Below, piece after piece: positions 1 to 64,000 of a DNA stretch of 64,000 nt. Position numbers and translations under genes: made by a program. Where the stretch lies: assembly GCA_013289765.1 (NCBI GenBank), contig JABCZI010000001.1:124001-188000 (forward strand), read 5' to 3'. The first letter of the stretch is position 1. Every line of letters begins with the position of its first letter. Source of the DNA: Acidobacteriota bacterium. Lineage in GTDB: Bacteria; Acidobacteriota; Terriglobia; Terriglobales; Acidobacteriaceae. A model generated the notes under the pieces. The model saw nothing but the letters and a program-made list of their open reading frames with translations. It did no database searches and was not told where the DNA came from.

Positions 1-617
1 GCCATATTGACCACGCCCATTGAAACATCACTCAGGTGATAGCCCACCCAAGACGCGATCAGGACCAATTCCACCATCGCAAATGTGCCGAAACCTAATG
101 CGATGCCGAAGCTATGTTGGCGACGGCTCACTCCCAGGTAGCGCGCGAAGAACAATAGGAAAAGAACCATGCCGACTTGAACAATGCGGACGCAACGTTG
201 GGCGGTCATGATGGCCTCCACCCAGGGAGCAGTATCTGACGAGTTGGTTGAGACAGAGACTACGCCCGCGACCAAAAGCATCACGAGACCTGCCCACTTG
301 AACAAGACAGTGCCCAAGTCGCGCAACGTGTGGAACGGCCGGAACACATCGAGGAAAGCTTCGTGAATTACCTTAAAACCCAGAGCCACGCTGATTGCGG
401 TGGCAATCCAGGAGACATAAAAAAAGAGGACGGTGCGGCTATACAAGTAGGCCGGAAAGACAATTGGAAAGGTCAGGATCTGGGCGACGATGTAGGCAAA
501 GAAGAACTTGAATTGGAGGTGCTGGCCGCGACGGAACATGGCGACAGCAATACCCGTCTGCAGGATAGGATGAGCGATCCAGAGGGTGTAACAAAGAATC
601 GTGATTTTTTCGCTCAT
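1..617 (-). CDS. Polytopic membrane protein of unknown function (3' end cut by window edge)
   Basis: Reverse-strand reading from an ATG at 617 stays open for at least 205 codons to the window edge, so the C-terminus is missing. The product begins MSEKITILCYTLWIAHPILQ and contains several long hydrophobic stretches (roughly residues 8-25, 38-58, 66-85, 105-125, 140-160, 170-190), which suggests about six or seven membrane helices. Short basic loops such as MFRRGQ and ARYLGVSRRQ would face the cytoplasm. I do not recognise a named family. Similar small polytopic proteins of unknown role are common in acidobacterial genomes (family knowledge, not tested here). All forward ORFs here are short and look like shadows. 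Confident that it is coding; function unknown. Confidence 0.7.
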   Translation of the reverse strand, partial: MSEKITILCYTLWIAHPILQTGIAVAMFRRGQHLQFKFFFAYIVAQILTFPIVFPAYLYSRTVLFFYVSWIATAISVALGFKVIHEAFLDVFRPFHTLRDLGTVLFKWAGLVMLLVAGVVSVSTNSSDTAPWVEAIMTAQRCVRIVQVGMVLFLLFFARYLGVSRRQHSFGIALGFGTFAMVELVLIASWVGYHLSDVSMGVVNM

Positions 618-871
618 GGTAAGAATTCCTGGTAAGACTTCCTGGGCCTCTTCCAGAATGTCGTAATAGCCAACGTTGCGTCCGGCGCCTACGGAAGACG
701 GTCAGACTTATTAAAGGACGTTAAACCTTTTGGCGCAACGGTTCAATGTACTCAGGTAATCGAAGGTAACGTTACTTTCGGGCCATATGAGGACCGGGGG
801 CAACATTTGGAAGTAAGGCTTCGCGGATCCAGATTCTCCGGGGGATTGGTTTCGGAAAGCGGGTGCGAGTT

Positions 872-1303
872 CTAGGCGTCCGGGACCGAGTGGATATAGG
901 CGCGCATCATCCGCACTTCATCGCCCTTCTCATCTAAATCGTGCAACAGAATGTCGCGAAGGGAGACAATGCCGACCAGTTGTCCATCATGGCAGACAGG
1001 AAGATGACGGAAGCTGTTCTGCTGCATTAAGGCCCTGCAGCTATCCAACTCGTCATTTATGTTGACAGTGAGAGGCTCGTCCGTCATTACCTCGGCCAGG
1101 CAGGTGCGGCGCGGATCGCAACCCTGCGCCACCACGCGTTTCATCAGATCGCGTTCGGAAAAAATTCCCACGAGCTTGCCGTTGTGCAAGACGGGAACAG
1201 CGCCGATATTGCGTTCTACCATGGCTTGGACGGTTTCCAGCACGGTCTGACTCATCTCGGCATGGTAGGTTTCCTGACTCTTAATCAGATCACGGATTCG
1301 CAT
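872..1303 (-). CDS. Tandem CBS-domain protein
   Basis: A 143-residue protein made almost entirely of two CBS motifs (about residues 7-65 and 75-130), which form one Bateman module. Each carries the typical pattern: the first has IGAVPVLHNGKLVGIFSERDLMKRV, split here as IGAVPVL then GKLVGIFSERDL, and the second has FRHLPVCHDGQLVGIVSLRDIL. Bateman modules usually bind adenosine nucleotides (AMP, ATP, SAM) and act as energy sensors or regulatory subunits; the ligand here cannot be read from sequence. No membrane segment or catalytic domain is fused, so it is a free-standing cytoplasmic regulator. GGGAGAA lies just upstream of the ATG as ribosome binding site. It stands alone between unrelated minus-strand genes. 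Confidence 0.88.
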   Translation of the reverse strand: MRIRDLIKSQETYHAEMSQTVLETVQAMVERNIGAVPVLHNGKLVGIFSERDLMKRVVAQGCDPRRTCLAEVMTDEPLTVNINDELDSCRALMQQNSFRHLPVCHDGQLVGIVSLRDILLHDLDEKGDEVRMMRAYIHSVPDA

Positions 1304-1494
1304 CTGGATTCTCCCGAGTTTCGAATTCCGAATCGCCCAAAACCACTACCGGGGCGTGAGTATACGTGAAACCAGATGCGCGGAAAGGGATAAAAGGTTG
1401 GGAAGAAGAAAAAATCAGGTCACGAGGACCCGTTCTGGGAAGAACGAAATCCGAGAAGGGACTCGGTAAACCAGTCGGACTCCCCAAGCGCCAT

Positions 1495-2976
1495 TTACGG
1501 TTGCGGCGCGACATCGCCGAGAAATAAGAAGTAAGAGCAGTTCCACAATGCGGTGGGCAGACTGCCGCGCGGTCGGGCGCTGAGGATGATGTTGTATTCG
1601 CCGCTGCCCTCCGAGTTTATTTCCCGAAGGATATCTGCCTGGGGACTTATTTGCGCGGAAAAATCGTCTCGCGGCTCGATCACCGCCAGCCGCGCCAGGA
1701 ATTCATGCAGATCGACGCTGCGCCCGAAACCCGGCAGCGCAAATGAAACTTCGGCATCCTGAAGAGAGAAATGCCACGCCAGAGAAGCGGCCAAGTTCAC
1801 CGCGCGTTCGTATGCTTTCCGGGAGATCAGCCCGGTCGCGGGATTATCGAAGACGATGCAAAGCTTGCGCTCATCTTCGCGGCTGAATTCGCGAACCTTC
1901 AGCGAGCCAGATTTTGCGGTGGCCTTCCAGTCCACATGACGCGCCGAATCCTCTGGCATGTACTCGCGAATGCGATATAGATCGGAGCCGCGCCCGCGAA
2001 CGAAGCTCTCCCACTCCCCACGCACCAACGGCAGAACTTCAAATAGCTCGTCGGCGGGATCAATTGACGGGTAGACCACAATCTCGCGGTCGAGGCCTAC
2101 ATCACGAATCTTGGTTAGGAAGGCAAATGGAAAGCGCGTGCCCAGAGCGAAACTGGATTCGCAATATCGGCCGCGCCGCTCAAATTGCAACTCGAGGTCA
2201 GCCGGCAATTCCGCTTTGGGCGGCAGAAAAGGGAAATAAACCATTCCCTCGAAAATTCCCGGCGGTGCTGGCATCGCGTCGATCCGCTTCACCTTCCAGT
2301 CGCGCATCCGGACCCATTGATTTTCGGGGGTGCGGTTGAGCGGAAACGTAAAGGTGGTTCGTTCCCATCGCCATTGCTTGCGAATTTTTTTCTCTTGGCG
2401 CGCCGGCAGCACGCGAATGGAAAATGCAGGCAGGAACCGCCGCGGATTGCGCACTACGATACGCCCGACTACGGGATGCCCGGCAAACATATGCTCAGGC
2501 AGGCGAATGTCGAGTTCAAGGCCGCGAAGCACCATTGCGGAAACGATTCCTGACACCAGGATCGCCGCAAGCATCGCAGCTACCACGATATAGAGAAGAT
2601 TATTGCCGGTGTTCAACGCTGCAATTCCAATGACCAGCGTCACCAGCACATAAACCACGCCGACCTTTGTGACTTCGTAACGAAACGTCTGGCGCAGACC
2701 TTCCATCGCCACGCGCCGTGCCAGGTAGGGCACGGTTACCAATCCCACGAAGGCCGCCATCAAAAGCGCAACGGATGCCAGAAACACCGACGCCCACACG
2801 TTGCCCGCCTCGCTGGATGCCGTCGAGAGCAATGCCGCACCGAAGGCGAGTCCTAAACCGACCAGCGCCAGTAAAAATTTTAGCCATACTTCCCCAGCAG
2901 CCGATTGCAGCCATGCGATCGGGCCGCCGCTCGCAGGCGCAGAGGGATTCGCGGAAGTGCTGGGAATGGAGCTCAC
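1495..2976 (-). CDS. DUF58-domain membrane protein
   Basis: A 493-residue protein with hydrophobic segments near residues 32-55, 62-85 and two more near 105-150, followed by a large soluble region. The C-terminal half carries the DUF58 signature: RGSDLYRIREYMPEDSARHV, then WKATAKSGSLKVREF, then LCIVFDN, which resembles the start of a VWA-like fold. DUF58 proteins usually sit with MoxR ATPases and transglutaminase-like or VWA genes and are thought to assist complex assembly or envelope functions. None of those partners lies next to it here, so it is an orphan copy. The reading frame beyond the stop (1290-1514) is not convincing as a separate gene. Confidence 0.85.
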   Translation of the reverse strand: MSSIPSTSANPSAPASGGPIAWLQSAAGEVWLKFLLALVGLGLAFGAALLSTASSEAGNVWASVFLASVALLMAAFVGLVTVPYLARRVAMEGLRQTFRYEVTKVGVVYVLVTLVIGIAALNTGNNLLYIVVAAMLAAILVSGIVSAMVLRGLELDIRLPEHMFAGHPVVGRIVVRNPRRFLPAFSIRVLPARQEKKIRKQWRWERTTFTFPLNRTPENQWVRMRDWKVKRIDAMPAPPGIFEGMVYFPFLPPKAELPADLELQFERRGRYCESSFALGTRFPFAFLTKIRDVGLDREIVVYPSIDPADELFEVLPLVRGEWESFVRGRGSDLYRIREYMPEDSARHVDWKATAKSGSLKVREFSREDERKLCIVFDNPATGLISRKAYERAVNLAASLAWHFSLQDAEVSFALPGFGRSVDLHEFLARLAVIEPRDDFSAQISPQADILREINSEGSGEYNIILSARPRGSLPTALWNCSYFLFLGDVAPQP

Positions 2977-3147
2977 TACTGGAGCCTAGCATCGTAGAAA
3001 CAAACGATCAACGAGAAGCAGGGTGCGGAAAAAGCCTTCGTAACCTGACGAGGACGGCGGAACTCCGGCGGGGCGACAGATCGCTGGCGATGTTCCCCGA
3101 TGGTTAGGGCAAAATGATTGGATCTTGACCGGAACTCTATCAGAACT

Positions 3148-5376
3148 CTAGTAGTCCGAGAGCTCTTTCATGGCGCGGAAGAGATCATTCGGTTGGGGTA
3201 GGATGGCGTCCTCCAGAATTGGCTGATACGCGACGAATGTGTCGGCGGCGGCGACGCGGCGGACGGGCGCATCCAGCTGGTCGAAGAGTTGATCGGCGAT
3301 GCGCGCGGCGATCTCTGCGCCATAACCCCAGCTGAGCGTATCTTCGTAAGCGACGAGCGCCCGGTTTGTTTTGGCAATGGAGGCGGCAATCGTCTCCCAG
3401 TCGAATGGATTCAAGCAGCGCAAATCAATCAACTCGACTTTCACCCCGTGCTCACGCTCGAGTTTCTGTGCCGCCTGCAAGGCACGCGGCACCACGGCGC
3501 CGTAGGTGATTACGGTTAAGTCCGAGCCGGGCTGAACAATTTTCGCCTTGCCGAACGGGATCATGTAATCGGGCCCCGGATATGGCGCGCGGCCGTAGGT
3601 TTCGCGATACAAGCGTTTGTGCTCGAGAAACAGAACGGGATCGTCGCAGCGAATCGCAGTGCGCAACAGGCCGGCGGCATCCAGTGCGTTCGAAGGAAAC
3701 ACTACGCGCAGCCCGGGCATATGCGTGAAAATGCTCTCGCCGCATTGCGAGTGATAGATGGCTCCACCGGTAAGATATCCCCCAATAGCGACTCGAATCA
3801 CGACTGGGCAGGAGTACACATTGTTCGAGCGCCAGCGGATGACGGAGAGTTCGTCGCGAATCTGCATCACCGCAGGCCAGATGTAATCGAAGAACTGAAT
3901 TTCGACCACCGGCTTCAGCCCGCGCGTCGCCATGCCGGTGGCGCGGCCCACGATGGCAGCTTCGGCCAATGGCGAATTAAAGACGCGATCAGTGCCGAAC
4001 TCGTATTGCAAACCGAAGGTGAGTTTAAAGACTCCGCCCTTGCCTTTGACCAGCTTGCGCTTCAAATATTCTTCGCGGCTGCAGTCGGCCACATCTTCCC
4101 CGAAGATTACGATGCGCTCGTCACGCTTCATCTCGTCGCGCAGCGTCACATTAATGAGGTCGGCCATGGTCTTCGCCACTGGCTTCTTGCCGTCCGGCGA
4201 ATCTGGGCCAATTGCCGCCTCAGTATCAAAAGCGCTCGAGGCGGGATCGAGATCGGGCGAGTACACATACTGCATTACAGTCTCGGGAGCGGGGGGAAGA
4301 GCCTCCAGAGCCTTATCGACGGCAATCTGAAGTTCTTCCTCAACTTTCTTTTCCAGTTCGTTGATGCCCTTCTCGTCGAGAATTCCTTCGCGCAGCAAAA
4401 ACATTTGGGTGCGCGAAACCGGATCGCGAGCCGCATCCCGTTCGCGTTCGGCATCCGGACGATACAAGCGTTCGTCGTCGGAAAGAGAATGCGAATAGGG
4501 ACGAATGACGTGCGCGTGCACAAATGCCGGCCCGTGCCCCTGGCGGCAATACTTCGCCGCGCGCTGGAAGGCGGCGCAACTGGCCACTGGATCGGTGCCG
4601 TCAATTTCTTCGAAATGAAAATTCGGGAAGCCTGAAACCAACCGTGAAATACTGCCTCCCGCGGTCTGCACCTCAACCGGGACGGAGATCGCATAACCGT
4701 TATCCTGCACACAGAAAATCACTGGCAGCTTGTTCAGCGCGGCGGCATTCATCGCCTCCCAGAATTCACCTTCGCTGGTGGTGCCGTCGCCGAGCGAAAC
4801 GTAGGTAATCTCGTCGCCGCGAAAGGACACATCTTTAAACTGGCGGTAATCGATTGCCTGGCCGTTGTTGGGGCTGGGAACTTCCACCGCTTTGGGATGC
4901 CGCGAAAAATAACGTCCTGCCTCGGCACAACCGACTGCCTGCAGAATCTGCGACCCCGTCGGCGACGATTGGGTCACAATATTCAGGCGCTTGTATCCCC
5001 AATGCGAGGGCATTTGCCGACCGCCGGAACTGGGATCGTCCGCCGCTCCTACCGCCTGCAGGAACATCTCCAGGGGCTTCGCCCCCAGGGCAAGGCACAA
5101 CGCTCGATCGCGATAGTAAGGATAGAACCAGTCATAGGCCGGCTTCAGAGTCATTCCGGCAGCTACGCCAATGGCCTCGTGCCCCGCCCCTGACATCTGG
5201 AAGAAAATCTTTTGCTGACGCTTGAGCAGGATCTCCCGGTCATCAATCCGCCGGGAGGTGTACATGATGCGGTAGGCTTCAATCAACTGCTCGCGGGTAA
5301 GCCCATCGTAGCTGCGCGATTTCTTGCCACCGTGCCCGGGGACGGACAGCTTGGGGTCGGTTTTTGTCGTCGCCAT
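3148..5376 (-). CDS. Fused E1 alpha-beta subunit of a 2-oxo acid dehydrogenase
   Basis: A 742-residue thiamine-diphosphate decarboxylase (E1) with both subunits on one chain. Residues about 20-380 match E1-alpha: the ThDP/Mg2+ motif begins [10 protein letters not shown] near residue 196 and ends with QDNGYAIS about 30 residues later. A linker rich in Pro, Ala and Asp follows. Residues about 405-742 match E1-beta ([55 protein letters not shown]). It should oxidatively decarboxylate a 2-oxo acid (branched-chain 2-oxoisovalerate or pyruvate) and pass the acyl group to an E2 lipoyl protein. No E2 or E3 gene is nearby, so the substrate is unassigned. AGGAAAC precedes the ATG. Fused E1 chains are known in Bacteroidetes and Acidobacteria. 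Confidence 0.9.
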
Positions 5377-5528
5377 CCCGTTTCCTGATGATTGCGGTAT
5401 TAATATTCCGGCTTATAAATAAGGTGCCGGCTCTTACTGCATAGTTGCATTGTAAATCGGAATGGGGCGTTGGAAAACATGTAAGTGAGGGCGGCCGGGA
5501 TCGCTCCAGGAGCGATTGGCAAACGCGA

Positions 5529-6239
5529 CTATCCGCCCGCGGTTGTGGCGGCCGAATCCGTGTGCTCAACTTGGATGCCACGGGCCCGGACCAGCCATCG
5601 AAACAGAGCAGTCGCTGTAACCGAGCCGAGGACTTGGGCCACGATGAAACCGGGCGCGTCGGCGGGACGAATTCCGGCAAACGTATCAGTAGCCGAACGC
5701 GCCAAGGTGACCGCCGGATTGGCGAACGATGTCGACGCTGTAAACCAATATGCCGCAGTAATGTAAGCTCCTACCGCATACGCGGTAGCCGATGGCCGGA
5801 AGCGCGAGCAGGCGAAGATCACGAATACCAACCCAAAAGTGGCAACGGCTTCGCTCCACAGTTGACCTGCGCCGTGGCGAGGGCGATTTGAAAGAAAAAA
5901 CAGAGGCAGGCCGAACATGAGGTGAGCCGAGGCTACGCCCGCAAACGCCCCCAGAAGCTGGGCCGCCAAATATATCGGGGCCTCACGCCAGGGCAAGTCT
6001 CCGCTTAAACCCATCGACAACGTAACCGCAGGGTTGAAATGCGCTCCCGAGATGGGAGCCAACGTCAGGATAAGGACGACCAGAATTGCTCCGGTGGAGA
6101 GTGTATTAGCCAGCAAGGCGATTGCGACATTCCCCCCGGCCAGCCGGTCGCCCATGATTCCGGAGCCTACGACGGCCGCAAGAAGAAACGCAGTTCCTAA
6201 AAACTCCGCTACTGCGCGAGAACGAAGATCGAAGTTCAT
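5529..6239 (-). CDS. aqpS: Aquaporin/aquaglyceroporin family channel in the ars operon (AqpS-like)
   Basis: A 236-residue MIP-family channel with six hydrophobic segments and both half-helix signatures: HFNPAVTL in the first half and ANPAVTLARS in the second, the latter followed by the Arg of the selectivity filter. Its ATG overlaps the arsC stop by four bases (ATGA), so it is translationally coupled as the last gene of arsR-arsM-arsC-aqp. In some bacteria an AqpS-type channel replaces ArsB: arsenate is reduced by ArsC and arsenite leaves down its gradient. Context supports the same role here, possibly also for methylated arsenic species. Conduction specificity is inferred from operon position, not from sequence. 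Confidence 0.9.
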   Translation of the reverse strand: MNFDLRSRAVAEFLGTAFLLAAVVGSGIMGDRLAGGNVAIALLANTLSTGAILVVLILTLAPISGAHFNPAVTLSMGLSGDLPWREAPIYLAAQLLGAFAGVASAHLMFGLPLFFLSNRPRHGAGQLWSEAVATFGLVFVIFACSRFRPSATAYAVGAYITAAYWFTASTSFANPAVTLARSATDTFAGIRPADAPGFIVAQVLGSVTATALFRWLVRARGIQVEHTDSAATTAGG

Positions 6240-6727
6240 TGGCGTCCGATGTCGTCGATTTCTTTTTTTAGGGAGAGCCGGCTTAGCGTGGCGAGGGGCA
6301 GGCTAAGGAACAAACTGATTCTTCGTTCCAGCAAAAAGAACGCGTCCCGGAATGCCTTTGCGACTTGCTCCTCGGTGCCTCGCGCTGCCGCCGGATCGGG
6401 TACGCCCCAGTGCGCCGTCATCGGCTGTCCCGGCCAAACCGGGCAGACTTCATTAGCCGCGTTATCGCAAACCGTAAAAACAAAATCCATCTTCGGGGAA
6501 TCGGGCCGCGAGAATTCATCCCAGCTCTTACTGCGGAGGCCGCGCGTTGGCAAGTTAGCCGTTTCAAGCTCGCGCAACGCTTCAGGTCGAACCGCTCCAG
6601 AAGGATGGCTACCCGCGCTGTATGCCACAAAGTTAGGCTGGCCTTTGTGATTCATGATGGCCTCGGCCATGATCGAGCGCGCCGAGTTGCCGGTGCACAA
6701 AAACAAAACATTGTAGGACTTTTGCAT
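6236..6727 (-). CDS. arsC: Arsenate reductase, low-molecular-weight phosphatase type
   Basis: Cytoplasmic thiol-dependent reductase converting arsenate to arsenite. The P-loop with the nucleophilic Cys is CTGNSARS close to the N-terminus (VLFLCTGNSARSIMAEAI), and the later KMDFVFTVCDNAANEVCP region supplies further Cys residues typical of the LMW-PTP class. The start at 6727 (MQKSYNVLF) is preferred over upstream starts, which would extend into arsM with a non-homologous tail; GAGGACC sits about 5 nt before this ATG. The product is 163 residues, slightly longer than the usual 130-140 because of a hydrophobic/basic C-terminal tail. Lies 34 bp after arsM and overlaps the aquaporin start. Confidence 0.92.
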   Translation of the reverse strand: MQKSYNVLFLCTGNSARSIMAEAIMNHKGQPNFVAYSAGSHPSGAVRPEALRELETANLPTRGLRSKSWDEFSRPDSPKMDFVFTVCDNAANEVCPVWPGQPMTAHWGVPDPAAARGTEEQVAKAFRDAFFLLERRISLFLSLPLATLSRLSLKKEIDDIGRQ

Positions 6728-6761
6728 CGCGGTCCTCATACGGAGCTTCGTGAGCATGCAT

Positions 6762-7679
6762 TCAACTGCAGCAAGTTGGAGCGCAACAGGATTGCTTCGC
6801 TTCAGGCTTTTCTGCACGGATGAACGCGCTCAGGAACTTGCCTTCTACTTGCGGCGCAATCGCATCGACATCGATTCCCTGCCCCACCAGAAATTCCCGT
6901 GCGTCTTCGGCGCGGTAGATACGCGTTGGCTCGATCTCGATCTTGTCGAATCCGGCGGCGGCAAGTTTGTTGCGGTAATCATTTTCTTCGAGCGCTCCCG
7001 CAATGCAGCCGACCCATGCCAGAACGCTCTGACGGATTTCGGGCAGCATCTCTCCGCGCGTCACCACATCGGAGACGGCGAAACGTCCGCCCGGCTTCAA
7101 GACGCGAAACGCCTCGCGCAGCACGCCATCTTTGTCAGCTGAAAGATTGATCACGCAATTCGAGATAATTACGTCCACGGAATTGTCGGGCAAAGGAATA
7201 TTTTCAATCTCGCCCTTGAGAAATTCGACATTGGCGACGGCCGCCCGGCGTTTGTTTTCATTTGCCAGGGCAAGCATTTCGTCGGTCATATCGAGACCGT
7301 AGGCTTTTCCGGTCGGCCCGACCCGCTTCGCCGACAGCAAAACATCGATGCCGCCGCCAGAGCCAAGGTCCAATACAATGTCGCCGGCATTCAGTTTCGC
7401 AAGTGCGGTCGGATTGCCGCAGCCAAGCGATGCCAGCAAAGCTTCCTCTGGAATTTCTCCCGCCTCGGAAGCATCATAGAGGTTGGTGGTAATGGGATCG
7501 CAGCAGGCCGTGCTCGCGGTCGCCCCGCAGCAAGAACTGCCTCCCGACTTCACCCGCAACGCGGCCTGACCGTATTTCTCTTTGACGATTTCCTTTATGG
7601 CAGTCGCTTGGTTTGCGTTAGTACGGATCTCATCCGCCTGGATTTCGTCAGGCTCGATTCCGGTACCGGTGGGACTCAT
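6762..7679 (-). CDS. arsM: Arsenite S-adenosylmethionine methyltransferase
   Basis: A 305-residue SAM-dependent methyltransferase that adds methyl groups to As(III). The SAM site reads [14 protein letters not shown], followed by the acidic loop in [14 protein letters not shown]. The Cys residues expected to bind arsenite are present: SSCCGA and ACCDP near the N-terminus, NCVINLS in mid-protein and GCIAG further on. A Cys-rich tail ([10 protein letters not shown]) closes the protein and may be an extra metalloid-binding handle. It is second in the operon, 11 bp after arsR, so methylation is induced together with reduction and export. This fits an oxidise/methylate/volatilise strategy rather than an ArsB pump. 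Confidence 0.93.
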
Positions 7680-7690
7680 GAATAATTCTC

Positions 7691-8047
7691 CTATTTACAA
7701 ATGCGGACAATTTGTTCGGGTTTGACTGCCTTGTTGCGAGTGCAGCACTCTGCGTATAGGAACTGCAGCAGCTCTTGCAGGGCGTGAGTGTTGGCGGTGT
7801 AGCGGAGAAACGTCCCCTGCCGCTGAATTTCCACCAAGCCTTCGGTTTTCAGTTTTTCGAGATGGTGAGAGAGAGTTGAATTAGGAATCTCGAGTTCACC
7901 CTGAATATCTCCCACGACTAGACCTTCGGGATGCGCCGAGAGCAGCAGCTGCATGATGCGCAGCCGCGGCTCGGTCCCCATCGCCGAAAACATGTCGGCA
8001 AACTTGGCCACGCGTTCGCTGGATTTCGCCGCCGCAGACGTTTGCAT
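7691..8047 (-). CDS. arsR: ArsR/SmtB-family arsenic-responsive repressor
   Basis: A 118-residue winged-helix regulator. The core reads MGTEPRLRIMQLLLSAHPEG, then the recognition helix region IPNSTLSHHLEKLKTEGLV, then the wing IQRQGTFLRYTAN. The classical CVC metal motif in the recognition helix is absent. Instead an adjacent Cys pair sits near the C-terminus (YAECCTRNKAV) with a final Cys in RICK, resembling ArsR types that bind As(III) with C-terminal Cys. It heads the ars operon and should repress it until arsenite binds. The ATG at 8047 lies inside the palindromic operator, and the promoter geometry implies a leaderless mRNA. Confidence 0.92.
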   Translation of the reverse strand: MQTSAAAKSSERVAKFADMFSAMGTEPRLRIMQLLLSAHPEGLVVGDIQGELEIPNSTLSHHLEKLKTEGLVEIQRQGTFLRYTANTHALQELLQFLYAECCTRNKAVKPEQIVRICK

Positions 8048-8082
8048 ATTTCGACATTACTAGAAATATGGATAAACGTCAA
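8045..8082 (-). promoter_or_regulatory. ars operon promoter with overlapping ArsR operator palindrome
   Basis: On the minus strand TTGACG (8082-8077) and TAATGT (8059-8054) are separated by exactly 17 bp, a near-consensus sigma-70 promoter. An inverted repeat, CATATTTC (8045-8052) and GAAATATG (8063-8070) with a 10-bp spacer, covers the -10 box and includes the arsR ATG. ArsR dimers bind such palindromes, so repression by blocking polymerase is expected. The -10 ends 6 nt before the ATG, so transcription would begin at or within one base of the start codon. No Shine-Dalgarno sequence is visible. Confidence 0.75.
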
Positions 8083-8167
8083 GAACAAACCTAAAAATGT
8101 CTATGGTCCGTCCGAATACGCCGTCGGCCGCGCGCCTGAACTCTGCAATCGTTTATCCTGAAAGGGC

Positions 8168-8875
8168 ATGATCCGCACCCTGCGCGCATTCGATCCGCGA
8201 TCCGTCAAACTTGTGATCTTCGATCTGGATGGCACACTCATTGATTCGCGCCTCGATCTGGTGCATTCCGTGAATGCCGCGCTGCGCCACATTGGACGGC
8301 GCGACCTGCCCGATCACGTGATTGCCGGCTATGTGGGCGACGGCGCCCCAATCCTGATTCAGCGCGCGCTCGGCGGCGAGAAGGTCGACGAAGCCGTCGT
8401 GCGCCAGGGACTGCAGTTTTTTCTCACTTACTACCGCGAACACAAACTCGACCATACAACTGTCTATGAGGGCGTGAAAGAAGCGCTCACCACGGTTCAG
8501 CGCTCATCGGGTCAGGGCTCATCCAATGGCGTGCCCCGCAAGCTGGCTGTGCTTTCAAACAAGCCCGTAGGCCCGTCACGCGCCATCGTCGAAGCGCTGG
8601 GGCTGGGCCCGTTTTTCATGCAGGTTTACGGCGGAAACAGTTTTGCGACCAAGAAGCCCGACCCCGAAGGCGCAGTGAGGTTACTGGAGGAACTCGGCGT
8701 GCGCCCGGAAGAGGCCGCGATTGTGGGAGACTCCCACGTAGACATTGAAACTGGACGCAACGCAGGGCTACTGACCGTAGGCGTGAACTACGGCTTCGCT
8801 CCGCACACACTGCGAGATCAACCGCCTGACGTGTTGGTCGACACCCCGTCCGAACTGGCTGAAGTATTCCCTTAA
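8168..8875 (+). CDS. HAD-family phosphatase, phosphoglycolate phosphatase-like
   Basis: A 235-residue HAD hydrolase. Motif I is VIFDLDGTLIDS (the first Asp is the nucleophile, the second the acid/base), motif II is LAVLSNKP, motif III is the Lys in KKPDPEG, and motif IV is AAIVGDSHVDIETG. The cap between motifs I and II is alpha-helical, as in subfamily I (Gph, PhnX, beta-phosphoglucomutase). Gph removes 2-phosphoglycolate made during DNA repair or photorespiration. The exact substrate cannot be fixed from sequence, so I give no symbol. Divergent from the ars operon; an AAAGGG stretch precedes the ATG. Confidence 0.87.
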   Translation: MIRTLRAFDPRSVKLVIFDLDGTLIDSRLDLVHSVNAALRHIGRRDLPDHVIAGYVGDGAPILIQRALGGEKVDEAVVRQGLQFFLTYYREHKLDHTTVYEGVKEALTTVQRSSGQGSSNGVPRKLAVLSNKPVGPSRAIVEALGLGPFFMQVYGGNSFATKKPDPEGAVRLLEELGVRPEEAAIVGDSHVDIETGRNAGLLTVGVNYGFAPHTLRDQPPDVLVDTPSELAEVFP

Positions 8876-8921
8876 AACGCTGTTCGTCTGTTGCCGGACT
8901 CTCATGTAAACTCATCCGACA

Positions 8922-9542
8922 ATGAGCGATCCACTCGCCAGTTTTAGTCCTTCCGAGTTACGCAAGCTGCGGTCAATGAAAAATCCGCACGGTATTCAGA
9001 AATTTCTCGATGACGCTCCTTATCACCTCGCGGATACGGCATGGTCGCCGCGGCGCGTTCTGGCTGAACAGACTGCGCACTGCCTGGAAGGCGCGATCTT
9101 CGCCGCGGCCGCACTGCGCGCCAATGGATATCCACCATTGCTTTTGGATTTCGAAGCGGAACATGACACCGACCACGTTATCGCGATCTTTCGCCAAGAC
9201 GGATGCTGGGGCGCCGTCGCCAAATCGAATTACACGGGATGCCGCTGGCGCGAGCCTGTCTATCGCACGCTCCGCGAACTGGCGCTCAGTTATTTCAATA
9301 TCTATTTAAATCTCCGTCGCGAACGCACGCTGCGGCGCTTTTCAGTTCCGGTCAACCTGAAGCGCTTCGATCGGCAGAATTGGATGACCACCGACAAGCC
9401 TGTATGGTTTCTCGTATATCACTTGTTCGATATCAAGCATTACCCGCTGATCACGCCAGCCATGGCGAAGAGACTGCATCGCGCCGACGAGCGGCTCTTC
9501 CAGGCGGAATGCCTCGGCAAGGCATATAAAAAAGAACGGTAA
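8922..9542 (+). CDS. Transglutaminase-fold-like protein of unknown function
   Basis: A 206-residue soluble protein I cannot place in a named family. Residues 50-100 look like a transglutaminase/papain-type core: HCLEGAIFAAAALRANGY with Cys54 at the head of a helix, then DTDHVIAIF with His85, then DGCWGAVAKSN, the usual order Cys-His-Asp. This is inference from motif order only. The second half is rich in Arg and aromatic residues (YFNIYLNLRRERTLRRFS). No signal peptide or membrane helix. It lies 46 bp after the HAD phosphatase on the same strand and 63 bp before a secreted protein gene, so the three may be co-transcribed. Confidence 0.75.
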   Translation: MSDPLASFSPSELRKLRSMKNPHGIQKFLDDAPYHLADTAWSPRRVLAEQTAHCLEGAIFAAAALRANGYPPLLLDFEAEHDTDHVIAIFRQDGCWGAVAKSNYTGCRWREPVYRTLRELALSYFNIYLNLRRERTLRRFSVPVNLKRFDRQNWMTTDKPVWFLVYHLFDIKHYPLITPAMAKRLHRADERLFQAECLGKAYKKER

Positions 9543-9605
9543 GTAATTCCGAAGGATCAGTGCATCCGAAGCCCTGTCCGCGGCTTCTAAACCCATAGCC
9601 GTCTC

Positions 9606-10535
9606 ATGAAAAAAGTAAATTCAGCTCTGTGGTTGATGCTGGTCGCTTTTATTACCCTGCCGCTTCCCGGCCAAGAGCAGCCTGCCTCGGCAAGTCCCTC
9701 TCTTCCCGAGTCTTTCGCGGACTTGAAACCGAATGGAAACGGCGATCTTTCTCAAGAGCAGATGCGGAAGCTGATTCGGATCGTGACGGATAACTACCGC
9801 GCAAACTACAAGAAGGAACGTGACTATACCTACCTCGACCGAGTCGTTCAAAACAAACTCGATGGCAAAGGAGAAAGCAAATCCACCGAGTCGAAGACCT
9901 ACGAAATCGTGGATCTCTATGGGGAACAGGTGCAGCGGCTGGTCGCGAAAAACGGCGCTCCGCTCTCCGCGGAAGAGTCGGCCAAGGAAGAAAAGCGAAT
10001 CGAGAAGTTAACCGACAAGCGCAAGAACGAATCGGACGACGAACGCGCCAAGCGGCGCGAGGAAGAAGAGAAGCGGCGGGAGAAGAATCGTGAATTCGTT
10101 CGCGAAATCGCTGACGCGTTCGAGTTTCATTTGGTGGGGAGTGAAGTGCTGAACGGGCGCGATGCCTGGGTCATCAGCGGAGAGCCTCGACCAGGATTCG
10201 AGCTGCACGTGAAAGAGGCGCGGCTGCTTTCCAAATTTCACGGCCGGCTGTGGATCGATAAGGCCGAACTGCAACTCGCAAAAATGGACGTCGAAGCGTT
10301 GGACACGGTTTCGTTCGGATGGGTTCTGGCGCGCATTCACAAGGGAACACGTTTGGTCTTTGAACAGACCCGAGTGAATGGAGAAGTTTGGCTGCCGCAG
10401 CATCTGAGCTTTAAATTCGATGCCCGCGTTGCATTGTTCAAGGGATACAACGAGCAGGAAGACGAAAGCTTCAGCGACTACAAGAAATTTCGCGCCACCA
10501 CGAAGATTGTGGGCATTGGCGATATGCAAAAGTAG
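9606..10535 (+). CDS. Secreted protein of unknown function with charged coiled-coil insert
   Basis: A 309-residue protein with a typical signal peptide (MKKVNSALWLMLVAFITLPLPGQ, split here as a basic start followed by an about 15-residue hydrophobic core), probably cleaved near residue 22. Residues about 120-175 are extremely rich in Lys, Glu and Arg (KKEKRIEKL-type heptads, then RRREEEEKRREKN-type) and should form a long charged helix. The C-terminal half alternates beta-type segments (VISGEPRPGFELHV, LWIDKAELQLAKMDVEAL, RLVFEQTRVNGEVWLPQHLS). That layout recalls the open beta-barrel of LolA/MucB-like envelope proteins; this is an inference. Periplasmic location likely. Confidence 0.75.
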   Translation: MKKVNSALWLMLVAFITLPLPGQEQPASASPSLPESFADLKPNGNGDLSQEQMRKLIRIVTDNYRANYKKERDYTYLDRVVQNKLDGKGESKSTESKTYEIVDLYGEQVQRLVAKNGAPLSAEESAKEEKRIEKLTDKRKNESDDERAKRREEEEKRREKNREFVREIADAFEFHLVGSEVLNGRDAWVISGEPRPGFELHVKEARLLSKFHGRLWIDKAELQLAKMDVEALDTVSFGWVLARIHKGTRLVFEQTRVNGEVWLPQHLSFKFDARVALFKGYNEQEDESFSDYKKFRATTKIVGIGDMQK

Positions 10536-10649
10536 TCTTATCGCTTCTCTGCCCCGCCGGAGTGCATGGGCGGTCCCACATTTGAACCCGAACTGGTGTC
10601 AGCGTCATCTAGTAACTTCAATCTTTTTCAATTTTGTGCGGGAGCAACT

Positions 10650-12320
10650 ATGTCATCCCGATTAACGCCCCTATTCGCCGAGATCCGTGATGAAGCTTTC
10701 CCAGTCCTGACTGCGGAACAGATCAGCCGCATTCGCCCATTGAGCAAAGTGCGACAAGTAAAGGTTGGCGATATTTTGTTTGAGCCGGGCGATGCCGACG
10801 TCCCATTTTTCGTGCTGCTCTCCGGCAGTATGGAAATTGTGCAGCCCGACCGCCACAGCGAGCGCCCAATCGTGAACCACGACGCTGGCGCGTTTACGGG
10901 CGAAATGACCATGCTCTCCGGCCGCATGTCACTGGTGCGGGGCCGGGTTACGGAAGCCGGCGAATTCCTCGAAATGACCAGCCGCGATCTGAGGACGCTG
11001 GTCGCTCGAGACGCTGAGTTGAGCGATATCTTCATGCGCGCTTTTATTTTGCGTCGCGTCGCCCTGATCAATCGTGGTCTCGGAAATGTAATTTTATTGG
11101 GATCGCGGCACTCGGCGCAGACGCTACGGCTGCGCGAGTTCCTCACTCGCAACGGGCATCCGCATACCTATGTCGATCTCGACGCCGACACCGGTTACCA
11201 GGACTTGCTCGATCAGTTTCAGGTCACGCCCGGAGAAATTCCCGTCGTCATTTGCAATAACCGCACAGTGCTGCGCAAGCCATCGATTCAGGAATTGGCC
11301 CGGTGCCTCGGGCTAAACGCTCACATTACGGCGTCAGAAGTGCGGGATCTTGTGATTGTGGGCGCCGGACCATCGGGGCTGGCTGCGGCCGTTTACGCCG
11401 CGTCGGAAGGGCTAGACGTGCTGGTCATCGAAGCAGAATCTCCCGGCGGGCAAGCGGGATCGAGTTCCAAGATCGAAAACTATCTCGGCTTTCCCATGGG
11501 AATTTCCGGGCAGGAACTGGCCGGGCGCGCCTCTGCGCAAGCTCAAAAGTTTGGCGCAAAGATGCTGATTGCCAACAACGTGACGAAATTGAATTGCGAG
11601 CGGCGTCCCTACGAGTTGAGTGTGGACTGCGGCCAAGTGATTCGTGCCCGCACCGTCGTGATCGCCAGCGGAGCGCAATACAATAAGCCGAAGATCGACA
11701 ATCTGAAAAAGTTCGAAGGCCAAGGCGTTTATTACGGAGCCACTTACATCGAAGCCCAGTTGTGCGGCAAAGACGATGCCATTGTAGTCGGCGGCGGCAA
11801 CTCGGCCGGCCAGGCCGCGGTTTATTTATCGCAGACCGCGGGCAAGGTGCACATGCTGGTGAGGTCGAGCGAGTTGTCCGATACGATGTCGCGCTATTTG
11901 ATCCAGCGCATCGAAGAAAATCCCGCTATCGAAATGCACTACTCCACTGAACTCGTCGGCCTCGATGGCGATACGCAACTGGAGCGAGTTACCTGGCAGG
12001 ACAAGAAGACGGGCGAGACCTCAACGCATGACATCCGGCATGTGTTCATTATGGCGGGTGCCTCTCCGCGCACTGAGTGGCTGCAAGGTTGCGTGGCTCT
12101 CGACAACAAGGGCTTTATTCTTACCGGAAGGGATCTGGATCCCCTCGTGCATAATCTTAAATGGCCTCTTCCCCGTGCACCGCAGATGCTGGAGACGAGT
12201 TTACCGGGCGTGTTTGCTGTGGGCGATGTGCGTGCTGGGAACGTAAAGCGCGTGGCCGCCGCCGTAGGGGAAGGATCGATCGCCATCTATCTAGTGCACC
12301 GGGCGCTGGCGGAGTTGTAG
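10650..12320 (+). CDS. Cyclic-nucleotide-binding / glutaredoxin-like / thioredoxin-reductase-like fusion lacking redox cysteines
   Basis: A 556-residue protein with three modules. Residues about 15-140 are a cNMP-binding beta-roll (DILFEPGDADVPFFVLLSGS, GAFTGEMTMLSGRMSLVRGR). Residues about 145-225 resemble a glutaredoxin fold (VILLGSRHSAQTLRLREFL), but SRHSAQ stands where CxxC is expected. Residues about 232-556 are a thioredoxin-reductase-type flavoprotein with both dinucleotide sites (VIVGAGPSGLAAAVYA and IVVGGGNSAGQAAVYLS) and a C-terminal GVFAVGDVR. The catalytic CxxC before the NADPH site is replaced (YYGATYIEAQLC), so dithiol reduction of thioredoxin is unlikely. The start at 10650 is chosen because GGGAG lies 6 nt upstream; an earlier ATG (10566) has none. 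The substrate is unknown. Confidence 0.88.
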   Translation: MSSRLTPLFAEIRDEAFPVLTAEQISRIRPLSKVRQVKVGDILFEPGDADVPFFVLLSGSMEIVQPDRHSERPIVNHDAGAFTGEMTMLSGRMSLVRGRVTEAGEFLEMTSRDLRTLVARDAELSDIFMRAFILRRVALINRGLGNVILLGSRHSAQTLRLREFLTRNGHPHTYVDLDADTGYQDLLDQFQVTPGEIPVVICNNRTVLRKPSIQELARCLGLNAHITASEVRDLVIVGAGPSGLAAAVYAASEGLDVLVIEAESPGGQAGSSSKIENYLGFPMGISGQELAGRASAQAQKFGAKMLIANNVTKLNCERRPYELSVDCGQVIRARTVVIASGAQYNKPKIDNLKKFEGQGVYYGATYIEAQLCGKDDAIVVGGGNSAGQAAVYLSQTAGKVHMLVRSSELSDTMSRYLIQRIEENPAIEMHYSTELVGLDGDTQLERVTWQDKKTGETSTHDIRHVFIMAGASPRTEWLQGCVALDNKGFILTGRDLDPLVHNLKWPLPRAPQMLETSLPGVFAVGDVRAGNVKRVAAAVGEGSIAIYLVHRALAEL

Positions 12321-12357
12321 ATGCTGGCCGACACGCAAATCAGACGCGTGGGCACGC

Positions 12358-12363
12358 TATAAT
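12358..12363 (+). promoter_or_regulatory. Possible -10 box upstream of uvrB
   Basis: A perfect TATAAT lies in the 208-bp gap between the flavoprotein gene and uvrB. The -35 region at the right distance is weak (GCAAAT with a 17-bp spacer). If used, the transcript would start near 12370 and have an approximately 160-nt leader containing the two hairpins at 12427-12468. No LexA-type box was recognised. Confidence 0.4.
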
Positions 12364-12426
12364 AGAAAGATTCTTAGTCGTCAAAATTGCCATCTGTGTC
12401 CTGCGGCTCTGGTGAGGAATTATGCA

Positions 12427-12468
12427 TGGACAGCCGCGCTCGGCTGTCCACGCCGAGCACCGCTCGGC
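12427..12468. repeat. Tandem double-hairpin intergenic repeat
   Basis: Two adjacent perfect inverted repeats: TGGACAGCCG/CGGCTGTCCA (10-bp stem, loop CGCT, 12427-12450) and GCCGAGC/GCTCGGC (7-bp stem, loop ACC, 12452-12468), followed by TTTCCTCG. A related arrangement occurs at about 23009-23059, again ending in TTCCTCG, which suggests a dispersed repeat family rather than a one-off structure. Here it would fold in the uvrB leader, about 60 nt before the start codon. Confidence 0.65.
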
Positions 12469-12528
12469 TCGGTTTCCTCGCCGGTTAAGTCTGCGGCCGA
12501 TGGGTAAGCAACTAAAAGCTTCTTCACC

Positions 12529-14520
12529 ATGGATTTCAAACTCGTTTCCGATTACAAACCGCAGGGCGATCAGGGCCGCGCCATCGAGTCGCTCCTGCGA
12601 GGGATCTACGATCGCGAGCAGCATCAGGTTTTGCTGGGCGTAACCGGGTCAGGCAAGACCTACACCGTGGCCAAGGTGATTGAGGCGGTGAACCGCCCGG
12701 CCCTGGTGATGGCGCACAACAAGACGCTGGCGGCGCAACTCTATCATGAGTTCAAGAATTTCTTTCCGCACAATGCCGTCGAATATTTCGTTTCGTATTA
12801 CGACTACTACCAGCCCGAAGCTTACGTTCCCGCCGCCGATTTATTTATCGAAAAAGAAGCAACCATCAATGATGAACTTGACAAGCTGCGTCTATCGGCG
12901 ACCCGGTCTTTATTCGAGCGCCGCGACGCGCTGATTGTCGCTTCGGTGAGCTGCATCTACGGCCTGGGATCCCCGGAAGCTTATTACGGCATGATGCTGT
13001 TTTTGGAAAAAGGCCAGAAGATCACGCGTGAAGACATCACGAAGAAACTGGTCGACATCCTCTACGAGCGCACCAACGGAGAGTTCCGGCGCGGAACGTT
13101 TCGTGTTCGGGGAGATGTCATCGAAGTCTTCCCTACGTACGACGACATGGCTTACCGCATCGAGCTATGGGGCGATCAGGTGGAGTCGCTCTCGCAGGTC
13201 GATCCGCTGTTTGGGACGGTGAAACAGAAGTACATTCGGCTGCCTCTTTATCCCAAGACGCATTACGTGATGAAAGACGAGACCCGCGCTTCTGCGGTGG
13301 AGTCGATCAAGAGTGAACTGGCGTGGTGGGAAGTAGAACTTGAAAAACAAGGTCGGGTCGTGGAGGCGCAGCGCATTCACCAGCGCGTGAAGTTTGATCT
13401 GGAAATGATCAAAGTAATGGGCTACTGCCATGGCATCGAAAATTATTCGCGGCACTTCACTGGACGCATGCCTGGAGAACCTCCGCCAACACTGCTGGAT
13501 TATTTTCCGCGCGATTTCCTGATGTTCATCGACGAATCGCATCAGACGATTCCGCAGTTGCGCGGGATGCATGCCGGCGACCGCTCCCGCAAGGAAACTC
13601 TGGTGGAGTACGGATTCCGCCTGCCGTCGGCGCTGGATAACCGTCCGCTAACGTTTGAAGAGTTTGAGCATCGCACCAACCAACTGGTTTACGTTTCGGC
13701 GACCCCGGGGCCGTACGAGCTGACCAAATCCGCAGGCGTGGTGGTCGAACAGATTATTCGCCCCACGGGCTTGATCGATCCCGAGGTCGAGATACGCCCA
13801 GTCAAGGGTCAGATCGACGACCTGCTGCACGAGATTCGCGCGCGCGTGGGACTCGGCGAGCGCGTGCTGGTGACGACTCTGACCAAGCGCATGTCGGAAG
13901 ATCTGGCCGAGTATTACGCCGAAGTGGGCGTGAAGTGCCGCTACATGCACTCTGAGATCGAGACCCTTGAGCGCGTAAAGATTCTCCGCGACCTGCGCAA
14001 AGGAGAGTTCGATGTATTGATCGGCATCAATCTTTTGCGGGAAGGCCTTGATCTGCCGGAAGTTTCCCTGGTGGCAATTCTCGACGCCGATAAAGAAGGC
14101 TTCCTGCGATCGCAAGGATCTCTGATCCAGACGATTGGCCGCTGCGCCCGCCACCTGAATGGCCGCGCGATTCTCTACGCCGATCGCAAGACCGATTCGA
14201 TGAAGCGGGCGATTGATGAAACGTTGCGCCGGCGCGCCATCCAGACCGCCTATAACGAAGAGCACGGCATTACCCCGGAATCAATCATCCGTCCGCTGGA
14301 CATGACGCTGGCCGGAATCATCGCCGCCGACTATACCGACCTGACTGGTGGGGAAGCGGAAGGCATGCCAGAGTTCAAGTCGCAAGGGGAACTCGATGGT
14401 TACATCGTCAAACTCGAAAGCGACATGCGCGAAGCGGCCAAGCGGTTCGAGTTCGAGAAGGCCGCGAAGTTGCGGGATACGATTAAGGAGTTGAGGACGA
14501 AGGAGTTTTTGTTCGCTTAG
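12529..14520 (+). CDS. uvrB: UvrABC excinuclease subunit B
   Basis: A 663-residue nucleotide-excision-repair helicase, full length for the family. The Walker A motif GVTGSGKT is at residues 37-44. The damage-probing beta-hairpin region [11 protein letters not shown] is at about 90-100, and [15 protein letters not shown] follows in domain 2. DESH-type helicase motif II is FIDESHQT. Motifs V and VI are [16 protein letters not shown] and [19 protein letters not shown]. The C-terminal UVR motif ([20 protein letters not shown]) recruits UvrC. It works with UvrA and UvrC, neither of which is in this window. The start at MDFKLVSDY matches the family N-terminus. Confidence 0.98.
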
Positions 14521-14557
14521 GAGAAATCTCTACCGCCGCGAGGATCGGTTGCTTCGA

Positions 14558-14977
14558 TTAGGGCCGGGTCGACAAACGATAGCTAAGCTCTAGGACTGCG
14601 AACATGAGAAGGCCGCAGAAGATGCCAATGGGCCAACCGTGGGCGTCAGCGATACCCCAAGCGAAGAGGACGATAAACAACAAGAATAAGCCATAGCCGA
14701 ACCCGTCAAAGCGATCCGCAAGCTGCTGGCGGATGTCGGGCGCTGTGGGCCGCTTCGGCGAAGCGAGCATCTCCGCTTGCTTTTGGATAGTTCGTTGAGG
14801 AATGTAGTTAAGTGCGTTGAGATTATTCTCTTTGACGAATTTCTCCTCCTCAGGCGTCAATTCACCCGGCTTGAATGCTATTGCCTCTCGCAACTCGCGT
14901 TCTTGCCTTTCCTGCATATTGCGCAGGATGCCATCCAGCTTCTGAGCGTCTTCTCGTGTTGGACGTTGCTTGCCCAT
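14558..14977 (-). CDS. Small two-helix membrane protein of unknown function
   Basis: A 139-residue protein beginning MGKQRPTREDAQKLDGILRN. Residues 1-85 are charged and helical (KLDGILRNMQERQERELREA), then two hydrophobic segments follow near residues 95-112 and 115-132 (FGYGLFLLFIVLFAWGI; GIFCGLLMFAVLELSYRL). The cytosolic helical part plus a C-terminal hairpin suggests a membrane-anchored adaptor, but no family is recognised. It is convergent with uvrB, 37 bp after its stop. Reads well as a gene by composition; function unknown. Confidence 0.65.
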   Translation of the reverse strand: MGKQRPTREDAQKLDGILRNMQERQERELREAIAFKPGELTPEEEKFVKENNLNALNYIPQRTIQKQAEMLASPKRPTAPDIRQQLADRFDGFGYGLFLLFIVLFAWGIADAHGWPIGIFCGLLMFAVLELSYRLSTRP

Positions 14978-15082
14978 GGCTTCAAACGCTAGGGAGCACT
15001 CGGACCATATACCACATCAATGCCGCGCACAGCGGCAAAAACATACCGAACTCGTTGCTTTTCACAGCTCGCGAGCTGCGAT

Positions 15083-15484
15083 TCATGGCCGCAAATAGCC
15101 GATGGGCGACAGGATAGCGACTCCCCGCGATGGATGCATCTCCAGCAAATCAGCATCCCCAGTAACAATCACATCCGCCCTCCCATTCAGCGCCACTTCC
15201 AAAAACTTGTCATCCTTCGGATCGCGGCACTCGCGCACGAGTCGAATGATAGGCACGAACTCGGCTACGCTTCCGAGTTGAGCCAGGAATAGAATGCGCT
15301 CCTCCCGGCTGACATAGCGATCAAACTTTGAGCGGAATAGAACTTCCTTCAGCTCGTCCATTGTGTACTCGGAAAATAGCAGGAGGCCGCCCCTTAGTGC
15401 TTTGCTCACAGCCTGACGTGGAACGGAAGGCGAAAACACGGCGGCGCTGACGAACACGTTCGTGTCGATGACGCAGCGCATCAT
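15083..15484 (-). CDS. PIN-domain ribonuclease toxin (COG1569 type)
   Basis: A 133-residue PIN-fold protein. The acidic residues expected to hold the metal are in CVIDTNVFVSA (first Asp), TMDELKEVL (Glu), ECRDPKDDKFLEVAL (Asp cluster) and IVTGDADLLEM (Asp). The RDPKDDKFLE pattern is typical of the COG1569 branch of PIN toxins. It follows a Phd-type antitoxin with a 9-bp gap, a standard toxin-antitoxin layout. The toxin is expected to cleave RNA, possibly tRNA or mRNA; the target is not readable from sequence. Confidence 0.88.
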   Translation of the reverse strand: MMRCVIDTNVFVSAAVFSPSVPRQAVSKALRGGLLLFSEYTMDELKEVLFRSKFDRYVSREERILFLAQLGSVAEFVPIIRLVRECRDPKDDKFLEVALNGRADVIVTGDADLLEMHPSRGVAILSPIGYLRP

Positions 15485-15493
15485 TCCTGAGCA

Positions 15494-15739
15494 TCAGTCC
15501 TTGAGAATGTCGGAGAGAATCTCCTCAGTCATACCCCGCGCTGCTGCTTGAGCGCTGATGCGGTCCATCGTTCGTTCCAGTTCGTCGATATTGATTCTGC
15601 GGATGCGCTGATATTCTTCTGCGGACATGATCACCGCAACGTCGCGATTCTGGCGGCGAATGAGGACAGGCTCACGCTGCGCCGCATCGAGAAGGGCGGC
15701 GAGACGCTGTTTGGCGTCGGTGGCAGTGACGGTCTTCAC
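15494..15739 (-). CDS. Phd/YefM-type antitoxin
   Basis: An 81-residue protein if started at the GTG at 15739 (VKTVTATDAKQRLAALLDAA). It has the Phd/YefM DNA-binding core, followed by VLIRRQNRDVAVIMSAEEYQRI, and a C-terminal toxin-binding tail (DELERTMDRISAQAAARGMT). A TTG 12 codons upstream keeps the frame open, but that stretch encodes the repetitive SILSILSII and overlaps the -35 and -10 boxes, so it is almost certainly promoter. With the GTG start the -10 TATAAT ends 7 nt before the codon, implying a leaderless mRNA. It should neutralise the downstream PIN toxin and repress the operon. Confidence 0.85.
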   Translation of the reverse strand: MKTVTATDAKQRLAALLDAAQREPVLIRRQNRDVAVIMSAEEYQRIRRINIDELERTMDRISAQAAARGMTEEILSDILKD

Positions 15740-15746
15740 CTTGTTT

Positions 15747-15775
15747 ATTATAGATAAAATGGACAAAATAGACAA
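15747..15775 (-). promoter_or_regulatory. Antitoxin-toxin promoter with 9-bp triple repeat
   Basis: On the minus strand TTGTCT (15775-15770) and a perfect TATAAT (15752-15747) are 17 bp apart. The same stretch is built from three 9-bp units, TTGTCTATT, TTGTCCATT and TTATCTATA. The repeat could be a set of antitoxin binding sites or simple slippage. The expected transcription start coincides with the GTG at 15739. Confidence 0.7.
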
Positions 15776-15835
15776 TTCTAAACACGCACGCCAGATTCCT
15801 CGCCCGGCTTGAAAAACGCCGGGTTCGGAACAAGT

Positions 15836-15864
15836 TTCATTTTACAGGATTGTCGTGTTACACT
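15836..15864 (+). promoter_or_regulatory. Promoter of the divergent second toxin-antitoxin operon
   Basis: TACACT (15859-15864) lies six bases before the GTG start at 15871. TTCATT is at 15836-15841 with a 17-bp spacer, a weak -35. The geometry repeats that of the arsR and Phd-type promoters, with the start point predicted at the start codon itself. It is oriented away from the other toxin-antitoxin promoter; about 60 bp separate the two -35 boxes. Confidence 0.5.
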
Positions 15865-15870
15865 GTTTTC

Positions 15871-16125
15871 GTGTCGCCAGCTAGCCGCCTTCGCAACGTT
15901 ACTTTGACTCTCGAGGAAGAAGTCGCCCAATGGGCACGCATCGAAGCGGCTCGCCGGGACACCAGTGTTTCGCGGTTGCTGGGTGAGTTGCTGAAAGAAC
16001 GGATGGCCGCACAGGACGGCTACGAAACCGCAATGCGCCGGGCGCTGGCGCGAAAGCCGTTTCTCCACAGCGATGGCCGCTACCTGACCCGCGAGGAGGT
16101 CCATGACCGCGCCCGTCTTCGTTGA
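15871..16125 (+). CDS. Ribbon-helix-helix-like antitoxin
   Basis: About 84 residues from GTG (VSPASRLRNVTLTLEEEVAQ). The N-terminus reads as a ribbon strand (RNVTLTL) followed by two helices (EEVAQWARIEAARRD and SVSRLLGELLKERM), the layout of MetJ/Arc-type antitoxins. The C-terminal half (ARKPFLHSDGRYLTREEVHDRARLR) is the expected toxin-binding tail. It overlaps the following PIN gene by 23 bp, so the pair is translationally coupled. The GTG is chosen over a TTG seven codons earlier, because that codon lies inside the promoter spacer. Confidence 0.78.
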   Translation: MSPASRLRNVTLTLEEEVAQWARIEAARRDTSVSRLLGELLKERMAAQDGYETAMRRALARKPFLHSDGRYLTREEVHDRARLR

Positions 16126-16534
16126 TTCCAACGTGTTTCTTTACGCCATGGACAAGGCGGACCCCAGGAAACAGCAAGCCGCCCGGAACTGGCGCGCAGA
16201 ATTATGGAAGAACCGAATGGGGCGCATCAGCTTTCAGGTGCTCCACGAATTCTATGTCAACGCCGTACGGCAACTTCCCGGAGCTCGCGTTGAGGCTCGC
16301 GCTGAAGTTCGCGACCTGTTGGCGTGGAATCCTCTGACTGCGGATGCGGCGCTCCTGGAACAAGGATGGAAAATCCAAGACCGCTATAAACTTTCTTATT
16401 GGGACGCTCTGATTGTGGCGGCAGCCCAGGCGTTGTCCTGCGGCTATCTCTTGACCGAAGATTTGCAGACCGGACAGAATTTCGACGGAGTCGAAGTGCT
16501 GAATCCCTTCCTGCGTGAGCCCAGGTCAGTCTAA
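16103..16534 (+). CDS. PIN-domain ribonuclease toxin (VapC-like)
   Basis: A 143-residue PIN nuclease. The first catalytic Asp is in VFVDSNVFLYAMD, Glu in ISFQVLHEFYVNAV, and the third acidic site in LSYWDALIVAAAQALSCGYL, with a further Asp in LLTEDLQTGQNFDGV. SYWDALIVAAA is the hallmark of a common VapC-like subgroup. It overlaps its ribbon-helix-helix antitoxin and ends 28 bp before the convergent cheR-like gene. It is distinct in sequence from the other PIN toxin in the window (COG1569 type), so the two pairs are unlikely to be duplicates. Confidence 0.88.
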   Translation: MTAPVFVDSNVFLYAMDKADPRKQQAARNWRAELWKNRMGRISFQVLHEFYVNAVRQLPGARVEARAEVRDLLAWNPLTADAALLEQGWKIQDRYKLSYWDALIVAAAQALSCGYLLTEDLQTGQNFDGVEVLNPFLREPRSV

Positions 16535-16562
16535 GTTCCAGAGTTCCGTCTTGTTTTTCTAA

Positions 16563-17648
16563 TTACCGCCCATAAGCCGCGCTGGCCGCCAGCGGCTTAC
16601 GGTGAAACGTGTACCCATCGAAAGTTTCCGATCGGAAGTTCAGGTTCGAGGTGATAAGCTTTTCGGTTTGGCTCAGGAAAAGATATCCGCCCGGCTCGAG
16701 ATAAAGATGCAGGCGCTCGATCAGCGCGATGCGCTGGGCGCGGGAAAAATGCGGGAGAACGTCCATGCAGAAGATGCAATCGAAGCGTCCGATGTAGCCG
16801 GGGCGCGCCAGATTCATGCAATTGAAAGTAACCAGGCTGCGTATCCGTGGCTTCACCAACAAATGCGCACCGTTTGCCGGACCCCACTGCGATCCACCGG
16901 AGGAACCATTCCTGATGAGTTTCGGCCCTCTCTCCTCGGCTTCATTCTGTGCGTCATTGGTTGACACTGACGGCGAACTGATCTTCGAGAAGTAGTTCTT
17001 GATGGTGGCCGGAGGCAGCCCATCCAAAGAGGACTGCCGATAAATGCCACGATCGGCCGCTTCGATATTGTTCGGCAGCAAATCGCTGCCTACGATGTGA
17101 ACCGATAGTGCCGAACTGAGATTTCCGGGTCCCGGCGTGCTCGCCGCGCAATCGACGATGCCTCCATTTCGAGTTGCGGACTTTCCGTTTCCATTTGAAT
17201 TGCCATTATTTCCCGAGTGGGCGCTGCTTTGGCTCAACGCGTCGCACACTGCCATCGCGATGGTGTACGTTTCCTCTCCCGTAGAGCAACCGGCGCTCCA
17301 GATGCGAAGGGGGCTGGGACCGTCGACCGATTTGCGAGCGCAAAGTTGCGGCACTACATGCCGCGCCAGGGCATTGAGCGCTCCAGGATGACGAAAAAAT
17401 CCGGTATTCACACTGATCAAGCCATCGAGCACGGACGGCCAGCCGCACCGGTCCTGATCAGGCGAACGAAGACGTTCAAGCACGGTCGCAGCGGATCCCA
17501 GGCCTTGGGCCTCGATGTAATCGACAATATGCGCCGCTAAAGCGCTGTTGGGACAATCGAGAACAATCCCGGTTTGGCGCTCGACCAGCAGGCGCAATTC
17601 CGAAAGTTCATGTTCGAGGATGGTGCTGGTCGCGATTAACCTGTGCAT
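16563..17648 (-). CDS. CheR-type methyltransferase with non-canonical motif
   Basis: A 361-residue protein with a CheR N-domain (ELRLLVERQTGIVLD, SVNTGFFRHPGALNAL) and a SAM site identical in style to CheR (LRIWSAGCSTGEETYTIAM). Between the two halves is an insert rich in Asn, Gly and Ser (around residues 160-185), and further on another Ser/Asn-rich stretch. The late motif that reads IFCRNVMMYF in the second CheR of this window is IFCMDVLPHF here. The final segment (LEPGGYLFLSQTEKL) also departs from the usual GHAES or GHSE ending. It may methylate a receptor with altered specificity or have another substrate. The start at 17648 has AAAGG upstream; the earlier GTG is less likely. Last gene of a four-gene operon. 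Confidence 0.82.
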   Translation of the reverse strand: MHRLIATSTILEHELSELRLLVERQTGIVLDCPNSALAAHIVDYIEAQGLGSAATVLERLRSPDQDRCGWPSVLDGLISVNTGFFRHPGALNALARHVVPQLCARKSVDGPSPLRIWSAGCSTGEETYTIAMAVCDALSQSSAHSGNNGNSNGNGKSATRNGGIVDCAASTPGPGNLSSALSVHIVGSDLLPNNIEAADRGIYRQSSLDGLPPATIKNYFSKISSPSVSTNDAQNEAEERGPKLIRNGSSGGSQWGPANGAHLLVKPRIRSLVTFNCMNLARPGYIGRFDCIFCMDVLPHFSRAQRIALIERLHLYLEPGGYLFLSQTEKLITSNLNFRSETFDGYTFHRKPLAASAAYGR

Positions 17649-17741
17649 AAAACCTTTCCCCAAGCGCACCGATAAAGTTGATACGCCCGCCGAGCAAAAT
17701 CAGAGATGTATGGTGACCAGGGGAGGAAATGGGTTCGCATT

Positions 17742-18494
17742 TCAGTCGCCCGCCGCAACCGCGACCCGGAGCCTGCCCGAATCCCGTTCCACCTGCTGCG
17801 CCACTACATTCATCTCTTTTTCGAGCGACGAAAAACGCTGCAGCACTTCGTGGATGCGAAGCGTCATGTTGCGAATGGTTTCGATCTGGGCGCGGGCTGG
17901 AGCTGAAAGGCTGCCGGGTTCGATCAGAAGCAGATCGGAATTGCCCAACAGCGAAGTGAGGGCGTTGTTCAGGCCATGGCGCATCTCAAGAATGTACCGG
18001 CCAAGCATGGCTTGCCGTTCGAGGGCGACACAAGTCTCTTCAGCGGCGCGGGCGCGGGCTTCGGCGCCGGCGCGCAACACAGCTTCGCTAGCCGCCAGAA
18101 TAAGGACATTCAGCCAGTTTCCTTCACAACAAAGCACTGAGGTGCGCGGCCATCGTTCCCGTACCAGTTGCGCCGTGGCCGCGTCGTGGCAGACGCAGAA
18201 CAGGGGTTGTTGAGTCGAGTGTAGAGGTTCGAGAACCAAAGACAACAGTTCGCGACGGAGCGGTCCAACAATGGCAACGGAGAAGTTATCGATACTTCGC
18301 GGCCAGAGATCTCCGCTCAGCAGCGTGAATGTGGGTACCTGGCGTTCCATCTGCCAGCGCGCGGTGACGCTGCGCGAGAAATCCACTTCGTCCGAGATAA
18401 CGAGTACGGTTGGATGATGCACTTGCAAATTTTCCTTTGCGTAGAGTCCCGCGGCCTTCGCGGGATTCACGGCCTTCTTGATGCGATTCTTCAT
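17742..18494 (-). CDS. Receiver-like / DHp-only protein without kinase ATPase domain
   Basis: A 250-residue protein from the ATG at 18494. The N-terminal part (PTVLVISDEVDFSRSVTARWQ) resembles the first strand and helix of a receiver domain, but the phosphorylation Asp is not evident. The C-terminal part contains an H-box-like motif, EMRHGLNNALTSLLGNSDLLL, followed by a second helix (RNMTLRIHEVLQRFSSLEKE). Together these resemble a dimerisation/His-phosphotransfer (DHp) helical hairpin. The protein stops there, so no ATP-binding domain follows. It could be a phosphotransfer or phosphatase partner, or a decayed kinase. A longer form from 18593 would overlap the upstream gene, but its extra residues look non-coding. 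Confidence 0.68.
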   Translation of the reverse strand: MKNRIKKAVNPAKAAGLYAKENLQVHHPTVLVISDEVDFSRSVTARWQMERQVPTFTLLSGDLWPRSIDNFSVAIVGPLRRELLSLVLEPLHSTQQPLFCVCHDAATAQLVRERWPRTSVLCCEGNWLNVLILAASEAVLRAGAEARARAAEETCVALERQAMLGRYILEMRHGLNNALTSLLGNSDLLLIEPGSLSAPARAQIETIRNMTLRIHEVLQRFSSLEKEMNVVAQQVERDSGRLRVAVAAGD

Positions 18495-18571
18495 TCCGTA
18501 CAGCTCGATCCGTACCGCTCGATTTCGATGACCCTTGATTCGATGACTCTTACTTCTTTGTCGCCAAGTGA

Positions 18572-19636
18572 TTAATCTGCATTCGGCTTCCATTCGGGCG
18601 CGGCTGTGGCGACTTCGAATTCCGCAGCGTTAGCGTTCGCAGCGGTAACTTTTACTTTGGGCGCGGAATCCACAGCACCGCCAGATGCAGATTGTCCCGC
18701 GGCTGCTGCGGATGCAGATGGTACGGCCGATTCATCGTTCTCGGAGCCCGAAGCATGGCCCAAGGCAGCCTCCACCGAAGCGCGCAGGTCCACCAGCATT
18801 CGCAACGGTTGGCCGGAAGAGTACTCAGCCTGGAACATAACTTTCCAGGATTGGCAAATCATGCGCAAGCGAAGGATTGGTTCCTGCGCGGAAAATTGTG
18901 CCCGCCGGCAATCGATGGTCTCGACTCCCTTTTCTTCCAACTTGGTCAGCCCCTCGAGAATTTGGTTGAGGTCGGCCAGCATCAGGCGGAAGAAGACCCG
19001 CCGCATGAGATATCCGAAGCGGGTAAAGGCAATGAGCGCAATGGGAAGGTAGAACAGATCGCCAGCCTGGGTTTTCGCCTTGCGTCCCTGCTCGAGCACG
19101 CCGCCATGCAGCAGTTCATTGAGTGAGCGGCAACGGCGCGCCGCATCCACCACGCGATCAAGAGCGTTCAACCATAGCGGCGATTTCAGCTCCGCCTTGC
19201 CGAGGACGGGTTCCAATCCTTGCGCCACATAAGCGATATCAACCGAGTTGTCGTCCAGATCGGTAGGCGCGCTCTGGCTGAAATACTGCACCAGCAGAAA
19301 ATCAATCTTGTCGCGCATCGCATCGGAGCGACTGGTCTTAGCCAGGAAGTGCTGAATCAGGGCGACCATACCGGCGGGATCGATTACCGAGGTGGTCTGC
19401 AGAAACTGGCGCAACTGGTGAACCTGCAGACGGTCATCCATGGCCTTCAACCACTGTTGAGCCTGCTCGACGGACTCACTGCCCGGCGTTTCTTCCGCAG
19501 CCTCGAGGGCGGGACAAGCGGGCAACTCGATAGAGAATTCACGTGCCAGTTCGGAGTAAATGGGATGCAGGCGGCGGGCACTCGACCACACAACCGCTAG
19601 ATCCGGGGCTGACGATTCAGGTTGCGAAGAAGTCAT
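18572..19636 (-). CDS. Conserved-looking helical protein of unknown function
   Basis: A 354-residue, mostly alpha-helical protein. I do not recognise a family. Features visible: a QQWLKAMDDRLQVHQLRQFL helix, a long central region (LALIAFTRFGYLMRRVFFRL-like; amphipathic rather than clearly transmembrane), and a low-complexity C-terminal tail of Ala, Ser, Glu and Lys from about residue 300. It overlaps the upstream PilZ-like gene by four bases and the downstream DHp gene region, so it belongs to the same operon. The sequence and context suggest a signalling scaffold, but this is speculation. Confidence 0.65.
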   Translation of the reverse strand: MTSSQPESSAPDLAVVWSSARRLHPIYSELAREFSIELPACPALEAAEETPGSESVEQAQQWLKAMDDRLQVHQLRQFLQTTSVIDPAGMVALIQHFLAKTSRSDAMRDKIDFLLVQYFSQSAPTDLDDNSVDIAYVAQGLEPVLGKAELKSPLWLNALDRVVDAARRCRSLNELLHGGVLEQGRKAKTQAGDLFYLPIALIAFTRFGYLMRRVFFRLMLADLNQILEGLTKLEEKGVETIDCRRAQFSAQEPILRLRMICQSWKVMFQAEYSSGQPLRMLVDLRASVEAALGHASGSENDESAVPSASAAAAGQSASGGAVDSAPKVKVTAANANAAEFEVATAAPEWKPNAD

Positions 19637-19989
19637 GTTTTTACGATCCAGTTGGGAACCGCATTTAAAAAGCGGGCTGCGACAATCGTGGTTCCGGGAT
19701 GATATTGAACCGCAACCACCGATGCTTCCGTATCGAGCGAGCCATCTGAGTTGCGCAAGCGAAGAACATCTGCGAACTCCAACGGCGTAGCGCAGGCAAA
19801 CAGAACTTCCCGGCTGGTTCCGAATTCGATGACGGTGCTTTCCTGAACTCCGGCGCCGCCGGGCAAGCTGCCCGTACGCGTGAGCTGAATGGGAATGCGA
19901 ACCGGGGTAGCCTCGGGAAAAAAGCGGGCCAGATCGGCAACCGTACTGGTTTGCGTCGCGCGCGATTGTGCGGTGGCTGGTTGCGCCAA
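19633..19989 (-). CDS. Small beta-rich protein, possibly PilZ-like
   Basis: A 118-residue protein whose second half (STVIEFGTSREVLFACATPL, then ADVLRLRNSDG, then ASVVAVQYHPGTTIVAARFL) has the strand order of a PilZ/YcgR-type barrel. The Arg-rich c-di-GMP motif (RxxxR) is absent, so ligand binding cannot be claimed. First gene of the operon that ends in the CheR-like methyltransferase; its stop overlaps the next start by four bases. Alternative: an unrelated small beta-barrel protein. Confidence 0.55.
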   Translation of the reverse strand: MAQPATAQSRATQTSTVADLARFFPEATPVRIPIQLTRTGSLPGGAGVQESTVIEFGTSREVLFACATPLEFADVLRLRNSDGSLDTEASVVAVQYHPGTTIVAARFLNAVPNWIVKT

Positions 19990-20039
19990 GCGATGGCCCT
20001 TTCCTTGGACTCTTTCAGTTTCAATTTAAGGTGCGGTTG

Positions 20040-20079
20040 GGCTCCCCCTCTTCCCGGTTAGGAAGAGCGTTGGGGAGCC
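20040..20079. other. Strong 15-bp hairpin in the 19990-20469 intergenic region
   Basis: GGCTCCCC (20040-20047) pairs with GGGGAGCC (20072-20079), and inside it CTCTTCC (20048-20054) pairs with GGAAGAG (20061-20067), with a CGGTTA loop and a four-base bulge. It lies between two divergent genes, 430 nt upstream of the FecR-type gene. No T-tract follows in either direction, so it is not a simple terminator. It may be a leader structure or an unlinked repeat. Confidence 0.55.
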
Positions 20080-20187
20080 AGAACACGCGGTTATGCAGTA
20101 AGCAGATGCACGACCGGTACCACTGTGCGGAACGGAAGGATTAGTACTCAGGAGCTCTATTTTTCAGTCACTTAGCTGCAATAGCCT

Positions 20188-20231
20188 GTCTCCCAAACGA
20201 CGCGCTGTTGCAGCGCGTCTCACCATGAGAC
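20188..20231 (+). other. Nested hairpin in the leader region of the FecR/DUF6600 gene
   Basis: Inner stem GACGCGCT/AGCGCGTC (20199-20206 with 20212-20219, loop GTTGC) sits within an outer stem GTCTC/GAGAC (20188-20192 with 20227-20231). The nested design and loop sizes are like a small structured RNA element. Whether it is transcribed with the downstream gene is unknown. Confidence 0.45.
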
Positions 20232-20330
20232 AAAATCTCACATGCGGAATCTCTCGAACCCCTGGCGTGTACAACCACTCTCCCAGGGAACTCGCATACT
20301 ACTTACGAAGGACGCCCGCAACGTCCTACC

Positions 20331-20360
20331 ATCGACTTACACGCAATCGACTTACGTGCA
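20331..20360 (+). repeat. Tandem 15-bp direct repeat
   Basis: ATCGACTTACACGCA is followed at once by ATCGACTTACGTGCA; 13 of 15 positions match and the two differences are adjacent (AC versus GT). A 15-bp period is about one and a half helical turns. It lies 110 nt upstream of the FecR/DUF6600 start, so it could be a regulator binding site. Confidence 0.55.
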
Positions 20361-20425
20361 ACGTAGACCACCTGTGTAGACGAGGAAACTAAGAAACGCA
20401 TCAAAGCCTGGAATAGAGTTCCGCG

Positions 20426-20446
20426 ATTTTCGGGTTTCGCGAAAAT
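20426..20446 (+). promoter_or_regulatory. Hairpin just upstream of the ribosome binding site of the FecR/DUF6600 gene
   Basis: ATTTTCG (20426-20432) and CGAAAAT (20440-20446) form a 7-bp stem with a 7-nt loop. The Shine-Dalgarno GAGGGA begins at 20454 and the ATG is at 20470. Its position would let it influence translation initiation, though no alternative pairing with the ribosome binding site was found. Confidence 0.4.
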
Positions 20447-20469
20447 AAAGCTTGAGGGAACAACAACTT

Positions 20470-22833
20470 ATGAAGAAGACAATGAAACAGTTTAGTTGGT
20501 GGAGCACCCTGTTCGCGCTCACTCTGGCGACTGTCCTTCTGACCCTACATGCAGCCGCCCAGGATAACTATCAACCACAGGACGATCCGCCGAGCCGCGT
20601 CGCTCGCCTCGGTTACATGGAAGGCTCGGTTTCATTCCAGCCCGCTGGCGAAAACGATTGGGTCGGTGCGGTCGACAACCGCCCTATGACGACCGGCGAC
20701 AAGCTTTGGGCGGACAAAGATTCGCGCGCCGAACTTCAACTGGGATCAGCTGTCATCCGCCTCACCGAGAACACCGGGGTCTCTTTTCTGAATCTGGACG
20801 ACCACACCGTACAAGTTCAATTGAGTTCCGGCTCCATCAACATTCGAGTGCGGCGACTCGACCGCGATGATGTCCTCGAGATCGACACACCCAATCTTGC
20901 GTTTTCGCTCTACCAACCAGGAACTTATCGGCTGGAAGCCAGCGAAGACGGAACCTATTCCGTGGTCACCATTCGCGAAGGCGACGGCGAAGCGACCGGC
21001 AACGGACAGACTTATAGGATTCACGCAGGCCAAAGAGCTACCTTCAACGGAACTGAGTCTTTAAACGCCGACGTCGAACAGATTGGAGATCCCGACCAGT
21101 TCGACAATTGGGCCTACAACCGCGACAACCGTTACGAGCACTCGCGCTCGGCTCAATATGTTTCGAATGACATGGTCGGCTACGACGATCTGGACAACAA
21201 TGGCGACTGGCGCGACGATTCCAGCTACGGACACGTTTGGTTTCCTCACGTAGAAGTAGGCTGGGCGCCCTATCGCGAAGGTCATTGGGATTGGATCGAC
21301 CCCTGGGGATACACCTGGGTCGACGATTCATCCTGGGGCTATGCGCCATTTCATTACGGACGCTGGGTCAGCGTTGGCGATCGCTGGGGATGGGTAGCTG
21401 GCCCCCGCGAAGAACGCGCTGTTTACGCGCCGGCATTAGTAGTGTTTGTCGGAGGCGGCGGATTCGGCGGAAACGTTGGATGGTTCCCGCTCGGTCCGCG
21501 CGAAGTTTACGTGCCTTCTTATCCTGTCAGCCGCGAATACGTGAACCGCGTCAACATCAGCAACACCACGGTCAACACTACGACCATCACCAACGTCTAT
21601 AACACCACCGTCATTAACAAATCGACCACGAATGTCACCAACGTGACCTACGTGAACCGCAATGTACAAGGCGCAGTAACGGCAGTTCCGCAGGGTGCCT
21701 TCGCCAGCGCGCAACCTGTCGCCCGCTCTGCGGTAAAAATGGACGCACGCGCGATTGCATCTGCTCCGGTAACCCCTCGGGTCGCAGTAAACCCAACCCG
21801 CGAGAGCGTGCTCGGAGCGAGAGCTTCCACCGCCAACCATGTGACCGCTCCGCCGCCCGCAGTGATGAACCGGCAAGTAATCGCCAAGAAAGCTCCGCCC
21901 CCGCCGCCAGCCCCGTTCGCGGAGCGTCAGCAGGCGATGGCAGCGCATCCCGGGCAGCCTCTACCGAAGCGCGAGGTCGCAACCCTGCGCCCCGCCCCAG
22001 CCGCAGAAGCGCATCCCATGGTCAAGGTAGCGCCTCCGGGAAGACCTGCCACGCCGACTACTGGACATCCTAACAATCAGCCCAACAATCAGCCTGCAAT
22101 TCCAAATAATGCTGCGCGACCGGGACAACCCGCTCCTGGCGCTCCCGGAAATCAACCTTCGAATCGTCCGGGAAATCAGCCCGCGTCAAACGACCGCCCC
22201 GGTGCGGCCAATCAGCCGAACAACCGTCCCGGGCAACCCAACAATCAGCCGGGACAACCCAATCGTCCTCCAGAGTCGAGCCAACCTGCCTATCGCCCCG
22301 GACAGCCAAACACGGCTCAACCCAGCAATCGTCCTCCGGAAGCGAACCAACCGAATAACCGACCGGGACAACCGAACAACCGTCCCCCGGAAGCGAACCA
22401 ACCAAATAACCGGCCGGGACAACCGAGCAACCGTCCCCCCGAAGCGAATCAACCAAATAATCGGCCGCCGGAGAATCGTCCGCCAGCCGCGGAATCCAAC
22501 CGTCCTCAGCCGAGTCAGCCAAGCAATCGGCCGCCCGCGGCTGAGCCGAATTATCGTCCCGCGCAGCCGGAAAACAGGCCGCCTGCGGCTCAGCCCAACA
22601 AACGCCCGGAATCGGCTCCGCCCGAAAATAATCGGCCCGCACCCGCACCCACCAGGAACGAGCCTCCTCCGCGGCAGCAGGCGCCTCCGCCCAGTGAGCG
22701 TCCGCAACAACAACGCACGCCTCCTCCCGCAGCCGAGAGGCAGGCGCCGCCACCTCAACACCAGCAGTCGAAACCGCAACCACAACAACAAGAAGAGAAG
22801 AAGAAACAGGAACAGAAGCCACCAGGCATCTAG
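20470..22833 (+). CDS. Secreted FecR / DUF6600-type protein with long Pro-Asn-Gln tail
   Basis: A 787-residue exported protein. A signal peptide (MKKTMKQF then WSTLFALTLATVLLTLHAAA) is followed by a FecR-like domain (GYMEGSVSFQPAGENDW, TGDKLWADKDSRAELQLGSA, VRRLDRDDVLEIDTPNLAFS, IREGDGEATG). Next comes a Trp/Gly/Asp-rich region (about residues 245-345, VGWAPYREGHWDWIDPWGYT) matching the DUF6600 style, then an Asn/Thr-rich stretch (NISNTTVNTTTITNVYNTTV). From about 480 onward it is a disordered tail of repeated NQPNNRPGQPNNRPPEA-like units. It probably sits at the envelope and may bind glycan or surface structures; role unknown. The start at MKKTMKQ fits the GAGGGA site. Confidence 0.88.
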   Translation: MKKTMKQFSWWSTLFALTLATVLLTLHAAAQDNYQPQDDPPSRVARLGYMEGSVSFQPAGENDWVGAVDNRPMTTGDKLWADKDSRAELQLGSAVIRLTENTGVSFLNLDDHTVQVQLSSGSINIRVRRLDRDDVLEIDTPNLAFSLYQPGTYRLEASEDGTYSVVTIREGDGEATGNGQTYRIHAGQRATFNGTESLNADVEQIGDPDQFDNWAYNRDNRYEHSRSAQYVSNDMVGYDDLDNNGDWRDDSSYGHVWFPHVEVGWAPYREGHWDWIDPWGYTWVDDSSWGYAPFHYGRWVSVGDRWGWVAGPREERAVYAPALVVFVGGGGFGGNVGWFPLGPREVYVPSYPVSREYVNRVNISNTTVNTTTITNVYNTTVINKSTTNVTNVTYVNRNVQGAVTAVPQGAFASAQPVARSAVKMDARAIASAPVTPRVAVNPTRESVLGARASTANHVTAPPPAVMNRQVIAKKAPPPPPAPFAERQQAMAAHPGQPLPKREVATLRPAPAAEAHPMVKVAPPGRPATPTTGHPNNQPNNQPAIPNNAARPGQPAPGAPGNQPSNRPGNQPASNDRPGAANQPNNRPGQPNNQPGQPNRPPESSQPAYRPGQPNTAQPSNRPPEANQPNNRPGQPNNRPPEANQPNNRPGQPSNRPPEANQPNNRPPENRPPAAESNRPQPSQPSNRPPAAEPNYRPAQPENRPPAAQPNKRPESAPPENNRPAPAPTRNEPPPRQQAPPPSERPQQQRTPPPAAERQAPPPQHQQSKPQPQQQEEKKKQEQKPPGI

Positions 22834-22861
22834 AAGCAGAGAGTTCGCTTCAAGATCGTCC

Positions 22862-22893
22862 AGCACCCTGAGTTTTTCTCAGGGTGCTTTTTT
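22862..22893 (+). terminator. Rho-independent terminator of the FecR/DUF6600 gene
   Basis: Perfect stem GCACCCTGAG/CTCAGGGTGC (22863-22872 with 22878-22887) with a TTTTT loop, followed by TTTTTT. An extra A-T pair extends the stem to 11 bp. It begins 29 nt after the stop codon. Confidence 0.95.
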
Positions 22894-22919
22894 GTTCCTC
22901 GAAATCACTTGGCGGGATC

Positions 22920-23260
22920 TACAACGCCGGGTGCCCCATGTCTCGCGTCCTTCGCGAGACGCGGGATTCTACCGAGCCATCCCTCTTAATAGCCAAGATG
23001 CCCACGTGGGGACGGCCGCCCTCGGCTGCCCGTCGAGCGCAGCTCGATAGCCTTCCTCGTCACGCACGGCAAGATAAGCCACTACCAAATCGCTGATACA
23101 CAACCGCGGGTGCCCACGTCTCGCGTCCTTTGCGAGACGTTGGAGTCGTGGCCGACTCCAACTCTGTCATCCCGAGCGGAGCACGACGGGGAGCCCCGCG
23201 AGCCGTCGCGCGTAGTCGAGGCATCCTAACACTTGTCGAAGGGGCGGGAGTCGGGAATGC
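22920..23260. repeat. Cluster of short palindromic intergenic repeats
   Basis: No gene is supportable here. Two copies of a module start near 22930 and 23109 (GGTGCCC then CTCGCGTCCTT(C/T)GCGAGA, a hairpin). A double-hairpin element resembling 12427-12468 lies at about 23009-23059 (GGGACGGCCG with CGGCTGCCC, then CGAGC with GCTCG, ending TTCCTCG). A third module near 23165 (TGTCATCCCGAGCGGAGC and downstream GTAGTCGAGGCATCC) resembles widespread acidobacterial intergenic repeats. They look like passive dispersed elements. Confidence 0.6.
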
Positions 23261-23310
23261 AGGCGCAGGTTTGTTCGTCCATGTGGTGTCTTAACAAATC
23301 AAGTAGCGCC

Positions 23311-23352
23311 TGCGGCATCGCGGCCAACCCTTGCAAAAAACGCAAGGATGGG
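23311..23352 (-). repeat. Palindromic repeat at the left edge of the unknown gene pair
   Basis: Read on the minus strand it is GTGCCCCATCCTTGCG then TTTTTTGCAAGGGTTGGCCG; the arms CCTTGC and GCAAGG form a hairpin. The same unit in opposite orientation occurs at 25214-25250 (GGCCCATCCTTTGCG, TTTGCAAAGGGTGGG). A third, weaker copy lies at 25113-25150, and a degenerate copy on the minus strand at about 23375-23402. These copies bracket the two low-GC genes between them. Confidence 0.6.
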
Positions 23353-24205
23353 GCACTCTCTGTTGGAAATGGTGCACAAAGAAATCGCTAAAGGTGGGCC
23401 ACCCGCCAATACACCACCAGCCAATTCCCAAGGACAGCCTGTTCCTCAAGGGCCAACGAGCCCAATCTCTTCGCATCAAAATGGAATCGGAGAGAAAACC
23501 GATAGCCACCGCGAGAGCAAAGATAACCAAACCGTAAAGGAACTTGAAAATGACATTAAAACCGGAGAGTGGTGGCTTATACGAATCGGGGTCGCTGGCA
23601 TTGTAACGAACGCCGTCATCGCCTTGATCTACTTCGGTCAACTGAAAGAGATGCAGAAGGCTACGATTGCCTCGGAAAAAGCCGCTATTGCTGCCGCTAG
23701 TGCCGCCGATACCGCGAATCGAACGATGAAGCTCACTTATCAACCAAGGATAGTTATTGCTTCTCTTGGTCCAAATGTATCGACTCTTCCAAGTAAACCA
23801 GGATTGAATTTTCTTGACGATGAAGGGAAAATTCGCATGAATGCGGGTGTTTCCAACATTGGACCCGTCTCCGCCAAAAACGTTCGCTACTTCACGTTTT
23901 GGAGAATTATTGGAAAAAGGGAAAATGCGAAACAACTTCCTTACAGGGAAGCCAGGGAATCCTTTGGACACCTGAAAACGATTCTTCCCAAAATATCTGG
24001 TTACGACGCTAGCACCGCCTTTTTTACAGACAAACTCACTCCTCAACAAATTAAGCGCATCAAGTTGTCCAGCACATGGACTGAGTTTTCCGTACTTATC
24101 ACTTACGACGATGATTTTGGGGAAACACACGGCACGGAATATTGCGATATGTTCGTCATTGGAGGGGCACAAGATATTTGCCCATGGAGCATCAGAAGCG
24201 ACTAG
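23348..24205 (+). CDS. Single-span membrane protein of unknown function (first of a related pair)
   Basis: Up to 285 residues. Residues about 1-55 are low-complexity (GGPPANTPPANSQGQPVPQG). One membrane segment follows near 76-94 (IRIGVAGIVTNAVIALIYFG), then an Ala-rich juxtamembrane helix (LKEMQKATIASEKAAIAAAS). A beta-type C-terminal domain begins at LTYQPRIVIASLGPNV and includes NIGPVSAKNVRYFTF. The layout matches the next gene, so they are probably ancient paralogues. The start is uncertain because the first ATG lies inside a palindromic repeat; 23369 is an alternative. Base composition is visibly more AT-rich than the neighbours, suggesting transfer. The 603-residue ORF on the other strand is a shadow. 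Confidence 0.68.
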   Translation: MGHSLLEMVHKEIAKGGPPANTPPANSQGQPVPQGPTSPISSHQNGIGEKTDSHRESKDNQTVKELENDIKTGEWWLIRIGVAGIVTNAVIALIYFGQLKEMQKATIASEKAAIAAASAADTANRTMKLTYQPRIVIASLGPNVSTLPSKPGLNFLDDEGKIRMNAGVSNIGPVSAKNVRYFTFWRIIGKRENAKQLPYREARESFGHLKTILPKISGYDASTAFFTDKLTPQQIKRIKLSSTWTEFSVLITYDDDFGETHGTEYCDMFVIGGAQDICPWSIRSD

Positions 24206-24247
24206 TCCTGTCACGGTGCGATTAGATACTTGAGGCACAGTTTTACT

Positions 24248-25057
24248 ATGACCAACAATCAACCAATTCCACCCTCCCCACAGAGCGAGAGCAATGCCAA
24301 CAATGATGCAACACACCCAAACAGCGATGCCGTTCCTGAAGTGAAGATTCCACCATCCCACGCCGGCTATCGCGTAACCTGCGAAAAAAGGCGCGACAAA
24401 TGGGACGTTGCCAAGATTGTTGCAGAATTTATCGGCCTTGGTTTTCTGATCGCCTATACGCTCTATACTGCTGGAATTTACTGCGCCAACCGAAAAGCTG
24501 CCGAGGCCACCCAGAACACATTTCGAGAGATTCAGAAGCAAACTACCTTGATGAAGCAACAGTTGGTCGGCACCATGAGTGCCATCGTGATATTCCAAGA
24601 GCCTCGCATCACTAACGATCCCATGACGAACAAAGAAATCTTGGTTATGCAACTCTTGAATCGAGGGCACGTAGTATCGCCCGAGGCACATATTACAGTT
24701 GAGATCAGCACCGCATCTTTCCCGCAGTTGGTAACGCTCCACCCATCGCAAAGCTACACAATAACCGTGCCCCAATTCGGCGAAAGCGGATGGAGCAAAA
24801 ACTATCCCTTGCAAGATTTCACCCCGCAAGATACGCACTTCCCGAGCCAGCGAAAGGCTGTCACGGTTAGTGGGAAATTCGGATTCGATAATGGATTCGG
24901 AGATAAAATCCCCGAACAAGAATTTTGCTTTTCCTACATCGGTTCGTACAACACCAAGAACGAAGATGGAGGGAGTACCAGCGGCGGCGGCGGTTTCGTG
25001 CCTTGCGACGAATTTAGAGACAGAGTTTCCTACATCTCGACGCACCAACTGAAGTGA
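24248..25057 (+). CDS. Single-span membrane protein of unknown function (second of a related pair)
   Basis: A 269-residue protein from ATG 24248; the earlier TTG adds a poor leader. An N-terminal Asn/Pro/Ser-rich stretch (NNQPIPPSPQSESNANNDAT) precedes a membrane segment near residues 60-82 (IVAEFIGLGFLIAYTLYTAG). A helical linker follows (RKAAEATQNTFREIQKQTTL), then a beta-rich domain (MSAIVIFQEPRI, MQLLNRGHVVSPEAHITVEI, ITVPQFGESGW). Order and size match the preceding gene, and both beta domains open after an Ala/Thr/Gln linker. Only 42 bp separate the genes, so they are likely co-transcribed. No family recognised; ends near the second repeat copy. Confidence 0.7.
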   Translation: MTNNQPIPPSPQSESNANNDATHPNSDAVPEVKIPPSHAGYRVTCEKRRDKWDVAKIVAEFIGLGFLIAYTLYTAGIYCANRKAAEATQNTFREIQKQTTLMKQQLVGTMSAIVIFQEPRITNDPMTNKEILVMQLLNRGHVVSPEAHITVEISTASFPQLVTLHPSQSYTITVPQFGESGWSKNYPLQDFTPQDTHFPSQRKAVTVSGKFGFDNGFGDKIPEQEFCFSYIGSYNTKNEDGGSTSGGGGFVPCDEFRDRVSYISTHQLK

Positions 25058-25112
25058 CGTGGGGGCTGGCTCACCTTTGTTCCGAATTGTTCTTCGCATC
25101 ACTCACGAAAAA

Positions 25113-25250
25113 GGCTGCCCCGTCCTTACGAACTTGCAAGGGTGGGAACGCAAATCTATCCTTCACGCAGTCGGCGGTCCGATTCACTTGCAAGGAACAC
25201 GAGGCAACCGGCGGGTGGCCCATCCTTTGCGCCTTTTGCAAAGGGTGGGA
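25113..25250 (+). repeat. Palindromic repeats at the right edge of the unknown gene pair
   Basis: Two copies of the unit seen inverted at 23311-23352: a diverged one at about 25113-25150 (CCCCGTCCTTACG, CTTGCAAGGGTGGGAACG) and a better-preserved one at 25214-25250 whose arms CCCATCCTTTGC and GCAAAGGGTGGG pair with one mismatch. Together with the left copy they flank the gene pair in opposite orientations. Confidence 0.55.
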
Positions 25251-25259
25251 TGTACAAAT

Positions 25260-25656
25260 GCTCACGCCTTGAGATTTTGTTCCGGCGCTGCTCACTGAAT
25301 CAACCGCCGCAAATCCACAGCTTCTCTGTGACATCCAACCTTGTCCTCCACTTTATTCGCTGTCATCATTGGCCCGGCAAAGGGAGTACCGCAAGCCCGC
25401 ACATCGCGGGAGCCACCCAGAATAATCTGGGATATAACTCCTTTGTTTCACGGATTTTGACACCTCAGCTCTTTGACATGCGGATTTTGCAGGGAATTTC
25501 TTGCTAACGTCATGGTTCCAAGATGGGAGGGGATGGGGGGTATACCCCGATTCGATCTGAACCAAGCAAGGATGAAGGCCCACCGTCGCGGCCTCATCGA
25601 GATTTATTTCGATCAGAAATCCACAGATCGCGCGACGCAGCCAAATTCCAGCGCCT
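25260..25656. other. Intergenic region with hairpins, no gene seen
   Basis: About 400 bp downstream of the minus-strand sigma-54 activator. Two neighbouring hairpins occur: CCCGC/GCGGG (25396-25410) and CCCAGA/TCTGGG (25416-25431). They may end the minus-strand operon. A perfect 12-bp palindrome GGGGTATACCCC sits at 25537-25548. No convincing reading frame is present on either strand. Confidence 0.5.
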
Positions 25657-27174
25657 TCACTGCAGCGTGTGGCTCGATGCTCCAGACCCCGAGCCGCCGC
25701 TGATGTTATAGCGTTTGAGTTTGCGGTAGAGCGTGGCGCGGCTGATGCCAAGCATCCGTCCCGCGAGAGCCTTGTCACCGTGGACTTGTTCGAAGACGCG
25801 CTGGATCGTGGCCCGTTCGATGTCTTCGAGATCGGTAGTAGAAGATGGGACGGCAGCGCTGGCCTCAGCCGAACTCAACTCGGCCGCAGCCGCGAGATCG
25901 GAAACCAACTCGGGCACTGAGCTTGAAGCCGCGCGAGGTACCGGCGAATTCAACGCTGCAATGGAGGACGGCAAATCGCTTAGATCGATGAGCGTTCCGT
26001 TACCCAGAGCAACGGCGCGCTCCACGCAGTTTTCCAGTTCGCGCACATTGCCGGGCCAGTCATAATTCATCAGCGCTTTCATGGCGGCATTCGATACACG
26101 CAGATCCGATCCTGGCGAGTAGCGCTCGCAAAACCAGTTCACCAGCATCGGAATATCGCTGCGGCGCTCGCGCAGCGCCGGAACATGCACCGTTACAACG
26201 TTAAGTCGAAAGTAAAGATCTTTACGGAAAGTTCCGTTCTTATAGGCGGCTTCAAGATCGCGGTTAGTGGCGGCGATGATGCGCACGTCCACTTTAATGC
26301 GCTGGTTGCTGCCTACGGGACGCACTTCTTTTTCCTGCAACACGCGCAGCAGTTTAGCCTGTAACTCGAGCGGCAATTCGCCAATTTCATCGAGGAAAAC
26401 CGAGCCCGTATCGGCGGACTGAAAAAGTCCCTGCTTGGACTTCAAAGCGCCGGTGAAAGCTCCTTTTTCGTAGCCGAAGAGTTCGCTCTCAATCAGCGTG
26501 GGCACGAGCGAACCGCAATCCACTGCGACAAAAGGACGGTTCGCAAATGCCCCGCGAAAATGAATCGCGCGCGCAATGAGTTCTTTGCCAGTACCACTTT
26601 CGCCGGAGATGAGAACGGCCGTGCGCGTGTCTTTCAGCCGCGAAGCAACACGCAACACTTCCTGAATCTTGGCCGACGATCCGATGATGCCATGCACCGC
26701 AGTTTCGGAATCGATGCGCTCGCGCAGGAATTCGTTTTCCTCGACCAGGCGAACTTTTTCCGCCATACGCCGCAAAAACAAGCGCAGTTCTTCGAGCGGA
26801 GAAAAGGGTTTGGTGATGTAGTCGTAGGCTCCGAGCTTCATGGCTTGCACCGCGGTCTCGATGGAGCCGTGTCCAGTCATGAGCGCGACTTCGGTGCGCG
26901 GCAAAAGTTTCTTGACTCTCTCTAGAAATTCCAGGCCCGACATGCGCGGCATGACCATGTCGCTGAGAACCATATGAACCGGCTGCTCTTCAAGCAAACT
27001 CAGCGCGGATTCGCCGCTGTCAGCTTCGAGGCAAATAAATCCCAGAGCTTCGCCCACAGTCACGCACAGTTTGCGAATACTTTGCTCGTCATCGACGATT
27101 AAGAGTCTTACTCGCAGTTCTTCCCTGCTGAGCCCAGTTTTGTTGAGCGGCGGCTTGTTCAGTCCGGCCATCAC
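25657..27174 (-). CDS. NtrC-family sigma-54-dependent response regulator
   Basis: A 505-residue three-domain activator. The receiver domain (residues about 22-135) has its phospho-Asp at about 72 in VLSDMVMP. The AAA+ domain has Walker A GESGTGKE, the sigma-54 contact loop GAFTGA, Walker B TGSVFLDEIGELPLELQAKL (split here as the GSVFLDEIG core) and sensor DVRIIAATNRDL. An Ala/Ser-rich linker (about 400-450) leads to a Fis-type helix-turn-helix (ALAGRMLGISRATLYRKLKR). It probably opens sigma-54 promoters when phosphorylated by the large kinase two genes upstream. Its ATG overlaps the stop of the lone receiver gene by four bases. Confidence 0.95.
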   Translation of the reverse strand: MMAGLNKPPLNKTGLSREELRVRLLIVDDEQSIRKLCVTVGEALGFICLEADSGESALSLLEEQPVHMVLSDMVMPRMSGLEFLERVKKLLPRTEVALMTGHGSIETAVQAMKLGAYDYITKPFSPLEELRLFLRRMAEKVRLVEENEFLRERIDSETAVHGIIGSSAKIQEVLRVASRLKDTRTAVLISGESGTGKELIARAIHFRGAFANRPFVAVDCGSLVPTLIESELFGYEKGAFTGALKSKQGLFQSADTGSVFLDEIGELPLELQAKLLRVLQEKEVRPVGSNQRIKVDVRIIAATNRDLEAAYKNGTFRKDLYFRLNVVTVHVPALRERRSDIPMLVNWFCERYSPGSDLRVSNAAMKALMNYDWPGNVRELENCVERAVALGNGTLIDLSDLPSSIAALNSPVPRAASSSVPELVSDLAAAAELSSAEASAAVPSSTTDLEDIERATIQRVFEQVHGDKALAGRMLGISRATLYRKLKRYNISGGSGSGASSHTLQ

Positions 27175-27572
27175 TTAGCTTTCCCCATGGTTTTTTCGAC
27201 GGCAGAAATCAGGTCCTGGACGCGGAACGGCTTCTCCAGGTAGAGTGCGCCAATCTTGCGCAAAGTGTTGACCGTTTCTTCGTTGGCATAGTCGCCGGTG
27301 ATGATGACGACTCTGTCGACGAGATCGGGACGGTGCGCCGTGATCCACGTATGCACCTGCGCGCCATCGACGCCGCCGGGCGTGCGCATGTCGGAGACGA
27401 CGCCGAGGAATTGCCCGCTTTCCAGCAACCGGAGAGCGTCGGCGCCCGACTCAGTACACACGACACGATATCCATTGCGCTCGAGAGTGGCGCTTACCAG
27501 GGCCATAATCGACGGCTCGTCTTCGATGAGAAGAACCGGCAGGGGCGCGGGATGAATGGCGGGGGTGGTCAT
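27171..27572 (-). CDS. Single-domain response regulator
   Basis: A 133-residue receiver-only protein. The acidic pocket is LLIEDEP, the phospho-acceptor is Asp61 in GVVSDMRTPGG, the switch Thr is in VVIITGDYA, and the Lys is in YLEKPF. It sits between the multi-GAF/PAS kinase and the sigma-54 activator with 4-bp overlaps on both sides, so stoichiometric co-translation is likely. It could act as a phosphate sink or relay intermediate for the same kinase. Confidence 0.93.
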   Translation of the reverse strand: MTTPAIHPAPLPVLLIEDEPSIMALVSATLERNGYRVVCTESGADALRLLESGQFLGVVSDMRTPGGVDGAQVHTWITAHRPDLVDRVVIITGDYANEETVNTLRKIGALYLEKPFRVQDLISAVEKTMGKAK

Positions 27573-30500
27573 GGTTGATTGACTCCTGCGGCCACACCCA
27601 GAGAAGCGGTGTGAGGCGCTGCGGGAAAGCGGACGATGAAGGTGGCTCCCTGGCCGTCGGCATTGTTGTGGCAGAGAATCTCGCCTCCGTGCTCTTTCAC
27701 GATTCCATAGCAGATGCTAAGGCCGAGGCCGGTTCCCTTGCCGACCTCTTTGGTAGTGAAGAAGGGATCGAAAATTTTATCGGGATGAGAAATTCCATAG
27801 CCGTTGTCGCAGAAAGAAACTTCGACGGCATCGCCGGATTTCGTGCTCATGATTTCGATGCGGGCGGGCCGGCCGATTTCGTGCACCGCATCGTAAGCAT
27901 TGTTCAGGATATTCAGGAAAACCTGCTGCAACTGGTGAGCGTCGCCGATGATATCGGGCAATCCCTCATCAAGATGCTCAATGACATCGACTCCGTGACT
28001 GTTGAAGTCGTAGGAACGCAATTGAATGGTGCGCCTCAGAATCAGATTCAGCTGCACCGCATTGCGCTGCGGTGGCATCTGGCGCGCGAAGCTGAGCAGG
28101 TTCTGCACGATCTGCTTGGTACGTTGCGCTTCGAGCAGGATGACGCGCAAGTCTTTGCGGGCAGTTTCCGGAATCTCCGGATTCTCCATCAGCAGGTCGG
28201 CGAAACCAAGAATCGCGGTGAGTGGATTGTTCACCTCGTGAGCGACACCGGAGACGAGTTGCCCGACCGCCGCCATTTTCTCGGCGTGCACCAACTTATC
28301 GCGAAGGTCGGCGGAATCAGTGATATCGGTCATCACCACCACAATGCTGGTAATGTTGCCCTGCTCATCGCGCATGGGACTTAAGTTGACCGAAAACTGA
28401 CCGACACTGCCCTTGGCGCGGGTGATTTGCAGTTCCAGATTATCGACCTGGGCGCCGCGCAGAATGGCCTGAAGGGCATCCGCCAGAGGACGAACGAAGC
28501 CTGGAGCAGCCAATTCCAACAGTGGACGCCCAAGAAGTTCGCGCTGCTCGAAACCAGCTTCGTACCAGCGGCGATTAGCGTAACTGATAAGTCCCGCAGT
28601 GTCAGAGACAAGGATAAGACTCTGGGTGTTGCTGAGAATTTTGCCCGAGAAGTCGCGCTCCCGCTGCAATTCCGATTGATAAGTGTGCAGGCCGGTAACA
28701 TCGAGCATGAGACCGCGAATCTGCAGGATGTGGCCAGCATTGTCGTAGATAGCAAACGAGTTGATCAGCACGTAAATCGGCGAGCCATTCTTCCGGCGAA
28801 GCGTGGCTTCGAAGTTGCGCAGTTGCCCGTCCCGTTCGAGCAGATCGTTGTGCCTGCGGCGGTCTTCTGGAGAAAAATAGACCTGGGTTGGAATATCCAC
28901 CTGAAGTAGTTCTTCGCGGCTGGAATAGCCGAACATCGTCACCAGAGCGTCGTTCACTTCGATAAACCGGCCTTCGGGCGTACTAAAAAACAGTCCTTCC
29001 TGAATGTTGTCGAACAACTCGCGGTAACGGCGTTCGGCTTCGCGGCGGTCAGTGATGTCTTTGAGTACGTGAATGGTCTGCAAACTCTCGCCGGAGTTTT
29101 CATGGACGCGGGAAGTCGAAACCAGATAGGTACGGTCGAGGGCAGGATGAACGAATTCGTCGCTGTCTTCACGCATGGAACGGCAAAACGGGCAGGAATA
29201 AAGCGTGCCTTCGTTGGTAAGAGCTAACAGTGCACGCATGTTCACACCGACCAGATCGCGGGGAGCAACGCCAATCATAGCGGCCAGAGAACGGTTCACA
29301 CGCAGAACCTTACCAACCTCATCGTGCACGACAATGAAGTCGGTGATCGCGTCAAAGATCTCCAGCCAGTGCCGATTGGATTGCTCGATGCGAGTAAACA
29401 ATCTGGCATTTTCGAGGCCCATGGCGGCATGCCCGGCAATCGCTTCGAGTAACTCCCGGTCTTCGGAAGTCAGAGCACGGCTGCGTCCCGAGAGACAGAG
29501 CAGTCCCGCGAGTTCGTGCGTGGAACTGCGCAGCCGCACGATTACTAGATCGTTCCAGCCTAAGGTTGAGGCCAGAGCCTCACCGAGAAGTTCGACCGCA
29601 GAACCGGAGACAATAGCCTCACTCCGTTTCGATACGAACTCGGAAAGAGATCGAGCGAATTGCTGCTGGAGTGCGTCGTCTCCAGTTCGGGCATTGACTC
29701 CCCGGCGCGATGCGGAAGGGTGGTCATCCCTAAGATGATTTTGGATTGGACCAGCCCGAGCCGGATGAGGTTGGTTCAGATCAGTCTGGGGCAGATCAGT
29801 CTGGGGCAGATCAGCCTGGACCAAACCTTCTGGGCTGGCGGCTGAATACATCGCCACGGTTTGAAATCGTCCATCCTGATAAAGAGCGAATGCGCCGGCG
29901 CGCGCTCCCGCTAATTCGGCGGCGCGCTCCACGAACTTACGGGAAAAATCGGGCAGCTGCAGCAGATTGTCGATTTCGCGCGAGAGTTGCGTGAGCACTT
30001 CCGCGCGGCGGCGGTGCCGCTCGGAAAGATGCAGATTGTGTGCTACTTCAAGGACCACGGAAACCTGAGCAGCCAGTGCCCGGGCTCGACGAATATCCTC
30101 TTGAGAGATTCCGGTGCCGTCGAGCCTGTCAAGCACGCCGCATATCCCCAATACCTGGCCTTTGGCGCCGAGCAGAGGAACGGCCAACAACTGGCGAATC
30201 TGATACTGCTCAACGACTTCCAAATTGGTACCGGGGGTCTTGCCGGCCTCGTCGGTCCAATACACTTCCTTGGCGCGGAGCGCGCGAGTTGCGATGCCTT
30301 CAGGAAAAATTTGGTCCACTCGGCGGGGCTGTCCTTGCTCCACGCCATAACGCACATGAAATTCTCCATTTTCCAGCAGAGCAATAAAGCATCGGCCAAA
30401 GCCGAGAAAATCCGCGGCTCGAACCACAAAGGCCTGAAGAAAATGTTCCAGGTCGCCGCTGGAGCTCAGGTCGGAAGAGATCTCGAGCAACTGGTGCAGT

Positions 30501-31546
30501 TCATGCGCCTGGGCTTGCGCGGTGGCGCAAAGTTCGGCATGCGCGACCGCGACTGCGCCGAAACCGGCGATCGCCGATACCAGGGCCCGTTCCTCGGCGG
30601 TGAAAGGTGCATCGTGCCGCGGATAGACCAGAATTGCGCCTTGGGTGCGCGAGGTGCGGAAGGGCGCGGCGATCAGCATTCCAGAAGAGACCATACTGCC
30701 CGGCGAATGTTGATCGCTGCTGATCGAAATGTTGATGGCCTCTCCGGCGGCGACGGCCCGTTGCGCCATATCGGCGGCGAACCGGATCGTCTGGCGGTCA
30801 TGCCCCGCCCGGAACGAATGGGCCAGCTGAGGTGTTTCGGCCGAGACTGCCCGCAGTTCGAAAGGCCCTTCTCCGCGCAAAAGCACCGAAACTAAACGGG
30901 TACGCAGAAGCAGGCGTAAGCGGTCGGCCAATGCCTCAATCACAGAGGCGACGTCGGGAGTGCCGTGCAAGGCATGCGCGACTTCGGCGAGAATTTCGGC
31001 GCGGCGATGTTCCTCACGCGAAGCCTCGCCTAAGCGCGTCGCCTCGAGCAAGCTGCCGAGCTGTCCGGCTAGAATGGTAGCCTTGGCGGCAAGATCTTCG
31101 TTAAAGAATTCTTCGTCTGAATCATGCAAGAACGTAGCCGCGCCGATAACTTCATCGAACACTACCAGTGGAGCGGCCATTATGGATCGCGCTTCAAACA
31201 GGCGGGCCGCCGGGAAGGTTGGACTAATTTCCACCTGGTTAACGAAAATCGTCCGGCGGCTGCGCACGGCCTCGGCAGTAACGGCACTCTGCTGAGGAAG
31301 CAAGCGCAGGCCAGAGAATCGTTCCGCCAGCTTACCATCGGCTTGCTCGCCGATGAGTTCGTCCCCTGAGTGACGCCGCCAAAAATAAACGCCGCTGACC
31401 TGGAAAAATTCACGCGTGGCGGCGCAAAAGAGTTGAATCAGCGCGGCAGGGTCGACGCGTTCGGCAGCCTTTGCCGCGATCCGTAGGAGGAGTTTTTGAA
31501 AGGACTCATCCGAGTTGGGCACCGTGCGGCCTTCCGGCGACGGCAT
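27569..31546 (-). CDS. Large multi-GAF/multi-PAS histidine kinase
   Basis: A 1325-residue cytoplasmic kinase with no clear membrane segment. In order there are about four GAF-like sensor regions (roughly 20-170, 185-340, 360-510, 520-740). Three PAS regions follow (about 750-870, 880-1000, 1005-1090; for example FDAITDFIVVHDEVGKVLRV, FDNIQEGLFFSTPEGRF and SLILVSDTAGLISYAN), then HisKA with His1103 in GVAHEVNNPLTAILG and an HATPase (NILNNAYDAV, FCDNGYGIS, GTGLGLSICYGIV). Near residue 575-590 a 15-bp minisatellite encodes LPQTD repeats. It most likely senses soluble or gaseous cues and phosphorylates the two receivers that follow. GGAG lies a little upstream of the ATG. Confidence 0.93.
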   Translation of the reverse strand: MPSPEGRTVPNSDESFQKLLLRIAAKAAERVDPAALIQLFCAATREFFQVSGVYFWRRHSGDELIGEQADGKLAERFSGLRLLPQQSAVTAEAVRSRRTIFVNQVEISPTFPAARLFEARSIMAAPLVVFDEVIGAATFLHDSDEEFFNEDLAAKATILAGQLGSLLEATRLGEASREEHRRAEILAEVAHALHGTPDVASVIEALADRLRLLLRTRLVSVLLRGEGPFELRAVSAETPQLAHSFRAGHDRQTIRFAADMAQRAVAAGEAINISISSDQHSPGSMVSSGMLIAAPFRTSRTQGAILVYPRHDAPFTAEERALVSAIAGFGAVAVAHAELCATAQAQAHELHQLLEISSDLSSSGDLEHFLQAFVVRAADFLGFGRCFIALLENGEFHVRYGVEQGQPRRVDQIFPEGIATRALRAKEVYWTDEAGKTPGTNLEVVEQYQIRQLLAVPLLGAKGQVLGICGVLDRLDGTGISQEDIRRARALAAQVSVVLEVAHNLHLSERHRRRAEVLTQLSREIDNLLQLPDFSRKFVERAAELAGARAGAFALYQDGRFQTVAMYSAASPEGLVQADLPQTDLPQTDLNQPHPARAGPIQNHLRDDHPSASRRGVNARTGDDALQQQFARSLSEFVSKRSEAIVSGSAVELLGEALASTLGWNDLVIVRLRSSTHELAGLLCLSGRSRALTSEDRELLEAIAGHAAMGLENARLFTRIEQSNRHWLEIFDAITDFIVVHDEVGKVLRVNRSLAAMIGVAPRDLVGVNMRALLALTNEGTLYSCPFCRSMREDSDEFVHPALDRTYLVSTSRVHENSGESLQTIHVLKDITDRREAERRYRELFDNIQEGLFFSTPEGRFIEVNDALVTMFGYSSREELLQVDIPTQVYFSPEDRRRHNDLLERDGQLRNFEATLRRKNGSPIYVLINSFAIYDNAGHILQIRGLMLDVTGLHTYQSELQRERDFSGKILSNTQSLILVSDTAGLISYANRRWYEAGFEQRELLGRPLLELAAPGFVRPLADALQAILRGAQVDNLELQITRAKGSVGQFSVNLSPMRDEQGNITSIVVVMTDITDSADLRDKLVHAEKMAAVGQLVSGVAHEVNNPLTAILGFADLLMENPEIPETARKDLRVILLEAQRTKQIVQNLLSFARQMPPQRNAVQLNLILRRTIQLRSYDFNSHGVDVIEHLDEGLPDIIGDAHQLQQVFLNILNNAYDAVHEIGRPARIEIMSTKSGDAVEVSFCDNGYGISHPDKIFDPFFTTKEVGKGTGLGLSICYGIVKEHGGEILCHNNADGQGATFIVRFPAAPHTASLGVAAGVNQP
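29777..29821 (-). repeat. In-frame 15-bp minisatellite inside the kinase gene
   Basis: Three tandem units of CAGATCAGTCTGGGG (the third diverged) encode a repeated LPQTD pentapeptide on the minus strand, in the linker within the fourth GAF-like region. A 15-bp unit changes length without shifting frame, so copy number could vary between strains. Confidence 0.75.
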
Positions 31547-31633
31547 CGAATTGGCTCCGAACTCCCTCAGGGTGCCTCCGCCTGCCGACCGAGCGTTTTC
31601 GACGTTCTCACAAGTGATTGAAACTAATGGAAA

Positions 31634-31661
31634 AGTATCCTGCTATCTCAATTTGAGTCAA
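31634..31661 (-). promoter_or_regulatory. Probable promoter of the kinase/receiver/activator operon
   Basis: Minus-strand TTGACT (31661-31656) and GATACT (31639-31634) with a 16-bp spacer. Transcription would start near 31627, giving a leader of about 80 nt to the ATG at 31546. Spacing is one base short of ideal and the -10 matches four of six positions. Confidence 0.45.
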
Positions 31662-31840
31662 GTGAATTGGGTGAGAGGGTGCCTAAGTGTGAAATCCCGA
31701 GAAAAATGAGGCGAGTCATCTCAGTATGAGAATCGACGGCATCCGGCATCGAGGATGAGACGAATATAAGCCTCCGTCCAGCGAGAGACGCGCAAGCCCC
31801 ACTCTAAGTAGCTCGTTTTCATCTACATAGCGTTAGTTAC

Positions 31841-31860
31841 CTTGGTTTCTTCAAACCAAG
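31841..31860 (+). other. Perfect hairpin between divergent genes
   Basis: CTTGGTTT/AAACCAAG, 8-bp stem with loop CTTC, 57 nt upstream of the TonB-like gene start. It could be an operator or leader hairpin. Apart from this and the promoter at 31634-31661, the 31547-31916 gap shows nothing recognisable. Confidence 0.5.
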
Positions 31861-31916
31861 AAGCGTGGCCCCGCCATTGCTCCAATCGGACTACCAGTTA
31901 GCGCCAGGGAGGAACT

Positions 31917-32261
31917 GTGTCTTTGCATGGAACGAAAGCGCTGTTCGCGGCAATCGCAATGGCGGCGGCTCTGAGCGTAGTCGGGCTGCAAGGTCAGGAA
32001 GCGCAGGGCGACATCATGCGTCGGGCCAAGAGCAAAGTGGCGCCGGTGTATCCCGAATTGGCACGAAAATTAAATATCACTGGAGTCGTAAAGGTCGAGG
32101 TAGTCGTCGCACCGAATGGCAGCGTAAAAGAGGCGAAGGTAGTGGGCGGGCACCCGGTGCTTGCCACGGCTGCGCTGGAAGCAGCCAGGAAGTGGCGCTT
32201 TGAGCCGACGGCAACGGAGAGCTCAGGCATCGTGGATTTCAAGTTCGAAGCTCGCAATTGA
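31917..32261 (+). CDS. Exported stand-alone TonB C-terminal-domain protein
   Basis: A 114-residue protein from GTG with a very strong ribosome binding site (AGGGAGGAACT). An N-terminal signal (LHGTKALFAAIAMAAALSVVG) is followed by a TonB-C-type domain: APVYPELARKLNITGVVKVE, VVVAPNGSVKEAKVVGGHPV, then AALEAARKWRFEPTA. Classical TonB has an inner-membrane anchor and a Pro-rich spanner; both are missing, so it is not an energy transducer. Such small TonB-C proteins occur often in Acidobacteria and are of unclear use. It lies 50 bp before the MCP gene and may be co-transcribed with the chemosensory operon. Confidence 0.85.
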   Translation: MSLHGTKALFAAIAMAAALSVVGLQGQEAQGDIMRRAKSKVAPVYPELARKLNITGVVKVEVVVAPNGSVKEAKVVGGHPVLATAALEAARKWRFEPTATESSGIVDFKFEARN

Positions 32262-32311
32262 GAACTCGCAATTAAGGAAACGAGAAGACAAGGCGGCCGG
32301 GAGACAACGGC

Positions 32312-34297
32312 ATGACGATTGGAAAAAAGCTGTACGTGAATTTCGGAATCATTCTCAGCATGGTGGTCGTGCTGTTTCTGGTGAACCTGCTGGCTGTGCA
32401 AAGAGAGCACGCCGCGAAGGCTGCCGCCACTGCCTCGCTTGAATTAACGGATGCCACCAACCAGGTGCGCTTCCAGATGATGCAGAACCGCCTGTACCTG
32501 AGCAACTACCTGTTAAGCGGCGACACTCGCGAAGTGGAGCGCATGACTGAAGGCCTTCGAACCCTTGCGGACAAACTTCAACAGGGCAAGGGTCTCTCTA
32601 ATTCCGAGCAGGAGCGCACCGCGCTTACCAAAGTAGAGCAACTGGAGCAGTCGTGGGCGAAAGAGTTTGCTCAACCGCTGATCGAGAAGCGCAAGGATGT
32701 GGACTCCGGAAATGCGACCGTCGCCGAACTGCAGATTTACTACCTTCAGAAAGACGCTTCCTCGTGGGTAAAAAATTCGACCGACGCGCTCGATGTAGCT
32801 GACGGAGAAAATCACAAGCTAGTCGAAGCCCGGCGCAAATCGGATGAGACCGCCAGCACCTGGACCATTCTTGCCTCCATCGTAAGCACCCTGCTGGCTT
32901 TGGGCCTGGGCGTGGCAATCGCGTTTACGACCGCGAAATCGATTACCGAACCGCTGACCAATCTGATGAAGATTTCGCGGCAGATCGGAGACACCGGCGA
33001 TCTGGAGCACAGCATCGATGTGAAGCGCGAGGATGAAATTGGAGAACTGGCCCGCACCTTCGCCAAGATGGTCACCTATCTCAAAGAGATGGCGGGAGTC
33101 TCGGAATCAATAGCCGGTGGAGATTTGACGGTCGAGGTGAAGCCTCGCTCTCCGCACGACACATTGGGCAACGCATTCGCCCGCATGGTCGAAGGCCTGG
33201 GGCGGCTGGTACGTAGCGTGCGCGATGCTTCGGCGCAGGTGGCCAGCGCTTCTGGGCAAGTTGCGAATGCGTCGGATGATTCGGCTAAGATCGGGCTGCA
33301 AGCTTCCTCCGCGATCGACGAAGTCACCAGCACGATGCACGAGATGAGCGTCAACGTGCAGAACATGGTAAAGAGCACGCAGGTGCAGGCTTCCAGCGTG
33401 AGCGAGACTTCGGCGTCCATCGATCAAATGGTGGCTTCGATTCAACGCGTCGCCGATACCGCCAAAGTCCTGCTCGATATCTCAAACCGCTCGCGGGAAG
33501 AAGTTCACAGCGGCATCACCACCATGGAAAAGGCCACCGACGGCCTGAACCGCATCAACGCCACCATCACGAGCTCCGGAGAAATTATTGGAGCGTTGGG
33601 ACAACGGGCGGACGACATCGGAAAGATCATCGAGGTTATCGACGATCTGGCGGAACAGACCAATCTACTCGCGCTGAATGCGGCCATCGAAGCAGCGCGC
33701 GCAGGCGAGCATGGATTAGGTTTCGCCGTAGTAGCCGACGAAGTCCGCAAGCTGGCGGAAAAGTCGGCACAATCCACCAAGGAAATTTCCGAACTGATTC
33801 AGAGCATTCAGAAAGAAGCGCGCAAGGCCGTGGAGAACATGGACCGTTCGACCGGAATCGTGAACGAAGGCCTGGATCTGGGCGGAGAGCTGAATGCGGC
33901 GTTACGCAAGATCTCCAACGTAGTCACCGAAGTCTACAAGTTCGCGCAGGAAATCGGCGCGGCCACCAACGAACAATCGCATGGCTCATCGCAGATTGCG
34001 CGGGCTACCACCCGGCTGAACGAGATCACCCATGAAATCAATTCGGCGGTGGAAGAACAGGCGTCAGGCGCGCAGGCCGTGGTGAAAGCCATGGAACGGA
34101 TGCGGGAACTGGTGCAGCAATCAACATCGGGCTCAACCGAACTAGCGGCTTCGGCGGAACAGATGTCGAAAATGTCGCGCGGGCTGCTGGACTTCATGGA
34201 CCGCTTCACGCTGGATGATGCTTCGGCCTCACGCCAGGCAGCCTCAGACGAAAAGTCATATCAGGCCCGGCGGGCGGCTGCGGCCTCGCGCTCCTAG
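32312..34297 (+). CDS. Methyl-accepting chemotaxis protein
   Basis: A 661-residue receptor. The first membrane segment is near residues 9-28 (NFGIILSMVVVLFLVNLLAV), with a periplasmic helical sensor to about 185 and a second segment near 188-210 (ILASIVSTLLALGLGVAIAF). A HAMP domain (ITEPLTNLMKISRQIGDTGD) follows and a second HAMP-like stretch comes after it. The signalling tip is highly conserved (EQTNLLALNAAIEAARAGEH then GFAVVADEVRKLAEKSAQST). Methylation-type Glu/Gln pairs are present in the adaptation helices. No C-terminal CheR/CheB tether pentapeptide is seen. It heads the chemosensory operon and is followed 8 bp later by cheW. Confidence 0.94.
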   Translation: MTIGKKLYVNFGIILSMVVVLFLVNLLAVQREHAAKAAATASLELTDATNQVRFQMMQNRLYLSNYLLSGDTREVERMTEGLRTLADKLQQGKGLSNSEQERTALTKVEQLEQSWAKEFAQPLIEKRKDVDSGNATVAELQIYYLQKDASSWVKNSTDALDVADGENHKLVEARRKSDETASTWTILASIVSTLLALGLGVAIAFTTAKSITEPLTNLMKISRQIGDTGDLEHSIDVKREDEIGELARTFAKMVTYLKEMAGVSESIAGGDLTVEVKPRSPHDTLGNAFARMVEGLGRLVRSVRDASAQVASASGQVANASDDSAKIGLQASSAIDEVTSTMHEMSVNVQNMVKSTQVQASSVSETSASIDQMVASIQRVADTAKVLLDISNRSREEVHSGITTMEKATDGLNRINATITSSGEIIGALGQRADDIGKIIEVIDDLAEQTNLLALNAAIEAARAGEHGLGFAVVADEVRKLAEKSAQSTKEISELIQSIQKEARKAVENMDRSTGIVNEGLDLGGELNAALRKISNVVTEVYKFAQEIGAATNEQSHGSSQIARATTRLNEITHEINSAVEEQASGAQAVVKAMERMRELVQQSTSGSTELAASAEQMSKMSRGLLDFMDRFTLDDASASRQAASDEKSYQARRAAAASRS

Positions 34298-34305
34298 GAC
34301 AAGCC

Positions 34306-34806
34306 ATGAACCGCGAACTCCATATCGTGGGCTTCCAGGTAGGGCGCGAGACTTATGGGGTGCCCATCACGTCACTGCACGAAATCGTGCGGGTGCCGGA
34401 AATCACTGCTGTGCCCGACGCGCCCGACTACTTGGAAGGCGTGATCAATCTTCGAGGCAAGATTGTCTCCGTAATGGACTTGCGCAAACGCTTTGGCGAC
34501 AAGCAGGCCACACTGAAAAAACAGAACCGGATTCTGGTCGTGGAACATTCGGGGAAGCTGGCGGGACTGATTGTGGACTCGGCCTCGGAAGTCCTGAAAA
34601 TTCCGAGCGAAGATGTCGAGGCGCCCCCGGCCGTATTTCAGGAAGGCGGCCTGAACTGCGTAACCGGATTGGGAAAAGTTCGCGGCCGGCTGGTGGTATT
34701 GCTCGATATGACCAAATTGCTGGCTCCGGCGAGCCTGCTGCAGCACAACGGAAATACGGAAACGAAGATTGCTAAAGCGGAAGCGCGCGGAGCCGCGGCG
34801 CCTTGA
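34306..34806 (+). CDS. cheW: Chemotaxis coupling protein CheW
   Basis: A 166-residue SH3-like coupling protein linking receptor to CheA. Characteristic stretches are FQVGRETYGVPITSLHEIVR, APDYLEGVINLRGKIVSVMD, and GLIVDSASEVLKIPSEDVEA, ending with LLDMTKLLAPASLL. It begins 8 bp after the MCP and overlaps no gene, but the following cheR starts 31 bp after its stop. Cytoplasmic, at the receptor array. Confidence 0.95.
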   Translation: MNRELHIVGFQVGRETYGVPITSLHEIVRVPEITAVPDAPDYLEGVINLRGKIVSVMDLRKRFGDKQATLKKQNRILVVEHSGKLAGLIVDSASEVLKIPSEDVEAPPAVFQEGGLNCVTGLGKVRGRLVVLLDMTKLLAPASLLQHNGNTETKIAKAEARGAAAP

Positions 34807-34837
34807 GCTCAACGACGAGAACGGGGAAGAAAGAACG

Positions 34838-35749
34838 ATGAGCACATTTGGAGCGGCACCGGCTCCTGTCTTGACGGAAGCCGAACTGCGGCTGTTGCAG
34901 GCCCTCGTCTATCAGGAGTGCGGGATGCACTTCGACGAGCGCCGCACGCATTTCCTTCAAGACCGCCTCTTGCGAAGGCTGCGGGAGTGTCACGTCGATT
35001 CTTTCTACTCCTACTACCGCCTGCTGATCAGTCAGGAGGGCAAGGCGGAGTTGGCCAATCTGGTGGAGAACCTCACGGTCAACGAAACCAGCTTCTTTCG
35101 GCACAAGGCCCAGTTGGACTTGTTCCAGAAATATGTGCTGGAAGAAATGCTGAAGTACAAACAGGCGCATCGGGAATATTCAATTCGAGTGTGGAGCGCG
35201 GGCTGCTCTACCGGGCAGGAAGCATACACACTGGGGATGATGGCCGCCGACACGCTGGCCTATTACTACCTGCGCAATCCTTTGCCGGTGGAAGTGGCTT
35301 TACCGAAGCCGTTGATTCCTCCGCCCTGGCGAGTGGAAATCCTGGCCAGTGACATCAGTTATTCGGTGCTGCGCACCGGGCAGGAAGGCGCTTACAACGA
35401 GCATCAGATGTCGACCGTCGATTACGGCTTCCGGCTGCGCTACTTCGATAAGATCGGCGATCGTTATGCGGTCAAGAAAGCGCTGAAAGAAATGGTCCAC
35501 TTCGATTTTCATAATCTGAAGACGGAATACCTTCCGCAGCGCAATGATGTGATCTTCTGCCGGAACGTGATGATGTACTTCGATGAGGCGGAACAGAAAA
35601 GGCTGATCGAAAAATTCTACCGCTGCCTGAATCCCGGTGGCTACTTATTCGTGGGCCACGCCGAGAGCCTGCTGGGCCTGACCGACAAATTCCACATGGT
35701 GCATAAAGACAGTGGCACGGCCTATCAGCGGGTTGAGGTGCGCGATTGA
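34838..35749 (+). CDS. cheR: Chemotaxis protein methyltransferase CheR (canonical)
   Basis: A 303-residue SAM-dependent enzyme that methylates receptor Glu residues. N-domain: ALVYQECGMHFDERRTHFLQ and TVNETSFFRHKAQLDLFQKY. SAM-binding motif: IRVWSAGCSTGQEAYTLGMM. The later motif is canonical, DVIFCRNVMMYFDEAEQKRL, and the end is GGYLFVGHAESL. The start at 34838 is chosen because GGGGAAGAAAG precedes it and the upstream extension lies within cheW. Its stop TGA overlaps the TTG start of cheA. It contrasts with the altered CheR at 16563. Confidence 0.94.
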   Translation: MSTFGAAPAPVLTEAELRLLQALVYQECGMHFDERRTHFLQDRLLRRLRECHVDSFYSYYRLLISQEGKAELANLVENLTVNETSFFRHKAQLDLFQKYVLEEMLKYKQAHREYSIRVWSAGCSTGQEAYTLGMMAADTLAYYYLRNPLPVEVALPKPLIPPPWRVEILASDISYSVLRTGQEGAYNEHQMSTVDYGFRLRYFDKIGDRYAVKKALKEMVHFDFHNLKTEYLPQRNDVIFCRNVMMYFDEAEQKRLIEKFYRCLNPGGYLFVGHAESLLGLTDKFHMVHKDSGTAYQRVEVRD

Positions 35750-37935
35750 CGAATTCTCCCGATGAACGCGGAGCGGAACTGCGAGAGCTTTTTTTTGAGA
35801 CCTCGCAGGAACTGCTGCAGGCGCTGAACGAAGAATCGCTAAAACTGGAGAAGCATCCCGGCGATGAGGAGATCGTGCGTTCAATCCGCCGCACCGTGCA
35901 TACGTTGAAGGGAGATTCGGCGGCTTGCGGTCTTCGCGAACTGAGCGAACTGGCGCACCAGTTCGAGGATGCACTGTCGCTTGAAAGCGCCGCTGCTCAC
36001 AGGGCGCTCGCCGAAATCGCTTTTGCGGCCGCGGACGTTTTTACCGAGATGCTCGCCTCCTACCACCATGGAGGCCCGATGCCTCCGACGGAAGCTCTGC
36101 GGCAAAGAATTACTGAGCTCACGGCAACCCCCGCCGAGAAAAAAAACAGGCGCAAGAAAAAATCCGCTGAACCGGTCTCGCAGTCGAGCAAGAATTGGAC
36201 CGAGGCGGAAAAGCGCGCGATCACCCAGGCAAAAGCCGCCGGGCTCGGACTGTTCGACATTACGGTGAAGATCGATCCTCACTGCGCCATGCCGATCGCG
36301 GCGCGGCAACTGATTCACAATGCGGTCCGCGAGCTCGGGCAAGTCCTGGTGATTCGGCCCGATGCCAAATCGCCCGCGGCCTCAAAGCAGGTGGAATTCG
36401 TTTTTGCCGGCATGCAATCGAAGGAGCAGATTGCCGTCAAGTGCCAGATTCCAACCATCGCCGGCGAAGTGAGCGTCAGCGTTATCCACGCCGCGTCAGG
36501 GGCGAAGACGTTAGCGACAGTTATCGATCAGCCGGTTGCATCCGTAGTCGATGTTGCGGCTCCGGCGGATTCGGCTGGCAAGAGGGCGGCGCCGAGCCAC
36601 GCCGAGCCACCCGAGGTACAAACTCAAAATTCAGATGCGGGCTCGGCCCAGACTTCGACCGAAAATATCCTGCGTGTGGAAGCCGGGCGCATCGATAACG
36701 TTCTCAACCTGGTGGGGGAACTCATTATTGGCAAGTCGATGCTGCAGCAAGCGCTCAACGAGTTCGGCAAGCGCTATCCCAAGGAACTTCTAAGAGGTAA
36801 GTTCGCCGATGCCATGGCATTTCAGGCGCGAGTGCTGAACGATTTGCAGCGCTCGGTAATGAAGATTCGCATGGTGCCGGTAGAGCAGCTTTTCCGCCGC
36901 TTTCCCCGCCTGGTCCGCGATGTGGCGAAGCAGTGCGGCCGCGAAGTTGATCTGGAACTCACGGGACTCGAGACTGATCTCGATAAAGGAATTCTCGACG
37001 CAATCGCCGAGCCACTCACTCACTTGGTGCGAAATGCCGTGAGTCATGGCATCGAATCCGCCGAGCAACGCCTGGCGCAAGGCAAGCCTGCGCGCGGCAA
37101 GATACGCATGCATGCTTATCACCAGGGCAATCAAGTTGTGGTTGAGATTAGCGACGATGGACGCGGTATTGATGCGCAAAAGATTCGCACCAAAGCGATC
37201 GACCTCGGAATAACAACCATAGAAGAAGCGTCTCGATTGAGCGAAACCGAAGCCTTGGATTTTATCTTTCGTCCCGGATTCAGCACGGCAGAGGAGGTCA
37301 CTGAAGTTTCGGGGCGCGGGGTCGGCATGGACGTAGTGCAAAGCGTGCTGCAACGGCTGAAAGCCACGATTCACGTGGAGACACATATTGGCCAGGGCAC
37401 GACCTTCCGCCTGAAGCTGCCGCTTACCCTGGCCATTATCAAGGCCCTGATGTTCTGGGTGGAGCAGCGGCTGTACGCCATCCCGCTGAATGCGGTTAAC
37501 CAGATTGCGCGCACCAGGGAATCGGAAGTCCATCAGGTGGACAACTACGAAGTGCTGCAGCTGCGCAATCAAGTGCTGCCATTGCTGCGGCTGGGGCGGC
37601 CCGCCGCTTCCGATGTGGACCGCAAATCAAGCAAACTTTTCGTTCTGGTGATTACCGTCGGCGAAAGGAAATATGGCTTGATCGTTGACGCGCTGGAAGG
37701 GGAGGAAGAATTGGTCATCAAAGCATTAGACGATCAGACGTTTTCCACCGATCTGGTCAACGGAGCCTCAATTCTCGGAAATGGAAAAGTGGTATTGATT
37801 CTGAATCTGCCGGCGGTGGTCGAACACGTCGCGCGGACGCGGTCACAGGAGGCCTGCCTGACGAATTCTGGGCTGCTGCTGAACCACGCTGATCGCACAC
37901 AGTTGGGTCTGAGCGTTACAGGAGGGCGGGCATGA
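35746..37935 (+). CDS. cheA: Chemotaxis histidine kinase CheA
   Basis: A 729-residue kinase starting at TTG, overlapping the cheR stop (TTGA). P1 phosphotransfer domain with His52 in RRTVHTLKGDSAACGL. P2-like response-regulator-binding domain at about 155-255 (GLFDITVKIDPHCAMPIAAR). Dimerisation P3 starts near 305 (VEAGRIDNVLNLVGELIIGK), ATPase P4 (LTHLVRNAVSHGIESAEQRL, DDGRGID, GRGVGMDVV), and CheW-like P5 (LKLPLTLAIIKALMFWVEQR) to the C-terminus. It autophosphorylates under receptor control and donates phosphate to CheB and the CheY-type protein two genes on. Confidence 0.95.
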   Translation: MTNSPDERGAELRELFFETSQELLQALNEESLKLEKHPGDEEIVRSIRRTVHTLKGDSAACGLRELSELAHQFEDALSLESAAAHRALAEIAFAAADVFTEMLASYHHGGPMPPTEALRQRITELTATPAEKKNRRKKKSAEPVSQSSKNWTEAEKRAITQAKAAGLGLFDITVKIDPHCAMPIAARQLIHNAVRELGQVLVIRPDAKSPAASKQVEFVFAGMQSKEQIAVKCQIPTIAGEVSVSVIHAASGAKTLATVIDQPVASVVDVAAPADSAGKRAAPSHAEPPEVQTQNSDAGSAQTSTENILRVEAGRIDNVLNLVGELIIGKSMLQQALNEFGKRYPKELLRGKFADAMAFQARVLNDLQRSVMKIRMVPVEQLFRRFPRLVRDVAKQCGREVDLELTGLETDLDKGILDAIAEPLTHLVRNAVSHGIESAEQRLAQGKPARGKIRMHAYHQGNQVVVEISDDGRGIDAQKIRTKAIDLGITTIEEASRLSETEALDFIFRPGFSTAEEVTEVSGRGVGMDVVQSVLQRLKATIHVETHIGQGTTFRLKLPLTLAIIKALMFWVEQRLYAIPLNAVNQIARTRESEVHQVDNYEVLQLRNQVLPLLRLGRPAASDVDRKSSKLFVLVITVGERKYGLIVDALEGEEELVIKALDDQTFSTDLVNGASILGNGKVVLILNLPAVVEHVARTRSQEACLTNSGLLLNHADRTQLGLSVTGGRA

Positions 37936-39032
37936 GCCGGATACGCGTACTGGTAGTGGACGATTCCGCATTGATGCGCAAGCTGATCCCGCAGATGCTG
38001 GAAGCCGACTCGTCGATCGAAGTTGTGGGCACCGCGATGGACGGCACCTTTTGCCTGAAAAAAATCGAAGAGCTGCAACCCCACGTAGTCACTCTGGATT
38101 TGCAAATGCCCGGCATGAACGGCATCGACACAATCAAAGAAATTATGCGCCGGAATCCGCTGCCGGTGATTGTGGTGAGTTCGCACAGCACGGAAGGGGC
38201 TTCGGTCACCTTTAAGGCTCTGGGACTGGGCGCCTTCGATTTCGTGACCAAACCGCAAGACGCTTCGGCGCACATGACCGAAACGGCGGCCCAGTTGATC
38301 GCGAAAATCAAGGCAGCGGCCGGCGCTAAAATCGTCCGCCCCGGAACTTTAGGAGCAACCACCGCGCGGCCGGAAAAGATCTCCGTATCAAAAGCCCCGC
38401 CACCGCCGAGCAAGCTGGTAGCGATCGGAATTTCCACCGGGGGACCGCAAGCGCTGGAGTTTTTGCTGGCGCAACTGCCCCCTGACTTTCCAGGAGCAAT
38501 CGTAATCGTTCAACACATGCCGGAAGGCTTCACCGAAATGTTTGCCCGCCGTCTTGACGAGCTGTGCTCGCTGCGGGTGAAGGAAGCGCAATCGGGCGAC
38601 GTGCTGCAAGCCGGACGCGTGCTCATCTGTCCCGGAAGCAGGCACATCAAAGTGAAGCGAATGACCAGGGGAGACGTCGTAATACTCAATGACGACGCGC
38701 GGGTTAACGGGCACCGCCCCAGCGTGGACGTCTTATTCCACAGCGTAGCCGAAGAATTCGGCTCACACGCCATCGCCGCGCTCATGACCGGTATGGGGGA
38801 CGATGGTGCGGAAGGATTGGGTGCGGTGAAGAGGGCTGGAGGCATGACCATCGCGCAGAGCGAAGAAAGTTGTGTGGTCTTTGGCATGCCCAAGGCGGCG
38901 ATCGAACGCGGCTATGCCACGCGCGTCATCGCTTTGGATGTGTTGCCGGCTATGTTGCAGACTCTTTGTGTCCGCAATGAAGGCCGGGGGGAGATCGGCG
39001 GCGTTGGCAAGGCTGTACGCGCCGGGCTTTAA
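37932..39032 (+). CDS. cheB: Chemotaxis methylesterase/glutamine deamidase CheB
   Basis: A 366-residue two-domain protein. The receiver has phospho-Asp56 in VVTLDLQMPGMNG. After a linker (about 130-160) the esterase domain has Ser168 in AIGISTGGPQALE, His195 in IVQHMPEGFTE, and Asp291 in MTGMGDDGAEG. It removes methyl groups from the receptor, opposing CheR. ATGA overlap with cheA. The extra C-terminal 30 residues are not conserved in the family as far as I can tell. Confidence 0.95.
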   Translation: MSRIRVLVVDDSALMRKLIPQMLEADSSIEVVGTAMDGTFCLKKIEELQPHVVTLDLQMPGMNGIDTIKEIMRRNPLPVIVVSSHSTEGASVTFKALGLGAFDFVTKPQDASAHMTETAAQLIAKIKAAAGAKIVRPGTLGATTARPEKISVSKAPPPPSKLVAIGISTGGPQALEFLLAQLPPDFPGAIVIVQHMPEGFTEMFARRLDELCSLRVKEAQSGDVLQAGRVLICPGSRHIKVKRMTRGDVVILNDDARVNGHRPSVDVLFHSVAEEFGSHAIAALMTGMGDDGAEGLGAVKRAGGMTIAQSEESCVVFGMPKAAIERGYATRVIALDVLPAMLQTLCVRNEGRGEIGGVGKAVRAGL

Positions 39033-39115
39033 ACAAGTAATCGCTACAAGCTTTTGTGACCGGAGTCATCTGGCCGGCGGGAAGCCGCTGTGATGGAATG
39101 TTAGAGGAGGCTGTT

Positions 39116-39556
39116 ATGGAGCAGTTTGCATCGGTAAAACGCAGCAAGGACGGCCAACCCGTCCGCTACTTGATCGTGGACGATTCCGTGTTCGCGCGCA
39201 AGAATCTGGCCCGCATGATCGAAAGCTTCGGCGGCCAGGTGGCGGCTGAGGCGGGCGACGGCTTGACTGCCATCAGCGAATTCGACCGCACTCATCCCGA
39301 CATCGTGCTCATGGATATCACCATGCCGCAAATGGAAGGCATCGAGGCCGCCGAAAAAATCGTTCAGGCTCATCCCGAGGCCCGCATCGTCATGGTGTCG
39401 TCGGTGGGCTATCAGGAAAACATTGTGGCCGCATTGCAGCGCGGGGCACGGCATTTTGTGCAGAAGCCGGTGAAGCCCGAAGTGCTGTACGAGGTTATCA
39501 AGTACGTGCTGGGCGAAGACGGCGCGGTTGCTACCGCGGCCGGCTCGGGGGTCTAA
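39116..39556 (+). CDS. CheY-type single-domain response regulator
   Basis: A 146-residue receiver. Acidic pocket VDDSVFARK, phospho-Asp67 in VLMDITMPQM, Thr/Ser in VMVSSVGYQ, and Lys in FVQKPVKP. The start at 39116 is supported by AGAGGAGG about 5 nt upstream; the earlier in-frame start lacks one. It is 83 bp after cheB and 5 bp before cheX, so it is the likely diffusible output of the operon. No flagellar switch genes are in the window, so the actuator is unknown (flagellum, pili or another system). Confidence 0.92.
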   Translation: MEQFASVKRSKDGQPVRYLIVDDSVFARKNLARMIESFGGQVAAEAGDGLTAISEFDRTHPDIVLMDITMPQMEGIEAAEKIVQAHPEARIVMVSSVGYQENIVAALQRGARHFVQKPVKPEVLYEVIKYVLGEDGAVATAAGSGV

Positions 39557-39561
39557 TCGCG

Positions 39562-40059
39562 ATGAAGATGGAACTGATTCAGCCTTTCATCAATGCGGCG
39601 GACGCCGTGTTGTCGCAAGGTCTGTCGGGAACCACGAAGGTGGGCTACCTCTCGATGGAAGAGGACGCCTATCGCCGCAAAGGTGTAGCCGGAATGGTTG
39701 CTCTTACCGGCGACATCGAGGGCCGAATCATTCTGGATCTCGAACCCCAATCCGCGGTGCGCGTGGCCAGTCACTATGCCGGCGCGGACCTGCCTGAGTC
39801 CGACGGACTGATCAAAGAAACCATCTTCGAGTTGGCGAACCAGGTTGTCGGCAATGCCGTCTGCGCGCTCAACGACCAGGGCTTCCATTTCCGGGTGCAT
39901 CCTCCGCTGCTGCTCACGTCCGAACAAGGCGACAAGAGCAGCGAAGATGTTGAGGCATTGATGATCTGCTTTGAAACCGCGATGGGCAACGTGTTTATGA
40001 ACGTCGCGCTGCGCTACAACAAGCGGCGCATGGCGGATCACCAGACTGCGGGAGCATAG
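39562..40059 (+). CDS. cheX: CheX-like CheY-P phosphatase
   Basis: A 165-residue protein of the CheC/CheX/FliY class. The signature helix with the catalytic Glu and Asn reads KETIFELANQVVGNAVCALN, and a second partly matching region, ICFETAMGNVFMNVALRYNK, lies near the C-terminus. GTTKVGYLSM and MVALTGDIEGRIILDL form the beta core. It would hydrolyse phospho-CheY and reset the signal. Its presence right after the CheY-type gene completes the adaptation/termination set. Confidence 0.88.
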   Translation: MKMELIQPFINAADAVLSQGLSGTTKVGYLSMEEDAYRRKGVAGMVALTGDIEGRIILDLEPQSAVRVASHYAGADLPESDGLIKETIFELANQVVGNAVCALNDQGFHFRVHPPLLLTSEQGDKSSEDVEALMICFETAMGNVFMNVALRYNKRRMADHQTAGA

Positions 40060-40079
40060 GACCGCCCGCTCGTTCTCGC

Positions 40080-40151
40080 CGCGTTCTCCGCGGACTTCTC
40101 CGGGAATCTCCGCGATCCAAGGTTTTAAAAGCTTAAAGCGCAGAGAACGCG
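40080..40151. repeat. Long-loop inverted repeat between convergent genes
   Basis: CGCGTTCTCCGCG (40080-40092) and CGCAGAGAACGCG (40139-40151) pair over 13 bp with one mismatch and a 46-nt loop. They lie between cheX (plus) and the DUF72 gene (minus). It may be a shared transcript end or part of a dispersed repeat; no T-tract follows. Confidence 0.5.
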
Positions 40152-40179
40152 AAGGCCTGTCGGGGAGAACAAAAGGCTG

Positions 40180-41160
40180 TCAAGCAAGCAGCGGTAACCT
40201 GGGTCCAAAGCCGTCACCGAAGTCCTCCGCCGGGTTGGCAATCCTTCTCAGTTCAGGATATTTCTGAATCAGCGTCGGCGGAGCCAAGACATGTTTGCCG
40301 CTGATCATCGCCTTCAATTCCAGCGCGTTCACGCCTGCTTTGCTTTCGAAGTGATTGTTGGTAATCACATAAGTTTTTTGCGCCAGTTTCGCGACCCGTT
40401 CAATTTTTTCCTTCCAGCCGCTAAGCTCCTGCGGACTGTAGAGATAGTTGTAACGATCATTGCGATTATCGGAATCGAACCACTGCTCGTAGTTGCGGCC
40501 ATGCAGACGGATGTATCCAACCGTTCCCGTAACATGCTCGGTGGGCGCCAGCGAGCGCCCAATCACCGGTTGATCGATGTTGCAGAATCCGACATTCTCT
40601 TGCGTGAACGAAGCCAGCGTTTCGGCGTCGTTCCAACTGGAATGGCGCACCTCGACCACGCGCGGATACTCGATGAACTGCCGCAGCAGGCGCGCAAGAT
40701 ACTCGCGGTTCAGCGAAGTATTCTTGAATGAGACGGGAAACTGAATCAGGAGCGCGCCCAATCGTCCTTCGTTGGCAATCGCATCCAGGCCCTCGCGGGT
40801 GCGAATCTCATCTTCATCAGTCGGTCGGATGCTTGCGGCTGACGTCGGTTCCGTCAGTGACATCGGCGAGTGGGTGAACGCACGGTAGAGTTTCGCGGTG
40901 AAGAGAAAATTCTTGTTCACCCCCTCCACTTTTCGGCACCACAGTTTAGCCAGTTCCGGCCGCAGCGGCCCGTAGAAAGACGTGTTGATTTCCGTGGTGT
41001 CGAAGAATCGCGCCAGATATTCCAGTGGATGCTGCTTGCGCCGCTGCATGCCGGAGGGATAAAAGATCCCGTCCCAATCTTTGTACGACCAGCCCGCCGT
41101 GCCGATGCGGACTTCGTTCGGTAGGGCTTGGGGTAGACGGGCTAGGGCTGAAGATTCCAT
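40180..41160 (-). CDS. DUF72 (YecE-type) family protein
   Basis: A 326-residue TIM-barrel-like protein of unassigned function. Family marks: VRIGTAGWSYKDWDGIFYPS, EYLARFFDTTEINTSFYG, FTAKLYRAFTHS, GALLIQFPVSF, VEVRHSSW, and YIRLHGRN near the end, followed by VITNNHFESKAGVNALEL. DUF72/YecE proteins are widespread but their reaction is not established. Single gene, convergent with the chemosensory operon. Confidence 0.9.
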   Translation of the reverse strand: MESSALARLPQALPNEVRIGTAGWSYKDWDGIFYPSGMQRRKQHPLEYLARFFDTTEINTSFYGPLRPELAKLWCRKVEGVNKNFLFTAKLYRAFTHSPMSLTEPTSAASIRPTDEDEIRTREGLDAIANEGRLGALLIQFPVSFKNTSLNREYLARLLRQFIEYPRVVEVRHSSWNDAETLASFTQENVGFCNIDQPVIGRSLAPTEHVTGTVGYIRLHGRNYEQWFDSDNRNDRYNYLYSPQELSGWKEKIERVAKLAQKTYVITNNHFESKAGVNALELKAMISGKHVLAPPTLIQKYPELRRIANPAEDFGDGFGPRLPLLA

Positions 41161-41240
41161 GTATGGAACCGTGGACGGTGGGTAGTGGCAAGGTTAGCAC
41201 ATGGGGGGACTAACGCTGTTCCACGAGACATTTCCTGCGC

Positions 41241-42152
41241 TCACTCCAGCGCCAGCACCACCCAATATGCGCCTGTGGGATACGTCTGCGTACGCGCATA
41301 GCATGTGCCCACGGCAAAGCCACGCAGGGTGCGGCTAGCGAGCGTCCGCTCCGCGTTTGCCGGCAGCGTTTCAGGATGCAGGCTGGTATAGGTCAGAACG
41401 GTATAGCGCTGGGCAAGCTGATGAATGGGGGAGGTGCCGAGCTTGTCCGCTTCCGCCATGGAGCACGCCGCATCGTCCATTGTGGGGAGATCGCGGCTGG
41501 CAAGATCGGTGAGTCTGGCTCGATGGCGTGCCTGTGCGACCGTCGCCGCAATGCGCTCTTTTACTTCCGCTGACGAATAGTTGGGGAGGGCACGACCGAA
41601 ATCCTGCACAATATAGAGCCGATCGCCGCTACGGATTACTCCTAATCCGATCACGTTATAAGAGGCATTGAGCAGGTTCGCGCGATGCGGAGGCGACAGC
41701 ATGAGATGTTGATGCCCGCTGGCGGCATCGAAATCCAGGGCGACGTTTTCGCCTTCCTGGTCCAGTAGCGTGTTGGTGGTGTCCGCCAGGCGTTGGGACA
41801 GGGGAAGCTCTCCGTCGAACTGATGAGAAAGCTGATGGGCCGAAACCATCTGTTGTGCGTGCGCGCGCGCTGCCTGGCACAGGCCGGCGTCCAGCGTGAG
41901 CGAGCCCAAGCCAGCCTTCGCTCTGGCCTGATTCGCCAGGTTCAAGAGCATGGCTTCGGCCTGAGAATCATAGACGCTGAATGGAATATCGGGAGCGGCC
42001 GCGGCCACCGCCTTTAGAGTGGCGCGCTGCCCCGATCCTTCCACGGCGCCGCCATTCCCTTGGGACGAAGCCATCAAGCGAGACGCGGGCCGGACCCAAA
42101 GGGCGCCCATCAACAGCAGAAGGACTATCACGACTCTAGTGGTTTTTGGCAT
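41241..42152 (-). CDS. Secreted CAP-superfamily (SCP/YkwD-like) protein
   Basis: A 303-residue protein with a hydrophobic N-terminus (VVIVLLLLMGALWV), probably a signal peptide or anchor. The CAP domain covers about residues 60-190: LLNLANQARAKAGLGSLTLD, RAHAQQMVSAHQLSHQF with the first His, GENVALDFDAAS, then LMLSPPHRANLLNASYNVIG with the second His, and GDRLYIVQDFGRALP. The C-terminal 110 residues resemble no family I know. Role of bacterial CAP proteins is unclear. Divergent from rmuC with a 108-bp gap. Confidence 0.88.
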   Translation of the reverse strand: MPKTTRVVIVLLLLMGALWVRPASRLMASSQGNGGAVEGSGQRATLKAVAAAAPDIPFSVYDSQAEAMLLNLANQARAKAGLGSLTLDAGLCQAARAHAQQMVSAHQLSHQFDGELPLSQRLADTTNTLLDQEGENVALDFDAASGHQHLMLSPPHRANLLNASYNVIGLGVIRSGDRLYIVQDFGRALPNYSSAEVKERIAATVAQARHRARLTDLASRDLPTMDDAACSMAEADKLGTSPIHQLAQRYTVLTYTSLHPETLPANAERTLASRTLRGFAVGTCYARTQTYPTGAYWVVLALE

Positions 42153-42260
42153 CGCTTACACCCACACAACCCGACCCTGGGAAGGACCTAAACTGGCACT
42201 CAAACTTGCCGCTAGTGCTACGCTAGAGTCTGAAATCCAGCCTGAGAAGTTACCTTCGCT

Positions 42261-43640
42261 ATGGAACCTGTCGCGGTAGGGGTCATTGGCCTGTTGTTTG
42301 GCAGCGTGATTGCTTGGCTGGCGCTGCGCTCGCGAAGCGCCGGTATCAGCGCTCGCTTGTCCTTGAGAGAGAAGGAATTAGAGTCCGAAAAGGCCAGTCT
42401 GGCGCGGCTTCAGCAGGCTCATACCGAGTTGGTGGCGGGCAAAGCACACCTCGAATCCGCCCTCGAATCGGAACGGAAGGCCAGCAACGAAAAGATCGAA
42501 TTAGTCACGCGTGCCAGCGAGGATTTGCGCAATGCCTTCAAAGCCATGGCTTCCGACGCCTTGAAGAGCAACAACTCTTCCTTCCTGGTAATCGCGGAAG
42601 AAACGCTGAAGCGCTTTCAAAGCCAGGCGAAAGGCGACCTCGAAGCCCGGCAAAAAGCCGTGGCTGACATGGTCGCACCCGTGCGCGATTCGCTGAATAA
42701 GGTGGACGCGCAGATTCAGCAGATGGAAGTTGCGCGTGGCGATGCTTACGGCGAACTTCGCTCGCAAGTGCAGTCGCTAATTACGACTCAAAAAGAATTG
42801 CAATCGCAGACGGGCAACCTGGTGCGGGCGCTGCGCACTCCCAACGTGCGCGGTCGCTGGGGAGAAATCCAGTTGCGGCGCGTCGTCGAGATCGCCGGCA
42901 TGCTTCCCTATTGCGATTTCACCGAGCAGGAATCCGTGACCACCGAAACCGGAAGGCTGCGTCCCGATCTGATCGTGAAGCTGCCGGGTGGCAAACACGT
43001 TGTCGTCGACGCCAAAACACCGCTGCAAGCTTTTCTCGAAGCCTTCGAAACTACTGACGAAGACGCCCGCCGCGTTTGCCTGGCGAATCACGCGCGTCAG
43101 GTCCGCGATCATATGAATACTCTCAGCGGAAAAAAATATTGGGAGCAGTTCGACGCGACTCCCGAGTTCGTCGTGATGTTTCTTCCTGGAGAAACTTTTT
43201 TTAGCGCGGCGCTGGAGCAGGATTCCGGCTTGATTGAGCACGGAGTTCTAAACCGCGTGATTCCCGCGTCTCCCACTACGCTGATTGCGCTTCTTAAGGC
43301 CGTCAATTACGGATGGAATCAGGAAAAACTGGCGCGCAACGCCCAACAGATCAGCGCGCTGGGCAAGGAACTGCACGACCGCCTGCGGCTTCTCGCGGGA
43401 CACATCACGCAGGTCGGCACCGGGCTCGACCGCGCCGTCGAGTCTTATAACAAGGCGGTTGGATCGCTCGAAAGCCGTGTGCTGGTTTCGGCGCGCAAGT
43501 TTGCCGAACTGGGCGCATCCGTCGCCGATGACATTCCTGAACTAGCGCCTATTGAAACCACTGCACGGGAGCTCTCGTTTGAGTGGGATGAAGACGATCT
43601 TCCCTCTGAGACGCCTGAGGATAAAAGGAAGGCCGGGTAA
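42261..43640 (+). CDS. rmuC: RmuC-family DNA recombination protein
   Basis: A 459-residue protein with an N-terminal membrane anchor (AVGVIGLLFGSVIAWLALRS), a long coiled coil (about 30-190, for example LSLREKELESEKASLARLQQ) and a C-terminal nuclease-like domain. RmuC hallmarks are visible: VRGRWGEIQLRRVVEIAGML, GRLRPDLIVKLPGGKHVVVD, DAKTPLQAFLEA, FVVMFLPGETFFSAALEQD and ASPTTLIALLKAVNYGW. The protein limits inversions at short repeats in E. coli; its biochemical activity is not firmly settled. Monocistronic here. Confidence 0.93.
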   Translation: MEPVAVGVIGLLFGSVIAWLALRSRSAGISARLSLREKELESEKASLARLQQAHTELVAGKAHLESALESERKASNEKIELVTRASEDLRNAFKAMASDALKSNNSSFLVIAEETLKRFQSQAKGDLEARQKAVADMVAPVRDSLNKVDAQIQQMEVARGDAYGELRSQVQSLITTQKELQSQTGNLVRALRTPNVRGRWGEIQLRRVVEIAGMLPYCDFTEQESVTTETGRLRPDLIVKLPGGKHVVVDAKTPLQAFLEAFETTDEDARRVCLANHARQVRDHMNTLSGKKYWEQFDATPEFVVMFLPGETFFSAALEQDSGLIEHGVLNRVIPASPTTLIALLKAVNYGWNQEKLARNAQQISALGKELHDRLRLLAGHITQVGTGLDRAVESYNKAVGSLESRVLVSARKFAELGASVADDIPELAPIETTARELSFEWDEDDLPSETPEDKRKAG

Positions 43641-43907
43641 CGCCAGCGGCGCCGCTCCGGCTGATCAGGAAGTTGAGCAAGCTCTAATCTCAAAAAACTC
43701 TTAACCGGGGCTTTTAGCACACTCGAAAGTACGCTGATCATCCGCACACCCGCCTTCTTCTTTCGATACGCCGCCCTTACATTTCGAGCATAAAGCTTGT
43801 CCCATCCTCGCCGATAACCTACTTGACGAAGCTGCGTCACAACGCGGTGTCGCGGACTCTTTTCACACGGTTTTTCACGACAACAACAGAAAGGATTTGT
43901 CGATCCG

Positions 43908-46900
43908 ATGGGCAGCACTCCGACATCTGGTCTGGCCAAGGCGGGAATTGCCATTCCGCTGACTGCGGGATCGGTGTGGCTGGCCATGGTGGCGGCCCGC
44001 AAGTTATCCGCCGGAGCTTCGGATTTCATGCCTCACGGATATTGCTATCTGTGGAATCCGCGAATTCTATGGCTGAATGTCATCTCTGATGGCTTGATCA
44101 CGCTCTCGTACTACGCCATCCCCGTTATCCTGATTTATTTCATCCGCGAGAATCGCAACCTTCCCTTCAATCGCATTTTCTGGATGTTCGGTGGATTCAT
44201 TCTGGCTTGTGGCACCACCCACCTGATGGAGATCTGGAACGTCTGGCACAGCAATTACATGCTGGCGGGCGTCATGAAGGCAGCCACAGCGGCGCTGTCC
44301 ATGCTCACGGCGGCGATGCTCATCCCCTTGGTTCCGAGGGTGATGTCCGTGCCCGGCCGGGTTCACTTGCAGGATGTAAATCGCGGGCTGCAACAGGAAA
44401 TCGCCGACCGGAAGCGGCTCGATGCGCCGATCGAGGCCCCGTTTCGGCGCAGGGTTACGATCGGCTTCATCGTAGCGATGCTGCTGACAATCTCTATGGG
44501 ATTTTTGTCCTGGCGCGGCGCCCGGACAGCTGCGAATGACGCCGACTGGGTGGCTCACACCTATGCGGTGATGGACGCGATCGAGCTCACGTCCAAACAT
44601 GTAATCGAAACGGAAACGAGTGCGCGGGCGTTTGCCTTGAGCGGGCAAGACATTCTGCTGGCACACTACGAGACCGCGCGGGGCACCGTGGCGGAGGACG
44701 AGGGAGCGATGCGGCATTTGGTAGTGGACAATCCAGATCAGCAGCGACGCCTGGATGTGCTCCAGCTGCAAGCCCGAGCCGCCCTCGAATTCGCTGATAG
44801 CATCGTCGCCGAACGCCGGCAGTTTCAGGCAGCTCCTGGCGCGAGCGAGATTGTTGAGACTGAGACGCTCATGGAGGCAGTGCGCACTACGACTCAAAGC
44901 ATGCAGGCCGGTGAAATGCGACTGCTGAGCCAGCGCACCCAAGCAACCAAGGCAGGGAGACGGTTGACAAGTTTCATCATTGTCACAGGCATTTTCGTTG
45001 GGGCAGGCTTATTGTCGCTAGCCAGGATCGCCGTCAACTGCGAGATTGACATCAGCGCCCAGGCACGAGCCCAACTCGGCACCCTGAACGCCGAGTTGGA
45101 ACAGCGCGTAGAGCAACGCACCACGGCCCTGGAATCCGAAATCGCCGAGCGGAAGCGAGCGGAGGGGGTAAACGAGCAGGTGCTCGTGGAACTCGCCGAT
45201 CAAAAGTTCGCTTTGGATCAGCACGCCATCGTCGCCACCACCGACGTTCAAGGCACCATCACCTACGTCAACGACAAGTTCTGCGCCATCAGCCAGTATT
45301 CGCGCGACGAGCTGCTGGGTCAGAATCATCGCATTCTTAATTCCGCACACCATCCCAGAGAATTCTTTCAAGAGATGTACCACAGCATCGCCAACGGCCA
45401 AGTGTGGCGAGGTGAGATCTGCAACCGCGCCAAGGACGGTTCGATTTACTGGGTGGATACGACCATCGTCCCGTTCGTCGGCCCCGAGGGCAAACCGCGC
45501 CAGTACGTTGCCATCCGGGCGGACATCAGCGAGCGCAAGCGAGCCGAAGAAGCGCTCAAGGAAAGCCTGGCAGCACGAGAGCAGGCGTTCAAGGACGTGG
45601 CCGACCAGAAATACGCTCTCGATCAGCACGCCATCGTCGCCACCACCGACGTTCAGGGGACCATCACTTATGTGAACGACAAGTTCTGCGCCATCAGTAA
45701 GTATTCACGGGATGAACTTCTGGGGCAGAACCATCGCATCCTCAACTCGAGCCATCACCCGAAAGAATTTTTCCAGCAGATGTACCGCACCATCGCGAAT
45801 GGCGAGGTCTGGCACGGCGAGATCTGCAACCGGGCCAAAGACGGATGGATTTACTGGGTGGATACGACCATTGTCCCGTTCGCCGGCGTGGATGGCAAAC
45901 CGCGCCAGTACGTCGCGATCCGCGCGGATATCACCGAGCGCAAGCGGGCGGAAGAAGCACTGCGGGAGAGTCTCGTCACCAGCAAGGTCGCCCTGAAAGA
46001 TCTGGCCGATCAGAAGTTCGCTCTGGACCAGCATGCGATCGTCGCCACCACCGACGTTCAGGGGACCATCACCTACGTGAACGACAAGTTTTGCGCCATC
46101 AGCAAATACTCGCGCCAAGAGTTGGTGGGCCAGAACCACCGCATTCTCAACTCCGGCCACCACTCCAAAGAGTTTTTTCAGCAGATGTATCACACCATCG
46201 CCAACGGACAAGCGTGGCGGGACGAGATCTGCAACCGGGCCAAAGATGGTTCGATTTACTGGGTGGATACCACCGTTGTCCCGTTCCTTGACGCCTACGG
46301 AAAACCCCGGCAGTACATGGCGATCCGCGCGGACATCACCGAGCGCAAGCGGGCGGAGGAGGTGCGCGAACGCCTGGCCGCCGTGGTCGAGTCATCTGAA
46401 GACGCCATTATCAGCAAGACCCTGGAGGGGATGATCAACAGCTGGAATCGAGGCGCCCAGAAAGTATTCGGTTATTCGGCAGCGGAGGCCGTGGGTAAAC
46501 CGATGCTGATGCTAATCCCGCCGGAGCGTGTCGGTGAAGAGTCCGACATTCTGGCGAGCATTCGACGCGGCGAGAGCGTGGAACATTTCGAAACCGTGCG
46601 TGTCCGGAAGGACGGCACGCACATTGACGTTTCTGCGACGATTTCTCCGATTAGGGACAGCAGTGGCGCGATTGTTGGCGCTTCGAAAATTGCGCGCGAC
46701 ATCACCGAACGCAAGCAAACTGAAGATCGGCTCGCCGGACAAGCGGAGGAACTCTCCCGGCAAGCCGGGGAATTGCTGCGCTCGCGACAGGCGCTGGAAA
46801 CCCAGACGCTGATGCTGCAGTCTGTTCTCGACAGCATGGCTGAGGGTCTGGTCGCGGCCGATGAGCGGGGAAAATTCATCATCTGGAATCCGGCCGCCAC

Positions 46901-48005
46901 GAGGATCGTTGGCATGGGCGCAGAGAACGTTCCTCCCGGGGAATGGAACGCACACTACGGCTGCTATCTACCCGACATGGTGACGCTTTTTCCCCCTGAG
47001 CAAAATCCTCTGGCACGCGCGGTTCGCGGGGAGGTGTGCACTGCCGAGATGTATGTGCGCAATCCCGAACTCGACCAAGGGGTCTGGATCGAGGTCAGCG
47101 GCGGTCCCCTGAAGGGCAAGGACGGCGTGGTGCGGGGCGGCGTGGTGGCGTTCCGCGACATCACGCAAAGAAGAGCGGACGAACAGGAAATCCGCAAACT
47201 CAATGACGGACTCGAAGAGAGGGTGGCGGAGCGCACCGCGCAACTAGCAGCGGCCAACCAGGAGTTGGAAGCTTTCACTTATTCCGTGTCCCATGATCTG
47301 CGCGCGCCGCTGCGGCACATCGGTGGGTTTTCCAGGATCTTGATCGAAGACTTTGCCGCCAGAATGGAGCCAGAAGCGCAGCAGCATTTGCAGCGCATCG
47401 AAGACGGAACCCGCCGTATGGGGTTGGCGGTGGATGAGCTGCTTAATTTGGCGCGGGTGGGCCGTCATGCCCTCAACCTCCAAATCGGCAGTCTGAATTC
47501 GATCATCGAGGATGTCGTTTCCCTGCTGCAGCCAGAAGCGGAAGGCAGAGCGGTGAATTGGGAGATTGCGAAGCTGCCTTCGGCAAACTGCGATCCCCTC
47601 CTGATTCGTCAGGTGTTTCAGAACCTGATCTCCAACGCCCTGAAGTTCACCCGCACCCGGGAGAGAACCGTCATCGAGATCAATCACCGGCTAGAAAATG
47701 GGCAGACAGTCATTTTCGTTCGCGACAATGGCGTCGGTTTCGACATGAAGTATGTCGACAAGCTGTTCGGCGTCTTCCAGCGTCTACACCGGGCGGAGGA
47801 TTTTGCAGGAACCGGGGTCGGCCTGGCAATCGTACAACGCATCGTTCACAAGCACGGAGGCCGGGTCTGGGCCCAGGCAGAGTCGGGCAAGGGCGCAACC
47901 TTTTGTTTCACCCTTAGCGCGGACACGGCTCCGCTGGCGCCAGTCGGCTCCGATGAGGCTAAGGCAAAAGAAGTTACTAACAAAACGGCCGCGGCAGGGA
48001 GTTAA
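43908..48005 (+). CDS. Ethylene-receptor-like hybrid sensor kinase with CHASE3 and five PAS domains
   Basis: A 1365-residue membrane kinase. The N-terminus (about 20-150) has several helices matching the plant ETR1 ethylene-binding domain: Asp61, Tyr68, Ile71, Pro72, Ile98, Cys101 and His105 (ACGTTHLMEIW) align with ETR1 D25, Y32, I35, P36, I62, C65 and H69 with identical spacing. A CHASE3-like periplasmic domain between two membrane segments follows (about 185-375). Next come three near-identical PAS units (427-561, 562-696, 697-831), a fourth PAS (about 832-955) and a fifth (about 970-1090), then HisKA with His1129 (YSVSHDLRAPLRHIGG) and HATPase. Ligand binding is inferred. No receiver is fused; the next gene is an Rcp1-like receiver. 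Confidence 0.9.
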   Translation: MGSTPTSGLAKAGIAIPLTAGSVWLAMVAARKLSAGASDFMPHGYCYLWNPRILWLNVISDGLITLSYYAIPVILIYFIRENRNLPFNRIFWMFGGFILACGTTHLMEIWNVWHSNYMLAGVMKAATAALSMLTAAMLIPLVPRVMSVPGRVHLQDVNRGLQQEIADRKRLDAPIEAPFRRRVTIGFIVAMLLTISMGFLSWRGARTAANDADWVAHTYAVMDAIELTSKHVIETETSARAFALSGQDILLAHYETARGTVAEDEGAMRHLVVDNPDQQRRLDVLQLQARAALEFADSIVAERRQFQAAPGASEIVETETLMEAVRTTTQSMQAGEMRLLSQRTQATKAGRRLTSFIIVTGIFVGAGLLSLARIAVNCEIDISAQARAQLGTLNAELEQRVEQRTTALESEIAERKRAEGVNEQVLVELADQKFALDQHAIVATTDVQGTITYVNDKFCAISQYSRDELLGQNHRILNSAHHPREFFQEMYHSIANGQVWRGEICNRAKDGSIYWVDTTIVPFVGPEGKPRQYVAIRADISERKRAEEALKESLAAREQAFKDVADQKYALDQHAIVATTDVQGTITYVNDKFCAISKYSRDELLGQNHRILNSSHHPKEFFQQMYRTIANGEVWHGEICNRAKDGWIYWVDTTIVPFAGVDGKPRQYVAIRADITERKRAEEALRESLVTSKVALKDLADQKFALDQHAIVATTDVQGTITYVNDKFCAISKYSRQELVGQNHRILNSGHHSKEFFQQMYHTIANGQAWRDEICNRAKDGSIYWVDTTVVPFLDAYGKPRQYMAIRADITERKRAEEVRERLAAVVESSEDAIISKTLEGMINSWNRGAQKVFGYSAAEAVGKPMLMLIPPERVGEESDILASIRRGESVEHFETVRVRKDGTHIDVSATISPIRDSSGAIVGASKIARDITERKQTEDRLAGQAEELSRQAGELLRSRQALETQTLMLQSVLDSMAEGLVAADERGKFIIWNPAATRIVGMGAENVPPGEWNAHYGCYLPDMVTLFPPEQNPLARAVRGEVCTAEMYVRNPELDQGVWIEVSGGPLKGKDGVVRGGVVAFRDITQRRADEQEIRKLNDGLEERVAERTAQLAAANQELEAFTYSVSHDLRAPLRHIGGFSRILIEDFAARMEPEAQQHLQRIEDGTRRMGLAVDELLNLARVGRHALNLQIGSLNSIIEDVVSLLQPEAEGRAVNWEIAKLPSANCDPLLIRQVFQNLISNALKFTRTRERTVIEINHRLENGQTVIFVRDNGVGFDMKYVDKLFGVFQRLHRAEDFAGTGVGLAIVQRIVHKHGGRVWAQAESGKGATFCFTLSADTAPLAPVGSDEAKAKEVTNKTAAAGS
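45186..46400 (+). repeat. Three tandem 405-bp PAS-coding units inside the ethylene-receptor-like kinase
   Basis: Matching segments recur at exactly 405 bp (GATCAGCACG-like block at 45216, 45621 and 46026), i.e. 135 codons each. The protein copies share ALDQHAIVATTDVQGTITYV and LGQNHRILNS and differ at few positions. The boundary falls in the linker ERKRAEEALRES. The high nucleotide identity points to recent duplication or gene conversion. Confidence 0.9.
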
Positions 48006-48484
48006 TGATGAACTCAAATGAAGTCGAAATTCTTTTGGTCGATGATAGTCAAGACGACATAGACCTCACTCTGCATGCTTTGCGGGCGGAAAATCTGGCG
48101 AACCGCGTCTTCATCGCTCGCGATGGCGAGGAAGCGCTGGATTTTCTGTTCTGCAAAGGACCCCATGCCGAACGGTCCTTTGAAAAACCGCCGAAGCTGG
48201 TCTTGCTGGATTTGAAGATGCCCAAAGTGGATGGAATGGAAGTCCTGAAACAGGTCAAGAATGATCCGCGAACCCGGACCATACCCGTCGTGCTGATGAC
48301 TTCTTCCCGCGAAGAGCGGGACATGGTGAGCGGCTATAACTTGGGGGTTAACAGCTACCTGCAAAAACCGGTGGACTTCGACCAGTTCCGGAAAATGGTG
48401 AAGCTGATCGGCCTGTACTGGCTGGTGACCAATCAGCCTCCCTTGACCGCCACCGCTGCGGGCACGGCAAAGCAGGCGCAATGA
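48005..48484 (+). CDS. Rcp1-like response regulator
   Basis: A 159-residue single receiver of the phytochrome-associated (Rcp1) type. The acidic pocket is VDDSQDDID; the insert FLFCKGPHAERSFEKPPKLV precedes Asp69 in LLDLKMPKVDG; VVLMTSSREERD supplies the Thr/Ser, and LQKPVDF the Lys. The start overlaps the kinase stop (TAATG), so the two are translated together. It is the most likely direct phosphate acceptor of the ethylene-receptor-like kinase. Confidence 0.93.
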   Translation: MMNSNEVEILLVDDSQDDIDLTLHALRAENLANRVFIARDGEEALDFLFCKGPHAERSFEKPPKLVLLDLKMPKVDGMEVLKQVKNDPRTRTIPVVLMTSSREERDMVSGYNLGVNSYLQKPVDFDQFRKMVKLIGLYWLVTNQPPLTATAAGTAKQAQ

Positions 48485-49677
48485 GCAGCAGCGCGGCCAA
48501 ACTCGGAATTGACAGCTCGATCGGGCCGAAACCAAAGCTGCGAGCTTTGCTAGTTGAGGACAATCAGCTCGACGCGGAACTGGTGTTGCGCGCGTTGCGC
48601 AAGGACAGCCTCGAAGTGAGTGCGGTGATTGTGCAGGACGAGGCGGGCTTCACCGAAGCGCTGCGCACTCACTCTCCCGAAATTGTGCTGGCCGACTACA
48701 ACTTGCCGAACTGGAAAGGAATGGAAGCGCTGACCGTGCTCCGCCGGCAAAACCTGGACATTCCGATGATCCTGGTTTCGGGCGCCCTCGGGGATGTAAC
48801 CGCCGTGGAATGCATCCGGCAGGGCGCTACGGATTATGTTCTGAAAGACGGGCTGGCACGCCTGCCTGAAGTAGTGCGCCGGGCCTTGCAGGAAAAATGT
48901 GAACGCGGCCTACGCCGTCAGGCGGAAGCAGATCTGGCAAAGAAAGCGGATGAATTGGCGCGCTCGAATGCGGACCTTGAGCAGTTCGCCTACGTCGCCT
49001 CCCATGACTTGCAAGAACCCCTGCGCATGGTCGCGGCATACACCCAACTGCTCTCCGAACGCTATCGTGGCAAGCTCGACGAGAATGCCGACAAATTCAT
49101 CGGCTACGCCAGCGAGGGCGCACTCCGCATGCAGGTGCTCATACAGGACTTGCTGGCATTTTCGAGAGTAGGGCGCGCCAATGGCGCCGATTCGATGGTC
49201 GATTGCAATGCCGTTCTCGAAGAGGTCGTAAAGAGTCTGGGCCCGGCCATTCAGGAAAACGGCGCGGTCATTGACTACTCGAACTTAAACTCCGCGAACT
49301 TACCTGGGGTTTGGGCCGACCGGACGCAGATCGTGCAGCTGTTCCAGAATCTGATCGGAAACGCCATCAAGTTTCGTGGGGAAAAGCAGCCGGTCATTTC
49401 CATACGGGCCGAGAAAACCGCGCTGTACTGGCAATTCAGCCTGGCTGATAACGGCATTGGAATCGCACCGGAGTTCGCCGATAACATTTTTGTCGTCTTC
49501 CAGCGTTTGCACGCGCGCACCGAATATCCCGGGAACGGCATTGGCCTCGCGATCTGCAAGAAGATCATCGAGCGTAACGGCGGCAACATTTGGGTTGAGT
49601 CCCAAGCCGGGTGCGGAGCCACTTTCAAGTTCACCATTCCGCTGCGCGGTGCCGACGAGAAAGACGGCAAAGCATGA
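48481..49677 (+). CDS. Receiver-histidine kinase fusion
   Basis: A 398-residue protein with a receiver domain first (residues about 20-140, phospho-Asp72 in IVLADYNLP) and then a coiled linker, HisKA with His175 in FAYVASHDLQEPLRMVAA, and HATPase (NLIGNAIKFRGEKQ, NGIGIAPEFADNIF, GNGIGLAICKKIIERNGG). The HisKA type is the one used by bacteriophytochromes and resembles that of the upstream large kinase. ATGA overlap with the preceding Rcp1-like gene. It may receive phosphate from that gene or from the kinase itself, forming an internal relay. Confidence 0.92.
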   Translation: MSSSAAKLGIDSSIGPKPKLRALLVEDNQLDAELVLRALRKDSLEVSAVIVQDEAGFTEALRTHSPEIVLADYNLPNWKGMEALTVLRRQNLDIPMILVSGALGDVTAVECIRQGATDYVLKDGLARLPEVVRRALQEKCERGLRRQAEADLAKKADELARSNADLEQFAYVASHDLQEPLRMVAAYTQLLSERYRGKLDENADKFIGYASEGALRMQVLIQDLLAFSRVGRANGADSMVDCNAVLEEVVKSLGPAIQENGAVIDYSNLNSANLPGVWADRTQIVQLFQNLIGNAIKFRGEKQPVISIRAEKTALYWQFSLADNGIGIAPEFADNIFVVFQRLHARTEYPGNGIGLAICKKIIERNGGNIWVESQAGCGATFKFTIPLRGADEKDGKA

Positions 49678-50123
49678 ACTCCGTGCGTCATCTTCTGATT
49701 GTGGACGACAACCCAGCGGATATCGGCCTGGCTTGCGAAGCCCTGAAACAATGCGCTCCCAGCTGCCAGATCAACAGCGTGGAGGATGGCGTGGAAGCGC
49801 TCGCTTTTCTGAACCGGCGGGGAAACTATAGCAGTGCACTCCCGGCCGATCTCGTCATCCTCGACTTGAATTTACCCAAGCGCGGGGGCTTGGCCGTCTT
49901 GGCCGCAATGAAGGCAAGTCCGGATCTGCGGTGCATTCCCGTGATTATCTTCAGCACGTCCCAGCTCAGCCAGGACGTCAAACGCAGCTATGAATTGGGA
50001 GCTAATTGCTACGTGTGCAAGCCGGGAAATCTTGTTGAATATTTTGCCGCCATGAAGTCGATTGAACAATTTTGGTTTGGCCTTGCCAGCCTGCCACCCA
50101 GAGGAGAACAAACAAAACAATGA
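49674..50123 (+). CDS. Rcp1-like response regulator
   Basis: A 149-residue receiver starting at ATG 49674, which overlaps the upstream stop by four bases. Pocket VDDNPADIG, phospho-Asp64 in VILDLNLPKRGG, Thr/Ser in IFSTSQLS, Lys in VCKPGNLVEYF. The upstream in-frame extension lies within the kinase gene and is not used. Likely acceptor for the adjacent receiver-kinase. A second overlap links it to the next gene. Confidence 0.92.
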   Translation: MNSVRHLLIVDDNPADIGLACEALKQCAPSCQINSVEDGVEALAFLNRRGNYSSALPADLVILDLNLPKRGGLAVLAAMKASPDLRCIPVIIFSTSQLSQDVKRSYELGANCYVCKPGNLVEYFAAMKSIEQFWFGLASLPPRGEQTKQ

Positions 50124-51712
50124 ATGAAACAACTACGAATGTATTGCTCATAGAAGATAACCCGGGAGATGCAGACCTCGTCCGCCTTCGCCTGGTCGAA
50201 GGCCAATCAGCAGTGAAGGTGAATTGCGTTAGCCGGCTGGCCGATGGCCTCGCTTCCCTGAGCCGGGAAACACCTTCGCTGGTCCTGTTGGACCTGAATC
50301 TTCCCGACAGTCACGGGGCAGACACTTTTCGACGCCTTATGGAGCACTCGCCCAATGTACCGGTCGTCGTGCTCTCCGGCCAGGATGACGAAGTACTGGC
50401 GATGAAAGCCGTCCATCACGGCGTGCAGGACTATCTGGTAAAAGGCAACATCTCCAGCAAGAATCTGGAGCGGGCTATGCGCTACGCCGTGGAACGCCAG
50501 GCCCTGCTTCGCTCCCTCGAAATCGCTCAGAAGCAGCAATTGGAATTCAAGAACCAGTTCCTGTCCCATGTCTCTCATGAACTGCGCACGCCGCTCACCT
50601 GCATTCACCAGTACGTTACTTTGCTTTTGGATGGCCTCGCCGGCCCGGTTGCGCCCGAGCAGGCCGACCACCTGAAGACAGTTTTGAAAAGCGTGAATCA
50701 GTTGCACGCCATGATCCGCGACCTGCTTGAGGCCACGCGCGCCGAGAGCGGCAAGATGCGCATCGAGCCACGCTGCATTTCGCTGAATGAACTGGTTCAA
50801 CAGGCCGCGGCAATGCTACGGCCCACCGCGGACGAAAAGAAAGTTGGATTGGAGGTAGGAATCGATCACCGGCTCCCTTTGGTGCACGCCGACCCCGATC
50901 GCGTGCTCGAAGTGTTGATCAACCTTGCAGACAATGCCATCAAATTCACTGCTCCGGATGGCGCAGTCATGCTGCAAGCAACTATGGTGGACGCCGATCC
51001 TGGTTCCGCCTACATTTCCGTCAGCGATACTGGACGCGGCATCGGGCCGGAAGCCAAGGCGCTGATCTTTGAGCGGCTGTACCAGGATCCCAATTCGGTT
51101 GATAACAACCGATCCGGACTAGGACTAGGTTTGTTTATCAGCCGGGAAATCGTACGGCTTCATCAGGGCCGGATCTGGGTTTCGAGTGAACCGGGGCAAG
51201 GTAGCACGTTTACTTTCACCCTGCCCATTTTCTCGCTGCCCAAGTTGCTTGCTCCGGTAGTCACGTACCAGGCCCAATTGCGTCCGGATATGGTGCTGGT
51301 GCGCATCGAACTGACGCCCCTGTCCAACCCTCCGCGGGGAAACTGGAAAGAAACCTGGCAGCAGTGTTTGGAGACCGTGCGCCGCTGCATCTATCTCGAC
51401 AAAGACTTGTTGTTGCCCCCGATGGGCGCGGCAGGGTCGGCCGAAACTTTCTACGTCGTCGCCTGCACCGATCTTCAGCGTTCCGGGATCATGACTACTC
51501 GGATCCGAGAACAGTTGGAGCGCGTTCCCGATCTCAAGTCCAAGTGCACGGTAACCATCACCTCGGTTCCGGTCCAGTTACCGGCCACCGATACCAAACA
51601 ATCGCTCGACCAGCAGATTCAAAGTGTCGCCGGTTGCGTAACCCAGATGATTTTTAGCGGTCTGGAACGCAAACAACTGTCAACCGGGAAAAGCTCAAAA
51701 AACGCCAATTGA
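50120..51712 (+). CDS. Receiver-histidine kinase fusion with unrecognised C-terminal domain
   Basis: A 530-residue protein from ATG 50120, overlapping the upstream stop (ATGA). The receiver (Asp58 in VLLDLNLPD) is followed by HisKA with His153 in FLSHVSHELRTPLTCIHQYV and an HATPase (NLADNAIKFT, VSDTGRGIGPEAKALIFERL, GLGLGLFISREIVRLHQGRI). About 150 residues after the ATPase (from about 385) match nothing I know; they include LPKLLAPVVTYQAQLRPDMV and could be an output or partner-binding domain. The tail has no receiver motifs. Confidence 0.9.
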   Translation: MNETTTNVLLIEDNPGDADLVRLRLVEGQSAVKVNCVSRLADGLASLSRETPSLVLLDLNLPDSHGADTFRRLMEHSPNVPVVVLSGQDDEVLAMKAVHHGVQDYLVKGNISSKNLERAMRYAVERQALLRSLEIAQKQQLEFKNQFLSHVSHELRTPLTCIHQYVTLLLDGLAGPVAPEQADHLKTVLKSVNQLHAMIRDLLEATRAESGKMRIEPRCISLNELVQQAAAMLRPTADEKKVGLEVGIDHRLPLVHADPDRVLEVLINLADNAIKFTAPDGAVMLQATMVDADPGSAYISVSDTGRGIGPEAKALIFERLYQDPNSVDNNRSGLGLGLFISREIVRLHQGRIWVSSEPGQGSTFTFTLPIFSLPKLLAPVVTYQAQLRPDMVLVRIELTPLSNPPRGNWKETWQQCLETVRRCIYLDKDLLLPPMGAAGSAETFYVVACTDLQRSGIMTTRIREQLERVPDLKSKCTVTITSVPVQLPATDTKQSLDQQIQSVAGCVTQMIFSGLERKQLSTGKSSKNAN

Positions 51713-51734
51713 TAACTCACAAGGAGAGAACTCA

Positions 51735-52136
51735 ATGCCGAAACCAAAGATTCTTGTAGTCGATGACGATCCTGATCTGGTACGTGCCATGCGCCTGCGT
51801 TTGCGCGCTAACGATTATGACGTCACCACCGCAACCGATGGCTATTCCGCGATTGCCTCAGCTCAGAAAGAACGTCCAAGCTTGATCATTCTAGACTTGG
51901 GCCTCCCCGTCGGAGACGGCTTCGTGGTTCTGGAGCGACTGCAAAACAGCGACGCACTTGCCGGGATTCCCGTCATCGTGCTGAGCGCCCGCGATCCTCA
52001 AGCGAACGAAGAACGCGCTCTGAAGGCGGGGGCAGCCGCGTTTTTTCAAAAACCCGCGGATAACGACGAACTGATGAACGTGATTCGCGTAAGCCTTGGG
52101 CCCGCAAACGCGCAACTGGCGGCTTGGCCTTCTTAG
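51735..52136 (+). CDS. Single-domain response regulator
   Basis: A 133-residue receiver, closing the kinase/receiver chain. Pocket VVDDDPDLV, phospho-Asp54 in IILDLGLPVGDG, switch Ser in VLSARDPQ, and Lys in FFQKPADN. AAGGAGAG lies shortly upstream of the ATG. Unlike the Rcp1-like proteins it has no insert before the Asp. The gap to the next gene (334 bp) separates this chain from the PDZ-kinase pair. Confidence 0.92.
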   Translation: MPKPKILVVDDDPDLVRAMRLRLRANDYDVTTATDGYSAIASAQKERPSLIILDLGLPVGDGFVVLERLQNSDALAGIPVIVLSARDPQANEERALKAGAAAFFQKPADNDELMNVIRVSLGPANAQLAAWPS

Positions 52137-52200
52137 TTCACCGCGCTGAATTCTTTCCTATATTGGAAGCGCAAGGCGGGAATTAAGCGAAAAAATTAAC

Positions 52201-52229
52201 CCCGGTCGCCAATCGCAATGGCGATCGGG
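52201..52229. other. Hairpin after the receiver gene
   Basis: CCCGGTCGCCA (52201-52211) and TGGCGATCGGG (52219-52229) form an 11-bp stem with one G-T wobble and a 7-nt loop. No T-tract follows, so it is not a clear terminator. The rest of 52137-52469 shows only the weak promoter below. Confidence 0.5.
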
Positions 52230-52411
52230 CATCTTAGCTGTTCGCGACTCACGACTGACGCGCATCGTAGGCGTTCCCTGGCCTGAGTCTGCGAAGCGCA
52301 GTCGCGCCTCGCCTGCAGTTTCGCATTGCCATCTAAATCATTCTCACCGTGTCGGATACAAGATTCCACACAAACCTCCTGAAATACATACCCGCTTTCC
52401 ACAAATCCATC

Positions 52412-52417
52412 TATAAT
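52412..52417 (+). promoter_or_regulatory. Possible -10 box of the PDZ-kinase/activator operon
   Basis: A perfect TATAAT 52 bp before the preferred ATG at 52470. A clear -35 was not found at 16-18 bp. Transcription would start near 52424, leaving a leader of about 46 nt. Confidence 0.35.
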
Positions 52418-52469
52418 CTTGGAAGTTGCTTTAGGTACGGCACTTAGCGGTCCCAAAACGGAAACGGAC

Positions 52470-55388
52470 ATGGCAGCGAAGTTGCTGATAGAGCATCAGT
52501 CTGACATTGATCTGCGGCACATTAGCCCACCTGTCGGGGCGCCGCTCAAGCCCATGAATCGGGAAAGCCAAGTCCGCTCGGTTGCCGTGCTGTTGTTCCT
52601 TTTGACCGTGGCTGCCGTCGTTTTCGCTGGGTTCAATTTCAATGCCGAGTGGAAATTCCTGGTTCCAGACGATGGCGTCTGGTGGGTCGAGCACGGCGGC
52701 CGGCTGACCGCCGATCGGGTCGAACGCACCGGACCCGGCGCCAAAAGCGGCATCAAGCCGGGCGACGAACTAGTCTCCATCAACGGACAAGAAGTGCGGA
52801 ACATGTCAGGGTTGGAGCGCCAACTCTACCGTAACGGCGTCTGGTCGAAGGCTGCGTATTCCCTGCTCCGGCAATCGGTTGTTCTCGATTCCAGCGTCAT
52901 ACTTGTACCTGCGGAGCGTTCTCTCAACAACTGGCTGCGGCTGATCGCGCTGATCTATCTCGGAATCGGCATCTACGTGTTGCTTCGCCGCTGGACTGCG
53001 GTCGGATCCACGCACTTCTATATCTTCTGCCTGGTTTCATTTATTGCTTATTCGTTCAAATACACCGGCAAGCTGAATGATTTCGACTGGGTAATTTATT
53101 GGGGCAATATCGCTGCCGGAGTCCTGCAGCCCGCCCTGTTTCTTCATTTCGTTCTCACCTTTCCTGAGAAGCGCCAGATCGTTCGCAAACATCCTTCTCT
53201 GCTCGCCTTGGTTTATCTCCCTGGAGCGATGTTGCTCGCCTGGCACATCACCGCCATGCAGTGGCTGCAAGCCAGTGAGAGGCTGCGTTGGAACCTCGAT
53301 CGAATGGAAATGTCGTACGGATCGCTCTTCTTTCTGGCCGCAGCGATCGTACTTTGGTACAGCTACCGCCGCGCCAGTACAACCATCCTGCGGCAGCAGT
53401 TGAAATGGGTGACGCGCGGAACCGTCCTCGCCGTTGTTCCCTACACCTTGTTCTACGTTGTCCCTTATCTCATGGGATCGCTGCCAGCCGCGACCATGAA
53501 GGTTTCTGCGCTTTCGCTCGCTCTGCTGCCGCTCACCTTCGGCTACGCGATCTTCCGTTATCGCTTGATGGATGTAGATCTCATCTTCAAGCGCGGCGTG
53601 GTATACACCCTCGCTGCGGCGATCGTCGTAGGATTGTATTTCGGCCTGGTCGCGGGCGTGGCTCTGCTGGTACACAACTGGCAACCCAGTTCCGGGCCCG
53701 TAGGTCTGATCCTGGCGGTCGTAGTAACCGCGCTGTTGTTTGATCCCGTCCGCAAATGGATTCAAGACCGCATCGATCAGTTCTTCTATCGCACGCGCTA
53801 TGACTATCGCCGCACCCTGCTTGAGTTCGGTCGCGAATTGGGTTCGGAGACCAACCTGAGCACACTGCTCTCTTCGCTGATCGACCGCTTATCGCGTACC
53901 CTCGCCGTCGATCGCATGGCGATTTTCCTGGCGGGAGACTCAGCGGACAATTTTGTTCTGGCCAAATCTTTCGGCCTGTCGGCTCCAGGCAGCATTGACC
54001 TGTCATTTCTAAGCATTTCTCGTCCCGAGCAGGCCGGCCACTTGTTCTTCGAAAACACTCATCAGGTACCTCGAGAGACGCCAGCCGCGCAACAGGCCAT
54101 CGCACGTCTGGATCTGAACTACTACATTCCCTGCCATGCGCAACACAAGACCATCGCCGTTCTTGGCTTGGGCAAGACCACGCAAGGCGACTTTCTCTCC
54201 AGCGAAGACATGGAATTGCTGGAAACACTGGGCGGTTATCTTGGCATCGCCATCCAGAACTCGCAGCTCTATGCCTCGTTACAACAGAAGGCAGCCGAGT
54301 ATGAGCGTCTGAAAGACTTTAACGAAAATATTGTCGAATCCATCAACGTAGGCGTAATGGCTCTCGACATGGAAGACCGCATCGAAAGCTGGAATGCGCA
54401 GATGGAAGTAATGTATGCGGTGCCGCGCTGGCAGACGCTAACGCAGTCCCTGAAGGCCATTTTCCCGGCCGAGTTTGTTGAGGAATTCCATCGCATGCGC
54501 AGCGAGCCCGGTATTCGAAACCTGTACAAATTCCGCCTGAATACGCCCGCAGGCGAAGTCCGCACTGTCAATGTAGCGCTTGCCCCTTTGGTTACGCGTA
54601 AGTTTGAGGTGATTGGCCGGTTGCTCATTATGGACGACATCACGGCGCGTGTCGAACTGGAAGCTCAGCTGTCCCAGGCCGACAAACTTTCGTCGATCGG
54701 ACTCCTCGCGGCTGGCGTGGCTCACGAAGTCAACACACCGCTGGCGGTGATCTCCTCCTACACGCAAATGCTGGCCAAGCAACTTCAAAGCGACTCCCAG
54801 AAATCGGCACTCCTCGAGAAGATTACGCGCCAGACTTTCCGTGCTTCTGAAATTGTCAACAACTTGCTGAACTTCTCCCGCACCAGCGGCAGCGAGATCG
54901 GCGATGTGGATGTCAACAAAGTAATCGCGGATACTCTGGCGCTACTCGAACACCAGTTCAAGGTAGCTAAAGTCGAAGTCGAGAATGTGCTGGCGCCGAA
55001 GCTCCCAGCAATTCAAGGAAATGCGGGACGATTGCAACAGGTCTTCTTGAACCTGTTCCTGAACGCCAAAGACGCCATGCCAGGAGGGGGCACCCTGCGG
55101 GTGGCGACACTGAACGGCGATAGCGTCAGCGTGTGCGTAACCGATACTGGTTCTGGCATCGCGCCCGAGAATATCCAGCGCATTTACGATCCTTTCTTCA
55201 CTACGAAGACTTCTCCGCGCGAAGGTCAGGCCCGCGGCACCGGTCTCGGTCTTTCCGTCACCTACGGGATCATCCAGGAACACGCGGGAAAGATTCGCGT
55301 CGACAGTCACCCCGGCACCGGGACAACCTTCACCCTGGATTTCCCTCTAAGTAGAAAGCCAGTCCATTCCAAGGCGGAATATGTCTGA
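52470..55388 (+). CDS. PDZ/membrane/GAF/PAS sensor histidine kinase
   Basis: A 972-residue kinase from ATG 52470 (52554 is another candidate). A first membrane segment near 35-55 is followed by a PDZ-like domain (RVERTGPGAKSGIKPGDELV, SINGQEVRNMSGLERQLYRN). Then come about seven to eight further hydrophobic segments (roughly residues 150-430). A GAF-like region follows (about 460-610), then PAS (FNENIVESINVGVMALDMED), HisKA with His752 (LAAGVAHEVNTPLAVISSYT) and HATPase (NLFLNAKDAM, VTDTGSGI, GTGLGLSVTYGIIQEHAG). The multi-helix/GAF/kinase plan resembles PrsK-type kinases, which pair with a sigma-54 regulator like the next gene; the PDZ part is unusual. The stop overlaps the next start. Confidence 0.92.
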   Translation: MAAKLLIEHQSDIDLRHISPPVGAPLKPMNRESQVRSVAVLLFLLTVAAVVFAGFNFNAEWKFLVPDDGVWWVEHGGRLTADRVERTGPGAKSGIKPGDELVSINGQEVRNMSGLERQLYRNGVWSKAAYSLLRQSVVLDSSVILVPAERSLNNWLRLIALIYLGIGIYVLLRRWTAVGSTHFYIFCLVSFIAYSFKYTGKLNDFDWVIYWGNIAAGVLQPALFLHFVLTFPEKRQIVRKHPSLLALVYLPGAMLLAWHITAMQWLQASERLRWNLDRMEMSYGSLFFLAAAIVLWYSYRRASTTILRQQLKWVTRGTVLAVVPYTLFYVVPYLMGSLPAATMKVSALSLALLPLTFGYAIFRYRLMDVDLIFKRGVVYTLAAAIVVGLYFGLVAGVALLVHNWQPSSGPVGLILAVVVTALLFDPVRKWIQDRIDQFFYRTRYDYRRTLLEFGRELGSETNLSTLLSSLIDRLSRTLAVDRMAIFLAGDSADNFVLAKSFGLSAPGSIDLSFLSISRPEQAGHLFFENTHQVPRETPAAQQAIARLDLNYYIPCHAQHKTIAVLGLGKTTQGDFLSSEDMELLETLGGYLGIAIQNSQLYASLQQKAAEYERLKDFNENIVESINVGVMALDMEDRIESWNAQMEVMYAVPRWQTLTQSLKAIFPAEFVEEFHRMRSEPGIRNLYKFRLNTPAGEVRTVNVALAPLVTRKFEVIGRLLIMDDITARVELEAQLSQADKLSSIGLLAAGVAHEVNTPLAVISSYTQMLAKQLQSDSQKSALLEKITRQTFRASEIVNNLLNFSRTSGSEIGDVDVNKVIADTLALLEHQFKVAKVEVENVLAPKLPAIQGNAGRLQQVFLNLFLNAKDAMPGGGTLRVATLNGDSVSVCVTDTGSGIAPENIQRIYDPFFTTKTSPREGQARGTGLGLSVTYGIIQEHAGKIRVDSHPGTGTTFTLDFPLSRKPVHSKAEYV

Positions 55389-56826
55389 TACCGCAGTCGT
55401 TTCGCGCACGCTGTTAAACGGAAGCCCGGGTGGCCCGGGCTTGGCGGGCGCCGTCCTCATTATTGACGACGAATCCGAGATTCGCGAGTCGTTGCAGACT
55501 TTGCTTGAGATGGAAGGCTTCGCCGTGGAAACCGCGGTCAGCGGTGAAGCGGGCCTGCAGCGCATCGGAGAACATCCTTTCGACCTCGTTCTGCTCGACC
55601 TTGCTCTGCCGGGGCGCGATGGAATGGAAATCCTGGCCGAGATTCGCGCCCACGAAACCCGTCTTCCGGTCATCATGATCACGGCCTACGGAACGGTGGA
55701 GAATGCGGTGCGCGCCATGCAGTCGGGTGCGGCCAACTTCGTCCAAAAACCCTGGGACAACGAAAAGCTTCTCGCCGATGTCCGCGCCGCCATCGGATGG
55801 CGCCGGGCCGAAGAAGAAAACGTCCAGCTCAAGCGCGCGCTCAAGCAGCGCTACAATTTCGAGAACATCGTCGGCAAGAGCGAGCCGATGCTGAAAATCT
55901 TTGATCTCGTCGCCCAAGTGGCCAATAGCCGCTCTACGGTGCTGTTGCAGGGCGAGAGCGGGACCGGCAAGGAAGTGATCGCCAAAGCGCTGCACCTGAA
56001 TTCGCCGCGCCACGACCGCCCTTTCGTCCCGGTCAATACCGGCTCCATGCCCACCGACCTGCTCGAATCCACGCTCTTCGGCCACGTGAAGGGGGCATTC
56101 ACCAGCGCCATCGCTTCCAAAAAGGGACTGTTCGAGATGGCGGATCGGGGCACGCTGTTTCTCGATGAAATCGCGACCATGGGCCTCGACACCCAAGCCA
56201 AGATTCTGCGCGTTCTGCAAGACCGGCGTTTCATGCACCTGGGCGGCGTGCAAGAGGTCCAAGTAGACGTGCGCATCATCGCCGCCACCAACGTAGATCT
56301 GCGCCATTTAGTGCGCGAAGGCCGCTTCCGCGAGGATTTGTTCTACCGCCTCAACGTAATCACCATCGAACTCCCGCCCCTGCGACAGCGGAAGCAGGAT
56401 ATTCCTTTGCTAGTCGATTTCTTTCTGAAGAAATATGCCGAGGAAAATGACCGCCCGGCGCGCACCATTACTCCTGAGGCTTTGCGGCCTCTGATGGCTT
56501 ATTCCTGGCCCGGCAATGTGCGCGAACTTGAAAACGTGATTGAGCGCGCGGTCGTCCTGTCCTCCGGAAACGCTATCGGCATGGACCTTTTACCCGATAA
56601 CCTGCTGGGGAAGGGTTCAGCATTCTCCTTGCTGCATGATCCACCCGCGGATGCTTCTCTGTTCGAAATTGTGGAAGACGTGGAAAAGCGCATCATTACG
56701 GAGATGCTGGAGAAGTGTAACTGGAACCAGACGGAAGCCGCCGAACACTTCAAGGTTCCGCTGTCGACCCTGAATCAGAAAATCCGCAGGCTGAACATCG
56801 AGATCAAGAAGAAGACCCGCGGATAA
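55381..56826 (+). CDS. NtrC-family sigma-54 activator with GAFTSA loop
   Basis: A 481-residue response regulator: receiver with phospho-Asp73 (VLLDLALPGRDG), AAA+ with Walker A GESGTGKE, Walker B TLFLDEIATM, and sensor VRIIAATNVDL, and a Fis-type helix-turn-helix (NQTEAAEHFKVPLSTLNQKI). The sigma-54 contact loop is GAFTSA rather than the usual GAFTGA. The Gly5-to-Ser change could alter coupling to sigma-54 or be tolerated. Its start overlaps the kinase stop by 8 bp, so the kinase is almost certainly its partner. The C-terminal tail is Lys/Arg-rich. Confidence 0.93.
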   Translation: MSDTAVVSRTLLNGSPGGPGLAGAVLIIDDESEIRESLQTLLEMEGFAVETAVSGEAGLQRIGEHPFDLVLLDLALPGRDGMEILAEIRAHETRLPVIMITAYGTVENAVRAMQSGAANFVQKPWDNEKLLADVRAAIGWRRAEEENVQLKRALKQRYNFENIVGKSEPMLKIFDLVAQVANSRSTVLLQGESGTGKEVIAKALHLNSPRHDRPFVPVNTGSMPTDLLESTLFGHVKGAFTSAIASKKGLFEMADRGTLFLDEIATMGLDTQAKILRVLQDRRFMHLGGVQEVQVDVRIIAATNVDLRHLVREGRFREDLFYRLNVITIELPPLRQRKQDIPLLVDFFLKKYAEENDRPARTITPEALRPLMAYSWPGNVRELENVIERAVVLSSGNAIGMDLLPDNLLGKGSAFSLLHDPPADASLFEIVEDVEKRIITEMLEKCNWNQTEAAEHFKVPLSTLNQKIRRLNIEIKKKTRG

Positions 56827-57071
56827 ATAGGCCGCCGGTAAGCAACGACTTCCGGCTTCTGCGAAGCCGCTCCGCACGCAGCGATTTCAGTCACCGCCTC
56901 CTCGATCTGGTAAGCGAGATCAACCGCGTCCTCGACGCCCGGAAAAAGAGGCTGAGCCAGAGCCCGCCAGCAGCCCGCCAGAATAGTTTTCAGAATAGAT
57001 TCAGCGGAAGATCTCTGAAGCCTCGCGGACTTCTCTGCTATAGTTCGGGAAAGCGTGGCAAGTGAATCGTC

Positions 57072-57869
57072 ATGCCTCCGAGCCGCATGGAACTTACGTC
57101 GCCCACCTATTTCGCCAAATTAAGAATCCAGACAGTTCAGAATTATGCTTTGTTTTGCGTCCAAGCCGTCGCCAATCTCCTTCAGAAGCCCTTCTATTTT
57201 ACGGACATGGTACGTCAAGCGGACGCAATCGGGGTGGGATCGCTGCCCATCGTCGTGCTCACCGGCTTCTTCACCGGAGCAGTGCTGGCGCTCCAGGCCT
57301 CGAATACGCTTGAGCGTTTCGGCTCGCTCTCGCTGGTAGGACAACTGGTTTCGACTTCCATGGTGCGCGAACTTGGTCCAGTACTCACCAGCTTAATGGT
57401 GGCCGGACGGAATTCCTCCGGCATGGCCAGCGAATTAGGATCGATGGTAGTGACCGAACAGATCGACGCCATGCGCGCCCTTGGCACCGACCCCATGAAA
57501 AAACTGGTGACGCCGCGCGTCGCCGCCACTGTGTTCATGCTGTTTTTCCTGGCCATTGTCTCCGACTTGGTGGGCCTCGCCGGTGGAGGAATAGTCGCTC
57601 GGGTTCTGCTTCATCTGGACTGGCGGCAGTATTGGTCCTATGCGTGGCAGACTTTGGTGTTTCAGGACGTGTTTATGGGACTGGTCAAGCCCGTCTTATT
57701 TGGTTTCATTATCGCGACCATAGGCTGCTTTTACGGAATGAACGCGCGCGGTGGGACCCAGGGCGTGGGCCGGGCCACAACCCAAGCCATGGTCGCCTCT
57801 TCCGTGATCATTCTTGTGCTCGATTTTTTCGTCACTCGTTTACTGATGGCCGTACTTTCCTACCGGTAA
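57072..57869 (+). CDS. mlaE: MlaE-family lipid ABC transporter permease
   Basis: A 265-residue inner-membrane permease of the MlaE/YrbE family with about five to six membrane segments. Visible marks are VVLTGFFTGAVLALQASNTL, VRELGPVLTSLMVAGRNSSG, MASELGSMVVTEQIDAMRAL and GTDPMKKLVTPRVAAT. It would move phospholipids or other hydrophobic molecules across the periplasm with MlaF. The gene at 57874 is its ATPase. No MCE-domain binding protein (MlaD) follows within the window. A later ATG at 57087 is also possible. Confidence 0.93.
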   Translation: MPPSRMELTSPTYFAKLRIQTVQNYALFCVQAVANLLQKPFYFTDMVRQADAIGVGSLPIVVLTGFFTGAVLALQASNTLERFGSLSLVGQLVSTSMVRELGPVLTSLMVAGRNSSGMASELGSMVVTEQIDAMRALGTDPMKKLVTPRVAATVFMLFFLAIVSDLVGLAGGGIVARVLLHLDWRQYWSYAWQTLVFQDVFMGLVKPVLFGFIIATIGCFYGMNARGGTQGVGRATTQAMVASSVIILVLDFFVTRLLMAVLSYR

Positions 57870-57873
57870 TCTC

Positions 57874-58722
57874 ATGTCTGTCCCTACCTTGCCACTCGAT
57901 TCCGCCGCCGTAATCACAACTGAAGATACCTCGCCCGCCGTCGTATTTGAAGACGTGGCGCTGGGCTTTGGCGAGAACGAAGTCCTGCGCGGAGTTTCCT
58001 TCCGTCTCGCCAAGGGCGAGACCAAGGCTCTCTTCGGGGTAGCGGGCTCAGGAAAAAGTCTGATCTTGAAGCTGGCGATGGGACTGATCCGGCCAGACTC
58101 CGGACGCATTGTGGTGCTGGGTCATGATATCTCGCAGATGCCAGAGGAAGACTTGTTCGAGTTGCGCGGCAAAATCGGAATGGTCTTTCAGGAAAGCGCG
58201 CTTTTCGATTCTCTCACCGTTCGAGAAAATGTTGCCTATCGCCTCATGGAAGATCACGGTGTGTATGACGAGGAAATCGATCGCAGGGTGCGCGAGGCGC
58301 TGCATTTTGTCGAACTGGAGCACACCCTCGATCTTGATCCCTCTGAGTTATCCGGAGGCATGCGGCGTCGCGTCGCGATCGCGCGAGCCGTGATTACGCA
58401 GCCCGAACTGCTGCTTTACGATTCGCCCACTGGCGGCCTGGATCCAGTAACCTCGAACACTATCATTGAATTGATTGTGAAGCAGCGCGATGTGAACAAG
58501 ACCAGCGCTCTATTAGTGACCCACCGCCTGCAGGACGCATTCACCATGGCCACGCATCAGTTCGATAAAGACGCCAACCGGATGGTGGCGCTGCTTCCCG
58601 GCCAGCATTGCGACGTGCCCATGAGTTTTCTAATCCTGCGCGAAGGCAAAGTAATTTTCGATGGCGACCTGCGCGCCCTCACGCAAACGCAAGATGAGTA
58701 CATCCGGGAATACGTCTCGTAG
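57874..58722 (+). CDS. mlaF: MlaF-family lipid ABC transporter ATPase
   Basis: A 282-residue ABC ATPase. Walker A GVAGSGKSL, Q-loop MVFQESALFDSL, signature LSGGMRRRVAIARAV, Walker B ELLLYDSPTGGLDP (with Ser in place of the usual Glu-preceding residue pattern), and H-loop LLVTHRLQD. Start is 4 bp after the permease stop (57869 to 57874), so it is coupled. It is somewhat long, with an extra C-terminal stretch and an ATP-binding core typical of the MlaF group. Works with MlaE. Confidence 0.93.
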   Translation: MSVPTLPLDSAAVITTEDTSPAVVFEDVALGFGENEVLRGVSFRLAKGETKALFGVAGSGKSLILKLAMGLIRPDSGRIVVLGHDISQMPEEDLFELRGKIGMVFQESALFDSLTVRENVAYRLMEDHGVYDEEIDRRVREALHFVELEHTLDLDPSELSGGMRRRVAIARAVITQPELLLYDSPTGGLDPVTSNTIIELIVKQRDVNKTSALLVTHRLQDAFTMATHQFDKDANRMVALLPGQHCDVPMSFLILREGKVIFDGDLRALTQTQDEYIREYVS

Positions 58723-58812
58723 GAATTGAGGAATTGGGCCATTTGGCGACTTGGTAATTTAAGTATGGAACGTTTCTTGAAAATTACCCAATTACCAATT
58801 TCTCAATTTCAC
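58723..58812. repeat. AT-rich imperfect inverted repeat between convergent genes
   Basis: One arm, with GGAATTGAGGAATTGG, and the other, with CCAATTACCAATTTCTC, are imperfectly complementary across about 30 bases, with AATT-GG spacing repeated inside each arm. It lies between mlaF (plus) and the peptidase gene (minus) and may act as a two-way transcript end or be a dispersed repeat. Confidence 0.55.
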
Positions 58813-58816
58813 TTTC

Positions 58817-60172
58817 TCATTTTCCTTCCATCAGCTTTTCTACGTCTTCCGCCTTTGACGGCAGTGTCTCGCTCAGTTTGATCAGCTTGCCATCCTTGTC
58901 AACGTAATAGTCGTCTTCGATCCGGACGCCAAGATTTTCTTCGGGAATATAAATTCCGGGTTCGATCGTAAAAGTCATGCCCGGGCCGAGTGGCACGCTG
59001 TAATCGCCCGGATCGTGAACGTTGAGGCCAATATAGTGGCCAAGGCCATGAATGAAATACTGCCCCAGCGGCTGACCGTGCAAGTCCTTACCGTGGGTAT
59101 TGATATAGTCGAAGGCAACCTGGTAGAGCGAATTGGCGGTGGCGCGAGTGATGCTCGATTTACCGGATTGAAACGCGGCCATGGCTGCCTGCTGCGCTCC
59201 GAAAACGATGTCATAAATTTCGCGCTGCCTCGCGGTGAAGTGGCCATTGACTGGCATCGTGCGCGTGATGTCGGCGGCATACATCGAATATTCACCCGCC
59301 GCGTCGATGACAACGACGTCGCCGGACCTCATGACGTTGTCATCATCCGAGTAGTGCAGAACGGTGGAATAGTAACCCGACCCCACGATGGGCGCGTAGG
59401 CGACGCGTTCGCAGCCTCGCTTGCCCCACTCGTATTGCATGAGCGCGGAAATTTCGCGCTCGTTCACATTCGGCTTCACCGCTTTGAACGCGGCAAAGTG
59501 CGCAGCCACTGAAGCATCCACCGCTTTGCGAATCAGCGCGACCTCGCCTGCGTCCTTGGTGGTGCGCAGCGACGAAAGCATAGGTTTCACGTCCTGAAAA
59601 GACAGATACGCATTCAGCCGCTTCAAAAATGCAAGAGGCGCCGTGGATGGAGTACTTTCACCATGCGAAGCGACCTCGGTGTAAACCGAAGGGCGCGCGC
59701 CGGTCACAAACCGCACCACTTCGCTGGGCAGTTGGCTCATGTCTTCGACGCGATCAAAGCCAGTGATCTTTGGCGCTTCAGGGTTTTCCGGCCCGAGCTT
59801 GGGCCCGGTCCATTTCTCTTGAGTGGAGTTGCGCGGAGGAAGAAAAAGGATTTCGGTATAAGAGCGCGCGGACGTATCGGCCGTGGATTCGGCAGCCGAC
59901 GCAATCAGCAGAGCGGAACCCGGTTCGCCTAAGCCCGAAAGATAGAAGAAGTTATCGTCCTGGCGGAACCCGTAAAGATCGTTGGGGCCATCATTCTCGG
60001 TGGCTGCGAACAGCACCACAACGCCGGCCGCTTTTTTGGCGAGCGCTTCGCGGCGAGCATGATAGTCGGAATTGGGCTGCCGATCCAGCGCCAAGCTCGA
60101 CGCAGGCCCGGCGACAAAAAGGAAGCTGACGATAATCCATGCAATAAAAAAAGAAAGCTGCTGTCTTCGCAT
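58817..60172 (-). CDS. Exported Xaa-Pro aminopeptidase-family metallopeptidase
   Basis: A 451-residue M24-family peptidase. A signal peptide (MRRQQLSFFIAWIIVSFLFV) precedes an N-domain, then the pita-bread fold. Metal ligands are visible as Asp in VVVIDAAGEYSMYAADITRT (two), His in HGLGHYIGLNVHD, Glu in FTIEPGIYIPEENL and Glu in VRIEDDYYVD. It should remove N-terminal residues before Pro, in the periplasm because of the signal. The start at 60172 is the first ATG with a credible signal peptide; the longer ORF adds a Ser/Arg-rich stretch. Follows the binding-protein gene with a 46-bp gap. Confidence 0.9.
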   Translation of the reverse strand: MRRQQLSFFIAWIIVSFLFVAGPASSLALDRQPNSDYHARREALAKKAAGVVVLFAATENDGPNDLYGFRQDDNFFYLSGLGEPGSALLIASAAESTADTSARSYTEILFLPPRNSTQEKWTGPKLGPENPEAPKITGFDRVEDMSQLPSEVVRFVTGARPSVYTEVASHGESTPSTAPLAFLKRLNAYLSFQDVKPMLSSLRTTKDAGEVALIRKAVDASVAAHFAAFKAVKPNVNEREISALMQYEWGKRGCERVAYAPIVGSGYYSTVLHYSDDDNVMRSGDVVVIDAAGEYSMYAADITRTMPVNGHFTARQREIYDIVFGAQQAAMAAFQSGKSSITRATANSLYQVAFDYINTHGKDLHGQPLGQYFIHGLGHYIGLNVHDPGDYSVPLGPGMTFTIEPGIYIPEENLGVRIEDDYYVDKDGKLIKLSETLPSKAEDVEKLMEGK

Positions 60173-60218
60173 TGTGTAATTGATCCCTCGGCCCAGATTG
60201 CTTGTCATTAGCGAAGCG

Positions 60219-61217
60219 TTACTTGCGTCCGCCCGTAACGCTCTGCTTCGCCTGGAGGAACGAATCGACATTGCTCTTGTCGATCAAGGCAGAACCAGTA
60301 TCCACGAATGAAGGGATGGGCGCAAAGCTGTCCTTCGACCAATCGGTATCGAGCGAAGGCGGCTTGTGGTGGTATAGATTGTCCAGCATCTGCATGCCGA
60401 CAAGAGCCATGGTGTAGGGTTTCTGCGCAATGGTGGCGGCGATGCCGCCCTTCTTGATCCAATCGAGCGTCTCCGGATCGGTGTCCATCGCCATAACAAT
60501 CTTGCCGGTAACTTTATAACTGTCGAGCACGCCGGCCACTTCTTTCCCCGATTGCGCTTCGAGACACACGAAGGCGTCAACCTTATCTTTCTCCTTGCCG
60601 ATAATTTGGGTTGTGGTATCGAAGGCAATGCGCGGATCACCCTGGATATCGACCACGCGAGTGATTTTGATCCCGCTGCGATCAAGCGCATCGCGATAAC
60701 CGCGGAGACGGTCCTGCATGTTGTGTTGTTCCGGCATTGTGAACACCACGACGTTGCCCTTGCCCTTCAGTTCCTTCGCCAGCCGCTCTCCACCCGTGAC
60801 GCCAACCTGATAATTATTCGTGCCAATAAAGAAAAGACGCTTGCTGGCTGGAGCATCGGAATCGATGGTGACTACCGGAATTCCGGCGGCGATCGCTTTA
60901 TCGATGCCGTCTTTGAGCAGCGCTGGATCGGTCACCGCGAGCAGGATGCCGGTGGCCTTCTGCTGCACCGCTCTATCGAGCGCGTCGCGCTCGGCCTTAG
61001 GATCGTAATTGTTTGGACCGAAGTAATCAGTTCGCACTTTCATTTGAGCGGCGGCTCTAGAAAATCCTGCGCCCGCACTCTGCCAATAGGGGACTTGAAG
61101 GTTCGCCGCAACGAGCACGAAGTACTCGTCGGAATCGTGTCTACCTCCACAACTGAGGAGCGAAGTGACCAACAGTGCCAGGACAACGACATGGAACAGC
61201 TTGCGGAAGCGGAGCAT
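60219..61217 (-). CDS. Sugar-type ABC transporter substrate-binding lipoprotein
   Basis: A 332-residue periplasmic binding protein. Lipoprotein signal ending LLVTSLLSCGG, with the lipid Cys in LSCG. The mature part has the ribose/xylose-binding fold: FVLVAANLQVPYWQSAGAGF, ATGILLAVTDPALLKDGIDK, AAGIPVVTIDSDAPASKRLF, IGTNNYQVGVTGGERLA, then MAMDTDPETLDWIKKG. ATG 61217 is preferred because GAAGGAGG lies 8 nt upstream. No permease or ATPase gene is adjacent, so the transporter is split or the protein has another role (for example receptor for chemotaxis or kinase). Ligand unknown. Confidence 0.9.
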   Translation of the reverse strand: MLRFRKLFHVVVLALLVTSLLSCGGRHDSDEYFVLVAANLQVPYWQSAGAGFSRAAAQMKVRTDYFGPNNYDPKAERDALDRAVQQKATGILLAVTDPALLKDGIDKAIAAGIPVVTIDSDAPASKRLFFIGTNNYQVGVTGGERLAKELKGKGNVVVFTMPEQHNMQDRLRGYRDALDRSGIKITRVVDIQGDPRIAFDTTTQIIGKEKDKVDAFVCLEAQSGKEVAGVLDSYKVTGKIVMAMDTDPETLDWIKKGGIAATIAQKPYTMALVGMQMLDNLYHHKPPSLDTDWSKDSFAPIPSFVDTGSALIDKSNVDSFLQAKQSVTGGRK

Positions 61218-61364
61218 CGCAGCCTCCTTCGAGTCGCGAAGTAGTCGCGACTTAGCGCGAGAACTCTGGGCGACTGGATTGTAACTGAGCAGCGAGGCTA
61301 AGGAAAGTTTAGTAGCGCCAGCGTCCCACCGACACCGCACCCATGAGATGCTGGCTGCCGCACT

Positions 61365-62996
61365 TCACACTCCCACGGGAAATGGCTTGGTATGAGATTC
61401 GCTGCTGAGTGCGACGCCGGAGAAGCGGCCCTGCAAGAGCGACATCAATCCTGTGCACCAGTAACCCAGCACGAAGAGCAGAAGGAATGGAACGGTAACG
61501 AAGTTCTCGTTCTCGACAGCATAAAACACGGTGAGCGCGAAGTAACTCCCAATCAGCAGTTCGACCCACGGCACCCATCCGAGGCGCTTGCGATATTTGG
61601 TGGCGCCGATCTTATCTTTGCTGGATTCGACGTTGTACTTGGGGGTACGCGCGAACGCGCTTTCTTTGCCAATCAGCGCTTCAATCACGGCCTTGGTATT
61701 GGTGATGGTGAGCCCGATACCGAGCGCCATCAGGAACGGGAGATAGAGCAGAGCGCGCGGCCAGGTCTTGGGAAAAAGTTCGCGCTGCGAGACGAGGTAG
61801 AAGCTCGAAATAGAAAATGTAGAAGCAAGAAAGAGTGGCAGGTCGATGAACAGCATCTGAAACCATCCCTGATAAAAGCGGATGACCATGGCCGGCAACA
61901 TCAGCACCGAAAGCACAATCATCAGCGGATAGCTGAGGTTTGCAGTCAGGTGATACCAGGCCTCAATCTTAGTGTGCAACGGCGCATCGCTGCGCATCAC
62001 GCGCGGCAGAATCTTCTTTCCGGTCTGGATCAGGCCCTTGGCCCAGCGCGCCTGCTGGGTCTTGAATGCGGTCATTTCAATGGGCAATTCGGCCGGGCAC
62101 TCGACATCCTGCAGGTAGATGAACTTCCATCCCTTGAGCTGGGCGCGATAGGAGAGATCGGTGTCTTCGGTAAGCGTATCGTGTTGCCAGCCACCAGCTT
62201 CGTCGATCGCGCGCCGCCGCCAAACACCGGCGGTGCCGTTGAAATTGAAGAAGACTCCGCTGCGCGCGCGTCCCGAGTGCTCGAGCACGAAGTGACCATC
62301 GAGCAGGATCGCTTCGACCTGCGTGAGAAAGGAATAGTCGCGGTTGATGTGCGTCCAGCGGGTTTGCACCATCCCAATCTTGGGATCGGTGAAGTGATGG
62401 ATGGTGCGCAGAATAAAATCTTCGGGCGGCGTGAAGTCGGCGTCGAAGATAGTTACAAATTCTCCTTTGGCTGTCTTCAAGCCTTCGGCGAGCGCGCCTG
62501 CTTTGTATCCCTCGCGGTTGGTGCGGTGATGGTAAGTGATAGGATTCCCGAGCGCGGCATAGCGCTCCACCAGAGTTCGCGCCACCACGACAGTTTCGTC
62601 GGTGGAATCGTCGAGCACCTGGATGTCGAGCTTCTCCCGAGGGTATTTCAACTTGCAAATGGATTCCAGCAAGCGCTCAATTACGTACTGCTCGTTAAAG
62701 ATCGGCAGTTGCACGGTCACGCGCGGCAATTCTTCGAAGTAAGCGGCGGGCTCAGTGGTGCGGTTCTTCTTGTGCTTGTAGTAGAGGTAAACCAGAATGT
62801 AGCGATGCATTCCGTAGCCGGCCAGCAAGACCAGCACAAGAAAATATGGAATCAGCAGCGCGCGATCGAACGCATCAGTGTGATAGAGACCCTGAAAAGT
62901 CTTATCCAGCAAGTGCTGGCGGAGGTAGGGCCCAATGCCGCGCGGGGCGGCCCATGCGGCCACCATCGATGACAGCGTGAAATGAGAGTGTGGCAA
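61365..62996 (-). CDS. Processive family 2 glycosyltransferase
   Basis: A 543-residue membrane glycosyltransferase of the cellulose-synthase-like GT2 group. Catalytic features are Asp129/Asp130 (QVLDDSTDET), the DAD of residues 185-187, TED at 276-278 and QQARW at 314-318. Hydrophobic segments flank the domain (about 48-70, 355-385, 390-440, 490-530). It should polymerise a beta-linked polysaccharide (for example a glucan or mannan) or glycosylate a lipid; the sugar is unknown. No partner subunits (c-di-GMP PilZ, periplasmic exporter) are nearby. The start may also be at residue 11. Lies upstream of the orphan binding lipoprotein, same strand, 147 bp apart. Confidence 0.9.
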   Translation of the reverse strand: MPHSHFTLSSMVAAWAAPRGIGPYLRQHLLDKTFQGLYHTDAFDRALLIPYFLVLVLLAGYGMHRYILVYLYYKHKKNRTTEPAAYFEELPRVTVQLPIFNEQYVIERLLESICKLKYPREKLDIQVLDDSTDETVVVARTLVERYAALGNPITYHHRTNREGYKAGALAEGLKTAKGEFVTIFDADFTPPEDFILRTIHHFTDPKIGMVQTRWTHINRDYSFLTQVEAILLDGHFVLEHSGRARSGVFFNFNGTAGVWRRRAIDEAGGWQHDTLTEDTDLSYRAQLKGWKFIYLQDVECPAELPIEMTAFKTQQARWAKGLIQTGKKILPRVMRSDAPLHTKIEAWYHLTANLSYPLMIVLSVLMLPAMVIRFYQGWFQMLFIDLPLFLASTFSISSFYLVSQRELFPKTWPRALLYLPFLMALGIGLTITNTKAVIEALIGKESAFARTPKYNVESSKDKIGATKYRKRLGWVPWVELLIGSYFALTVFYAVENENFVTVPFLLLFVLGYWCTGLMSLLQGRFSGVALSSESHTKPFPVGV

Positions 62997-63083
62997 GCGT
63001 TCCGGTGAAAACGTCTATTCTACCGGATTGAATACACTAACCGCTTCAGGCATTGATGCCGGCAAGAACATGGCGCTTGCCGC

Positions 63084-63341
63084 TTATTGTGAGGCAGAAC
63101 TGGACTGGTCTCCGTTTTTTCCGGCGCGGACCGATGTGCTTACACATTGTTCCGCTTTATCCAAAAGAATTTCCAGTTCAAAGGCAAAGTTGCGGCGGGT
63201 TTGCGCCTGCAATCTCCACTGATCTTGTACGGAAGAGCACACGCGCGGAATCAAATCTTCAAAGTGCTCCACTGCGTGCGTAAAGTAATCGATGTCTTTT
63301 TTAAGGAGACGAAGAAATTCTGCATCGCCGGTAGCGGACAT
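63084..63341 (-). CDS. Small protein of unknown function
   Basis: An 85-residue protein beginning MSATGDAEFLRLLKKDIDYF; GGAGGG is just upstream of this ATG, which is why the longer ORF start is not used. It is mostly helical, with VEHFEDLIPRVCSSVQDQWR and FAFELEILLDKAEQ. No signal peptide or known domain. Could be a helical adaptor; the coding case rests on composition and the ribosome binding site. Confidence 0.55.
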   Translation of the reverse strand: MSATGDAEFLRLLKKDIDYFTHAVEHFEDLIPRVCSSVQDQWRLQAQTRRNFAFELEILLDKAEQCVSTSVRAGKNGDQSSSASQ

Positions 63342-63371
63342 TGGAAATCCCTCCAATTGCAGCGACAGCAA

Positions 63372-63661
63372 CTCTGTAATTGCAATTCTTGTGCCAAGTC
63401 GAGGTCGGCTGTGGCGAGAAAAGAAGTGCCGTCTTTTCAGGGTGCTAGCATGCTCCCGCGTCTAAACGCAGATCGAGTTGCCCTCGGTAGTTGTTACTGG
63501 GATGTAATAATTTCGGGAGCGCGCGACACTCGTTCGCGTGCAAAAACTTATCCAGAGTGTCCCAAAACGAGACGTCGCTTCAATAAGTACACGATAGAGA
63601 GCTTTGCGCGGCGCTGAAGCGCCGCTCTTCCACTTTATTGCAGGCCTTCCACGTGACATAG
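63372..63661. other. Intergenic region with one hairpin, no gene seen
   Basis: GCGGCGC/GCGCCGC (63608-63614 with 63619-63625, loop TGAA) lies 37 nt after the mqnC stop on the minus strand, possibly part of its transcript end, though no T-tract follows. Short ORFs in both directions here do not look real. Confidence 0.5.
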
Positions 63662-64000
63662 CTAGTTCAGGAAGTACTGCCGATAAAGCGTGTCCCTCTG
63701 CGCCGGTCTGAATCCCGCGTCGCGGATAATGCGGCGGAGTTCTTCCTCGGTGGTGCAGTTGGTGACGCCTGCGGCGCGGACTACGTTTTCTTCGAGCATC
63801 ACGGAGCCGACGTCATTGCCGCCGAAGCGCAGTCCCATCTGGCAGACTTTCAGACCCTGCGTTACCCAACTCGATTGCACGTTGACGAAGTTTGAGAGAT
63901 AGAGGCGCGAGATAGCGAGCACTTTCAGATATTCGACGGCGGTGGCTTCGTCCCAGTGGCGGCCGCCGAGGGCGGTGTGTTGCGGCTGAAAGCTCCATGG
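63662..64000 (-). CDS. mqnC: Cyclic dehypoxanthinyl futalosine synthase, C-terminal part (cut by window edge)
   Basis: About 112 codons of a radical-SAM enzyme that continues beyond the window. The frame reads through the edge (WSFQPQHTALGGRHWDEATA), then AVEYLKVLAISRLYLSNF, WVTQGLKVCQMGLRFGGNDV, SVMLEENVVRAAG and LRRIIRDAGFRPAQRDTLY. These are the C-terminal hallmarks of MqnC/CofH-type enzymes, and MEENVV-style residues favour the menaquinone branch. MqnC cyclises dehypoxanthine futalosine in futalosine-dependent menaquinone synthesis. CofH or MqnE are alternatives because the radical-SAM motif is outside the window. Confidence 0.82.
   Translation of the reverse strand, partial: PWSFQPQHTALGGRHWDEATAVEYLKVLAISRLYLSNFVNVQSSWVTQGLKVCQMGLRFGGNDVGSVMLEENVVRAAGVTNCTTEEELRRIIRDAGFRPAQRDTLYRQYFLN

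Follow-up and report, generated by a model that had tools for sequence, protein, structure and literature searches.

Ethylene receptors of the ETR1 type are already known in bacteria, SynEtr1 and AzoEtr1 among them. Ethylene-domain genes with diverse outputs occur in many proteobacteria and cyanobacteria according to an excerpt of PMC7700396, and in further bacterial phyla that the accessible portion of PMC11819568 leaves unnamed. In the case of plant ETR1, the copper pair is formed by C65/H69 (PMC6586836, PMC11819568, excerpts), and AzoEtr1 has been shown to bind ethylene (PMC11819568, excerpt). Here we describe a sensor histidine kinase encoded in a stretch of 64,000 nucleotides from an acidobacterial contig (hereafter the window). 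It is likely to represent a bacterial ETR1-type, Cu(I)-dependent ethylene receptor kinase that integrates periplasmic and redox inputs, for which we infer copper, ethylene, flavin, a dimer, a signal path and phosphotransfer. All coordinates are positions in the window, and the receptor, its cassette and rmuC lie on the forward strand.

Domain layout and the ethylene-binding domain

The open reading frame that a preliminary description of this DNA had placed at 43908 on the forward strand is present and runs to 48005 (43908..48005), encoding a sensor histidine kinase of 1365 amino acids that comprises an extra transmembrane helix, an ethylene-binding domain (EBD; Pfam ETR1_N, PF25487), a transmembrane helix, CHASE3, another transmembrane helix, five PAS domains, HisKA and HATPase. 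Hydropathy detects membrane segments at residues 12-30, 58-76, 125-143, 183-201 and 353-371, the first being the peak that corresponds to the predicted extra N-terminal membrane helix (residues 15-33, 43950..44006; an AlphaFold2 helix of low confidence), and does not pick up the second EBD helix (88-113 in the AlphaFold2 model). Lysine and arginine together number three in residues 76-90, zero in 105-118 and nine in 140-184, a distribution that would place the MPHxxC motif described below and the loop between helices 2 and 3 outside, and the linker inside. Towards the C-terminus, HisKA (residues 1121-1184, 47268..47459) contains the phospho-acceptor H1129 within SHDLRAPL, and HATPase_c (residues 1229-1338, 47592..47921) contains the N and G boxes; all two-component kinase boxes were found (H1129, NLISNALKF, DNGVGF, GTGVGLAI), with the receiver RR1 linked.

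Structurally, the EBD (residues 53-147, 44064..44348) is a predicted three-helix bundle carrying D61, Y68, I71, P72, I98, C101, H105 and K124. A profile search for the ETR1 domain, set beforehand as a test, gave a strong match to ETR1_N (E 7.2e-38; 129 bits, cut-off 27), the only one in this 4.8-Mb, 97.6%-complete genome; together with the full predicted copper/ethylene site, it upholds the proposal of an ETR1-type domain on a bacterial multi-PAS kinase. D61, Y68, I71, P72, I98, C101 and H105 align with ETR1 D25, Y32, I35, P36, I62, C65 and H69, exactly the seven pairings proposed before. C101 and H105, in a CxxxH arrangement (44208..44222), are the predicted Cu(I) ligands, their role being taken from the alignment as in ETR1. 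Lys91, the output-linked helix-3 residue of ETR1, retains its counterpart in K124 (44277..44279) and not in Thr127, where the preliminary description had located it because ungapped counting missed a three-residue indel between helix 2 and helix 3. The resulting His-to-Lys spacing of 19 (H105/K124) equals that of H79/K98 in AzoEtr1 (PMC11819568, excerpt).

These positions are highly conserved. Among 61 bacterial rows, including the window row, its repeat and other duplicates and excluding the short, interrupted loci L012, L016 and L020, H105 and Y68 are kept in 61, C101 and I98 in 60, D61 in 58, I71 and K124 in 55 and P72 in 50. The invariant columns of a 74-row alignment (the window, 39 of the 120 listed proteins introduced below and 34 of 51 EBD segments, L019, in which the cysteine is lost, not being among them) are Y68, F94, F97, I98, C101, H105, Y117 and T134. 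The AlphaFold2 model of residues 1-430 (mean pLDDT 85.2, pTM 0.56) has EBD helices at 51-81, 88-113 and 117-147, and the EBD modeled alone reached a mean pLDDT of 87.1 and a pTM of 0.75. C101 and H105 are not far apart in the prediction: they occupy the same helix (88-113), four residues from each other. A search for a solved EBD structure returned a single PDB match by sequence, at chance level (E 0.94 over 26 residues), and none alike by fold search (best E 0.79). The domain is a genuine EBD of the ETR1 type, and it probably works as a Cu(I)/ethylene sensor.

Two alternatives bear directly on this domain. The EBD could be a structural relic that has lost ligand binding and merely anchors a CHASE3/PAS kinase in the membrane. 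Such decay does occur, since C101 or H105 is lost in 15 of 85 non-duplicate EBD-family rows in which both positions are readable (a set enriched for broken pairs, as one search started from a broken domain), and congeners lack the EBD at the same locus. Against this, every site residue is kept here, all seven residues and the lysine are kept in 119 of 120 proteins among the matches listed (of 956, self included; the exception, P0109, misses the K124 counterpart), and dN lies well below dS (0.07-0.23 versus 0.66-1.67) in six pairwise comparisons, so we regard a relic as quite improbable. Cu(I)-olefin chemistry lacks strict specificity, and the domain might also sense another Cu(I) ligand, such as CO, isoprene or acetylene, in place of ethylene. 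Soil, peat, bog, palsa and groundwater appear in the titles of relatives' records and would suit such ligands, and the origin of relatives in soil and peat samples agrees with the earlier suggestion of a probable soil bacterium; the site residues, however, match those found in proven ethylene-binding receptors, nothing observed points to another ligand, and this reading appears very improbable.

CHASE3 and the PAS triplet

The EBD is followed by TM4 (residues 183-201, 44454..44510), which lies within a predicted continuous helix entering CHASE3 (residues 212-345, 44541..44942; PF05227, E 2.5e-22), a predicted periplasmic helix bundle bounded on its other side by TM5 (residues 353-371, 44964..45020; hydropathy and model). 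By fold, CHASE3 comes closest in the PDB to 3va9, the sensor domain of HK9 (E 6.9e-3, TM-score by target 0.87), no match in that search reaching E 0.001 or better. In the AlphaFold2 model, TM4 belongs to an unbroken helix (152-245) that extends from the cytoplasmic linker to CHASE3, and a second long helix (312-429) leads from CHASE3 through TM5 to the cytoplasm; the path from the EBD to TM4 is uncertain because of a linker break at residues 150-152, where model confidence falls below 50. The EBD-CHASE3 region was matched by 956 proteins among 7991 candidates scored, and 120 of the 956 are listed (P0001 being this protein). Both domains are present in 120 of 120 among the matches listed (of 956, self included), so the combination is not the unusual one that it had been taken for. 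The few organism-named entries among the matches listed belong to Terriglobales and one Candidatus Binatus, and the nearest cassette relatives, as well as L021, have an EBD without CHASE3.

Of the five PAS domains, PAS4 (residues 821-934, 46368..46709) and PAS5 (PAS_7; residues 974-1093, 46827..47186) were assigned by Pfam. The preceding three form a triplet, each with four flavin-pocket residues: the MmoS/Aer-like PAS1 (residues 432-547, 45201..45548; T445, H474, N506, R537), PAS2 (residues 567-682, 45606..45953; T580, H609, N641, R672), identical to PAS1 in 102 of 116 residues, and PAS3 (residues 702-817, 46011..46358; T715, H744, N776, R807), identical to both in 99 of 116. With 99-102 of 116 residues, 286-288 of 348 bases and 71-75 of 116 third positions identical in pairwise comparison, their likeness marks them as tandem copies that are not very recent. 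The best PDB match of PAS1 is MmoS (3ewk, E 1.1e-52), followed by Aer and NifL, all of which are flavin sensors (PMC9668731, excerpt). The flavin-pocket positions T103, H132, N164 and R195 of MmoS (PMC9668731, excerpt) are retained as T, H, N and R by all three domains. In Aer, W70 stacks on the FAD adenine (PMC9668731, excerpt); this position is a tyrosine, still aromatic, in PAS1, PAS2 and PAS3, so that the domains may bind FAD in another way, bind a different flavin or bind none. Among the matches listed (120 of 956), the number of PAS1-like units per protein ranges from 0 to 6 and that of strict flavin-pocket units from 0 to 4, with none of the latter in 23 proteins.

The likeness to MmoS raises a further alternative, in which the EBD binds Cu(I) and reports copper or its redox state, forming with the flavin-type PAS domains a copper/redox sensor, the role proposed for MmoS in methanotrophs. 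The copper-ligand positions are indeed among the most conserved in the EBD alignments, PAS1-3 are closest to the MmoS PAS domains, and MmoS is tied to copper-dependent regulation, as a reference title in PMC9668731 indicates. The MmoS-like proteins L064 and L065, from two methanotroph genomes, nevertheless have no ethylene domain, unlike the receptor described here, and PAS likeness to MmoS thus does not imply copper sensing by the EBD. The ethylene-binding residues Y68, I71, P72 and D61 are kept as well, and the copper dissociation constant of ETR1, 1.3e-15 M (PMC6586836, excerpt), fits a cofactor better than a gauge; a copper/redox sensor is on balance unlikely. The candidate explanation that MmoS also contains an EBD, and so links the domain to copper sensing, was likewise rejected, given the missing EBD in L064 and L065.

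If the protein is an ethylene receptor, as we favor, its dimer would coordinate Cu(I) through C101 and H105 in helix 2 of the EBD, ethylene would bind to the copper held by this pair, and D61 and K124 would couple the copper site to helix 3. Movement of helix 3 would be transmitted through the cytoplasmic linker and the continuous TM4 helix to the periplasmic CHASE3 bundle; given a continuous EBD-linker-TM4-CHASE3 path, gas signal and CHASE3 input would converge on shared helices. From there, TM5 and the long helix would pass the summed signal to the three flavin-type PAS domains, which may add redox or oxygen input ahead of the kinase, and the phosphate on H1129 would be transferred to the overlapping receiver RR1 and from there to the receiver/kinase cassette.

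The receiver/kinase cassette and the distribution of the receptor

The cassette begins with RR1 (48005..48484), a single-domain receiver whose start overlaps the kinase stop by one base, and continues, after a 4-base overlap, with RR2HK (48481..49677; receiver and histidine kinase), the single-domain receiver RR3 (49611..50123) and RR4HK (50072..51712; receiver and histidine kinase), the true starts of the last two being uncertain. The upstream border of the sensor slot is formed by rmuC (42261..43640). No DNA-binding output domain was found by Pfam in the cassette proteins scanned. Of 37 genus genomes, 24 have an RR4HK match of at least 61% identity; this count includes the genome itself and two matches that are partial or fragmented. 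With 23 candidates scored in each genome, the 24 genomes from other genera gave no match at E 1e-60.

The cassette was compared in 20 of the 23 other genomes, and a sensor state, labeled by hand, was assignable in 13; the remaining 7 show contig ends, no recognizable adjoining sensor or, in G012, an EBD kinase behind the cassette. Across the 13 genomes and the window, the states are EBD with CHASE3 (one, the window only), EBD (four), CHASE3 (four), PAS only (three), a kinase without these domains (one) and no sensor kinase (one). rmuC stands upstream in 11 of the 13, the sensor frame contains an RR2HK-type kinase in five genomes (G005, G007, G013, G027 and G030), and the EBD copy of G030 is broken by TGA. 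On an RR4HK tree of the 14 genomes, with 8 of 18 inner branches well supported, no fewer than 4 changes account for EBD presence and no fewer than 10 for the six states, and the sister of the window is G003 (100/100), which has an EBD without CHASE3. To judge from these changes and the state of the sister, the front-end sensor appears to vary more rapidly than the cassette behind it.

Several features of the surroundings were recorded alongside. A chemotaxis-type cluster (32312-40059; MCP, CheW, CheR, CheA, CheB, a receiver and CheX) lies about 4 kb upstream, and parts of it occupy the same upstream place in three relatives (L072, L074 and L077). Downstream of the cassette, 52419-55388 encodes a PDZ-GAF-PAS kinase and 55381-56826 a response regulator of the sigma-54 activator type, a nearby DNA-binding output. 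No RNA families or tRNAs were found in the 64-kb window. In G012, a 1777-aa EBD kinase (L021/L087), whose EBD is 82% identical to that of the window, contains nine stretches of PAS_9 and gave no match to CHASE3, its gene lying behind RR4HK and not in front. The EBD copies L012/L075 (G030) and L016/L020 (G004) are interrupted by TGA or split over two frames, through decay or sequencing error.

ETR1_N matches occur in 14 of the 37 genomes of the genus, in 16 of 61 searched genomes (own included) and in 24 of 395 phylum genomes of at least 90% completeness, 23 of the 24 being over the cut-off. ACC deaminase, the one marker of plant association looked for, gave no match in this genome, a point against ethylene sensing. 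The genome does encode a copper-exporting ATPase, but this is uninformative, because 13 of 14 control genomes also have one over the cut-off. Elsewhere in the family, the EBDs of L054 (an Obscuribacterales bin) and L059 (a Chloroflexi bin) hardly differ (branches 0 and 0.063), a likeness that may be due to cross-phylum transfer or binning error; L057, L058 and L060-L063 (Methylomonas, Methylococcales and one uncultured proteobacterium) have a tyrosine at the position of ETR1 Ile35 with Pro36 kept, the L057 EBD kinase ending in a receiver domain. Among the open-access papers listed, we found ethylene receptors of Acidobacteriota described nowhere, although they may well be in subscription papers, nor an EBD together with CHASE3, and the motif strings occur in no paper; the open-access texts naming both ethylene receptor and acidobacteria are, by title and start of abstract, about plants and the rhizosphere, and the listed ones naming CHASE3 and ethylene are unrelated by their titles.

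The MPHxxC motif and comparison with known receptors

A second conserved pair, H43 and C46, is found in the motif MPHxxC (residues 41-46, 44028..44045), which precedes TM1 on the predicted periplasmic face and was modeled with moderate confidence (block means 72 for residues 1-430 and 61-87 for the EBD alone). In a 49-row alignment (the window and 48 of 51 EBD segments, with L019, L059 and L063 left out), P42, H43, C46, Y68, F97, C101, H105 and Y117 are invariant. PHxxC is missing in three proteins among the matches listed (120 of 956), two of which start inside the domain, while the third has alanine for the proline and keeps the histidine and cysteine. C46 aligns with C6 of ETR1, which forms an interchain disulphide with C4 (PMC6586836, excerpt). 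H43 has no AtETR1 counterpart in the alignment, ETR1 having only the cysteine of MPHxxC.

The motif was then compared with the state of the copper pair in 86 non-duplicate rows, of which 67 have an intact pair and 9 a broken pair with a readable N-terminus, the other 10 being without a readable N-terminus or copper site; beyond the nine, six rows with a broken pair have unreadable N-termini and are uncounted. C46 is kept in 67/67 and H43 in 65/67 of the intact rows, against 0/9 and 2/9 of the broken ones, and MPHxxC is complete in 0/9 of the latter. Other positions decay in the broken set too (Y117 1/9, T104 2/9, W49 2/9, T134 3/9), five of the nine rows form one clade that was sought on purpose (L019, P0122-P0125), and co-loss over independent pairs on well-supported branches comprises 3 pairs (mean 2.9 in the same direction, median p 0.25). 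The counts suggest that loss of HxxC is coupled to loss of the copper pair, and only suggest it because of the single sought clade, the decay elsewhere and the three independent cases. Built on 91 columns, the EBD tree leaves many forks open and contains many long branches, and no history was drawn from it. The rows that lost the copper pair (L019, P0122-P0125, L104, L107, L111 and L112) replace Cys by Ser or Phe, or His by Tyr, Gln, Ile or Arg; these EBDs are possible non-copper descendants of the ethylene domain.

In plants, the RAN1 copper pump delivers copper to the ethylene receptor. As a tentative and rather unlikely proposal, MPHxxC could be a second metal site (H43, C46) that passes periplasmic Cu(I) to C101/H105, replacing delivery by RAN1 and mostly lost in plant ETR1, in a receptor that is one of several plug-in sensors before a fixed cassette in this acidobacterial clade. 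Alternatively, C46 may form a dimer disulphide, for which only the cysteine position is conserved (C46 = C6). The HxxC pair offers a direct way to test copper acquisition by a bacterial ethylene receptor. If the clade senses ethylene, a large, mostly uncultured group of soil and peat Acidobacteriota would respond to a plant hormone gas; the serial EBD-CHASE3 layout would oblige this signal to pass by way of a periplasmic sensor, a form of signal integration open to experiment, and the sensor slot would provide a natural series of receptor swaps on one output cassette.

Such receptors with this domain layout or from this phylum were not found described among the open-access papers listed, and the receptor is a variant of known ones. 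AzoEtr1 of Azospirillum brasilense shares the seven residues, the His-Lys spacing, PAS and the histidine kinase, and its gene is likewise overlapped downstream by a single-domain receiver gene, as with RR1 here (PMC11819568, excerpt); it has 525 aa with PAS and kinase, whereas CHASE3, a PAS triplet and a receiver/kinase cassette are not described in the accessible portion of that source. SynEtr1 (slr1212, Synechocystis) is also a bacterial ethylene receptor kinase with a second input and a response regulator, the second input being light in a phototroph (PMC11819568, excerpt), in contrast to CHASE3 and flavin-type PAS here. For the PAS domains, comparison with MmoS, Aer and NifL (3ewk, 8dik, 2gj3) shows that PAS1-3 align with MmoS and Aer and have the same four pocket residues. 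CHASE3 kinases such as HK9 of Rhodopseudomonas palustris (3va9) likewise place a helical sensor bundle between two membrane helices, but here CHASE3 sits behind an ethylene domain. Plant ETR1 shares the membrane domain, C65/H69, K91 and the N-terminal Cys6 position (PMC6586836, excerpt), while it has a GAF domain where the receptor here has CHASE3 and PAS (PMC6586836, excerpt) and acts via CTR1/EIN2 (PMC7700396, excerpt).
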